Of a stretch of 64,000 bases of DNA, positions 1 to 64,000 are shown in pieces. The stretch spans positions 9,447,501 to 9,511,500 of the forward strand of contig NC_084669.1 in the NCBI RefSeq assembly GCF_028389875.1, written 5' to 3'. The translations under genes were made by a program, and so were the position numbers. Origin of the DNA: Rhea pennata. Lineage: Eukaryota; Chordata; Aves; Rheiformes; Rheidae. Each line of letters starts with the position of its first letter. Position 1 is the stretch's first letter. The notes under the pieces are model-generated. The model was given only the letters and a program-made list of their open reading frames with translations, was not told the DNA's origin and made no database searches.

Positions 1-1621
1 CCCTATACAGTCCGCCTGTGTCTGATGTTAAAGGGGCCTTTCTGAAGCAGCAGTCTGGCCAAGGCTAGTCTCCGGGGAAAGCAGGTCCTGCACCCATCTG
101 AGACTGACTGGAGAGTTTTCCCTGCCACATCTCCAGCTGAGCCATAGGCAGCATTGGTGCTGTGGTAATGCTGGTTCAGCAGCAGTTGTGATGAAGTGCT
201 GCAGAGGGGTGACGCTTCTATCCAAATTATTAAAAGAAAATATAGCCCTTGAGCCCAACACTGTAGCCTGCAAAGCTCAGGCCTCTGCTCCCTGGTCAAG
301 CTTTCTAATGATGGATATGGGACATCTCATCCTCCTAAACTTAGAGACCATGAAATAGAAAAAAAAAGAGCGGGTCAGAAATCCATGCACCCACTTCCCT
401 CTCCTCCCTGGGACTTGCTGCCACACCTAATGGCCTCTGATACTCCTTCACACCTTGAGTCCAAGCTTAGTAACTGAATTGATCATTGGGTGGAGGGGGA
501 GCTGCAGCTGGTTTCTGGCCCTGCAGAGGCTAAAGCAACAAAGATGATTGATAACCTGATTAGGATACATGAATTGTTCTGAGGGCCCTGTGGATACATC
601 GATGAGCAGTACCTGAAGCCAGGATAAGAACAGACAGGGGAAACGCTACAGCTTCCTAACCCAAATTGCTCCTCCTATGGCATTTCCCCACTTGTAAACA
701 CACAACAGTCAGTTCTGTAGTGCTCTGTGCAGCAAAGGGAAAGGCCCTGCTAGACCCATTGATCTGGATATTTTTTTAAGTGCTAGAAAACCTTTGAAAG
801 GCCTGAGGCACAAACCATCTCCAAGGGATGGTCCTTCTCCTAGAGGACAGGAGTACAGGTACAAAAGCCTGATTCCTGGGGCAGCCTGTGCCTCCAGGAA
901 TCACTGCACAGGTGGCTCATGGGTGAGTGAGGATGTTCTGTGGAGAGGCTCTAGGCTCACATGACACTGCCATAGAGCTTGCGTGCAGCCAAGCACTTGG
1001 TCAGAGTATCTTGGCAGTGAAAAAGGTGACATTCCTCCCATTTTGAAAGTCTCTGCTGAAGCACGGACTAAGTAACCTGCTAATCCCAAGTATTAGAAGG
1101 AGTTCATAGGCCCCCAGCCTGTCCCTATGTAAGGTCTGCAAAAGGGAAAAAAGTCTTGCACAAAATTACTGAAACATCTGGCTCAAGACCCAGGTAACTT
1201 TACTCTCTGAACGACAGAGAAGCCATGTACACCATGAAACTTTTGTTTTGACACGTGAGCTGGCAGAAGAGCCTCTCTCTACCCTAAATATATCCTTAGT
1301 ACCATACCATCACCATACAACCCCTGGCAGCTGTCCTCTGGCAGTGGTTGTCCAGGCATTTCACAGTAGTATCTAGACAGTGATGGTGGAGAGCTGCTCT
1401 GCTTTCCACTCCACAGCCTGCTCAACATCAGTAGTGCTGCTGGGATATCACTAGCAGGGAATAGTGAACAAACAAACACAGACAAGTCCTGAGCAATACA
1501 CTTACTTACTCCAAGACACGAAACATCATTAAACAACGTCTCTATGTCCCCATTGTTTTTCTAACTCAAGGCATTCTTTTGTTGTAACTGTGACCTATAA
1601 AGTGGCTTTTTAGAGGGTTTT

Positions 1622-1640
1622 ATAATAAAATGTCAAGTGT
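1622..1640 (+). terminator. Candidate polyadenylation signal (AATAAA)
   Basis: An AATAAA hexamer on the plus strand is followed within 30 bases by a T/GT-rich stretch, the usual layout of a vertebrate poly(A) site. Two more AATAAA copies lie at 2342-2360. This would suit the 3' end of a plus-strand gene entering from the left. It is a motif only. Confidence 0.2.
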
Positions 1641-2125
1641 ATTATGTTACCAGTCTATTTTATTTGTAATGATGTGGCTTCCATGAATACATGTGTAACA
1701 TGCTCTTGCCTGCATTTTAGGAGCCAGCCCTCTTTCCTACACAAAACCAGCAGGCAAGGAAAATGCATCTACTACCTCAGTCTGTCCACTAGATAGCAAC
1801 TTTGTGCTGTGTTCAATGCTTGCTGGAATGGCTGAAACGAAAGTCAGGAAGAGGTTTAGCTGGAAAGGAAGCAAAAGTGTTAGTAAAGTTGCTAAGGCCA
1901 GTCATTACAGAACAGGCACCAAAACATATAGATACATGCATTTGTTAGATATCTTTTAGTGGCTATGGCACTACTAACTCCACTCCCTGGGAAAGCTCAG
2001 CAAAGTATAGCAGCAAAGACCTGGGGAGGGTTTGGCTCTCCATCCTTTCTTAACCAGTCCATTAAAACCAATTTGCCCTCTGAGCCCTGGAATCCCAAAA
2101 GGGTGCCTAGACTTGGGATTGAGCT

Positions 2126-2221
2126 GGGGGGGGAGGAGGTGGGGATGAGAGGGGAGAGATTTGGGGGAGGGAGAGAGAGAGGGGGAGAGGGAGAGAGTGA
2201 GGGGGAGAGAGTGTTGAAGGG
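2126..2221 (+). repeat. Purine-rich (GA/GGGA) tract
   Basis: About 96 bases with no C and only a few T, made of G runs and GA repeats such as GGGAGAGAGAGAGGGGGAG. Mirror-symmetric homopurine DNA of this kind can form triplex or G-quadruplex structures. Confidence 0.85.
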
Positions 2222-5200
2222 GCAGCAGCAGTTGCATTTGTCCTTCACAGTAATTCTTACCTCTGCCTATGCCTGTTTCCTCAGTGCCTCCGTAACTGCT
2301 CAAATTTCAATCTCAAATTGCTCATACTGCAATAACAAACCAATAAACAAAAAACAATAAACAAACTGGAAAGAGGGTCTTTCAATGGGAATCAAGAGTA
2401 AGACTAACCAGAAAACCCATTCCCAGCCCACCTTGCTCAGAGATAGGCACTCCCTGCATAGCTGCTGGGCAGGAGCCTTAGGAAAGCAGGGACTCGTAGA
2501 GGGCAGGGCCAACAGCCTTGCAAGCCTCAGGGCTTCTTTAATGCTTATAGGCACCTTCAGAAACTGATGCAGAGGGCTAGATGTAGCTCATCCAGCATGC
2601 AATTCTCATGCCCATCACCAGAGTTCACAATCATCTGTGGTTCTTGCTTCACACAGAGCAGTTTTTGTCCATCTGTGCTTAAAATGCAGAAAACGATTTT
2701 CCCTAGTTTACTGCCCAAACAAGCAATCTGTTCCAGTAAAGCCCATCCATACACTCTAAAAATGTTCTTACTAGCTATGCATTAAAATAAAAAAAACGTA
2801 CACGTGAAGGTTACAATTAAACTACGTTTGCCGTGTGCCCAAGTGCTCAGCAGCACTGTAAAATGTGCAGGCAACATATATAGAAAGGAAAAGGCTTTAC
2901 ACAGCTGTATGAGGCTAGGAAAGCATGTCCCAGCTTCAGAGCTGTGTGCTGAACAAGGTGAATGTGTTTAAGTAAGTTTGAGAGAAAAGACTGAATCTGC
3001 AGAGGACAAAATGCTGTGAAGAGTGAACTAATTTCTATTGCTATTCAAAATGTCAGCCCTTCAATTAAGCCTCTGTTTTGCTTTGCCTTACACACCTAAG
3101 GACATAGACAATCTACTGACAGTGAAAAGAAAGTGGAAATTCTCTTTCTTCCTGGATTGTTTTCTCCCACAAGGTATAAGATAGTGTTACCTTGTCTTGG
3201 TGCCAGCTTTCAGCCCTAACAGGGCTTTAGACCACTCTTCCTTTGACAATGAATCTGAAGAATAATTTGTGTCTCTCTTTGTACATCTAATGTTACCATT
3301 CAAACGTGGGGCCCGGACATCTGAGTGAAGGGATTTTTCTTTTCTTCTGGGAACAATAGATGCTATTTTCATTAGCACCGGCAATCACAGTTGTTAATGT
3401 CTCTGCCTTGGCTCTTTCCAGAGCTGCTTTGGTCTCTGAAGGTGAGGGATGCCATGGGAAAAGCAGCAGAAAAACCACACAACAGTGTGAACTAGGTGGC
3501 CCTGGGGGAGGAATTATTTAAGTTGAATAGTTTCATGGGCAAATTGATCTAGCAATCCAGTGAGGCTGATGCTCTGAAAGATGCAGGCATGAGGCCAAAC
3601 TGTGTCTTTGGGCTTGAAGCATCACAGCCCATGAGAGGCCCAGCTGGCACTGTGCAGACTGCTCCATGCTGGGGGTGAATCAGCTTTAAACAGTGAGAGG
3701 AGGCTGAAGTGCCATTTGACTACTCTGTTTGGGTTCAGGTCAGGTCAAGCACCCTATTCTGTACAGCCCACCTCTGAAAGGAAAGTAAGGTGATATGGTA
3801 AAGCTCAGAGCCACAGAAGAACCCTGAAAGAGAGTATGCTCAGAAAGATCATTAAGAATTATATCTTTCATTAAAAAAGACACCAGATCCAGTTCCCAAG
3901 CACCTGTGCCTCATGCAGCAGGATTGGGGGTACATAAGGAGCCAGGGGGACCAACTACCCTACTCCTCTTTATCTAGCAAGGATGTATTAAGCTATAGCA
4001 TTAAAAATATATAGACCAGACAATTTAATTCTCTAATTTTTCCATTAAAATTCCATCACTTCTGACTGAGCTCAATCAGTTAGATTTAGAAAGACAAATA
4101 TATCTTTTTGCTGGTCCAAAAATTAACATCAAGATTACAGCTGACTCAGAATCTGATTCAGCTTATGGTTTCATTTTTTTCAATACTCTCTTAAAAACAT
4201 CCGCCTTTGCAGCTCTGCTTGCCAGCATGTAATCTACATTAACCCCTTTCACCAGGAGCACCAGAATTACTCAGACTTTTACTGTATTTTTAGACTAACT
4301 TAAAGATCTGTCAAGAAGTCTGTTAAAAAAAAAATCCCACGGCACTAGAGTCTGGATGAGGAAACTCAAAATACCAATAATAAATACTTAAACACAAATA
4401 TCTACTTGATACAAAAAGAAAGAGAGCACTAAGAAGCTCAGCTTGTGTGATGGCAGGAACTGGGAACAGTATCAGCACAGTCTCTGGGCCAGAGTAAATT
4501 GGTCACTGCAGAGGACAGCAGTGGCTTGTCAGATCGTGTCTGCAAGTGGCCATAAGCAAGCATTCCCAGGAGGAGAACTGGAGCATTCAGTGCATCTCTC
4601 TCAGTGTTTCCAATCCACACACTTTTCGGTATGGCGGGGAGCTCTGGAGAAGTGCTGCAGCCTATGTGGACTCTGCTGCACGTGGGAGACCAGAGGAAGG
4701 ACTAGTGATCTTGGAGAATCACCCCTGACAATTCCTGTTGCAGAATAGAAATGGAGCAGCAGAATAAGGGCTATAGGATCAAGGAATTAACTCATGATCA
4801 CTTTCTTACAACTCAGCAAGCACACCTTTGCTTTTACCTGACAGATGTTACAGGCATTAGGGTGGAAGTCAGAGCTCCTTGGCTCAGATAAGTGCAAAAC
4901 TCAGCTGGGTGGGATGGGGAGTGGGAGGTTGGGAGGGAAACCTCTCACCTGAGAACTTCCTGCTGTGGGCACAGTGCCAGCTCCAGGGAGGCTGGAGGGT
5001 TGCTGCCTTCTGGCCATTGCTATATTGCTGAAGAGCTGGAAAACAATGGGAGGCTTTTGCACCATGAACTTGAAAGCCAAGAGCAATACAGGATCACAGT
5101 CCAAGACAGACAACTCTCTCCCATTAAAATTAGGCCAGACCCAGAGCAAGGCAAAGAGAGTGTCTACTAACAAGGTCTATGGAGAAGGGGTGCAGACCGG

Positions 5201-5546
5201 AGTGGAAGAAGAATAGCAAAATCATTAGGACTTTCTTGAGCTTCCTTCAGAGTCAGCTTGCTTTGTAAATGTGTAAGGATGCAACTTCTTGTGAGATGTC
5301 CTCATTTCCCCTAATGCAGCAGGGCCTGGGCAGGGCAAGCACTCACTTAGAAAAGATCACCAACCCAAACCTCTCTACTTCCCTTGAGATGGAGACCATG
5401 TCAGCACCAAGGCCCAGTCACAAAACAGCTATCAGGGACTTACTGCTTTGTCCTCATGCAAGAGAGGGGTGCAGATTTGCAAACAGTTGAGAGGAACTGG
5501 ACAGAACAGGTGATATGTGCTGCAGGTACCATCTGCCAAGCCTTAC

Positions 5547-5669
5547 TGCTTTCACAGTGGGATCCTTCCTGTCCATGACATTCGCACCAGTAGCTCCCAG
5601 GCCCAAGGATGCATATGCCCTGGTTCATACATTGGTTGGGTTTGTGCAGGTTCACAGGGCTTTTTGCTT
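5547..5669 (-). CDS. VWA2: VWA2 exon: EGF-like module 2
   Basis: 123 nt, phase 1 in, acceptor TTGCAG. It encodes EAKSPVNLHKPNQCMNQG, then CECHGQEGSHCES, recognisable as the C-terminal EGF of VWA2. The first EGF cysteine is His here (CAC at 5644-5646), and the last loop is one residue shorter than usual. A GTAAGG donor follows at 5546. If it is not used, the frame runs on to a stop before 5440. The final coding exon and 3'UTR were not identified. Confidence 0.75.
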
Positions 5670-8600
5670 CTGCAACAAACACAAGAACAAGAGCAGGCTC
5701 AGGCACATCTACAGAGCATTAATATCTAGGACCTGCATTCATCAAGAGTGCTGCAAAAAATGGCAGCAATTAAATACTCCAGGCCTAAGAAAATGCCATC
5801 TGAGGCTTCTGGGCTGGTAAAACCACATTAATATGGGAGGAGAAGGAAAGCCCACAGTCTCATCTTTGTAGGCAAAACTTGCCTATGTTTAACCTAGAGA
5901 AGAGGAAGAGAATAGCTTTGCTAGATGTTCTGATCTGGAGGCTAATATAAAGTTTGAAAGAGTAACATCCCATTAGGCTGAATGTCAAAGAAGAGTAGAA
6001 CACACCATCTTCAAAGCTGTGTATTGAACACACATTGATCTCTAAACCCCTCAGATCCAGGCATCACAAAAGCAGAGTAAGACACATCCCTTGCTCCAAC
6101 TAGTTTATAATCCCATACTCCAGCTCCAGCTGGAGCCCACTCTGTCTCTCCCCTGGAGAGAACTTTAGGTTGCATCAGTGAGAAGCAGACACAAGTCAGC
6201 TGGAGTAGGGATGGCATGAGTGGAAAACAATTTCTGGCAGGAAAAATTTCTGGCCAACTTTCTAGCAGTTTTGAGAGAAAAGCTTGCAACTACAACCCAC
6301 ATTGTTATTAGCTCTGTTCTTGTGAAATATATGACAGCTTTCCCTACCCTTTTAATGCACCAAACCTCAGCTGTTGGCAGGGCAGGGAGTGTTTCATGAT
6401 GCTTTGCTGTGAATATGTTAGATTAAGTAGCATCATCCCAATGGGATCTTCTTCCAAGTCTTTTGGCAATTCTGCCATAGCATTGCTAAGGATGCGAAAT
6501 TCCTTCACTGAACATCCAGATAGTATAGAGTTTGGACCTTCTAACCTAGCTCTTCGCTCTCCAGTAGCAAAAGGTAACAGAGAAATTCAGAAAGGAGGAA
6601 AAAACACAAGCTCAACCCCCTATCCATCAAAATGATTACTGTAGACGATAGCAGATTTTTCTTGCTCTCTGTAGAGATAATGTTGACATATGCACATCAA
6701 CTCTCAATCTACACCTAAATTAGGCAAAACTATCATCAAAACTCAGTTTCTCAGTAGCCAAATGCTAGGTCTGAGGGATCTCAATCTTCAATTATTGTTT
6801 ATTTTATATAGGCCCAAGTTGGCTTCAATAACTTTTTTTTGTCATCTTCAGATATGATCTCCAGAGGTCCCTTCCAACCTCAACTATTCTGTGATTCTGT
6901 GATATCCCAGACAAGGCCCTACCTGACAGTGGATCTCCAGGGAAGGAGGTCTTCACTTTCATCACAGGGTGATAGAGTCAGTGGTGATGAAAGTGGAAAG
7001 GATCTCATAGACCCAAAGCTTGGCTTCCAGGCCTTGGGCTTTTCCTGGTGCTCTGCCGGGACATTCTTTGCTCAACATCCCATACAACTACCACTTCCAT
7101 CCAAGATAGACCCACAGTGTAAGTGTTCTGTTTGGGGGAATCATGCTATTCAGACAAGACATCATTTTTATAAGCCTACTGATAATACAGTGTCATCTTA
7201 AATAAGCTTGTCTCACTTCAGGGATTTTACCCTTTGATGATTCCAGAGGCCTGTATTGCCATTAATCACATACCATATATATTTAATGCTTGGGATCTTT
7301 CCTTCTAGGTCCCTGGATAATTTTTTACTGGTCTCCTTAAAATTAGGTATCAAAATAAAATGCAATATTCCAGGTGTTCAGAGCCAGGGTCTGTTTTTCA
7401 TACACTTTTATGACAAGTCATAATTTTTAAAAGTCATGGATGATTCTGTTATTGAGTTTTGGACTCAGACTAGAAGACTGAATGAAAGGCTTATCTGTAC
7501 ATCAACCCTGGTCCCAGCCCATACAGTACAAATACTGATCACCTGCACAAGAAATAAAAGTAGTCATTCAGTCTCAGGAAATGATATGTTATTATCCTGA
7601 ATCACCGAACTTTGTCATCTCTTTCCCTTCATCCATGGCCTTGTGGTTAATTTCATGGTACAGTAGACTGTTTTTATAATAACACCACTGAAAATATTGC
7701 TGCAATACAAGCACACCGAAAAGCTCAAGGCAGACACTGTCTGCAAAGGTCTACCAGGAGACAAACTTCTCATTCAGAAGAGACAGTTCTCTAGTTCTTT
7801 CCAATCCTAAAAGGGCCAAGGGCATGCCAAAAGATAAGAGTGATCTTTGTGCTGCTACTAACAGTACAGCTCAACTTGCCTTTTCACTTGATCTTACAAA
7901 AGGCCAAATAGCAAGATGTTAAAGTTGGGCTATTCTGAATGAGAAATAAGGCATGGAACTTTTGAGTGGGGAGAGAGTAGCTGGTGTAATAAGCAACTAG
8001 AAGCACTTTCTCTACCACCAATATCTACAAAGTAGGGCTGTTTGCCTTTCCAAAAAGCCATTCCTCTTGAATGCTTTGGAGATAAAAATATGGTCCCGCA
8101 AACAAAACTAATCACAAGTTGTCTAAAGACCTCCATTTACTTAACAGTTAGCAGGCTTCAAGTTCAGGCAGATCCTCCTTTTGGGATTAAGTCCAAGGCC
8201 TACTTGAAAACTTCAGTAGTGGGACACTGGCTAGAAGCAGGAATGATGAGGTTGAAACAGAATTTTCAGATCTATTGCTTTGCAAATGCCCAAGCACAAA
8301 CCTGTTGAAGGAGGCATCAGAACCCTCACTCCAGGAACCAACATCATCAGCTGTGGAAATGTGTCCCCTTAAACCTCCTAACACACTGCATGGGATACAA
8401 TAATGCATGGCAAACTTTACAGGTTTAAAGCAACATCAAAAACAAACTTGTACTTGCAGTGAATGCAGAACCTAGATCTGACAGATCTGGAAAGAGCCAA
8501 TCACATGGAGCCTGGATTGTAAGAAAGCTGGTTCCTACTACTATAGGATTGCTTTGGGCAATCACCAGATATCGAGGTCATGGATTCCTCATCTATTAAA

Positions 8601-8746
8601 TGTAAATGATAATATCAAACTTGCTCTATAAAGCATCAGAAAATCTATGATTACAAGGGACAAGAAAGTCCCCTCTATGCCAATTTTACAAGGTTTATGA
8701 TCAGGCCGTGGCAACAGTGTAAGCAGTGAGGATGGGACATTCTTAC
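5670..8746 (-). other. VWA2 intron between VWA3 and EGF2
   Basis: Non-coding. It holds the 3' end of a CR1 LINE at about 6851-6903. No conserved exon was recognised. Confidence 0.7.
6851..6903 (+). mobile_element. CR1 LINE 3' end fragment
   Basis: Contains the CR1 tail signature, AGAGGTCCCTTCCAACC followed by a run of ATTCTGTGATTCTGTGAT repeats. CR1 is the dominant LINE of birds and its copies are usually 5'-truncated, as here. Confidence 0.85.
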
Positions 8747-9298
8747 CTTCACAGATTCTTTCGATGATAAGGTCTTCATAATGCTGCAGGTCTTCATAGG
8801 AGGAGATGCGGACCAAGTAGTTGGGAGACGCAGCAACTCTCAGCAGCAAGTCGCTCTGTGCATCTCCAGCGACAACCACAAACATCAAGATGCCATTGTT
8901 CCTCAGCTGCCAAGCTGGGGAAGCTGCGTCCTCCATGCCACCTCCATTTGTGAGCATCACCACCACCTTGCTGACACCAGGCCTTGCTCCTTTCTGCACA
9001 GTCATCACGTCACCATAAATATGCAGCAAGGCACTGCCAGCAGAGGCTGAGCCTCCAAGGAAAGGCAGCTGGTCAATAGCTTGGAGAAGAGCTGAATTGT
9101 TAGTGTGAGTGTCCAAAACGAACATGGTGTGAGCTTTGCTGCCATAGACCATGAGGCCAATTTGGGTGATATCACAGTTGATGCTGAAGTGGAAAGACCC
9201 ACTTCTGACAAAGTCTCCCAGCTGTAGGAAATTCTCCAGGCCAACTACAGCCAAAGCATGAACTGCAAACATCAAATCGAGGGACTGAGCCTGGTAGC
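8747..9298 (-). CDS. VWA2: VWA2 exon: third VWA domain
   Basis: 552 nt, phase 1 to 1, open throughout, acceptor ATCCAG, donor GTAAGA. Good similarity to VWA2: FHFSINCDITQIGLMVYGS, then FLGG.ASAGSALLHIY, then VMTVQKGARPGVSKVVV, ending LIIERICE. The MIDAS D-x-S-x-S is replaced by H-A-L-A-V (9246-9260), and the Cys expected just after the exon start is Tyr. Metal binding by this domain is therefore unlikely. It could still fold. Confidence 0.85.
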
Positions 9299-9628
9299 CT
9301 GGATTAAAGAAAGTAAACACTGTATTTTTTTAGAATACATATACTCCTTCTGGACGAAAAAAAAAAAACAGGTGTGGGGCAAATACTAGGCAAAATTCAT
9401 CACTGCTAATCACTGACTGTGAAGGGCAATCCATGATCCTTTATCACCAACAGATACAGCTCCATCATAAAAAGTGGCAAGGGAAATTTAGTCTCTGGAT
9501 CTATGACTAACACAAGCAAACCAAAGGCATTCGGTCTTTTGACCTTCTCTCCTCCTCAGCAGTTCAGAAACACCTGTTTCCAGTTTGACAAACTTCTCCT
9601 GCAATGTGCACACCACAGCCTTCCTTAC
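9299..9628 (-). other. VWA2 intron between VWA2 and VWA3 domains
   Basis: 330-bp intron with clean GTAAGG donor and ATCCAG acceptor. It contains an A-run at 9358-9368. Nothing else was seen. Confidence 0.75.
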
Positions 9629-10202
9629 CTTCAGGATTGTCTACACTGCAGATTCTTTTCTGCAGCTCTGGATCTTGTTAACAGATTCTGGGGGCTGGAA
9701 TAGATGATTGCCTGCTTTGGATTGCCAGTCACCTCAGCCAGCTCTGCTGTCAGAAAGCTGCCGCCTACGCCGATCAGGAAAATACCTGGATCCCTTGCAC
9801 ATTTAGCTGCTTCTGCCATTGGATCTTGAGAGTCAGTGGGCAAGACAACTACCCGTGGAAGATAATCCTGTACATCTGCGAAGACTGGGGTGCTCCTAAA
9901 GCCCTGCTGTGCAATGTACCACAGGGCTCTCCCTATCAAAGTTCTTCCTCCACTGAAATTCAAAGCCTCAATGCTCTTCATGAGACCAAACACATCCTTG
10001 TGCTGCCTCACTTCAATGGGTATCTTGACATGATTATTGTACCGGGCCACTCCCACATTCATTGGTGAGTCTGGACCCATCACAGCTTCAAGGAACCTCT
10101 TTAGGAATGCCTTGAAACATAGGAATCCCTCTAGCATGATCCCTGCTGAGCTGTCCATGAGGAAAAGAAGATCCACACTGCACTCAAGGGTCACCTTTGG
10201 TG
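9629..10202 (-). pseudogene. VWA2: VWA2 exon: second VWA domain, frameshifted
   Basis: 574 nt, acceptor TTTCAG, donor GTAAGG. It encodes a complete VWA fold: VDLLFLMDSSAG at the N-terminus (D-x-S-x-G, as in mammals), GGRTLIG in the middle, RVVVLPTDS near the fourth strand, and FLIGVGG plus ELAEVTGNPKQ late. The length is not compatible with phase 1 to 1, as 576 would be needed. Around 9674-9690 the conserved frame shifts, so the original frame hits TGA at 9631-9633. In the shifted frame the conserved ending reads QDPELQKRIC, then SVDNPE up to the donor. Confidence 0.85.
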
Positions 10203-11018
10203 CTGAAAAGGGAGAGGGAAATTTGTTGTATGCAGGGCAAAAAGACAAGCACATTGGGCACCTCAGCTGTGGTCTGCTGTAAGCGCTGAGGCATGGTAAA
10301 GGGCTGTTCTGTCTAGCAAGCTAAATGGTTTGCCAGGCATTGCATGAGCTGGAGGACAGCTGTGCCAGGAATGTTCTTCATTTTGGTCAGATACCACATA
10401 AGTCTTTAGGGACATGAAATATTTAGGGGATTGCTGATATTTCTGATGGAAAACTCTGCTCTTCTAGTATTCCAGGGAAATCACTCAGAGTTTCAGGATA
10501 TCATGGAGAAAGGAGAGAGACTTCATCTCATAGAATTTGAGACAATTTAAAGGGCCTTGATTTGAGGGGAATTAAGTGCTTACCATTTTCTCAATATAGG
10601 ACCTTCCTAGGTTTCTCTTGCTAAATCCCCAAATCTGGAGACCCTTACAGACTGATGTGTGCAGGAGGTGAGCCAACATATACTCTTTTGCTATAACTCT
10701 CCCAGCTTGCTTATTCTGCTGCTCATACTGTGCCTGTGTTTAGAAATAAAGGTAGATACATCAGGGTGTGACCTTCTTCTGTTTTGGTGCTCTCCATATC
10801 TGTAAGATTTCTAGGCAAAATGTCCAAGTTTCCTGGGCCTATCAGTGACTAATCAGTGATGTTAAACCAATGGGAGAGAAAACTCAGCCCGTATCCTGGA
10901 ATAAAGCCCAAAGGCAGGCTACAGCCTAATCCCAGCCATCTGTATGGCAATGCAATGAGCATCACAATGGCAGGACATAGCCAAGAAGGAAGGAGAGAGA
11001 ATGCAGGTTCACACCTAC
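10203..11018 (-). other. VWA2 intron between EGF1 and VWA2 domain
   Basis: Non-coding. No repeat or exon was recognised. Confidence 0.7.
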
Positions 11019-11126
11019 TGCAGTGGATGTCTCCTCCATACCCCACCAGGCCCCGGCAGTGGTATTTGTCTAGCCCCTCTGGGACACAGCTACCTCCATT
11101 CTGGCATGGCTGGGAGTCACAAGGGT
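11019..11126 (-). CDS. VWA2: VWA2 exon: EGF-like module 1
   Basis: 108 nt, phase 1 to 1, between acceptor TTTCAG and donor GTAGGT. It encodes CDSQPCQNGGSC, then VPEGLDKYHC and ending GGDIHC, plainly EGF1 of VWA2. Five cysteines remain. The fifth in order, expected two residues after the fourth, is Gly (GGC at 11050-11052), one base from TGC. With the GTAGGT donor the frame joins the next exon as C-T-P-K-V-T-L-E-C, matching the family. Confidence 0.8.
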
Positions 11127-14100
11127 CTGAAAGGAAAGAGAGAGAGTCAGCAGAAAGTCTGCCCCTTCCCATCCTGTTCCAGTGTGAACATTGCCATAAA
11201 TTGAAAAGGGCTCAAACTTCAGCCCATCATGCTGTCGAGTCCAGCATATATGCCCTCAGTCAACTTAAAACAACTTCACTTAGAGACATTGGTATGTCTC
11301 TAAGCATTTCCCTATGCAAATAACAGATGGCAAAGCAAAATTGTGAAGTTTCTGTATATTTGCTAGAGTGTTATTAATCTGCAAAAGATAAACTGCATTA
11401 ACAACTTGTCAGATTTAGCTTGCTTGACCTGAACGAACCCATCCCCCATACAGGCAGATCCAGTCATTTAAAGAGTCTGCTTAGCAAGTGCTATTTGATA
11501 GCTCTGTTCCAGTTCACTATCTGTTCATCAACACTGTTCACTTCAGAGTGTGGGATGGCTCTCAAATAGGTAGCTGTGAAGAAAACAAGTCAGACTGTGA
11601 CCTTACTTCATTTGCTTTGGAATAATTTCAATGAAGTTACATTCATGCAAATATAGAATAATTACTAAGATTAGCACAGCCCTTCCAGATTTCAACTAGC
11701 AAAGAAGGAATCAAAACTGGTTTCTTGATTGCTCGTATTTTGTTTGGCAAGGTGTGTTTGCACCATTAAGATTTGATAGGTTCAGTATATCTTATTTTTC
11801 TTTAACCTTTGATTTCTCTAACACACTCCCTGAGAAACTGAACTGAATTTTGAACTCAAATGTCCAAATCTGAAGGGATATGGAGTTCCACTGTCTTGAA
11901 ATTTTTAAGTGTAAACCACAGAGTTTTTAAAACAAAACATACTCTACCTTGCAAACACTGAGATAAGGTGAAGTAGTTCTGGTCAGGTGTTTGGTACATG
12001 GGGAACAGCATCACTGAAATGTTCAGTTTCACTTAGAATAAAGAAAACTGTCTCCTTAAAGGCTAATGCTTAAATGTAACACCAACATCACCTGAGTTTG
12101 TCCAGTTAGACAAGCTGCTGCTAGTTAAAACTGGTGGCAGCAGTGTGATGAGAGACACACAGAAACCATCTCTCCTTTATCCTCATTTTACTCAAACTTT
12201 GGTTATTCCCTATTATTTTGAAGACTCTTTGACATTATCAGCTGTAATTCAAGATTTTGCGTGAACTGCTGCTTAAGAACACAACCCACCCAGGGCCTAT
12301 CTTGCTGCCTGCCCCAGCAGTAGGGGCCACTGCCCATCCCCACAGACCTGCCTGTTGCCTGCCAGGGGAAGCAGCCCAGGCAACTGGAAAGCCAGCAGTA
12401 GTGTGTATCACAGGATAACACTGCATAACAGTATATTAGGATGGCAGATGCTACCTGGCTGTTTTAGGGCTTCCCAGTGGAGTCTGAATCCTGGCTCAAG
12501 TCCAGGTTCCCAGGAGAAGGAAACTGGGGTCCTGAGAGCACAAATTTGACACCGAGGTGCCCTGATGCTCAGGCACGGTGCTGCTGGCTGCAGTGTTTGG
12601 GAAGACTGCCTGCCCAGGCTGGCAGAGCATCTGCAGGGCCAAGTACCCAAATCATCAGTCAGGGAGCACAACAGTTCCCCAAAAGTCCTGCTTGCACTAG
12701 ATTGAATTTAACAGGATATTTGGTTTCAAGTAATCAGCACTTCCTGACCAAAGCCCTCCTTCTGATCATCTCTTGCACTATCATTGAACATCTTCCCTCC
12801 TACCCTATTCTGATCATACCCTAACACCCACCTCTAAAGCTATATGTTAACAGCATAAGTAGAGTAATTCTGAAGTGATCCATTTCATTCTCAATAACTA
12901 ATCTTTAACTCATACATTATATTCATGGCAGCAGAATTCTGCAAGAGAAAGGAAACTGCATATACTCTCCAAAGCAGAGAATTAAACATGCAGCCTTGGC
13001 ACCAATGTATTGTCAAAGAAAAAGCCATTTGAAAAAGCACTGAGAAGGAGTTAAGTGCAAAACTCAAACTGCACTCAAAGTGTAACTATTTCCACGGTCA
13101 GAAAAAAACATTGACAATTACCAAGTGTCAGGTTCCCTGCTAAACTGGTGATGCCCACAGTACCAAGTGTACGGATGGAGGCATCTCATCCCACACTCCC
13201 TTAGCTGAAGAACATTAACTCCCAGCAGACATCAGTGAGCTGTGAGAGCCTCAGTCACCAGGAATATGAGCTAGTCACAAGTGAACAGCTCCTCAAGTGA
13301 AAGGATAAATGATGGGGAGATATTTTAATCCAGAAGAATTCTGGTCATAAGTAACAGTGAGGCAACAAACTATGATGTAATGTCAATTTATTGCTATGGA
13401 TCACAATCCCTCACTTAGGAGCAACACTTTTAGAAGTGAGAGTAGAACCTCATATTTTTATTCATTATTTATTATTTATCCTGTGCTGTAAATAGAATTT
13501 CAAAAAAGGTAAGTCCTACCTGGACATACTGTTTGGAAACACCTGGATGAGTGTTTTTATCAAGACTCTTTTCCATCTGAAATAGGAAGATTAATAATAA
13601 ACTGAAGAATAAAACCTATAATGAATTAAAAGATTAACAAGTTATTTTCAAGGTTGACCTCACTGTGTTTTCAATAGAAAAAGATTTCTCTGGAAAAGGT
13701 AATTTTTCAGAACAAATATTTCATAACAAAAATGTCTATTCTGAGTGGGAAACAAAAGAAAAAAAATAATTTCATCAAATTTATTCTTTTACTTTTGAAT
13801 TTTACTTTAGCATTTTACATCCAATTATTACAGATGTGTTTCAATGGCTCCAAATGATTTTTTTATTTGCTATAGAGATTTTAAACTTTTTCCTCTAATT
13901 TGGAATGAAAAGAAAATTGTATTTAAATGTTAATTCTGGCTTCCAACTGATATAACTGTAATGGCTAGTGGACAGGCAAGGTTTAGACTGGGAAGAAATT
14001 CTCAGATCTAGAAAACCCATGGCACAGAACAGGTAACAAACATGTGCAAAAGCGTTTGCCTCAAAGCACCCTGGTTGCACAGGGCAAATGCAAATGTTGA

Positions 14101-17100
14101 GAGCTTCTTAGCATACCCCTGGGAACTCAGGAGGACCAAATACAAGGCAGGCTTTCTTCAGGGCTTTTCCAGTACCTTTTATGCTACCAAAGCAAACATT
14201 AAGAAAAGCTGCCTGATGTTCCAGTTCTTTAAATCCACACTAAATTCAATCAAAAACAATACTCTCATCTGCCAGCTTGCTCACCAGCAGTGTTGGTATG
14301 ATAGGGAAGGTATACCAGCTGCTGGTGTATGCACCAGTATACCCAATACCCTGTGGCCAGCCATCTAGTTCTCTGACTACTGCCACCTGCATTTTGGAGA
14401 TGGGATCACCCAAAATAAGAGTAAGGCCATTAAATACATAGCATAAATTATCCACTTCAGTTCATTTCTATCTCAGACACCAAAGTTGCCTTACTCCCTG
14501 CACTGTAATGTGTCCTGAAGTCTTGGAAGTGACTGGGAGCCCTCTAGGCTGGGGTCTGGGCTATCATGGAGTGTGTGGGGAGGAACTCTGCTCTGGAAAA
14601 TTTATTTCCATCTATTCCTATTCTCTGATGCAAGTCAGAAAGTAGGATGAAGATAATCCAGTCATCCTTTGTTTACAAATAAATGGGATAACAAGAAATG
14701 AAAGGCCAGACTTCTTTTAAAAGCTGCAGACAAGGTCTTCTGAAAAATCTGCACATACCCACTTGCCCTGAAGGGCTCATTGACGGGCTTTGTTCTGAGG
14801 AGTAGGTGTAGGAGTAGGCCAGACCTGCCAGAAGGGGCTTGAAAAACTCTTCCCTATGCTGTCATTAATCACATTATAGCAGGACACTGGAAACTTTCTT
14901 CCCACAGCATATCATCCTTCACTAACAAAAACAGACCAGGATGTATTTTTTTTAGCACACTGTGAATTTAAGACCTCACTGACATGCACTGTTCATTCAG
15001 CTCGCTTCCTGGGGATATCACGCTGCTGGAAATGTTCAGACCTCAAAATGCTAGAGATCATTCACAACACAAAAAAAGGAGAAGAGCTGTAAAATAAGCT
15101 GACCTAAACACAGTCTTCTTAATTCTCTCTTTCACTCCTTGTTTAGTTAGATACAAATCCAGCGGGAATTCAAGGTGAGGAGTTGAGCTAAGCTGTATCA
15201 TTCCCACATGGACCTAAAAGAAGAGGTTAAAGAGTATGAAAGAGAGGTATATGGGAGAGTTTTTTGCTCCTTTGATCAGTTTACAGATTTGGGAACACTC
15301 AATTGTTTTGAGACAAACACTGTTCTGCACATTAAGTTACTGGCATTTTAAATGGACTTTGAAGAGAACATACACCACAGACTTGCCTATATAGACTACA
15401 TGTTTGACAAAAAAGTCCATCTACAAACATCATGGGAGCCTCTGTTGCAGTTACAGGCCAGTTCAAGATCTATATTTATCCATTTAAAGGATCTAGTAGC
15501 CTCAAGGACAGTAATATGTTTGTAAATAACACTTTTTATATCAAACCATTTAGGCACTATGCATGCAATCTTTCCATTACGAAAAGCAGCCCCCTCTGGC
15601 ACTGAGCACAGTAGGCAACACAAGGCAATTATTTTTCCATTGCTTTCCCTAAGAACATTTTCTATACTTAAAAATGCCTGAAAAAATGTAAATAAACAGA
15701 GTAAATGACCTGTACTAAGTAGGACATCCAGAATATTTCACTCAAGCCTTACAAGAAGTTTTATGGAATGTGACATGATCAGAGATGAAAAAGGTACTGA
15801 GTTTAGGTCCTAGATACATAAGAATTTACAAAAAGAGAAGGGAAAGGGGAAACAGAGGATGGTATTTAAAAATAATAAATTCAAAAACTTGCAAATATCA
15901 AATGTCCAAATTCTACATTTGCCTAAGTCTGCACTGCAGTTGTTTCCTGGTTGCAAGTCTCTACTTCCAATCAATTTACTGTGTGCCAGAAAAGGGAATA
16001 CCTATCTAATCTGAGTCACCTAGCATCTGCCAAAGCCTCATACACACACTTTGACTTATTACCATCATCACCCAGTCTGTAGAGAGTCTCATACATTATG
16101 TAGCTGTTACCTGAGAGACGAAAGCTGAAAGATTTCTTTGAAGAGAAAGTGATGGGTGGAATGGTGATTTCAACTTCCAAAAGAAACTGAACTCTGTAAT
16201 AACAGGCAAAGCAGCAGCTTTTGGTTTTAGGGCTTGGAATAGTGACAGTAGTTGGTATGGAGGAGATTATATTTTGGGTGCAAGTCTAAGCATCCCTTAA
16301 GAGGGAACCAGAAGCAAAGGCAAGGCTTGGCTCTTCCTCCTTTACTCCCAGACCTCTCTGAAGAATCAGACACGGACTAGAGGATCCTCAAAACTCCAGC
16401 ATGCCCTGCCATTCCTGACCCCATCTCAGCTTCCTCATCCTGCTGCACAGAGACCTGACATCTCTGCCATGTCCTTCCCTAACGACCTGACATTTATTCA
16501 GAGGCTCCAAGAGGGAACGACGTTCAGCAATCATCACAACCTACTGCAAGCCCCCTGGCTAGGGATGGCAGAGGGCTGTGAAACCTTGCCCCATCATGTG
16601 CTCCAAATCTGTGTAATGAGGAACTGAATGTGCAGCTGGAACTACAGCCAGGTCTGGCCTGAAATCCTCAGAGACATATCCCAAGACCTGTTGATTCAGA
16701 CACATAGAAACTACAGGTTGGCTCCAGGGAGCGGGTAAGACCTGAGAGTGCCCAGACCATGCATGTGAGGATGCTTACAACAAGCAGTGCAGCTCCTATC
16801 AATCCTTTCAGTTGCTCAATGCCCAAAATCAGACTTTGATTTGAGGCACGGTCTAAAACAGGAATGGACAAGAACTTGACCTAGCCACACTTGCCCATTT
16901 ATTTTAGTTTATTTTATATTGAGTACATGTAAATAACACCTACTTAGACTCTAACTTAAAGTCCCAGCTAGTCAGTCCCCACTGTGTCTGTGGACCACCA
17001 ATATTTAAAAACACTGTGCTGCAGCCCTTACATTCAGTGGTAGGAGCCCTGGTGTGAGGAGATGGTGCTCATAGACTTGCTGAGAGAAAGCATCCAAATT

Positions 17101-17768
17101 TTTATTGAAGAAAGAATTGCAACTGCACTGAGGAGGGAAGTGATGCAGACACAAAGGAACAGGGCACCCAACTGTGACCTGCTGTGTTGTACAACTGTGT
17201 GGTAGTGGAAGATCTAACAGGAATAAAAATATCCCCTCCAAGTCACTCATGGCAGCCATGTAAACTGTAGCCCCACTGCCTTGCAATGAAATCCTTCCCT
17301 TCTACCCTTCTGGGCTTATTTTGGAATAGAGATCTTCTAGGAGAACCAGGACAAACAGACTGTATCACTAACATCTGTACAGAGAGGTGATTAACTTTCC
17401 AGAGATAAATTCTGCTACTCCCCTGGGGGGAAAAAAAAATCAACAAAAGGATCCAACTTTTTTCTATATTTGCCTCTGAGCATCCAAAATCAAATAAAAA
17501 TTACTTAAAAACTCCAAATCATATTCTTCAGCCTGAAAGATTACATCCTTTCAAGACCAAACGGAACTGTTTAAATCAGTGAAGAGCTCAGAAGTGCTAT
17601 TGAGCCCCACTAAATCATACACCTTCACTGTTTCTTTCTGAATAAATATTCTGACCCCACAGTAGCTGCTGGGTTGAATTTTGGGCTTTCACTCAATGTG
17701 TTATCATTGGCTTTTACAAAGGCTGCCAAGCTGCTTTGAACTAAAATGAGACATTTCTGACACTCTCC
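11127..17768 (-). other. Region where the rest of VWA1 should lie; none found
   Basis: In VWA2 the interval between the first VWA1 exon and EGF1 normally encodes the remaining VWA1 strands, with a GGRTETE-like and a VTDG-like motif, plus a cysteine-rich linker. Reading the minus strand in three frames gave no match. The interval seems to have lost these exons or let them decay past recognition. Confidence 0.5.
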
Positions 17769-17901
17769 CTGTCTGGACTGATGTCCAAAGCATCACAGAG
17801 TTTGCCTGCAAAGTGCTTTGACCTTTCAAAGCTTTCTTTGCCAATGCTGTAGGAGCCATCCACGAGGAAAAGGATATCTACTGAACCTAAGCACTGCATC
17901 A
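17769..17901 (-). pseudogene. VWA2: VWA2 exon: first part of VWA1 domain
   Basis: The exon follows acceptor TCCTAG and encodes MQC, then SVDILFLVDGSYSIGKESF and on to LDISPDR, the beta-1 strand and helix 1 of a VWA domain. The MIDAS motif DGSYS is intact. Where the donor is expected after the CCAGACAG codons the genome reads GGAGAG, not GTGAG, as if one T were lost. The nearest GT is 7 bases on and a poor match. The rest of the domain was not found downstream. Confidence 0.75.
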
Positions 17902-20900
17902 CTAGGAGAGAACAAGCAAAATACACACTGTTAGACTGTGTGCTCACATTCGGACTGCACTCATATGTGACTGCAGAATTCAGGTAGGCAGATTTTATAG
18001 AAAACAAACCAAAAAAGGGAGAAAGAAAACAAAGTAAGTAAATGAATTTTGCTAGTCTCACTCTCTGCAAGAAGCAAGCAAGCAGCAGAAAATCCGGACA
18101 AACAGACTTACAGAGCACACGCCTGGGCAACCCCATGTTCATAGCAAGAACCCTGCACACATTCCTACTCTACAGCAGTGCCAGGGAAAATTCAGCCCTC
18201 AAAGTTAGCAAGAGCTTCACCCTGGATTTCAGGTTCCCAGATCAGCTTTATTAGTTCAGTGAAAGGAAGATGCCAACAGGTCTAAGGAGCCCACTCAGTG
18301 ATAATATTAACAGCAGGGACAGCAGCTCTGTGAGGATGGGGAGGGGGTGAGCAGCAGTGAGAGGTGACAGTGTCTCATAGGTGCAGAAGACCTGCAGTCT
18401 CTCGAGGTCTAAAGTACAGACATTAACAAGGAGGAGTCCACAACCTGTAGACCAGTGTACCCAGACGTGTTTCATCTATGAAGAATTTTTCAAACCACAC
18501 TCTGTTTGTCTAAAAACAAACTCTCTGAACAAGCCCCAAGGTACTGTCAGGAACACATTTCACAGAAGTCTGCCTCTTATTCAGTCCTCAGATTTGTCCT
18601 TGTATCACCTCCACCTGTGTGAACATGCCTGCTCCTAAGTGCAAGTTCCTGGGGTGGGTGCACTGAAGTGGAAGCCTTCAATTTCACTGAGGGATTAAGT
18701 GGACAATCTGTGCAGACTCTGAAGATATATTTTCAAAGCATTAACACAGAAATCTTTAAGTCATCTCTGCAGCATTTCCTAAAACCATGTTCAAGAGAAA
18801 CTCAACTGAAAAGCTGAATAGAGCTTGGAGGGAAACACATCAAGTATTTCCTCTGGAACAAGATTTTGAACAGCCCAGCCGTAAGGAGCACTTTTGACCT
18901 ACGCCCTTCCACAATCCACATGCATTTTCTTATCACCATTTTTTCCAGATCATTCCTGCTTGCAAGAAACTGAATTTATAATTAGTGTTTTCTAATGCCA
19001 CATTATGAGGGACTGAAAGTTTTAAAGCATTTCCTTCTGGGTCACTGGGTTTTGTAACCCTTCAACCTCACTCACCCTTGAGCAGTGTCCTTTGTGAGCC
19101 AGCTCCACTGCCCCATACAATTCTGCAGCAGGGACCAGCCAGTGCAAGGCCCCTTTGCCAGCACCACTCTGGTTCCTTCAGGCTTGTCTTCACCACTGAG
19201 ACCCTTACACAGCAATGCAATAACCAGAGTGCCCACCTGCACCCCCACTTTGCAGATTCTGTCTGCTCTGCCCAGGCCTTCAGAGAAGGCTTCTGAGCCT
19301 CTGTCCCAGTAAGGACCGTGAAAAATGGCAAATGTGTCATGGAGAAATCATCTCTTGAGTTGCTCTGGAGTTTAGCAGTTTGTCCTATGCTGGCTCCAGA
19401 GCAGGAATTCTCCTTTCTGCAGCTGCACAGATATGGCCATGAGGCACTTACCCAGGTATGGTAAGTAGCTACAAAACAGACTACTGAGCAGGATGTCTGT
19501 AGCCCATCAAAGGACTCTTGACGATCTGCATAAGTGAGAAACATCCAAATATAGGACAGCAGAAAAGTCTGGGTTGAAAGCATGATGCTATGGAATGGGG
19601 CTGGAGGGAATATTTGGCATAGGAAAAAATAGAATTTATCACTTGACAGACATCATAGAAAATGATGGCTAACAGGAGAACACATGATACTGTTTATAAG
19701 TAGCTGACTGCATGTACATCAGGGGAGCATACTGACCATTGGCTGGTCTGCTGGCCAGCAGGAGCCCAGTGAACAGTGCTCACAACATTATGGCCAGTAC
19801 TGACTTTAAAATCAAAGAAAATCTTTAAAAAAAAAAATCTAAAAAAGGTCTGATCTTGAATTGAGTCTATAATTAAATATGACTCCTTGAATCAGGATCA
19901 CTGGAAATAAGCTCTGAAGGAACAGATAAAAAGACCAATTGGCCAGCAAATTGCCAAATTTGGGGAAAAACAGGGTGGGTCACCATCCAAGGAATGCTAA
20001 TACTGATTGGGGAAAAGCCAAGTGAGGGTAAAAGCAGACAAAGGCTGCGCTTGCCAGAGCATTGCTGGGAACTTTGAGGACTGGATGGGGTCTGCTTGTG
20101 GTGTTGCCTGTTTTACACCCTTCCTCCATGCAGCCCAGACCATGATGCACTACAAATAACAAAAAGGTTGGCTGCCCTCAGTTCTCACTCCACCTCTCAC
20201 ACAGGAGATACCTTCTAGGAAGAGTCACAAACTGATACCCTGTAAAGAAGGGGGAACACACGGCTCATATCCATCTTGATATGCACAGCAGTCTAATGGA
20301 AGCTCTGCCTGTCTCAGCATGTGATGACCACAGACAACAAACACATCAAGGGTGCCAGGGACCAGGTCCCCCCAGAACAGCACTCCTCACTTCAGTGCTT
20401 ACACTCAGTGGCCATGTCTGCCCCAGGGATGCTCCCCATGATTAGAAGCTGCTGGAAGAGGGAGGGTGAAGGATACAGCTCAACACCACCTCATCAAAAC
20501 CAGTTGCTTTCTTCTTTTACATCACAGCGGTCCTCCTGTATTGCTGTTTCTTCAGCATGGTCTAGAGCAGTATTAAGAAAAAAATATACAGACAAGAGTG
20601 GCTGGAGAGTGTTCCATATTTTTTTTTTTTCCTACATGCTGGGGCTTTACCACCTGAATAGCAAGTTGGGCAGTGTTACAATCATCATCTGGCTGCAGAG
20701 GTAAAATCCGGGCATGTCATTGCTGTGGGATGACATCTCTGCCTGAACTATCATATTGTCTCATGTTAAATACATGATGTATTTCCTGTGAGAAGTGAAA
20801 GTTTATTACACCGATATACTACATAGAGTTCAGAGTAGGTTTTTCCAGACAGTAAGAGGTGGCAGAACAGACAGTAATTAAATCTAAGTACACATGAAGG

Positions 20901-21764
20901 ATTAAAATTGCATGGCCCAGGAAAGCCAGGAGGCACTGCTGGAGTAAGCATTACAAGTTATGGCCTTAGAAGCAGAGATTTCATAGAATCACAAGCAGAA
21001 GAACAAGCGAAGAAGGAATTTAGAAAGTATAAGCCTTGCTTTATAAAAACAAACTAACACTGGCCAGCAGTTGAGATCTTGACAATCACCTCCTGGGCCG
21101 CATGAATTTCTTGTATACCCAACACCAGCAAAACTGTGGGATCAAACAGACAAATCACTCATGAAGCTGAAGAACTGCCTTTAAAGCAAAACAGACATAC
21201 ACGCTTTAATCTAAAGTAGCAAACATGCTGTTTTGCTGGCATTTTTACACTCACCAAGAATCATTTAGTGATACAGCACAGCAGTGTATCTAAGGGAAAA
21301 AAAGCACTTCTGGCAGGGACACAGAGAACATGAGGCCCTGAAAACAGTCAAGGACCTCATTCTAGGGCAAAGAAAGGACAGTCCCTCTGCTCACTACATG
21401 CAGGGACATAGCGCTAGAACAAGAGTTAGGCCAGACTTGGATTCTAGAAATTATACTCGTAAGTATAGGACACACAAAATAACTGCACTGGAGGAAACAT
21501 ACTGCACAAATTATCATGTTTTTTCCCATATAAAATACTCTTTTCACATACAAATCAGTCACATGTGTTCGAATTCTCAGAAAAGCTGTTTCTTCAGATA
21601 TTATTTTCTCCCTTCCTGTGTGAAACTATGTTTCAGAGATTTATATGTAAACCTCCTGGAAAAATACTCAGCTCTTCTACCATGGAGCAAAGAACTCCAG
21701 CTGGAGAGAGAGAAAGTGTCTGTGACAGAGCCACCCTGATGCAAAAAGGCAGTGTTAAACGTAC
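17902..21764 (-). other. VWA2 intron region; small second exon not found
   Basis: A short exon (about 50 nt) should link the signal peptide to VWA1. It was not recognised. One sequence with good splice sites (19452-19525) has the right entry phase but the wrong exit phase and no similarity. The rest looks non-coding. Confidence 0.4.
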
Positions 21765-21826
21765 CTTGGAGAAGCAGAAGAATGCAGATAGACTCAAATG
21801 ACAATAAGAGGTTCATGGTAACAAAT
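21765..21826 (-). CDS. VWA2: VWA2 start exon, signal peptide
   Basis: A strong pyrimidine tract and AG precede a 10-nt leader and ATG at 21816-21814. The exon encodes 17 codons, starting MNLLLSFESICILLLLQ, which is a typical hydrophobic signal peptide. It ends in phase 1 at a GTACGT donor. Length and position match the signal-peptide exon of VWA2. The upstream acceptor shows that the 5'UTR continues in another exon, probably in the CpG island near 29 kb. Confidence 0.65.
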
Positions 21827-23162
21827 CTGAAAGGGGGGAAAAAAAAGGAAAGTAATATTAATTCAATTCCTAAAGCAGGTTTTCGTAGCTGCAGCTAATT
21901 ATCTCCTTATTGGTTATCTCATGTGGTGAGTTCATAAACATTTGATCTAAGAGGCAAAAGCACTGCAGGTATCCTGGGGAAGAGGGTGGGAAATAGAAGG
22001 AGAAAAAAACATGCAAATAGAAGGAATGATAGGAAAAAAAGATCTCTGTATACTCTGATCTCTCGTTCTCTCAAATCCAGAGAAAGCAGGCTTTGCAGAT
22101 GAAGGAGGGACCTACCCAGTCTCTCCTCCTCAGCTTCCTTCCACAGCCACCCCTGGACCTCTTCTCCCTCCCTCTTGCCTCCATGCAGTTTCCTCCACTT
22201 CTATATCCTTTTTCAAAATGAGCACCCCTGAGCCACCCTGTGCTCCCCCCCGTGCTACTGCCCTGGGGGAGGCCAGTAGAGAGCTGAGTGCCACCCCCCC
22301 GCTTCTCTGGGGCTTTGCATGCCTCTGAGCGTGGGGGCAAAGTTGTGCCCGCCAGCACCCGCCAAGGCTTTGGCTGCACCGACTAGCCAGCGCTACTGGC
22401 AGTCATCACCCCAGGCCTTCATCCACACTCCACCTTTCATCCCTTACATTTTCTGAGGACTGACATATTGGGGAGATGCTTTTATATATAGCTGGTCAGC
22501 AAAACCAATTCTCTGATCATTTTTCCCTTGAAATCACAAAAGTTGCCATCATGTTGTAGGTGGACTTCAGTGACACTTTCAAGCATGCCCAGATTTAGAC
22601 TAAGCATGTCTGGCAGTGGCCTAGGCTTTCTATTTAGAACAAGTATATTTATTTTTTTCTGTAGATTAAAAGTGTTAGGTACACTCAGTAGAGCAAATTT
22701 GTCCAGATTCAGTCTGGGTTTCCCCTTCTCAATGCGAAACGATTTTCCATACGTAAAGACAAATAAGTGCATTTCTTAATGACTAGCTCCAGTGAGCAGC
22801 TGTTTTTCCAAGAAAATAGGGCGATCTTTTTCACAAGAAAGATTTGTCTCCGCAGCAAATTAAATATTTAATAAACAGTCAGGAAAAACCTACACTTGTT
22901 ACTGAAATCATCAAAATAGGTCTGTTCCCCATCTGTCCAAGTGCCAGTTACTTGAAAGCATAATCTGGCAAGCCTCACACTTCAGAGAAACAAGAGACCA
23001 GGAAACAGCTTTCCTGGAGTTTCCTGTGTGGTCCATAATTCAATCTTTGATCATTATCAGTTTCTAACACATTTCTCTATATTACCTCCTACAGGAAGGA
23101 ACATATTGTAGGAATTAGAGGGAGGAACTGAACACGTATAGGTTCTTCTCCTGGTCTCAGAT

Positions 23163-23217
23163 TTGACTTGCTGTTTGGTCTTGGACTTACTGTTCGGTCT
23201 TGGACTTGCTGTTCAAT
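23163..23217 (+). repeat. Tandem repeat, about 19 bp x 3
   Basis: Three near-identical units of the form TTGGACTTRCTGTTYGGTC in direct tandem. The first lacks one G and the last diverges at its end. Confidence 0.85.
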
Positions 23218-25170
23218 TTTAGTTTCTTGCTTCCTCAGTTTCATCAGTTTGTGAAACAGCGTGTCAGCACCTCATATTTAGAATTGTGAGAATTAGCATA
23301 CAGAAAGTGCTTAAAGCCACTAAGTTTTGATTTGTTTTAGTAACTGCAATGGATTTCCTCTGCTTAAATGAAATTACTTCAAAGCAGGAAACAAAATGAA
23401 ATTATAGGTCATCTTCTAATGCTAGAGAAATTTGTGCTTATCTCCTAGAGTCCCACTGGTTTTCTAACTAAGAAGCAACAAAAGCCAACATCAAAGTAGG
23501 CAGCAATTTTTCTTTCAGATGGAAGTCTTTGGCGGCTATTTCAAGCCTGGAGCAGGACTCTTCCTGCACCCTTGGCATTCAGAAAGGCTCAAACTACACA
23601 ATGCAAGTCCGAGTAGCAAAAGCAGCACATCAGCACACAGCAGGTGGGGATGCTTGAACAGAAGACTCAGCCCAGGCTCCTGCCAGCATGGGACTGGGGA
23701 GCTAGCTCAGGACTAGCCAGGCTTGCTAGAGGGATGGAGCTAGAAGTGAAGGATCAAGCCTGAGGCGGTTGATAATAGTGCAGGAGGAGAGGGATGGATG
23801 AAGGGAGCTAGAAGGGAGCTAAGCCTGTGGCATTTGTTCTGGGTACTATTTTAAAGCAATTATAAAATTAGAGAAAGAAGCCATTTTTTACAGTGCAAGG
23901 CACCATGGTTTCCTGAAAGCAGTACTGAGAAGACATATACAATAGCTGATTATTTGGTACAGAAAATATCAGAACTAGGGAAAACTATAGCTTTTTTCCG
24001 AGACAGTAGAAGATAAATTCTAGCAACTGAAATAAGATTATAAGAATATCTAAAATAATCATTTTTAGAGATGAAATGAAACTTCTTTATCAGCTTTTAG
24101 TCTTAATCTTGCAAGACAGGTTAACAGCAGCTCCTGAATTGGCTTTAGCAGGACAGGAATAGTCCCTTTGAGGCAGCTGCAGGAGCAGAGCTGAGCTCCA
24201 GATCATGAGTTAGATCTGGCACTCATCAGATGCAAAAGGACTTCTCCCATCAACTTTGGCATGCCTTGAATCAGCTCTTGCAGCCTAATAAAACAACCCC
24301 ACAAAGTCAGTGCTTTCTGAAGAGGCAAAAACCTTTACTCAGTTGGAAGCTTACAAGTAGCATTGGTCAACACAGATATAAAACAAAATACTGCTATTTG
24401 TGCCTAAAGAAGAGGCCCTTGCTAAGATTTTCAGTTGTTTAAAGAAAACTACCTATTTTGTACTACAAACATCAAATGGAATAACAAACATTAGTAAAAA
24501 TTACAATGGAGTGCTGATCTTTTGCATTCAGACAAAAATTGAGGACTCAGATGACTAGGATCATTCTCACGCACAAACGACTCCAAGGTATCCAAATAGT
24601 TTTGGAAATCCCTCTACCATACTGGGTTGCCTTGGGTAAGTCTGCACACATTTCTGGGTCTTGATTTTCCCATACATTGAGCAGAATAGTGCAGCTATTG
24701 TCATTTTCCTATCCAAGGTGAAATTACTCAAAAGACGCACTAGTTTCTAGTTAGCACTGGTCAAGAAATTAGCTAGCTTCAGCAAATTTCAGGTTTACAT
24801 GAATGGCAAGTTTACACAGGTGGGAAGATCCTGTCAATGCAGAAGCATGCAGCCAGGAGTCTAGGGACCTGTAAAGCTTTGAATTCCAGGACACAAGCAA
24901 AGCTTTAAGCCATAGAAACTTCTCCGGGCCAGCTGTTCTGTAATTTTTCTTTTCAGAAGAGTGGGTGAGAAAACCGAAGCACCTGGTATTCTGATTTACA
25001 CTGCAGCATTAGTTTCCTGGAGAAATCGCTAGCACTCATCCCAGACATACTTGGACAGACCACAGGTTCTTTAAGCCTATGCCACCCTACAGCCCCTCAC
25101 ACCACAGCCAAGGCAAGATATCATCAGCATAGCACACTCAGTTACCTACACAGGTCTGTGCTGAATGAGG

Positions 25171-25199
25171 TGTGTGCGTGTGTGCACACGCACGCGTGT
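25171..25199 (+). repeat. Alternating purine-pyrimidine (TG/CA/CG) tract
   Basis: 29 bases of strict alternation with a palindromic core GTGTGCACAC and several CpG steps. Such sequence favours Z-DNA. Confidence 0.75.
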
Positions 25200-28100
25200 A
25201 AAAAAGTGTCATTAGGAATTATTGACACAACAATGCTCACTCTTTATTGTGTTTTGGGTTTCTTTATCTTGTTTCAGGTGCTTTACAAACATCTGCCTTT
25301 AATGCTTTTACATGGAACACTGGAGGACTGAGATGCTTCTACAATTTGGTCTTATCTTGGGCTTAAATCAACTGATTTGCAGGATGAATACTTTATCTTT
25401 CAGCCTAGCTACACTCCCACCAGCTGAAATCAAATGAAGGCTTCATTGTTACCAGCTGCTCACCAACTCTAGTCCAGGATTAGCAGCAGTCAAGCAAATT
25501 TAGACAACAGCTTTGCTGGGGGGAGGGGGAAAGATGACTGAAGGACCTATTCATTTTATCTTTCTGTTCATAAAGAAATTGTATTTCAAAAATGTCTGCA
25601 TTAGTATTGGGTTAAAAACAATCATTTTTTAAAGACATGCAGTAAAAACTCATATTTTTGTATGCAGATTCCCATGTGGCCACCTAAATATGATGACCAC
25701 TTATGCAAACCAAAGAGTGTAACTGTGCCTTCTTTATTTGGAGGAGTGAAACAGGAGAGGGGAGAGAGAGGTAGAGGGGAGACAAGTTTTTCCTGTTAAC
25801 AAGAGAGTCTTGTCACATATCTTTCACCATCCAAATACCTGAGTTACACCATTTTTACTGATGAGAAGGATCTAAATTGTGATCTGAAAACATAATGAAT
25901 CCAAAAAAAGGGGCCACTACAGTCAAGTGGATGTGGAACCAGATCTGAACAGCACAGCTATACCCAAAACTGGCTAAGGGCTTGGCTGAGGATGTATCTA
26001 AAAAACTATATGGGCTGGTGTTTTTGTAAGAAATCAGAACAGGTTTGCAGTTGGTTGTGATGTGTCCTGCTCATACCTCATTGAACTTACCTGGCATGAA
26101 GCAGTATCATCAGATGTTATCACACATACACCTACATAAACAAACACACCCTTCCCCATTTCTACAGTCTTATCAAAACAGTTAATATCATGTGTACTAC
26201 TTCGGGGAAAATGTTACTCTTGTACTGGAACATAAAGAATGGTATTTAAAAGTATCAGTCAGCTGCTTTAATTAAATACCACCTCTTTCGATCTTGGAGA
26301 CCTGGCTTGCAACAAAAGCATCCTCCAGCTCATTCTTCAAGCTCTCCTCCTTTTTAACAGTAAGAGAAAAAGTAGAAAAGATTACGCCACGTTTTCATTA
26401 AAGCATAATCTTAATAAAGGCAGGAGGACAAAACAGAAGGAAGAAAGGTAAGCAAAGGCCTCTTCCACCACACAGCTGAGGGCAGCTAATACTCCACTGT
26501 GACCCATTTCTTTGGCACCTGGTAAAGATGTCCTGAGCGCGTTGACATTAAGGGCAATGCAGATACTGCCTCAGAGCAAGGATAGTATCATCACATGCCT
26601 CAGGCCTTGAAAGGTGTCACACCTCTGCCAATAAATCAGTCATTTTTATTTGCTTCATCTTTTAAGGCTTGTCACTACCCAAAGATTTGCAGGTAGTGCA
26701 ACACATCTATTGTGAATTCTAGGTGTCCTCTCTGCTCTAGCTGAATGCACTTCCACAGCAGAAATGGGAGCCAGGACTGAAAGAGAAAAGGAGAGAAGAT
26801 AGGGAAATGTTTGATTTTTGTTCAAACACACATCAAACATCCCAGTCTAATACTATTGACTTTTTTCTTCTTCAGATGATAAACAAGATGTGACTTCCAT
26901 AAAAATTTCTGCAAAAATTGCTTGTTTAGTCAACACCCCCCCACACACCTTTGCATTAAATAAGTTTTGACAGGCTCTTTTCCCCAGTGAAATGAGGGCT
27001 CCTGTTCATAAAGACACCTTGATCCTGAAGTGCTGCTCACATGGGGTATTGTCAAAGTCAACCTACTGCTGATGAGGTCCTGTACAACCCAAGAGTTCCT
27101 GAAAAAAAAAGACACTTTTCTGACTTGTGAAGTTGTGCTAAACTAATCACATAGTTTTTTCCTGACAGAAATGCACATGCTACTGACTTTGCCTGTGGCT
27201 AGAGCTGCCGGAGGGTTTCCACAAAAATCTGATCTGATTTATCCTTTGCTGCATGCCATGTACAAGGCCACCTTAGGGAGAAAGAGCCTGTCTTAGCATC
27301 TCAAGCACTGAGAATTTATTTGCAGTAGCAGATAGCTAGTGGGGATACTGGGAAGAAAAGCTCTGCAGGGTGCTTGAGCCAGGGGGTAAAGTAGTCTCTG
27401 TGAAGATGGTGTCTTAGGATAAACCAAGGACAGCATGAAAAAAAAATGACTAGGCAAACAATAGAAGTATCTTGAGGTTATGAAAACATACAGCTGACTT
27501 GGTCACATATGCTGCTGGGACTACTAATTCAAGGCTATGGATTCCAGTGCAATTAGTGTTAACTGTCCTGTGTCACATGCCCAATTGTGCTTGTCTGAAA
27601 AGTTTACAGGTGGTGCCTGTCTCAGGGCCTGATCTCTATCGCCTTGTATCAGCCAGAACCAGCCACACCTGAGTGCAGGCTTTCCTGTCAACTAGCAATT
27701 TACCTACACCACAAGCAGGTGTAAATGATTTCCAAAGAAAGTGGTAGAAAACAGTTCCCTGCATCTTTACGTAAGTATCATCAAGAAGACACGTATTTTT
27801 GCTTAGAAATAAGTCTCTGACTTTAAAAGGAAATGATTCCTCTTAGACTAAACCCAATTAAACAAACATCTTCAGGAGCACAATGTGGTTAACTGTCCTA
27901 GCATAATGTGTATGAAAACTGGGCTCAGCACATACCCTGCATGATCCAAAGTACACAAAGTCTCTTTATCACACCCGTCTCTGAAAATTGTGAAGTGGAA
28001 AATTGTGATTATACATGGGACAGGTCTCCCGCTGATGCCTGACCTTCACTAGGCAAATTAAACAAAAAAAACAGGAGGCAAGTCAGTGTGAGCCTCCATT

Positions 28101-28739
28101 AAGCTATTTTTGCAATTTTCAGCTCACGTTTTTAATGTCTGTTCCCATTTTCCCCACTGACTTAGAAGCAGGGTTCTGCTAACTCCCTCTCCCCTTTCCA
28201 CTTCAGATCACAGTAATGTTTGCATCTCATGGTTTCCCAAATAGCAGCTCCAAGGCAGGCATCTTTATCTCTATTTAACCTATATGGAAAGCAAGATATA
28301 AAGAAACGAAGTGACTTGCTTATAGATGCATGAGTTTGTAGCACAACTAGGAACTTGACACTCTATCCTGCTCCAGCTATTAGACTACATCAAGCAGAAT
28401 TGCTATTGTGCATATTGTGCAGGGGCAAATCTTGTGCTCTTAGTGGCACTGTGCAACTAGGCAATGGGCACAACCTGTCCAAGCTGGGGCAGAATCTGGT
28501 TTGTTGCTGGGTCTTTTCCTGACCTAGGAAGGGAGCTCAGTAGAGTTTGAAGGCTTCCCCCCCCCCTTTTTCTATCCATTTGTAAAACAGGTCTCAAGAT
28601 CTCTAGTGTAAAAGCAAAGCCCTGTCTCCTCCTGTTTCACCAGCAGTAGCTGTGGGATCCCAACTCTGCCAGTATCTCCAAGCCAAAGAGATTGTGCCCA
28701 AAGGTACCTGAGCTGGAAATCAGAGTTTGTGTTTCCGAG

Positions 28740-29450
28740 CAGAAAAGCAAAGCACGTTTTGCCTTCCAACCCCGCCCTGCGGACAGTGATTCACACCCGG
28801 CCTGCTGCAGAGGGCCCCCCCCAGCCCCAGCCCCGCACCGCATGCAGCACCTGCTTTCTCCCTCTTCACAGCACCCTGCACAGCTCCTGCGGCCACAGCT
28901 TTGCGGAGATCTCCGCGGGGGGCTTTTGGGAAAAGCTCTGCCGCCCGACCTCAAGCACCGCTGGAGAAGGTAACGCGGCTGCGGCAGACGGCAGCCGCAG
29001 CGCACAGGGGTCCCTCGCCTCCCCGGACGGGGGAGGCCCTTCCCCGGCTGGCGCCGCGCCGTGCCGGTCCGGCGCCGCGGAGCGCCCCGCCGCTGCGCCC
29101 ACGCCCGGCCGAGGGGCCCAGCGCCGCGCTCCTTACCGGCCGCGGCGGGACCCTCCGAGCGCGGCCCGGAGCACCCACCTCCGGCCCCGGCGCCCCCGCC
29201 GCGCTCCAAGCGCTCTGCGAGCAGCGGCAGGAGGAGCCGAGGAGGCGCCGCGCCTCGGAGCGGCCCCGCGGCAACGCCCTGCTCCCGCGGGGGAAACGCG
29301 GGGGCGCGCAGGGACCCGCGCAAGCGCCGCGCTACCTCCCCCGAGCTGCGTCCTCTCGGCGGCCGCGCCGCGATGCGCCGCAAACGGCTCCGCAGACATC
29401 ACGCCCTGGCAAGCGACTCCACCGCTCCCCAGGAGGAAGTAGGAAGGTGC
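28740..29450 (-). promoter_or_regulatory. CpG island, probable VWA2 promoter
   Basis: A sharply bounded region of very high G+C with dense CpG dinucleotides, about 7 kb upstream of the VWA2 start exon and 4 kb past the TDRD1 stop codon. Long open frames on both strands are low-complexity Ala/Arg/Pro/Gly reading and not genes. Placement suggests the first non-coding exon of VWA2. Direction is inferred from context only. Confidence 0.55.
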
Positions 29451-32400
29451 GGAGCGCACAGCACCACGCAGCAGCATCTCTGCCGGGAGAGGCAGACGAA
29501 AGGGACCATGAGCCTCTTGAAGTTATTATTTTCTATGCATTAAAACAAACAAAGGCAGAGTTTTTGTCAACAGCAGGTCTGATTTGCTAAAAGCAAATTC
29601 GCTTAACTTAATGTAAACCTACTCTCAGCTTTCCCACCTTGGGCTGAGGGTAAGCACAGCAACAGTCACGTGCAAAAGAAGGCACAGAATCAAACTGCAG
29701 CTTTACTTTGGTTACGGTTTCTTGCATCTCATTCCGTGCACATCCTATGCCCCGATTTACCATTTTGCTCACAGCTGTCTCTTAAAGCAGAGAGGAAGAA
29801 GTCACAAATGACAAGAGGCAAAGTGACAAGAAACCGGTCACACTTCTGTGTCTACTCATCAGACTAATTTCAGCACACCCAGAACACCATTCTGGTGCAC
29901 AGCTCACAGGCGTGCCTGCAACACTGGACATAAGCATAAGCACAAGACTGCAGCTAACTTTGCACTGCCAGAAGTTATAATGCAATTTATTTTATTTAGG
30001 AGTTAATTTTTCTTTAATGTTTGTTCTTGGTAAAGAACTACTATCCACATGTGAGTGAAAGCACCACATTCATACCCATTACAACTAGAGGAATAATTTA
30101 GAGTTAGTTTTAAAACTTCTGTATTTCTCACAACTAAGATGTGCAAACATATGAGCAGAAAAAGAACTCCTTCTAGTTTACATTCTTTGAAAAATGTTAA
30201 TCCCATATATTTCAGATTGGAGTTATAAATAGCCACATTCAGAATAAATTGGCGTTTAAGAAAGATTATCTTAATAGTAATCTATTTTAAGATTATTCCA
30301 CTAACAGAAGCTATACTTGAACAGGCAGATTCCATTTCTAGATCAGCTTTTCCTACTGCTTTTCACTTACTCTTTCAGTTCTCCAGCAGTCACATGCAAC
30401 ACCCTATTAAACAAATCTTCACACTTAAAAGATGAACAGAACAGAAACTTGCCATAGGAACATTCATAGAGTAAGAACAGGGATACAAGATGAGCTGTGC
30501 TGTGGGCACGCACTTGAACCTTGCTTCGTGTTTGGCTGTTCTGTATTCTGTAAAGGTCTAAGTAGAATGAAAAGATATATAATCAGGTATAATTTTTTCC
30601 CAATCAAGAAGTAGCTCCAACAGCCAAAGAAAAAAAGTAGAGCAAAACAATTAATTTTAAATGCACTAGCACTGTAGAATGGTCCAGATTTGGAGCAAAC
30701 ATCTCAGTCTTACATGATAGGATTGCTACTGCACAGCTGCTACAAACCTGCAATTAAAAAACAAAAACAACATTAAGAGGATCACTGTTACTCTCCTGTA
30801 TTTTCATCCCTTCCCTACCAGGTAAATTTAACAGATTAGAGCATTAATTAATCTAAACAAGTTTATAACTACTGTCTTGAGTTTCTTTCTATAGGGGAAT
30901 GCAATTCTCAAAAGGTTACAGCAACCTGGTCCAGCATAGCCTGTCAGGTGCAGAATCCCTCTACAAAGTTCTGCTTTACTTGTCTCAAGAGCCTGCTGCA
31001 CTGCAGTCAGAAGTGAACAGTTAACCACTGTGATGCATATGCTGTGACCGAGCAACACTCTTGTACATGAACCATATTGTCAAACACAGTAAAGATAAAC
31101 TTAGGAGGGAAGGAAGTGTGAGACTCCTTTACATTAAGTTTTAAAGTAGAAAGCAAGCAAGACTTTGAAAGTCCAAGACTCGAGACTCTAAAAGATTTTC
31201 AAAAGCATTCTATTGCCATAAACCGAAAGGCTTACAGAGCATCTCCAAAATGCACAAGTAGTGGTAACTGCCCAAGATTAAACCCTTTTGGCTAAATTAA
31301 GTTGCTTATTTCTTTCATATACAAAACTACATACACAGATAAATAATTCTGTTACCTGCAAAGAGGTAACACTATCTGGTAACATCATGGTATTTAAGTT
31401 AGAAAAAGAGTGCAGTATCAAACACTCAAAAAAACCCATTAAAAATTCTAGTTCCTACAACAGTGATCCATAAACGAGAAACAAAAGACTGAAATGAATC
31501 CCTATTGTTTTTCAGTGCTGTATCATTTTTAAACTTACACTATTTTACTTCAAAAAGTACTGTTATTACAGAATCCCAGTCCATACCTCTTTTTACAAAG
31601 AGGACAGGATTACGGTATTTTATTTACAAAGAGACTGGATGTTGCAGTTTTGAAGATGTCTTATTTCATCCCTTGCTCAGACATGATCTTCCAAATTACA
31701 TCCTATCATAACATTTAGGTTCCAGTTAGATAAATTCTATCAGTCTTGGATTATGCTCACAAGAACAGGCTTCAATTTCATAATTTAAAAAAGCAAAGCA
31801 AAGCAAGTGGCCCTATCAAAAGTCTAAGAGGTTTCCACATTTCTTTCTAGATTTGACGCTACACCATTCTTCCAGAAATTTTTGTCAAAATTAAGCAGTG
31901 AATTAACTCTGAACCATGCCAGGTCTTTTAATTCTCCCTTCCTCCTGCGATCTAGAAAAATATTGCCAAATTCCTTGGTACCACACACTCCTCACTACGT
32001 GAAATATCAATCACTGCTTTCCAGGGTTTTTGATGGCTGCATAGGACAAATGAGCGTTTCCTCCTTCAGAATTTTCTTTTTCCTGCTTTTCAAACATAGA
32101 TGAGGTGACTACTTCTGACTATTGCCATAAAGTCATCTTATGAAAGAGAACAAATGCTTGCTGTATATTAGTTGCTAAGCTAGGAAATACATGGAAAATT
32201 GAACAAAAGCTGTAGGAGGACTAAAGAAGCAGTGAATTTTGTTTTGCATATGGGCAAATGCTTTTTAAGGTCATAGTTGTCCCAGGAAGATAAAGGACAC
32301 TAAAGACAGCCATAATCTTCGCTCAGAATAAGGGGGCAAAAGAACTCTAGAGAACTAAGTACAAGATTTAGTCTAATTATTAGACACTGAAGTGTTAGAA

Positions 32401-32700
32401 TGCAAGAAAAACTAATAAAAGGCAGGAAAAAAAATGAGACAATTTATAAATAAAACATTAAGTCAAACAAAAACATTTCACTTTCAGAACAGGTTTAATC
32501 AAGATAGTTCCAATTTGAACAAAAGCTTTTGTTAATGTATTTACTTCAAAAGAACAAAAATGTTGTCAATGTAGCTTTAACAAGCAAATATCACTGCGGT
32601 CTGTGAACAGTGATTTGGAACCCACTAGAATCATTGCCACTGGGTTGAGTTAGGAATAACAATTAGGTATTAGTTATATTTTAGAGAAATACTGCATCAA
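29451..32700. other. Intergenic between VWA2 CpG island and TDRD1 3' end
   Basis: AT-rich sequence without a supported exon or recognised repeat. It may include distal TDRD1 3'UTR if an alternative poly(A) site is used. Confidence 0.55.
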
Positions 32701-32702
32701 CA

Positions 32703-33463
32703 TTTATTGATGGACTTCCAGTATTTTTGTCATATCCCAGCATGTGATCTTTTTATTACGACATGAAAAAATTGGCAGGGTACCAGTCTTAAAGATACAG
32801 CTACCCATAACACAGACAAAATCAAGAGATCCATTAGAACTCATTTCAAAACAATATTCACAGGTGCAAATTAAACAGCATAATTGTAAATACTTCTGTG
32901 CATTTAAATGTTTACTGATTTTAGGGAGACAGAACTATCTATACACAGTCCAATTCAAGATTCAACCTTTAATGATGCTGAAACCAAGCTTATAAAGAAT
33001 GATTTTCAGTCTATTAACTTCAGACAGACAGGTAATAAAGTTGAAAGATGACTATAATCAGAAAATATCATTTTTCAAGTAAAATGAGAGGCAATCAATC
33101 AAAGCTAAAGAAAGCTTTATAATTATAATTGTTTGAAATTCAAGTATGCAGAAGATGATTACTTTATGAAATGTCATTGCACTGTAGGTTATGTACATTC
33201 AACAGCTAAATAAAAGCAAAAGAGTTCATAAACATATTGTAGTATCAAACAAAAACAAGAGAAAATTTAACTTGCGGCTTTGAAATCCTTCAAGGTTAAG
33301 TACTTATTTCACAATAATAGTCCATACATGGGGGTATTTAAACAGCAATATTTCTACAAGACAACTCTCTCCTTTTTAAGCTTATGAATACAAATACTCT
33401 TCCAAAAATTAAATTGCAGCAACCTGGTGTAAATACAAATGAAACTGCACATGTCAGAGAGAC
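32703..33463 (-). other. TDRD1: TDRD1 3'UTR with candidate poly(A) signals
   Basis: Downstream of the TDRD1 stop, minus-strand AATAAA hexamers occur at 32752-32757 and 32703-32708, giving a 3'UTR of about 0.7-0.76 kb. The cleavage site is inferred from the motifs only. Confidence 0.4.
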
Positions 33464-33556
33464 TTAACAATCCAACAGTTTTTTCATTTCACTGAATCCA
33501 TCACAATTCCCATATTTGTTTAAAAGAAAGAGGAGAATCTGCTCATGCTTCTTAAG
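33464..33556 (-). CDS. TDRD1: TDRD1 last coding exon with stop
   Basis: 31 codons including TAA at 33464-33466, phase 0 in, acceptor TTCACAG. It encodes [16 protein letters not shown] and ends [10 protein letters not shown], matching the mammalian C-terminus (KHEHILLFLLN, EMKKLL). Confidence 0.93.
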   Translation of the reverse strand, partial: LKKHEQILLFLLNKYGNCDGFSEMKKLLDC

Positions 33557-34138
33557 CTGTGAAATAAGGATAAAGAATTAGCATAAATATTTTTTATGTT
33601 TAAAACATATTTCTGTATGTGTGTGCACACGCGATCTTTTTTTAAATGCAAATTTTAAATTAGGGTAGATACCAAAGCTAAAAGCTCGGCCAAGTCCTTT
33701 ACTAGTTCAATGAATATAGAGCTCCTTTTTGTATTAAAACATAGACAAATAAAAAACCCTATAGCTGAATTACAGCTAACTTTTTTTGAACAGCCTTGAA
33801 CAGAATTGATGAAATACTCAAATCAAGAAAGAGATCAGGATGTTAACAGACTAGTGAAGCTATCCTGTTATCAAATTTTCTTTGCCCCATCTGACTCAAG
33901 TTTATTTACACCTAGATATTTCTTGGTATCTTCAGTTCTATTTGGAATCCTTTGTCCTCTCTTCATCTGTTACGGGACTTTGAGCCAATCTTGTTGGAAT
34001 GAGGAAGAAAGGCAAAAGCAAAGTGACCAAAGAGAAGTCAGACAAGAGATTAGATGGATTAAACCCCAGAGAACTGGATGATCAAATTAATACAAGTGAG
34101 AAGAGGAAAGGAGACTTAACTCCAGCATACAGTGGGAC

Positions 34139-34178
<40 letters not shown>

Positions 34179-37100
34179 ACACTAACCTCAGGAACAACAC
34201 AATTTTACTGCCTTTCTGTCGCTAAGCAACCGGTAACTATGCCACCTCTGAAGCAGCAAAGTTCTAAACCACCTTGAATAGAGAGATGCTTTTTTTCTGC
34301 CTACAAATATCATAGTGCGTATTTTTACTTTCGGTCTTGTTACCTCTGGCTGAAAATTAGGAACACCCAAAAGCTGTTTGTCCCTAAACTTCAAGTTTGT
34401 TTATTTTGACAAAGACCCTCACTTTGAGGAGGGCTGATGTATCTTTTTGCACATTAAGTCACTTCCACATTTTAAGTCACTTTTTAGCAATCTAAAGTTC
34501 TTTCCAGTATTTCATAAATAGCATCAGTTAACATTAAATATAAGATTAAAAGAAAATTTTTTTAATTACAGAAGCATGCCATTTCTGTAAGTGACACTTC
34601 ATTTTTTTAAGAGCTGTTGTTATACAAATTTCCATGATTCTATTGACTTTACAGATTTCCAACCCTAGCTCCACAACCAAAACAATGACATATATTAATA
34701 TTCACCTGTGCTACTCAAAATACACATCATTTTCTTAAATCTGCAGCTGTCTGCCAAGTTGCAGCCACAGCAAAACACTGTCATACAATGATGTGATTTG
34801 CATTTCTTCAGTGTTTCAGTTAGCTATTGCTACCTTCCTATTCTCCTTCCATTCCTACTTTGGGTTGCATTTAAATTCTGGAAAAGTAAAAAATACATTA
34901 ACATTGTTTGGACTGAATCTTACTTTCATTCTCAATTCTGCGCAGCAGCATTTGGTATCACTCCCACAGCCTACAAAAGCAAAGTAAATGAGCAAAACAT
35001 ATAATTACTGCTTCCCTCATTTAAGAGTTGAGGTGTTGAATTAGAGACTTTTAGAAGGAAAAGCCACTTATGCATGTAACATGCATACACTTCTTAAAAT
35101 TAAGTTTTAAATAGTGAAAGTAAGTACCTTGATGTAGAGCATGCGAGTTTTCAGTACTGCAGTATTTGACCAAGCCTTCCATCACTAGTTTGTCAGCTAC
35201 ATTCAGATTACCATTTTCAGAGAGTTTCTCCACTGTTACTAAATTAACATTCCCACTAATCCCTTTCACTGTAATTGTGACGTATTTATTCAGCAACATT
35301 TCTTTTAACATATCTAGTAATAATGGAGGCCACTCAGCTTTCTTTATTCCTGTGGGGGGGGAAAAAAAAGAAGGTACAATCAACTTGTTTATGTTATAAA
35401 CAATTCCTTTATGATACCACTTGAATCCTGCACATAATGCCATCACATTTTTGAAAATACAAAGGTTAACTTTTATACTAATAGCTCCATTAATAGCTTA
35501 GATTCCATTTTGTCTTTTTCCCTGTAGATTTTTCAGATCATTAATTAAACATATTCTTTCTAAAACAGCTGTCACAGTATTAACCAGCATACGATTTCAG
35601 CAGATTGTCTTATCTATCAATAAGAAGGAATGGACACTATCCTCAGAATAGACACAGATGTGTGTATGTACACACACACACCCCGTTCAAAAAAACCAAC
35701 TTATTGGGTTTTTCTACCTGCAAGTGAACATTTAATTATCTGAAAAGGCAGCTTCAAGTAGGAATCAGTGATTGGCAGCACGCTCGAAACTGGTAAAGTT
35801 TCTGTATTCCCATAGTCTGCATATAGTACTTTCACTAAAGACTGAGAAACTTTTAGAACAAGAGCTCTGTACCAGCGGCCATCACCTGAAAAGACAGAAC
35901 AAAAAAACATTACGTGAAGTACTATTTTATAAGTACAGATTATCCCGAGAACAACAATATATGTTCAACTGCATAGCTTTCTAAGACTGTTATATCTAGT
36001 AACTTTAAGTACTCTGGTATATAAAGAAGGCCACTTAAACAAAAAAATCCACAGAACAAGGGAACAGTTTCCAATTGTAGTATTTATAAGTTCTAACCAC
36101 TGCTTTTAGAATTTTGCCCAAATGATACAGATAGTATTTTTACTACAAGAAGGAATACTGTTTAAGGACATCTACACCCAGTATTTCTAGTTCCTTACCT
36201 TTGTTTCCCTACACATAATTCCTTTAAATACATAGGTAATTTTTAAAAAGTATTTCCTCTCCCAATTATTCTCAAGAGCCAAATAAATAAAAAAGTTAAA
36301 AACAACAGTTGAACACCTAAGTGCATGCACATGTTCTGTCTAGTATTCTTCAATTCACCATTGTTTTCTATGTGTTATTTCATTTAGCATCTGTCTAATT
36401 TTATAGCATTTACTGCTTTCAAGCCTATTCAGCCCTTACAACAACCCACACAAGTCCAAATCCAGTATTTGTTAGTTAACACTACTATTTTTTTTTTTAA
36501 CAGTGAGCTAATGTATCAGCAGACTATCCCATGTTCTTAAGGGTCAAGATACTAATTTAAATTATCTAATAGTTAAGAATACTTCCAACTTAACAGTCCA
36601 CCTAAGCCTGGACAGCTGATTAGGGTAACAAGGCCACTCCAGAAACCTAGCCACAAACCACAAGTGTTTCTGTACAGATGCAGATGTACTATTGCCCTGC
36701 CACAAGTTTCACACCTATGTGATTCACAGCAGCACAGAAGTTTCAGTTTTTACAGTAACTGGCTATTTCCCCCCTCTATTTCCAAATCTGTGGCTATTTC
36801 CACAGATTTTGCAGTACACAACTTCTTATTTTCTCTCTTAGACTGTCATATACTTTATCTGCCCTAAAGACACAACTGGGCTATAACTGATGACAGAGTA
36901 AGAGATCTGTAAACACTTCAAAATTGGAGTTTTCTGTTTTTCTAAAGGAGAAAACAAAAGTGTGTTTTATACTGCTCAAGAAAATACAAGAGTTAAAAAT
37001 TCCCTTACCTGAAAACTTTGCACAACAGACTTCATCCACTTTGGGTTTAAAGGGCTGCTTCTTACAAGATTTGCAATACTCTTCCAGGTCAACAAACTGC

Positions 37101-40100
37101 ATTTGTGGTGTCTCTTGATCTACTGAGACAAAGGTGTTTGATAATTAATCATGTTTGGGTACAATGAATAGCATACTTGCTCTTAACCTGGTTCAAAGCC
37201 CCTTCTTCACTTCTGCATTTTCTATATTTTTCAACTTTCCAAGCTACATTTGCATGTTTCAATTCACTACAGGCTTTCATCTGACTAACCAGCTTGTAGC
37301 AGTGACTTTTTACTGATATTAAGAATAAAAGATACTGTTTCTTACCTCTAGTTTGAATTGGTACAGCATAGAACAAGTCTGGACTTATGACTTCTGTTAC
37401 ACAGACAGATAAGGTTTCATCTATAGCCAATTTTACTGACTTCCACTGCCCATGTGAGGTTTCTAATAGAATCAAAGACCAATAAAATGCAGTGTAACAT
37501 TTTTCTCAAAATGTATACAGGTGTCTATTACAGAATATCATTTTGAATTTTGCAGACTCTGCATGTCTTTATTGCAGTAAGAGAAAGCTAAACCAGTATT
37601 TTTTGTTGAATTTTCCATTCACTAGCTAGTTTTCAACATGCTTATGTTTATGTAAAAAAGACTTTAGGAAAAAGAAGATAATGGTAAGCAAATAGGAAGT
37701 TTCAATGATGCAAATTTATACCTCTCCACTATCATATATTTTATACAGTGATGATTGAAGACAAACTTTAAAAAAATTTATTTTTTTGCCTGTAATGCCA
37801 CCTGCAGGGCAGCTTATGTTTAACTGTAAAACTCATTACATTCAAAATTAAGTATGTTTATTATTGATCTTAGTTAAGGTTTAAGGCCAAAACCATGGTT
37901 AAAGGTTGGAATGCTGAAAATTCTCGTTCAATCTAAAAATAAACAGTAATTTTAATTACCTTTTTTGTCAACAAATTTATTTGGACACTTATTTTTATCT
38001 TGTAAAACCTCCTTTACAGCCAACTGTTCACAAGTTAACATCTCATTGATCACTTTCGGACAACCTGTGGAATTGTCAATGAGCTCTACACCTGCCCCAT
38101 CTCTGGAAAAGGAAACTACTCTGGCTTGAAGCTTTATCCCTGCAACATACATATGAAATCTTGCTGTAGCTTCTGGGATCCATTTGCTGTTAACAGGCTT
38201 TATACCTAGGAAGTAGAAGAGCTGTTTAAAATACCTCCATTATGCAACTTTTCCCAAAATTATACATATTTTTCTTAAAACAGTTTCTAAGTACAACTCA
38301 ATATTAAGACTTTCACTACCTCTAGGACACATTTTTTTTCACACTTGTCATCCCTCCTCCTCCTTTCCTCTAATATAAAACATTTCTTCAGAATACTCCA
38401 AGGGTTTTGTCCCCCTACATCTTATGACATTCTACCAAATCAATACTGTGCTGAGGCACAAGCAACTCTATAAACACTGTTTATGAAGCAGTTTCTTTTA
38501 TATCTTTTTACCAAGTGAACAGAAAATCAGATTGTCTTGAAAGTCAGAAAGAAAAACAGAACATGCTCTGATGGAATATTTGAGCTTTTTGCTGTTTCCA
38601 TATCCTTTTTAAACCAAGAGGACTATATTAAAAAGGTCCAACAGTAATTCTGTAGGATTTTGAGTGACATACTGTCAAAAAGGAAGAGTGAGAATATAGA
38701 GAAGATAGAGAAATAGCAGAACAGTGTCAGATTCTCCAGGAATCAAATGAGGCAGTCGTATAGAAAGCTGAAAGGCCAACTTATTCCATAAAAACACAGA
38801 AGCTCCCTTAACTGCAAAAAATTTGAGAAAGTCACCAAGTTGCACAAACAAAATACAATCATGCACTCTTAGCAACCAAATGCCAGTAAGTACTGTAGAT
38901 GAAGTAGCACTGAACTACAAATTCTCTTTGATTCTTAAATCAGTGGATAACTTCCAAACTAGATCACACCACAATACTTTCAAGAGCTCAGAAAAGACCA
39001 AATGTCTTTCTTTTAAATGCCAATCTGCTGTGCAGTAAGGCTAAAACAACGGTTCCCACAATTTCCAGAGTCTAGAAGCAACGTGTAAGATGTCTAATGT
39101 ACAACAGAGTTGCAGCAGGTATACTGCCCCCCCTGCTCCCTTGAAGTCTCTAAATGCAATAGTTTTTAAAATGAAAGAAGTCATAAGAAGGTGCACCTGA
39201 AAGCCAGCATTTAATTCCTTGAAATGGGAGTTTGAGGAATGAGGATGAAATCTGACGAATTTTATCCAGTGGCACCTCCTCAACATTTCCATAGTCCACA
39301 AAGCATACTTTAACAGCTCCATCCGAAGTAACGTTTTGCACCAAAGCACGGTACCAGTTACCATCAGCTGATTAAAGAAGGTTCAAAAAAAAATAAATAA
39401 AATAAAAAAAGTTTTCACATTTAATAAGTTAATTTTACCAGTAATTTTCTTTTTTGACACAGAATAAATCCAACTCCTTGTTATCCTCTGCATTACAGAC
39501 CTTTTTTGATTTTAATGTTCACCCTGTACGAAAAAAAAAATTCTAGTTTCTTACGTACCAGAGAAAAAAGCACAGCAAGGTTCTCCATTCTTAGGCTTAA
39601 AAACACTTGGTGGAGTTTTTTGACAGTATTCAGACAGTGATTTGTTAAGTGAGTTTAGAGCAAGTAGCTCTGAAAAACAGAAAAGACGACAAGATCCATA
39701 CAAACTGAATGAAACTTAATAGTATTTGCCTTATAGCTTGCTTATAAGAGACTTGGAAAGATTTCAGTGGAATTTAGTATTTCACAAAATAAATGTTTGA
39801 ACCACCCGGTTAACTATTTAACTTATTAGGCACATTCATTACCCTGATGTGAGAAAGCTGACCTTTTCTGACAAACATGATAGTGAAATGACTAGTAAAT
39901 CTTCCGACTAATCCAACAAGCATCTTTCACTCCATAATCTAAAGTATATGTTACTTTATGGGGATTATCTAGTTCAACCAACGCATGACAGGCAATGGGA
40001 CCCCACCCTGCTCTTCTATATCAAACCTTTTAATATGAATTAACTTTTATGGAGGCATTCAGTCATGTTTTAAAGTGGTAAGCCATGTAGAATCTACACT

Positions 40101-43100
40101 ACCCTGGAAGAATCAGGTAATAGATTTCCTCCCCTTTTTAAGATCTGCCCTCTATTTCTAGTTTGAATGCATCTGACTTCCATTTTCAGGCACTGAATTT
40201 CATCATGCTTTTTCTACTAGATTAAAAAGCCAGTGATTATCAGAAGTCTCTCTCTCTCTCTAAATAAAGAAACAAGGTATTGTGAGCTTATCCAAGAGAA
40301 GATGAAGTCTCAGAAGCGGTATTTTCTAGCCTTTACATTTTTAATCTGACTCTTTTCCAGTCTATAAGTATCGCTTTATAAGTTTTTTCATTAGAGCAGA
40401 ACACAGCAATTGAACAGAACTCCGGTAATTCTGTACATGCACAGGGAACATTTTTTTTCTTACCTCCTGTTTAGTCATCCCTTGCTTAGCTTTATGTTAG
40501 CTCTTTTCACTTTCCTCTGTACTGTTGCACTGAATTTTACTCAACTGCTTACCTCCATTATTCTGAGAATTCATTCTCAGAGTTACTACATACATAATTT
40601 AATTTCTTCAGCATTTTACTTGTATTCTTTATGCTTAGATGCACAAACTCAGAGGTATGCTTTAGTACTCTAAACTCACTTGAAATGGTAACACATTAAT
40701 AAATGAGAAATCAGGAAGCACAGTAACTATGCAGAAAGATAAAGGCTGAAGAAACTTACCACTGCTATTTGAAATCTGACAGTAGAATTCTCCAGGGTTG
40801 TACAGGGTACACACTATGACATCTACTGTTTGTTTAAGAGTTAATTTACTCCACATCCAAATGTTTTTGTTTGTTGTATCCTCTAGAGACATAGAGAGAG
40901 GGGCAGTAGAGGAAAGAAATTACAATAAATTCAGGGAAAGTTATACATCCTGAATGCTCATTCTTCATGTTCTAAAATTTCCTGTTATAAATAATCTAAC
41001 ATGCTAATTACCAGTGATGGCCTCTTCACAGACTAAAGACACACACAAAAGATGTGCCAGGAGCCTAATATATTTGATCACTGCTGATAGGGACAACCCT
41101 TAGAGGGATGGGGAAGAGAAACTGCAAAGAGCTACAGACTGGACGGCAGTTATCTGAACAAGGGAAACTTTGGAAAATTTTAGTTCCTAGTAAACAGGGC
41201 AGAGGACACAGAAGAGGGGAGTATATAGAGCGCTGGAAATGACTTAAAGAGGAAAAAAAACAAAAAATGAAAACAAAATGCACCAAAGGACAAAGATTTA
41301 TAGAAAGACTGACTGCAGATATTTGCAATGTACATTATTCTGTTATATTGCTTAATAAAGATGTAGAATATATGATATGAAAACTTACGACACACTGAAA
41401 GAAGGGCTTGTTCACTCCTTTAACGTATTACCAAAATTTCTTGTATTTATCGTAAGTCTCAAGTCAATTATAGCTTGTGGGAGGCAGCAGCAGCCTGCAG
41501 AGATATTCTGTCAGTCCTTCCAAAACTCAACTCCAAGTGGCTAGCCTTTGACTCTGGTAGACCTTTCCAGTCTCTGAATCACAAAATGGCTGGAATTGGA
41601 AGGGACCTTTAGAGATTTATCTAGTTCAACCCTCCTAGCTCAAGCAGCCTTTAGGGTCACCTAAAGCAGGCCACCCAGGATCCTGTTCAGATGGCTTTTA
41701 AGTATCTCTAAGGACAGGAATTCCACAGTTGATTGTCTTTCTGAAAAATGAAGCTCAAGTAAGAGATTTAAGTATCAGGATGGCTACATTGGGATACTTA
41801 ATGATATGCCCAGGATTTTGTCTGAGAACTGATTACTTGAGGAAGGAATATCGCCAATACGCAAAGTAAAGAAGTCTGGCTCTCACAGCTATCTTCCTTA
41901 TTCTCAGCAGAACGTAAGACTATCTTTCATACAGTAAAAGACTGTCAGATCCCTACTGGAAGGGGCAAAGAATGATCATTGTATATTGAGAAATATATTC
42001 AAAAAAGTAGAAGCTGACTCTTCCAGAAGGAAGAACTGATGAGAAAAATAACAGATGGCTGAAAGTTTAGAGAAAGTTTTAGGATGCTTAACAACTGTGA
42101 AATATAATTGTTTGTTCTTTCATGTGATGGCAAGATTTCTTCAAAATAGTTCCCTAACTCAAGAATACATTGTTTCTTAACTTCCAGTAAGTTAATCAAG
42201 ATCTGCTTTTAATGTTGGATCCAACAATCACAAATTTCAACAGTCCGAGTTAAAACAAGTTAATGAAAAATTATTTTTGAAGCTGGCAGAGAAATATGTG
42301 TTCAAATTCCAGTAGATAACACTGAATTTTAAAAGGCTTAAGACAAAAGAGATTATTGCTTTTTTAGAAACTCTGTTCAAAACATGGACGAAAGACTTGA
42401 AGAAACTTGAAAGGAAAGACTTGTATCTGACTGGATGAGTGAAACTGAAAGAGATAAAAAGTAACCAAAAAAAACTGAAAAGTACAACTGAAAAGTACAG
42501 ACAAACCCAGGATGATGGCCATACATCAAGATGTGTTTGAATATAAACATAATAACAAAAATTACTATTGATTTAAATTTTATGCCAGGTTCCTTACACT
42601 TTTCAACAAAGATGTCCTAGCCATGAACCATCTGGTGAGGAAAGTCAAAATTAGAAACCTGGATATGGTCCTGACACAAACACTTTCTCCCAGTTTTCAG
42701 TACATATAGATATTATGGAACAGAGATTAAGACTATACAGTTTCACTAGTCATAGGATGGAAAGGAGGAGCTTAATGTGCTTCATAGAGTAGCTGGGAAC
42801 TTTCCCAGAATACAAAAGCAAGTTGACACACTGTTGCAAACCTTTCCAACTGAAGCTTTAGTTGCTAAAAGCAAAATAAATAAATAAATAAATAAATAAA
42901 AGCATCAACCGAGGCAACTAACCTCTTTACTCAGGAAGTCTTATGGACTACTTCAGCTCAACAACCTTTGAATGATTAAATACACTGTTACATGTGTAAA
43001 CTATAGGACAGTGAGGATGAAACACTACTTGAGCTAAAGAACAAGGGCAGTAAGAACAAGATGTTACTAACCAATCACGTACTACTTCAGCTGGAAATCA

Positions 43101-46100
43101 GGAAACTTCTAACCAGAGAAAGTGGAAATACTAGTACAGTCTTCTAAAAGTAAGTGATTGCAACCTAAATATAAAAATATACAATTATTTTTTTTTCCTA
43201 CCCATGGAAATGTTGCGAAGGGTAGACTTGATCCAGTCCAGAAGGTTCTTGCCTGTAAAAATTGGTATACTTCGCACCTATTCTAGTAAGAGCTTAAATA
43301 AAGCCAGCACTGCAGGATCAGCTTACAGTACTCACCATTTGTCTCCTCCTTAACATCACTCATTTCAATTGCAGGCAAGGCCATCTTTGATTCCTCAGCT
43401 GCACAGCCTTTTTCTATGAGATAGTTTGATACACTTTTTACTGCAGTAACTGATGCATCTATAAGCTCCACTACAGAGGTATTACTTTTTTTATCAACTA
43501 CTTTTACTGTGAACACTTTTTCTTGCACCAGTTGTTTCATAAGGGAAATAGCTTCTGAGGTCCAGGATCCCATCAGTGGCTTTATACCTAAACAGTCAAA
43601 TTACACAGAAAGATTCTGAGAACAGTCCAGGCCTTGGCAACATGCAGAAGGAGAAACAAAACTAAGATTACAGGTCAAAAAGCAGATTTATCAGGGAATT
43701 CTCCTCACTCTTCAGACTTACAAGACCATATAATAATAATAATAAAATTAGATTCTGAATTTTTGCTACTGGACTTAAGAATCTCACAAGAGGTAATGAA
43801 CAATGAGCTAGTAACTTATTTAGTACGTTATTCCTTAAAAATAAATGTAAATTCAGATTAATTACTTTAATTACTTTTGCTATGAATACCCAAAGAAGGG
43901 TTGGCCATTGGGTCTCAAGAATACAATCTAGCTTTCAACATACATTCAGAGTAATGTTAATGATCTCTCAAACAATGAGGTATCTCCTACAGCAACTATA
44001 AGCTTCTTATATTTTTACTGTTTACATTAATTTTGTAAATTTAGCAAAGTTATAAACAGAATTTTATAGTCATTTGTTATCATAGGTGGGTTGCGTTCCA
44101 GAAAGATATTTTATGCAGTAGTAATCCTTGACTTGAATCAAAAAACATCTGATTTAATTTTACGTCAATATATAGACTTTCGCAGTCCTAAAATAAGCAT
44201 TAGCAGCTATAGCCAGCATGATTTGCCTCTGAAGGGAGATTTCTTTTAAAGTCGTGTTCCATATGCATTGGTTCCATCTCTACAAATGAGGGAGGCATTG
44301 CCTTAGGTTTTCCTCCAAAGTAAAAAGCAGCAACTAAGAATTCTGGAAATAATGCCTCCTTTTATCTCCACCCTTTCCCTCATTTTAAAAGAAGATGCTA
44401 GAGGCATGTAATAATTGGATAAATCCACTTATTCTGTCTCTCTCCAGTCTGAAACAGCTTATCATTTATTTCATACCTGCCAAAGTACATCTTATAGCTT
44501 GAACTGGAAGGTCCATTAATCTTTGAATCATAGGACGAAGTCTAGTCAGGTGAAGAACTTCAAAATTACCATAATCTATATAACCCACCAGAACAGTATC
44601 TTCAGAAGCGTATGTTAGGACGGCAGCACGATACCAAAGATTGTCTTCTAGAAAGGAAGATACAAATGCCCATAGTAATTGCTTTTAACTCCTTGGAACG
44701 GGACTATTTCTTGAGCATATTCCAATATAAAACAAAATAACAATCTCAAACTTGAGGCAGCAGTACAGTTCACACAAAGCTTCATGGAACCCTCATAGAA
44801 GATGGCATCTACCTCCTTCATCCCTTGTGTGAGTTACGAGTTGCAAATGGTCACTTCCTTCCATGCTGAACTTCCTCTCCTTCAAATATATATCACATGG
44901 AAGAACTACATTACGTGGATGAAGTGCTTAGATTAAATATATTTAAACAATGAACAGTACTTCAGCCATCAGAGCCGAAGGACACACTTTTAAAAGCCAT
45001 AGAACAGATCTAATCATTTAAATTCAATAAATATACTTGAGAAATATAAGCTGACTGCCAAGTATATGAAAAAGTTTGAACTAATGATGGCATTCCTTAG
45101 CTAAGCATCTGAAACCACTGTCCACTCAAATGCCAAGACATAACATTGACTAGCCTCACACACACAGAGCCATAGCAGCAACATTTCTGAAAGGCTCAAG
45201 AAGAACAAGGTAACTTAAGAGCTGAATGCAAAGGAGATTGACTTACGAAGAAAAAATAGACTCATTTACATCCTACTGCACTCAGGCAAACAGGACTTCA
45301 TATTCTTATAAAGAAAAGACATTTCTTTGATAAAGACATTAATTTCTGTCACAAAATACTGCTTCATACAGAACATCAACCTATGTTTAGGCAAGATACA
45401 CAAAATTATCATGAGATGTCTAGTTATCACCGATGTCAAGTGTCTAAGTTCCAAACATAAAATTCAAAACTATGAGGTCTTTGCTACCTAGATATTGAGA
45501 GGACAAATTCTACCAGAGTAACATGCTATATATGTATAATTCTGCTTCCCTTTTCTTTTTTTTTTTTTTTTTTTTGTCTAAAGTTAAAAGTCGATATTTA
45601 TTTCCAGCCACACAAAACAGTGCTCAGCAACAGACAGCAATCCAATTTCTTCATAGTCTTTTCAAAAGACTACAACTTTATACAAGTGATCCAAGTGTTA
45701 GATGTTTGCTCAATGAAGGTACTATTTCATAGTCCTTTTGAACCAGTATTTGACTGCTGTCATATTTACCATTGATAACTTTTTTAAAGAATCACTACCA
45801 AATGCTATCCACAGCTAAAACTAGATACAAGTGAAAACTTTGTACAAAATATTTCTAAACATAAGTAATTCTGTAATTTGTAATCTGATAATATATTAAA
45901 GCAACTTAAATAGTCTTATTTTCACCTGTTCTTTACCTGTGAATTGGGCACAGCACACATTTCCAACAGCAGGACGGAAATCTGGGATACTGGGAATTTT
46001 ATCACAATATTCACCAAGAGATGCTTGAAGCTCAGCAAGATGATCTGATGTTAAAATACACAGGGTTTGGAAGCCTTATAGTTATTATAAAAGCACAAAC

Positions 46101-49100
46101 ACCAAAAATCTTTAGTTCAAAGTCTGGAAGAAAATCTTGTATGATAATGGAATATACACAATTTTATTATTCCATATAATGCTTAATCCAACTCCGAAAC
46201 AGTGACTGATCTGATCAGATCAGGACTCTTCAGTCTGTAATGCTGAAGAGAATCAAGACACAAGTCTGAGAAACCACAGCACTAAAGAAAATGCACAGAG
46301 ATAACCATTCACAGACTTTCAATACATAAACATAACTGAAGCTAGTAAAAATCAAAACAAAGCAAGTGGAGCCAAGTTAAAATGAAACAGAAGACAACAG
46401 TTCTTCAAACAACAGGTAGATGGCCAGCGTAACTTCCTGCCAAAGGACAGTGTGTGCTATGAGTCTCCTGAGGATTCAAAGGGAGGCTGCAGAAGTTCAC
46501 AGAAGAAAAAGCCACCAACTTTTATGAAATGTACCAGACCACACCCAGCAGAGGAAGCACTTTTAGCTGACAATAAATGCACGTTTGGATAATGTTTAGG
46601 GGGATCCATCACACATGCTTACTGTGCTTTTACTCTTTCCCAGACATCTGTTCATAGTCATTGTGGGACTTCCAGCTGAGCATGCTGATCCATTGTACTG
46701 TTACCTATAGCCTTATGTTCTAGAGTAGCAGAAAACACCAAAGCATAGTTTGTGCATTATTCTCTCCTCTCTCTCTCCTCATACTCAGATATTTTTTTCC
46801 ATGCTATGATACAAACAAGCTCAGTCCAAGAGTTACCAAAAACTACAAGCACCTAGCCTATAGGGAAAACCTGCCCAGGCATAAAGAAATAATGCATTAT
46901 AGCAATAAACAGAGTAATAAGAAACTGGCATACATTTCTAGAACATGCAAAAGAACAGATTTATCATGTAGAAATTGATACAAATTGACTTCACATGACT
47001 GCTGAACGCCATGCCATACCGTCTTTCTACTTTGAATTACTCAAACTACCCAGAGATTATCATCTTACTAATTAATAAGCAGTATTTACAGCTAGCTGTC
47101 AAAAACTTCCTGCCCAACCCCACGTCTCTTAACTGACTGAAGTACAGCCTAAAGTTAGAGAACCACTATTATAGGTCAAACTATGTGACCAGCAACATCT
47201 TCCTCTAGCTATCCTCTACTGAAGAGGAGAAAAACAAGAAATAAACATACTAGACAGCTCGTTTTCAACAACTGAGTCACTTACGTCCATTGTGCATCTG
47301 CTGACAGAAAAAATTTTCTGGAGTTTGAACATGGGAAACCACACCAGCAAATGCATCACCAATACATACAGAGATACACTTTGCAACTGAATCAGCAGTG
47401 TGAAGTGGTTCTTTATCTTCAGGTATTTTGTCTTTACTTCTTTTAGAATGGTTTTCTAACACACACACACATACAGAGAGGAAAAAAAGAAAAAGAAAAA
47501 CAGGTTACTGATCAAGAACTCGATGACTCTGAAATGCACAACATCACCAGGCAGCAGAGACACTTAACGTTACACTAAATTAATCTGCAAAATCTAAATA
47601 TGCTAAAATGGTTTATTCATTTTGCTGGATCCTTTGGACTTTGAGGGCTCCTGCTATTTTGTCCATAACACATAACCATCACTAAAAAATTATTTTATAC
47701 CAGTAAGAAGCATGTGTGCTAGTGTTACTAGTGAAATCAAGATAGCTCCACTAGCCAATGTTTTTAAGTACGAGATTAAACTAGTGAACAGCTGGAATAT
47801 TTACTACATTCACAGATCCTTCCACACTGAATGATACTAAAATTCCCCAAACTTTGTCAGTATCCTACTTAAACCTGACCTGCTTACTCACCTCTTGGAG
47901 AGTCTGTGGCACTGCTCTTTGGAGTTAAATCAGAACTCACTTCTAGCAGTACTTCATCTAGACATTTCCCTATAATATAAATACATGAAACAAAGTAATT
48001 AGCTATTAATTAACCATTAATTAACCAACACGTAGTTGTACTTTAGTTTAGTCATAATTTAGTTTTGTTTTGTAACTATTTTCTAAGCATAACCTAAGTC
48101 ACAATCACATACTGAAGTGAGCACATTCTACTTATTTGTTGAGCACATAGCATGCTTAGAAAGTAGAATAGCAGTTTCAGAATAACACAAGCACCTGAGC
48201 TTCCTGAAGACCTTAGCAGTTCAAAGATTGTTACTGCTTCGTTCGTTTTATTTACTCAGTTAACATTTAAGAAGTCACTACCAGTGGAGCCTGTTGGTTG
48301 AAAAGCTGATTGCAACAATTCAGAACATATCACCAAACTTAACATAACTGAGTATGCAATGAAGTAGCAAGATTTAGAAGGAAATCCTGAGGGTTTTTTT
48401 TAGCAATTACATAGTCCATTCAGACGCATAGAACAGCATTTCAATCTTCTGATACAATTCTCTTAAACTGAAAACTTGTGTACAGATGTATAAGTTGCTT
48501 GTAACTGTTCCATTGTTTGAAGTAGCTACATCACAGAGTTCACTGAAGTCACACTGTTCTTGAAGAAACAAACACCTCCCCCCCCCCAACAGTCTAGGTC
48601 TATCTACCTCATCCCAGTCAAAAGAATTTTTTAAGAGGATCCATCATAATAGTGCCTATTCCTACCGTGTTCCTGCTTCAATCAAGCAACTAACTGTTGA
48701 CCCCCCTTGGTTTTTATCAGTTCTTTCCTGCTAAGGAAATCACAATAGAAAAAAAATCAGAGGAGAGAGGTCATGTAATAGATGCATACAAGATTTCATG
48801 AAGACCATGAGATTTTTGTGGTCTTCTTTCCAAGAGGCTGGTAGGTTATATTGCTCTGTCATCAGTGCACTGTAAAGCAACAGAACATGAAATCTGCCTA
48901 CTATAACCCTGGAACAGTCATATTTACACAGGACTTAGCTGCATCATCATCCTTTTAATTGCAGAGACTATGACAAGGAGATAAGCTTGCTGCTTATCAG
49001 GAATTCTATCAAATTAAGATCATCAAATATTTCTTCCTTTAAACTTTGTGGCTGCTCATCTACAAGAAGAATATTCTCAAATCACTATATTGTTTATGCT

Positions 49101-49661
49101 CTGCATCCAGGAAAAAACAAAACAAAAACAGCCCTCCCAACAAGGACAGCAGACATACCTTCTGTGTACTGACCTGGTTCCAAAATCATAGTTCCCTAGC
49201 TTAACTGAATATCTAAATCTAGACTCCTCAATAAAGTTCAGCTGTTCTCTGCTTGGCTCCACCAGGGAGTGTTTGTAAGTTACAATGTTGACTTAGACTT
49301 CTCAAACTAGATACAGATAGCAATATCAAGTAGCAGTATTGTCTACTAAACTCTTGTTTAGTCTATGTGAGTATGTATGAAGTATAATAAAAGCTAATAA
49401 ATCCACAGAGCGGAACTAGAAATTGATACTATAATTTTTAAGAGTCAAATAATGCATGAGAGATAGAAAAACATGATCCCACATTCATGTGCATCACACT
49501 AAAGTAGATGCAAACAAGAAAATTGAGAAAAAGTGAACTGGTTTTAAGATTCTACTGATTATGATCTACTAAAAGATCTTTTAAAGTTATTAAACTTGAG
49601 ATAAGATAGTTCAGGTACAGATCTTTTTAAATGATCTTATTAAAGTTAAAATTTAGGACCA

Positions 49662-49692
<31 letters not shown>

Positions 49693-52600
49693 GGGGAAGA
49701 TGGAAGGGAGCAGGAAAAGAAACTTCTTTTAGAGTATTATGAAAGGGGGGGGACACACGAAAGACTTGACAGTTGTTTGTTTTTCACACATTATCAAATC
49801 TGCCTTACTAGAATCTGGAAGAACAACATCCACAGCAAAACTCAGCATCATTTCTTCCTGTAATATGTCAACAACAGTTACTGAACAGTGTTTTCCTGTG
49901 AACTGAGGGAAAAAGCTGGTGATGCCCTCATTCCATCCTTCTTGTGTTGGATTGCAATTAGCAAGCGAACACTTAATGGCCTGGAAAGAAAAACTGTTAG
50001 AGCAAACTTTTTTTTGTGTTTATTTGCCTCCTTTAAAAAAAGTGATTAAATAATTAAGGCCCTCAAAAATATCATCTGGCATACAAAAGTAAAAGCTGCT
50101 TTTGGAACTTGAAACACTATTAATTGAAGTATTTTTTTTTTTTTACAAAGCACAGTTAAGAATTGGAATACTAAGTTCAATTCTTAAACTACATTTCCTC
50201 TTTGATTCTCCCACTATACATGCTGTCTTAGGTAATCATGGCTGTATCACACTTCAGTCTCTGTCTGAGCAAAGGCATATGCCCTAAGTTGTCCTCAGTT
50301 AAGGCTGACTGGTCTTAAAACAAGATTCAAAGGCTCTCAAAAACCTCTATGAACCCATCAGAAGACAGCTTGGAAGAATTCATTCAGAGTTTGTTCAACA
50401 GCTCTAGTCAGGACTGACACTGGTTTAAAGAATATTTCTCTATCCCTCTATGTGTTAAGTCAAACATACTTGACAGGTTAAAGCAGTTTATTTTGAAATG
50501 AACGACATTCACACAGTACAGCAACGAACTCAGCTGGATGACAAACAACTACCACAAATCTTGCAACTCAGGTCAGTAACTGCCTTCTTCATACCAAAAA
50601 AGGTTTGTCCAACCCACAAATTATTTTTCACCACTGTATTAGAACAAATCAGAGTACTCAGGCAGGATGTCTCCTCTGCTGCCTTCTAGAATAGAAGGGA
50701 AATGTGGGCCCAACTGTCCTGCAGTTACTTTACCAGCACAGAATCCAAGGATTCTATGATTCTGAGACTAGGAAGAAAAAAAGACAGGTCTTTCATTTGT
50801 GTGGAACATTTTAGAAAATTAATCTTACTACAGAATAGCAGTTCTCATACACCACTTCCACTAAAAACACAAAACACTGCGATAATGACAGTTATACTGA
50901 GACACGAGTTACACTCATTCTGAAAGCTACTCATTCAAAAATATCATAACTATCATCAGGAAAATAAAACTCACACATGGAGGAAATCGTTCAATGTCTT
51001 TGTGGAGTGCTTTAATCCTGGAGAGTGAAATATTTTCTTCATTTCCGTAATCAATGTAGAATATCCGGGCTTTCTTTTGCAATACATCCACATCTTTTAC
51101 CAGTGCTCTATTCCAGGTCTGTACAGAAATAAATGTTACCCTCTTCAGTAGGGACACTAGGTAGTGAGACAATACGTTTACTGCATTCCTCATCAAAATG
51201 CATACTTCAGTATTTACTCTATTTCATAAGGTTTGTTTTTAAGAAAAGGTAATTGAGCAATACGGAAGTAACTCAAATGAACACATCTCAGTGTAATGTT
51301 AGCTGCTGTGAGGACAGAATATCACTTCTACTAACATTGGCTGGCAATCAAAAATCTGCTTACAACAGAGAAGAAAGAAGGGGAAGGAATACAAAAAAAA
51401 ATATTGAAATGTGAGCCATTTTATTACAGGTGACTATGAAAATGCAATCAGAAAAGTCAGATGAGAAATGAATTAAGAATAACTTCCTTAAATCAGAAGA
51501 ATCATATTCCAGGCTCTTTCAACTGTGGTAATATAAATTTACTAAAAGCACAGAGCCTTTAAAGAGCAGTAGGACAGACCACTACAAGGTCTAAGTACTT
51601 GAAAATACACAGAGATAAAGCTTTTTGAGAAAAACTTCAGTGTCTTAAACTTCCATTCCATATATTACAAAGTTTATTATGTTCTCCAGACAGCATCATA
51701 AGTGGATATCTAATTTCACTGACAGATGCACAAAAGCAAGACATGCAGTTCAACAGGCTTAACACAGAACTGTCATTTTCAGAAAGCTGTTACCTGATCC
51801 AAAGAATATTTTGCAACGCAGACTTCCCCTTTGATAGGGATATATTCTTCTTGAATAACCGTATCAGCATAACAGTCTTGCAGTTTCACAGAAATTTTAT
51901 TGATATTGTCTAAAACATCTGGAGAACTTATCTGGACATAAAATTCACTTGGATTCCTGAACTCTGTTACTATACCCTAAAGAGAAAAGCCACAGTACAA
52001 GAGAATTATGCAACAGCAACATACAGTATACCATCCAGGACTAGTGTGCATTTTAGTTACATTACAGCCTGTAATTGACTATTATCTAGCAATACTACCT
52101 GTAGAGAACAAATAGCAGTGATACTCACTTTCACAGAAACTGCTTTCTCCCTGTTTTCCCACTGTATTTACTCATATTCTTAAGAAAAAACTATCAAATG
52201 TTATATGTAAGCAAATTTAGGCAAAGAGCTGAAGTGAAATATGCAGATAGATAGCAAAACCTCAAATGCAATCTAACAAAGCACCTTAGTATTCTCTCAA
52301 AACAAAAATACCTGTATTTCCATAGCTTTCTTCAGCCCTAGAGTTTGGAGATCTGAAAGCATTACTTTCTGGATGTGTTCTTCCATCTTCAGGGAATCCA
52401 CGGACACTGAATTACCCTATTTAAAAGGGCTAAAAGTTATATTTAAATTGAAGTTGTTCAGATAAATGCTCTTGTAATAACAAGGGAAGAAAGAATAACC
52501 TTTAGCATTTAAGCAACATTTATGAAAGTGCTCTTGTCAACTTTCAACAAAGTAAAAGTCTTAAGGACTCCTTATTGGATTTGAAAATACAACCTTAAAA

Positions 52601-55600
52601 CATTAGCAGAGAGATACAGTGAACACGCAGTAAAAAAACTCAGAAGTGCTGAAGTACTTACAGAATAGCAGTAGATAGTGGCATGAATTCACGTTCCTTT
52701 CATACCTGCTTAAACAGCACTGACAACTTCAAAATATTTCCTACTTATAATGTTCTCCTAAGCAAGCAGAATTGAATTCCACCTGCTGTCACGTACCTTT
52801 ACCTCACAGTTATTAGAGTACATAAGTAGTATGCCCCCTATTAAGCAGTACCAGCTGTTTTCTTTTTTTTTTATACAGAATTTTTAACATTTAGTCTAAC
52901 AAACTTGATGCATAGCAGCTATGTCTAGAATATCCTAAAAACATCAGAAAAATACTCTCACACATACCATTAGAGAAAGCCTCTTTCTCTAATGATCATT
53001 TGCATCAACATACTTAAAAAAAAAAATACATGGTGACAAATTTCTGTGGTAGTTACCAAATTGTTTGTTTACTGACAAACTTCCTTCTAATTAAAATGCA
53101 TCTGATGGTACAATAGCAAAAATACATTAAAAATTCCTCAATATACAATGATGAGCTTATCTTACTCTCCCTGTCAGCTTACTTGAGATCCAGAAGATGA
53201 ACCAGGGAGAAATAAAACCTTCCACTGTTTCAAAATACAAATTGTTTATTCATATAATATTTTATCTTAATATAAAGGCCCCCTGCTATTATTCATAGGC
53301 ATTTTTATTCAATTGAATACCCTTGTACACACAGAATACATAGTACAATTAAGACCCTTAACGTTAAAACTACTACAGGTGACTGCCAAGGCATTATATA
53401 TAAACAGAAAAGGGGGATAAGGTTAGTTTTACTAAAACACACAGCAGAAAGCTATCAGGATGAACTAACAGAAATAACCTAACCTAAGACAGAAATAACC
53501 TAACCTAAGACAGAAATAACCTAAGACAAAGCCTCCTTTCTATATTCCTTTAGAAAGTCAAACAGATGAGTGAGCTACCTCAAAGTATATGACAAGGGAA
53601 TTTTGTTATACAGCGTAAATGGAGCTAATTAACGTATGCATATTTAGCTGCTTCCATAAATATGATCCTAAGAAATGATCTACATACCAGCTCACAGAAA
53701 AACTACAGGAAGAACTGTTTGGCTAATACTAAGATTGAGAGAGGCTAGAAACTGTTAGAAAGGAAAACTGTTAGAAAGGTTTTATATCTGCTGCACTTAG
53801 GAAGTAAGATTTTATCTATATTGTGTTAATCATATGCAGAAATACAATTAATGCAGTATTGTATATTAACAATCTCCCAGTATGAACTTATGATCAGGGC
53901 AAGGGAAAAAAAAAAAAAAAAAAAAAAAAAGACACTGAGTTTTTTTCTCAATTGGCCAAGCTAAGCTTTTATCCTTCCTAACATATTTCCCTAGCAATCA
54001 TCACAAACGTTCTGATTTAACTTTTTCCACAAACACTTTTTTTTCAGCAAAAAGTGAGTTTTGTCACAGTTTTGCTAAGAGCTTTAAGCAGTAACATACT
54101 TTTCAGTGCTTCTCCCAGTAATTTCTGATTTGAAGCACCAAGTCATTCTAAAAGGAATAAAAGACTAACTTCGGAAATTGTTCCTTTCCTAAACAGGTTA
54201 AATTAAACATATTGTAACCAGCTCACAGTAGTTCAAGACACAGAACTCATTAAAACTATATTCTATACCTTAAGATAAACTTTCTTCTTGGCTTTAGCAG
54301 TTGGCTTGCCTCCACTGTTACTGTTTATACTGTAATCAAAGAAAAACGTGTCATTTTTGAAGAATCAAATGCAAGTAAGTAACATCAGTAATACCTATCT
54401 GCAAATAAAACAAAGAGGCTGCGTTCATTGCATGTGGTTCATGTCAACACTTACTCTTCCCCCCCAAAAAAACAGGAATGACAAATTTGCTAGCTCCCTG
54501 CCATGCAACACTCAGTATGCTTTTCTTGATGCCATCAAAATTTAAAATATGACAAAAACTGATTTAAATTTAATTAAATTTGAGATGTAATCACACAATG
54601 CTTTTATGGAGCTCGAACACTGTAAACCTAGGCAAGCCTTCAAAACTGTAAAAGTATGAAAAAAACAATTTTGCTGTTTCAGTTGAAATGTAAGAAAAAT
54701 TGAAATAACATATCCCAACTCAATTTAAAAAAATGTCAGATTCAGCCATTTTGGCAAAACTTAGGGGAAAAACAAGTGTATTCTCTTGTAAACTTTGATT
54801 ATGGACATCTGATTGCAAATTTGCTGACCAATGTACTATTTCCTCAGACTGCTATCATCATCCCTTGCTAGAGGCTGCCAGCTTAGATGCTCACATTATT
54901 CCCAAAGCATCTCAGCTGGCAGGTCAAAGAGTGATAATGAGCAGCTAGACAATGACCTGGCTGAGAGAACTTCTTTAATTGCAGCTGTGCTGACCAAAGA
55001 GAAAATATCAATAAAGTTCACCAAGGCTACATTCGAGCTCAAAGAATGCCTTTTCAGAGCCTGTTTAAGGCAATGCACTAACTGTGCCACTCACTGTCTC
55101 ATTTTTCTTCCCTTCTCTACATCTTCAAGAGCAACAGCAAAGTCATGCAGTAAGCTAGTATTCTTACTGCACATTCAGGTAATTCTGAATATGGACACAA
55201 AACAGAAGTATTATTTTGGCTTAAGCCAACTGTGAAACCGCTTTATACGATGCTCTGTGAAACCCAACAGTATCTTCCAAGTCATCCTTCTAACACAGCA
55301 GAGCTGAGCTTTCTGACAAGCATCAGATAATACAATACTAACTTAAGACTCATCAACATTTTACTGTAATATTGTATTTACACTGTAATTTAAGTGATAT
55401 TAGCAAGAATACTGTCTTCTGTAGACATTATTTGGCAGAACTTTTAACAAACTTACTCCTGCTTAATTGGCTTGCATACAACACCATGTGTTTGCCAATC
55501 TTTCTTCTGGCAGTTTGTAGAACAATAGTATATCTGCTTACATTGTGAACACCTCAGAGATCCTAAAAAAATATGAAGTCGGAGAGAAACATCCATGTCA

Positions 55601-57735
55601 GAAGAGATAACAGCTGTTAGGTTACAGACTCCAGGTATTATTTAATGACTACATTACAAGAAGGTACCACTGCAGTTCTAAATACATACCAATTGGTATT
55701 TTTATTTATCTGCAGCTATCTATCAGACACTGCTGCCCCAGTTGACCAAAGTTTGTCTATATTTAAAATTGAAAAATATAATATTCAATGAAGTATTCTC
55801 ACTCATCAATTCTGTAACTCCAATTATATTCTAAATAGTTACTACACTTGCATCTGAGAGATGATAAAATACATCTCTTTTATGGCAGGAGTGTGGAAAG
55901 TATGTTCTCAGCAATTGTTCTGATTCAGTTTCATTAGTAAACACACTTTTTATCACAGCCTATAGGATAAAGGAAACTTACCAAAGAGACCACAGTGATG
56001 GCAAGTCATCTTTTGTGGGGGTGATATTAATGAATTAAAGAAACTCGGATCACAGCCAATAGAGAAAACATTATCAGAGGAATATTGCAACTTCTTTGGC
56101 TTCTCCTGAATCACATCAGAATGGGGCACCTATTAAAGAAAAATCTCAGGTGACTCTTACCAGAAAATGCAGCCCTCTGGGACAGAAATACACTAATATA
56201 TCAGAGTATGGCAACAAATAAACGAGTTAAAAATCTCAAAGTTACAGGAATAGCAATATATGCTTATCATTTCTGCTATCTAGAAATGCTCAGATTATCA
56301 GGGGCAATTATAAAGTACAATAACTCACAGTGTTTCCTTCATCAGCCATAGCTGTCAACTGCAACTTCTTGCTATGAGTTACGCTTTCCACTGAATTTCC
56401 TAAGTAAGAAGTATTTGAAAAGCAATTTGATTTAATAACAGTAATGCATGCCTGTATTAGGGAAAATTTGCAGTTAAATAAAGAACATTTATCTATTCCT
56501 ATTATTTTGCTGTCATTCACTTCTTGTTATTACTCTGATACTACACAGATTCAAATCTTACCACCAGTGATAACATTAGGCACACTGCAGTGAATCTGTA
56601 GCTCTATCCCTCAGAGGGAGTTAATATCCCCCATCCATAAATTTGTTCCAATTTAAGTTTTTAGTGTTAATTTAAAAAATGATACACACAATCTCCAATA
56701 TCCAAAGGGAGAAAACTCAGAATAGACAATTGTACAATAGCTATAGTACAATATAGCCTTTTTAATTTTCTTTCAGTATTGTTGAACAAGCGGTCTATGT
56801 TCAGCTTACATTTACATATAGTTTTGTCACATCAACAAACATTCAGAAAAAGTATTTTAAAACAACATCAGAGAGTCTGATTTTTTAAATGAGCACCTTA
56901 CAAGCAAGGTAGTCTTTCCACTGAGCTCATTCTTTGGCCAAACACTCTTACCAGACATACAAACTTTCAAGTAAGTATGCCTACTGATGTATCAGGATCT
57001 TTTTTTTTAAAAAAAAACAAAAACAAATGGGCATTTTCCTACAAGTAATTTGTTGCAGTCAGACTACATAGCCACTCTGAGTTCGTTCTGGTCCAACAGG
57101 CTTAAATTCACCTCTTAGCAAACACAGTCATGCAGCCTACATGGTTTTTTTAGGCCTTGAAGTAGATTAATCACTCTTTTGCCCAAAATGCCATCAAGTT
57201 CGATGAATCCTCCCAACTCAAGATAGTTACGTAACAAGGTATCGCAGATCTCCCAAACCAAGTTCTTTCCATCAAGAATAACAGAGAGCATGAATCAGAC
57301 AGCACTGAGATGGTGCTGAAGGCAAGAGATGTCACCGAAGCAACTCCAAATCCCACTCCACGTATCTGCACTGAATTTCCCAATACCCAATTTTCCATTT
57401 TTTTCAATCATCTAAGGCATTATCCACACGAGCCTGGAAATGAATTAGCTGTATTTATAAGCCATAATCACACTGATGATCTTTATCAATAATCAATCAT
57501 ATATATAGCTAATGAAAAACAAAGTTAAACCCCTTTGCCCACCTTTGACCTAGTCTCTTTTTACTGCAGTTAATCACTCTACTATTGCAGCTTAAGCTAG
57601 TACCTTCCGTACTGTTTTATACTTGGCAAAAAACTGTTCAGTTTGCTCACAGAATGCTGAATTTGTTAGATGATTCAGAAGTTGTGCCTCCAAACTGAGG
57701 GCTTTTTGATAGGAAGTTGGGGGGCTGTGATCCTC
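33464..57735 (-). CDS. TDRD1: TDRD1, Tudor domain-containing protein 1
   Basis: Germline scaffold of nuage and intermitochondrial cement. In mammals its Tudor domains bind symmetrically dimethylated arginines of PIWI proteins and support piRNA-guided transposon silencing. The exons found give about 1,120 codons (human about 1,180): an N-terminal segment, a MYND zinc finger (55457-56129), four extended Tudor domains and a short C-terminal tail. The Tudor cores read [24 protein letters not shown] and YADYGNTE, so the aromatic cage and Asn are kept in all four. From the exon at 56129 to the stop every splice junction joins in frame with canonical GT-AG sites, and no stop or frameshift was seen. 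The start-codon exon, and one exon between 56400 and 57603 demanded by phase, are missing from this reading. The neighbours VWA2 downstream and CCDC186 divergent upstream match mammalian synteny. Confidence 0.95.
34140..34176 (+). repeat. Poly(A) run, 37 nt
   Basis: Uninterrupted A on the plus strand, so a T-run in the sense of TDRD1, inside its last intron and well upstream of the acceptor. Confidence 0.95.
34924..34970 (-). CDS. TDRD1: TDRD1 exon: CCC motif
   Basis: 47 nt, phase 1 to 0, acceptor TTGTAG, donor GTAAGA. It encodes [15 protein letters not shown]. The three adjacent Cys and following x-E-L match the NCCCTEL segment near the mammalian C-terminus. Confidence 0.82.
35128..35349 (-). 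CDS. TDRD1: TDRD1 exon: eTudor 4, SNase-like half
   Basis: 222 nt, phase 1 to 1. It encodes [20 protein letters not shown], then [20 protein letters not shown], matching the mammalian protein well. Confidence 0.94.
35718..35885 (-). CDS. TDRD1: TDRD1 exon: Tudor 4 core
   Basis: 168 nt, phase 1 to 1. It encodes [14 protein letters not shown], then [19 protein letters not shown] and [13 protein letters not shown]. Mammalian TDRD1 has the same YADYGN variant. Confidence 0.95.
37009..37119 (-). CDS. TDRD1: TDRD1 exon: eTudor 4
   Basis: 111 nt, phase 1 to 1. It encodes [18 protein letters not shown] and ends DEVCCAKFS. Confidence 0.93.
37346..37462 (-). CDS. TDRD1: TDRD1 exon: start of eTudor 4
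   Basis: 117 nt, phase 1 to 1. It encodes [20 protein letters not shown], then [14 protein letters not shown]. Confidence 0.93.
37960..38205 (-). CDS. TDRD1: TDRD1 exon: eTudor 3, SNase-like half
   Basis: 246 nt, phase 1 to 1. It encodes [19 protein letters not shown], then [19 protein letters not shown], closely matching mammalian TDRD1 ([11 protein letters not shown]). Confidence 0.94.
39197..39367 (-). CDS. TDRD1: TDRD1 exon: Tudor 3 core
   Basis: 171 nt, phase 1 to 1. It encodes [12 protein letters not shown], then [19 protein letters not shown] and [13 protein letters not shown]. The cage residues are kept. Confidence 0.95.
39559..39669 (-). CDS. TDRD1: TDRD1 exon: eTudor 3
   Basis: 111 nt, phase 1 to 1. 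It encodes [14 protein letters not shown] and ends [10 protein letters not shown], with donor GTACGT. Confidence 0.93.
40760..40882 (-). CDS. TDRD1: TDRD1 exon: start of eTudor 3
   Basis: 123 nt, phase 1 to 1. It encodes [18 protein letters not shown], then [15 protein letters not shown], matching the entry of eTudor 3. Confidence 0.94.
41576..41736 (-). mobile_element. CR1 LINE fragment, reverse orientation
   Basis: Reads as the reverse complement of a CR1 3' region: ATCACAAAATGGCTGGAATT, then GGAAGGGACCTTTAGAGAT, CTAGTTCAACCCTCC, and CACCTAAAGCAGGCCACCC further on. It lies in the TDRD1 intron before eTudor 3. Confidence 0.85.
42873..42901 (+). repeat. (AAAT)n microsatellite
   Basis: Seven tandem AAAT units in a TDRD1 intron. 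A similar shorter run lies at 58057-58077. Confidence 0.9.
43202..43252 (-). CDS. TDRD1: TDRD1 candidate cassette exon
   Basis: 51 nt, phase 1 to 1, acceptor TTTTACAG, donor GTAGGA, encoding [16 protein letters not shown]. Including or skipping it keeps the frame. The human protein has no counterpart. Its residues align without gaps to the start of the next exon (K-N-x3-W-x-K-x-T-L shared), suggesting a partial duplication. No expression evidence is available. Confidence 0.4.
43336..43587 (-). CDS. TDRD1: TDRD1 exon: eTudor 2, SNase-like half
   Basis: 252 nt, phase 1 to 1. It encodes [20 protein letters not shown], then [20 protein letters not shown], and ends in an acidic linker. Confidence 0.93.
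44477..44647 (-). CDS. TDRD1: TDRD1 exon: Tudor 2 core
   Basis: 171 nt, phase 1 to 1. It encodes [20 protein letters not shown], then [13 protein letters not shown] and [14 protein letters not shown]. The aromatic cage and Asn are kept. Confidence 0.95.
45556..45575 (+). repeat. Poly(T) run, 20 nt
   Basis: T homopolymer in the intron between the exons at 45937 and 44647. Confidence 0.9.
45937..46044 (-). CDS. TDRD1: TDRD1 exon: eTudor 2
   Basis: 108 nt, phase 1 to 1. It encodes [17 protein letters not shown] and ends [10 protein letters not shown], very close to mammalian TDRD1. Confidence 0.95.
47285..47455 (-). CDS. TDRD1: TDRD1 exon: start of eTudor 2
   Basis: 171 nt, phase 1 to 1. A charged linker leads into [20 protein letters not shown], the entry of eTudor 2. 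The acceptor is unusual: a (TG)6 run sits between the pyrimidine tract and the TTAG. Confidence 0.9.
47892..47969 (-). CDS. TDRD1: TDRD1 exon: end of eTudor 1 and linker
   Basis: 78 nt, phase 1 to 1. It encodes [19 protein letters not shown], closing eTudor 1 and starting a Ser-rich linker. Confidence 0.85.
49661..49688 (+). repeat. Poly(A) run, 28 nt
   Basis: A homopolymer on the plus strand, 120 bp past the donor of the exon ending at 49809. Confidence 0.95.
49809..49980 (-). CDS. TDRD1: TDRD1 exon: eTudor 1, C-terminal part
   Basis: 172 nt, phase 0 to 1. It starts [19 protein letters not shown] and continues with [11 protein letters not shown], the SNase-like half of eTudor 1. Confidence 0.92.
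50975..51118 (-). CDS. TDRD1: TDRD1 exon: Tudor 1 core
   Basis: 144 nt, phase 0 to 0. It encodes [12 protein letters not shown], then [19 protein letters not shown] and ends ERFPPC. This is the methyl-arginine binding core with W, F, Y and Y cage positions and the Asn retained. Confidence 0.95.
51794..51976 (-). CDS. TDRD1: TDRD1 exon: eTudor 1, N-terminal half
   Basis: 183 nt, phase 0 to 0. It starts [18 protein letters not shown] and ends [17 protein letters not shown], the beta-rich entry of the first extended Tudor domain. Confidence 0.93.
52312..52416 (-). CDS. TDRD1: TDRD1 exon before Tudor 1
   Basis: 105 nt, phase 0 to 0. It encodes [19 protein letters not shown], then [10 protein letters not shown], matching the mammalian segment before the first extended Tudor domain. 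Confidence 0.9.
52968..52994. repeat. Perfect 12-bp inverted repeat, 3-nt loop
   Basis: CATTAGAGAAAG, loop CCT, then CTTTCTCTAATG. It lies in a TDRD1 intron, about 550 bp upstream of the exon at 52312-52416. Confidence 0.95.
53469..53526 (+). repeat. Tandem repeat, 21 bp x 2.8
   Basis: Units of CAGAAATAACCTAACCTAAG plus A, two complete and one internally shortened by loss of an inner CTAAC repeat. Confidence 0.95.
53906..53930 (+). repeat. Poly(A) run, 25 nt
   Basis: A homopolymer in the TDRD1 intron between the linker exon and the MYND side. Confidence 0.95.
54269..54329 (-). CDS. TDRD1: TDRD1 exon: basic linker
   Basis: 61 nt, phase 2 to 0, acceptor TTACAG, donor GTATAG. It encodes a short Lys-rich linker, [16 protein letters not shown]. 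Little conserved, but flanking phases fit exactly. Confidence 0.75.
55457..55562 (-). CDS. TDRD1: TDRD1 exon: MYND zinc finger
   Basis: 106 nt, phase 1 to 2. It encodes [18 protein letters not shown], then [11 protein letters not shown]. Together with the previous exon, all Cys and His zinc ligands of the C-x2-C, C-x2-C, YC-x3-C, H-x3-C pattern are present. Confidence 0.95.
55982..56129 (-). CDS. TDRD1: TDRD1 exon: linker and start of MYND finger
   Basis: 148 nt, phase 0 to 1. It starts [13 protein letters not shown], passes [12 protein letters not shown] and ends TCHHCGLFG, which supplies the first Cys pair of the MYND zinc finger. Confidence 0.9.
56329..56399 (-). CDS. TDRD1: TDRD1 N-terminal exon
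   Basis: 71 nt, enters in phase 1 and leaves in phase 0 at donor GTGAGT. It encodes [15 protein letters not shown] and on to DEGNT. The GNSV start matches a mammalian TDRD1 segment. Its entry phase does not fit the exon at 57604, so one exon between them is unseen. Confidence 0.7.
57604..57735 (-). CDS. TDRD1: TDRD1 N-terminal exon (tentative)
   Basis: 132 nt, 44 codons, phase 0 to 0, acceptor AAGCAG, donor GTACTA. The sequence [11 protein letters not shown] resembles the CEQTKQYLA segment in the mammalian TDRD1 N-terminus, and it is preceded by an [10 protein letters not shown] stretch. The start codon must lie further upstream. Confidence 0.6.
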
Positions 57736-58739
57736 CTGCTTAAACCTTCATCTGAAACTTTATTACCTTTGTTCTTCACACGAAGTGGTTGGGCCATCAT
57801 AAAAATGTTCACATCCAAGTAAGACAAAAGGTGTGAATACAGTCATATGCCAGGTAACTACAAAATCACATATATAAGAATTAGTTCATGCACATACACA
57901 TACTAATTACGTATTTTAATGTCTTTGAGTAAAGTTTTGAAGTTATACTTCAACATCAATTTTGGAAGGATAATTCTCCACTATTTCTGTAATTTGCACA
58001 GTAAACAGTAAAATATTGTGTGTGTTAAAGCTATCAACAATAGACCCTCCAAATTAGAAATAAATAAATAAATAAAGGTTATGTCCTACAGGAATTCACT
58101 GACAAGCAAGAATGGTTGTCATGAACACACTGTTGAGTCTACTGAACTCAAGAGAGATCTTGTTTAATTATTTTAAAGTCATCCTACATTAAAGTATAAG
58201 CTATACTCATTTGTTCTTTGGGACTGGGAGTAAACCACAAGTAAAGGCTCTGAAGTATTGTATACTGAAGCCTTAAAAGGGCAACCAACTTCTGATTTGA
58301 CAAAGGCATGATTTGAGGGAAAATACTACACTAGACTTTGCCAAAGTTAATTTCTAGCACCTGCTTTCCAAAAGTTAATATACAATGTTAACTATCTTAA
58401 TTATGAAAACTGTCTTGCTATATTATGTTAAAGAAATGAAAGTGAACTTGAAAGAAAGCTGAACAGTCTTTGAACATATTATACTGTAACCAGCTATCCC
58501 AACTGCAACTGAGTAATACCAATAGCACTATTTCAAATAGCGTTGTTTTAAATAATTAATTTGGGATGAAATTAAATATATCGCAAACCACAGCCAGCAA
58601 CCTGAACTCATTGGTAAGCTAATGCTTTCACACATTTGTCTCTTTCAAAAGGTAAGAGACCGCCAAAGGCCTTGCCAGACTTCTGGCTGAGCCTGCAGGC
58701 CTGTTTTCCCTCCTCCCCCTCCTCTTCCAGCAAAGGCCT
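57736..58739 (-). other. TDRD1 5' region, start exon not resolved
   Basis: AT-rich sequence between the first recognised TDRD1 exon and the CpG island. The initiator ATG of TDRD1 must lie here or in the island, but no candidate with a fitting donor and similarity was found. Confidence 0.5.
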
Positions 58740-59300
58740 GGCAGCTCAGTGCCCGGTGGGGAGGGGGGGGTGCAAGCAAGGAGTCAGCCCCAAGATCGAG
58801 CAGCACCCCAGGGCACCGTGCCCCCCCCGCCTTCCCCCACGGCGCGGCGCTGGCCCCCCGCACCGCCACCAGAGCTCCGCTCCTCGCCTCGCCTCGCCTC
58901 GCCTCGCCTCGCCGCCTGAGGGGTGCCGCCCACCCGGGCTCCCGCAGGCTGCAGGGCGAGAGGCTGGGCTGCCGCCGACAGACGACGCCCGAGCAGGATG
59001 CCGCGGCCCACCGAGCTGAGACGGAGCCTTCCCCTCGCCAGGCCGCCCCCCAGAACTGACCGCACCTTCCCGCCGCGCCGCCACACGACACCGCTGCGCG
59101 CGCACCCGGCCGCCAGCGCCCGCCAACGGCCGCTGCGCGCGGCGGGGCGGGGCGGAGCCGTCGGATGCGGGCCGGGCCGGTTTGGGCCGGTCGGGGCCGC
59201 TCTGGCGGCGGTGGTGGGAGCTGCGCCGCTGCCGCGGCGCGGGCGGCGTGGTGCTGCGGGGCGCTGCGGCGGCGGGAGCGCCGCGCTCTCCGTGAGGAGG
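58740..59300 (-). promoter_or_regulatory. TDRD1: CpG island, probable TDRD1 promoter
   Basis: Dense CpG, no TATA box, 1 kb upstream of the first recognised TDRD1 exon. It holds six CCTCG units (58882-58911) and a CAACGG MYB-type site (59124-59129). In mammals TDRD1 has a CpG-rich promoter active in the germline. Long open frames on both strands are low-complexity reading. Confidence 0.65.
58882..58911 (+). repeat. (CCTCG)6 tandem repeat in CpG island
   Basis: Six exact pentamers. Read on the minus strand it gives regularly spaced GG pairs with a CpG in each unit. Confidence 0.95.
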
Positions 59301-62214
59301 CTGTGGTGTGCACGGGGCTGTGTGCCAAAAGATCCTCTTGCGTTGTTTGTTCTAAAGTAAAAGCGGTGTTACCTTTCTGAACAAAGGTATAGGGACGGCC
59401 TGAAGACCAGGCAGGTGGCAGTAGCGAGTGTATAGGAAGGGTTAGACCTTTTTTGCAGGTAAAATCGATAAAAATTTACTAAATTTGGGTAGACCCGGCC
59501 TAGAGTGCAGGGCCAAGGGCCGTGGGAAGGAGTTACTTTCACATCAAGGTACTGCAGCCACCTCCTTGTGTCTGTAACTGCCTTCATTACCCTGAAGGGA
59601 GCAGAAAGAGCAAATACTTGGCACCTGCTCGTATTTGCTGGTCACCCTTAATCCACTACCTGGCTGTCAGAGCCCACACTAAAAAACTTAGCAGGCATGA
59701 ACCATATTATGTAGGATGTATTGGAAGACACTGTCTTTATATTCCAAAGCAGCATGGCTATTTCCACGCTGGCTTTCCACAGAATTTTTTGAAAAACAAT
59801 AAAATGTCCCTGGTTATACCACTGACCCCATGCAGCTTCGGAAAACTGTGTAGTGTACTGCTTTTACTGACACAAGAAGATCCAAATAATTCACAGATAT
59901 AATTCATAGCTACAGATACCAGAGTGTACCACTGTCTTCTTCAGCTCTACATTTCTGACAAACTCACAGGTTATGTTCACAACTCTGAATATGCCTGAAC
60001 TACCTGGGGCTTCTTGTCCCTGGGCCTGCCTGTGCTTCACAGTGACAAGCTACTGCGTCTGGTGCCAAATGATAGTAGTTCAGCAGCAGGCAAGATGTCT
60101 GACAACTGTGTGTAAATCTACTTTTCACCAATAAAATTAAAATCTTCCCAGGCTGTCAGTTATACAGCTCTGTTCCGTACAAATTCAGAAGCTGACTGTA
60201 AGAACTATGCAATAACTATGACATTTGATGTATGAAATCACTATATTTTTATTTTTAAAAAATGAATTTTGCCCTGAAGCATAGAAAGTACTGCCTTGTC
60301 GCCTATTTCCAACCTGTTCTCTCTCTTCTTTCATTTGCCATTTCTCCTCTTTCTTTTCTATACAAGGTATTTTCTCCTTCTCCTCTTTTAAGTTTTGTTT
60401 TTCTTGACAATATCTGCGCTAAAAACATGTCACATCTTCAAAACTGCTGTGGTTAAACGCTACTTCTGGTTAGGCAGACATGCTTTCAGGTGTTTGCAGT
60501 GTTGTTCCATTAAACTATCACTTAAAAATGGATGAATCTAGTCTATTTTAGTGCTCATACTGTCGTACTTGTTACTGAAGTGTATACTGAAGTGTATACA
60601 GGGATGCATTTGATTCTTAACACAGTCTTGTGGAGCAGGGAAGAATTATCCTTGTTCACAGAGAAGTTGTTGAAGAATAGCTATTTTGCCTTAAAGGCAA
60701 TTGGAATCAGGCTGAGGTGGCTTTTCTGTCTGAATCTTGTAAGTGCATGGTTGTGTCCCTTAAACTATCATTCCCTACTCAGTAGAAAAGGGAACACATT
60801 TGTTCATTTTTTTCTAGGGGCCTTAAATATGACCTACCGAAGTCAGAGGAAAGACTCTTCTTGGCTCCAGTGGACTTTTAGTCTGCAGCTGCAATCTGAG
60901 TAGCGATAAAGCTAACTGTATTGTAGGCTGCTCTGAGAACAGGAAGAGAAAATACATAGGATTAAGAGGGCTTTCAGGAAATCCATGTGCCAAATTGCCT
61001 ATAGTTTCATAACAGAGTAGGCCTAATTGCACTGAGCACTAGGTGAGGCATTGAGAAATGCTTCTCTTATTCAAACCTCTTTAGAAAAACTCAAGACAAT
61101 CTTTATGACTTAAAACATCCAGATGCTTTCAGAGGATTTAGCTGGCTAACTAGTTCCGTCCCTAAGGTCTACCTGAATGAAAACAACACTGCCAGTCCAA
61201 ACCTCTTCTGAAACCACACCAATGCTATAGACTAAACTGGAAGTATTTGATAGGATGCAATGAAAAGGAAAATCAGGTATCTGTGGGGACGCAGAACTTT
61301 ACTGCTAAGTGAAGAGACGTGAAGTTATTTTTGCAGTTAATTTTTTCAAAGAATGAGTGAGGGCAAGTACTCTTTTTCATTGTTTTTGTTTCTTAAATGT
61401 TGTTCAGTCATAGGGGACTTTCCATACCCTAGGATACTGGAACCAGTAATACTTGTCTAGTTCCATTACCATTACTGGACCAGGAAATGATGCCAGTAGA
61501 AACTAGTTCTTAAAGAACAGCAGGTCTGGCTGTAGCACTGATAAGGATGTTACTGCAGAGAGTGCTGATGGTGTGGAAGATGATCAAGGACAATATCAGA
61601 GTAGCTGCAGGAGTTTGATGGGGCTTGCCTGCTGTTTCTAGTCAGTGCTGTGGGACTGCTTGCTTGCATATAGGTTTTGCACTCTACTGGTGTATCATTA
61701 GATTGAACCTATAGGATCTAAGAGACTAGGAACTAGTTGCGACACCACAGTGCTAGAGAAAGGACAGTCAGAACAACATGTGATGAAAACAGTTCTTTTC
61801 CAGGTGTAATTTATTCAGTGCACTTATATAATTAGAGTCATACTATGGGTTTAACTGTACCACATGTAAATTAGACATGACTGTAGTAGCAAGGCTGTAG
61901 CACCAGGCATGCAGCTACAGCCATGTAGCAGGAGGCTGCAAAGTGATGCTGACCCTCCCTGACACCAGGGATTGTTCCTTGGGCTTTGTTGATAGTGCTC
62001 CCTGAAATCCTCCTGGTAAACCAGGTAAACCTGGTTAGAACAAAATAGTCAATGAAAGTAATTCTGAATGAAGGAAATAATAACCCTTTAGACCCTTTAG
62101 ATAATGATTCTGTGATGTGAAATGCAGGAATCGAATTGGGCTTGCAGTATTATGGCAGACTTCTGATGAGCATGGAGGTTGGGAGTCAGGCCACAGACGT
62201 GGTCTCTTGTCTGT
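59301..62214. other. Spacer between the two CpG islands
   Basis: No conserved exon, no recognised repeat. A 12-bp direct duplication (ACTGAAGTGTAT twice) lies at about 60574-60599. It separates the presumed TDRD1 and CCDC186 promoters. Confidence 0.6.
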
Positions 62215-63010
62215 GGGGCCCCTCTGCACGCGGGACCTGCTCACGGGGTGCCTGCGCGTGGTCTCTGTCTGTGGGGGGCTGCCTGCACGGGGCGATCTAC
62301 CCGCGGCGCCCGCCCGCCCCACGAGTGGTCACAGCCTCTGCGGATGAAGCCCCGCCCACAGCGGCCCGCGCGCGGGGCTGGCCCCGCGGCCCCGCCCCCG
62401 AGGCCCCGCCCCCGCGGCCGCCGGAGCGCCGCCCGCCGCCGCCATCTTTGTTGATGTGTCAGCTCACCGGGGCTGCCGCAGCTGGCGGCGCGCGCCGCCG
62501 CCATGGGGGAGCTGCCGCCTTCCTAGCGAGCGGGTGAGGCGGCCGGGACGAGCGCCGGGCGGGCGGCCGGCGCCGCTCAGCCCTGCGCGCCGCCCGGAGG
62601 CGCCGCGGCCCCCTCGGGGGGTGGTCGCGCGGATTTGCGGGCCTGGAGCGAGGGCGGTGGGGGCGGGCAGCGGCTCCGGCTCCGTGCTGCGCCGGCGGGG
62701 AAGGGGGGCGGCGGGGCCCCGAGCCGCCTCGGCCGCCTGGCGCGGCGGGGCGGCGGCGGTGAGCGCCGAGGGGGCCCGGCCGCGAAGGGACGGGCGCGGG
62801 GCCTCTCGCGCAGCGCCCGGGGCGCGGGCGGCGCGGGCGGCGCGGCGAAGGGACGCGCGGTTGGAGGGGGGGCAGCCCCGCCGCGGCCGGGCGCCGGGTA
62901 AGGCTCCGGCGGCGCCCGGAGCAGCGAGGCGAACTGCGGGGGTAGCGTCTTGCCCCGGCGGCGCCCGGCGGGTCGGGAGCTCCCCTGCGCCCGGCTCGAG
63001 CTCTCTGCTG
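62215..63010 (+). promoter_or_regulatory. CpG island, probable CCDC186 promoter
   Basis: The strongest CpG island of the window, TATA-less, with several CCCCGCCC GC boxes (about 62385-62412) and a YY1-type element GCCGCCATCTT at 62438-62448. Synteny (VWA2 - TDRD1 - CCDC186, the last divergent from TDRD1) points to CCDC186. No CCDC186 coding exon is inside the window, so the identity is inference. Confidence 0.6.
62450..62533 (+). other. Putative non-coding first exon (CCDC186?)
   Basis: Begins near the YY1-type site, which often sits at transcription starts of TATA-less genes, and ends at donor GCGG|GTGAGG (GT at 62534). It carries an ATG in a strong Kozak context (GCCGCCATGG, ATG at 62503) opening a frame of only seven residues, MGELPPS, with a stop at 62524-62526. 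It therefore looks like 5'UTR with an upstream ORF. Confidence 0.45.
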
Positions 63011-64000
63011 GCTGCTGCTGCTCTTTCTGTTTCCTGGCAGCGTTGTTCTCCGCCGAGTTACTGCCCGGGTTGTTCTGTGTGTTTCGTTGTGTGGCTTTCA
63101 CCGTGTGGTTAAATAATTAAACGACAAAAATCAGCAGCTGATACAGCGTACTCAGTGTGAAAGCTGATTTTTAAAGCCTGCAGCGGGGTTGCGGTGGAAT
63201 AGGTATCCTTGTTTTTGCACGCTCAGTTTTAAAAGCACCTTGCCCTTACAGGTTTGAAAGCAGGTGGCTTTATTTTGCAGCTTTAGTGAGTTGGTTATGA
63301 CATAGGTATTCAGATTTTCGCTCCTGTCCTGGAAAATATTCTGCACAGGTGGATCTGATCTTGTGCATTCTTCCAGTGAGACATTTGTGTAGAGACCCTC
63401 TCCGCATCTTGGTGGTCTGAGAGCTGTACACAAGATCAAGAATATTATAGTCTTAGTTTTCTGTTACTTGACTTGCTTTATCTTGTAAAATTGCCTGTCA
63501 GAAATCAAAATATGATGAATACATGTTTTCTTCTGAATAAAGAAGATTTTGAAACAGCATGAAAAACAACTACATTTTTATATCAAAAAGGAAATGTAGT
63601 CACACTGATTCCTGGTTGCTATGAATGCTTATATTACTGTTCCCTTTAGAAGAAGAGGGTTAAGCTCTAAAAGTTTGAGAGAAGTTCTAAAGCTGTTTCA
63701 AGAGACACTGCATTTGAAATGTCATCCTTTTTATAAAAATAAAGCAGATTAGTTCTGTATTACCTTTTGAGGACTCTTCTTTTTCTGGAATTCTCTAATT
63801 ATCCTTATTTAGCTTGGCCCTGAAGCCTTGGCTTTAAAACAATATTTTCTTTTATAGTGATGTTTTAAAAGGCTTGATTAGAGGTTGTTGACAGATGTTT
63901 ATTAGTGTATCGCAAGGTTCACTATTTCAAAGTGTTGAGAAAGGAACTGAAAAATCAAATACAGATAATGATTCTTGGTTCTAACTAACGAGTATGTTGT
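62534..64000 (+). other. Probable first intron of the right-hand gene
   Basis: GC-rich to about 63010, then AT-rich sequence with no recognised coding exon up to the window edge. Confidence 0.4.

Follow-up and report, generated by a model that had tools for sequence, protein, structure and literature searches.

VWA2 (AMACO) is an anchoring protein of skin and organs. In the genome of Rhea pennata, one exon of its gene changes frame and runs into a stop codon near its end, and the locus raises the question of whether this is an isolated lesion or one mark of a gene that has decayed in place. We analyzed a window of 64,000 nt (positions 9,447,501 to 9,511,500 of NC_084669.1, assembly GCF_028389875.1); positions below are those of the window unless a contig is named. 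The comparison protein throughout was human VWA2, in a provisional sequence that we take to be Q5GFL6. A single lesion had been proposed for this locus. That lesion is present in the assembly, and additional lesions, different in kind, occur elsewhere in the gene.

The Family-like Ending of the VWA2-Domain Exon Lies in Another Frame

The exon for the second VWA domain (VWA2-domain exon) spans 574 nt at 9629..10202 on the minus strand. Its acceptor reads ...cccttttcag, followed by exonic CACCAAAG at 10202, and its donor reads CCTGAAG followed by gtaagg at 9629. The original prediction held that the main frame is open and conserved for about 170 codons, and a Pfam VWA match (PF00092; 58.4 bits) indeed extends over residues 10-168 when the main frame is translated (189 residues). 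By tblastn, the exon is 45% identical to the provisional human VWA2 over 191 aligned positions. The family comparison for this exon consists of this human protein and PDB relatives.

The predicted move of the conserved ending to another frame near 9674-9690 was borne out. A frame other than the main one encodes the family-like ending, PELQKRIC, at 9671-9648, and this ending matches the tail of the provisional human VWA2 with an ungapped score of 32. None of 200 shuffled exons reached this score (maximum, 24), and no score above 32 against the same tail was found elsewhere on the window's minus strand. The main frame terminates at TGA 9631-9633, just as had been claimed. The exon length also misfits, again as predicted: 574 leaves a remainder of 1 on division by 3, whereas its neighbors point to phase 1 on either side. 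Judged from the sequence, a net loss of 2 nt near 9674-9690, the deletion originally proposed, is the simplest account of both the frame switch and the exon length, and it also fits the stop.

We noted a two-residue gap in the main frame at LPT--DSQD, seen against both human VWA2 and COL6A3. The human alignment holds an opposite two-residue gap within the same exon, which balances the first and therefore leaves the frame and length argument unchanged, so we dropped LPT--DSQD as a separate lesion. A Leu-to-Pro change beside it may be avian and was kept out of the lesion count.

Eight Exon Pieces Retain the VWA2 Domain Order

On the minus strand, we could order eight VWA2 exon pieces between 21133 and 5547, drawing their boundaries manually with similarity and phase as guides. 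An N-terminal exon (21059..21133) encodes the end of the signal peptide and the start of the mature protein (LLVLGIQEIHAAQEVIVKISTAGQ), and has an AG acceptor and a GT donor in phase 1. Two VWA1 exons follow, both open: the first at 17768..17901 and the second, with AG acceptor and GT donor, at 15104..15213. The last exon of the Cys-rich linker (WKRV...RCFQTVCPG) lies at 13520..13576 and the open EGF1 exon at 11019..11126. Downstream of the VWA2-domain exon are the VWA3 exon (8747..9298; 552 nt) and the EGF2 exon (5547..5669), both open. All placed pieces have an AG acceptor and seven of the eight a GT donor, the remaining donor being GA. Apart from the two frameshifted exons (the VWA2-domain exon and the linker exon), every placed exon is open, and phases match between adjoining pieces except across those two.

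The order of pieces is that of human VWA2/AMACO (N-terminus, VWA1, Cys-rich linker, EGF1, VWA2, VWA3, and EGF2), except for an undetected part of VWA1 and the linker, and identity to the provisional human sequence is 45-65% per tblastn or genome-search piece. For residues 1-21 and 750-755 of that sequence, no convincing tblastn match was found in the window. The human gene is described as having 13 coding exons (PMC10095167).

Further Lesions of Different Kinds Are Spread across the Locus

Three further disruptions were found upstream of the VWA2-domain exon. First, the first VWA1 exon ends in AGG followed by gagagt, so that GA occupies the donor position (17767-17766) where GT is expected. 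Second, the linker exon (13576-13520) aligns to the human protein only with a +1 shift in a run of A. Its frameshift-tolerant score of 64 compares with a maximum of 29 in 12 shuffles, and its 57 nt are incompatible with its own phase 2 entry and phase 1 exit. Third, residues 125-278 of the provisional human protein (~154 residues), which span the second VWA1 half and the larger part of the Cys-rich linker, were detected neither by frameshift-tolerant alignment nor by tblastn between 15102 and 13580 (13580..15102, minus strand). Two test pieces from this part scored 29 and 27, against shuffle means of 32 and 28 (12 shuffles each), whereas scores for the other four of the six test pieces ranged from 51 to 159, with shuffle maxima between 27 and 32. 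There are no N characters in this interval or anywhere else in the window. A TAG in a protein-search row at C7:9465235 precedes the start of a placed exon and was rejected as a lesion.

Residues at structural sites are changed as well. Through the frameshift in the VWA2-domain exon, the second VWA domain loses its C-terminal cysteine. In EGF1, the fifth conserved cysteine is absent (HCRG here, QCLC in human). Compared with the provisional human VWA2, EGF2 has a histidine aligned to its first cysteine and is one codon short between Cys5 and Cys6, and VWA3 has a tyrosine at its N-terminal cysteine and HALAV in place of the MIDAS motif DTSAS. Any such difference from a single provisional human reference could be an avian feature rather than decay; taken together with the frame and splice lesions, the residue changes fit a loss of constraint. 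The VWA3 exon (9298-8747) is fully open over its 552 nt despite the MIDAS difference from human, and has so far changed only by substitution.

A Single VWA2 Copy Was Found in the Assembly

The VWA2-domain exon has one DNA match in the whole assembly, which comprises 1.27 Gb in 180 contigs. A protein search of the genome, in which 59 of 196 candidates were scored, returned 55 matches, 6 of them in the VWA2 locus and 49 elsewhere. Among these scored candidates, long off-locus VWA-domain matches are at most 41% identical, whereas the locus itself has two long exons that reach 45 and 50%. Four short off-locus matches reach 46-56% identity at 28-32 bits and look like other VWA or EGF genes. Neither the DNA match nor the protein search, over the candidates scored, revealed a second VWA2-like gene. 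The wider protein query included the part of the protein undetected at the locus, and no VWA2-like match to that part was seen elsewhere among the candidates scored. In human and mouse, too, AMACO is stated to have no paralogue (PMC10095167). We rejected a duplicated or retroposed copy in view of the introns and the one genome match.

It is very unlikely that the animal carries an intact gene whose indels and undetected exons stem from faulty base calling or assembly. The shift in the linker exon does lie within a run of A, where sequencing errors are common, and the shift in the VWA2-domain exon requires two bases only. However, indels co-occur here with a donor substitution, cysteine and MIDAS changes, and undetected exons, and the presence of several lesions of different kinds in one gene makes decay likelier than read error; we rejected a single base-calling error on the same set of unrelated lesions. 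Two properties of the assembly also count against faulty sequence. It comprises 1.27 Gb in 180 contigs and has a FREM2-like exon (described below) that is open for 1,928 codons, and only 4 of the 49 off-locus VWA/EGF matches contain an internal stop, which indicates that frames are usually intact in it.

On the same strand as VWA2, Tudor and MYND exons lie at 35054-55641 (minus strand). Six of nine TDRD1 pieces were matched there and three were not, and the domain content would fit TDRD1 as the neighbor. The human gene AFAP1L2 is described as having both TDRD1 and VWA2 among its neighbors (PMC4068053). The 17 TDRD1 core pieces were chosen from open frames, so their uninterrupted frames are no independent control, and consensus donors or acceptors were absent, by simple patterns, for several of the 17. 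Long overlapping GC-rich frames on both strands at 28612-29590, 58618-59475, and 62121-63116 look like promoter CpG islands; the first of these lies upstream of the VWA2 exons.

The Locus Is Very Probably a Unitary Pseudogene

We consider it very probable that VWA2 (AMACO) has decayed in place here to a unitary pseudogene. Disabling coding lesions are present (the frameshift with its stop, a second frameshift, a changed donor, and undetected exons), and introns are kept, with the eight exon pieces spread across a 15.6-kb locus. Both the lesions and the single match are seen directly in the assembly, as is the exon anatomy, and we infer that the lesions are real in the animal and fixed. Counting against decay, all placed exons but the two frameshifted ones are open and seven of eight have AG and GT ends, so the decay is modest or recent; the loss may be recent enough to account for the many open exons.

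We suggest the following course. The sole VWA2 copy found in the genome would lose its function through in-place decay. The changed donor upstream, the undetected exons, and the second frameshift would already block a normal product. In the VWA2-domain exon, the frameshift would alter the frame after ~170 codons and so deprive the second VWA domain of its C-terminal cysteine, and the shifted frame would stop two bases before the donor, such that VWA3 and EGF2 would not be made.

To the idea of a shortened but functional secreted protein, made from a lineage-reshaped gene by, for example, exon skipping or other splice sites, we give slightly less credence than to faulty sequence. EGF1 exits and VWA3 is entered in phase 1, so skipping the 574-nt exon would preserve the frame, and the EGF1, VWA3, and EGF2 exons are open with AG and GT ends. 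But the product is also broken upstream, by the donor at 17767, the undetected half of VWA1, and the frameshift in the linker exon, and skipping leaves unexplained why disulphide cysteines and the metal site have changed in the open downstream domains. Least credible of all is a segregating null allele, i.e., a broken haplotype in the sequenced individual alongside a working gene in others of the species: one assembly in which the exon matches once would allow for it, but several accumulated lesions are expected after fixation and not in a young allele.

A Natural Loss of AMACO Would Be Plausible in One Bird Lineage

AMACO-deficient mice are described as viable, fertile, and without overt phenotype (PMC10095167), which makes a loss of VWA2 plausible, and by analogy with these knockout mice, the loss may have been tolerated because AMACO is largely dispensable. 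Two reports complicate this picture. First, one patient's vesicoureteral reflux was proposed to result from a homozygous VWA2 missense variant (PMC5774751), so dispensability is not clear-cut. Second, a human VWA2 frameshift that follows a 5-bp deletion is tolerated, its truncation being confined to the unique C-terminal region (PMC10095167); a frameshift in VWA2 thus need not mean loss. The rhea locus differs from human VWA2/AMACO in having two frameshifts, one changed donor, and changed cysteines and MIDAS; in addition, the second VWA1 half was not detected in it, nor was the larger part of the Cys-rich linker.

Within birds, this loss is probably confined to one lineage and not general, because the domain structure of AMACO is stated to be conserved in mammals, birds, amphibians, and zebrafish (PMC10095167) and a gene table from chicken follicle RNA-seq includes VWA2 (PMC10815237). 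Lineage-specific losses in birds have likewise been described for CNR2 (in parrots), WDR93 and CFAP46, and MDA5, all of them genes other than VWA2. Among the literature matches listed, no title or beginning of an abstract described a loss of VWA2 in birds.

As a natural loss of AMACO, it would be ordinary in kind. If it is true, a bird lacking VWA2 would be a natural demonstration that the gene is dispensable, and comparison with sister species could give the time of the loss and connect it with traits of skin, feather, or kidney. An automated annotation may pass over the frameshift and give an intact gene model.

A FREM3-like Exon Is Also Broken in This Genome

We also searched the genome for the CSPG-repeat family (PF16184) and obtained 67 matches. 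A FREM2-like exon, on the minus strand at positions 2065-7848 of G000:C1:188840501-188848500, is open for 1,928 codons and provides an intact contrast. A relative on another contig (positions 413-5814 of G000:C4:50554001-50562000) is broken into shorter frames. By tblastn, this exon is collinear with the FREM2-like open reading frame, with three frame switches and one in-frame TGA. Frameshift-tolerant alignment over four junctions gave one stop and five frame changes; a single junction, itself poorly conserved, accounts for three of the five. We presume the broken exon to be FREM3-like from its contig and its kinship, the chromosome assignment being provisional.

Like VWA2, then, a presumed relative of Frem3 (FRAS/FREM family) is broken in this genome, although it is a separate gene on another contig and its FREM3-like name is itself inferred. 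A natural double loss of basement-membrane genes that are dispensable in mice, VWA2 (AMACO) and the FREM3-like gene, with the FREM2-like exon left open, might represent a lineage-specific slimming of epidermal anchoring, an idea that we regard as evenly balanced between true and false. Two losses in one genome are suggestive, and two genes are too few for a trend. Stops occur in 2 of the 67 CSPG-repeat matches, namely, the FREM3-like exon and a weak match (30.4 bits) at G000:C4:71289721-71289891. The latter has one TAG inside it, belongs to another multi-exon gene of the family, and may be an intron edge.
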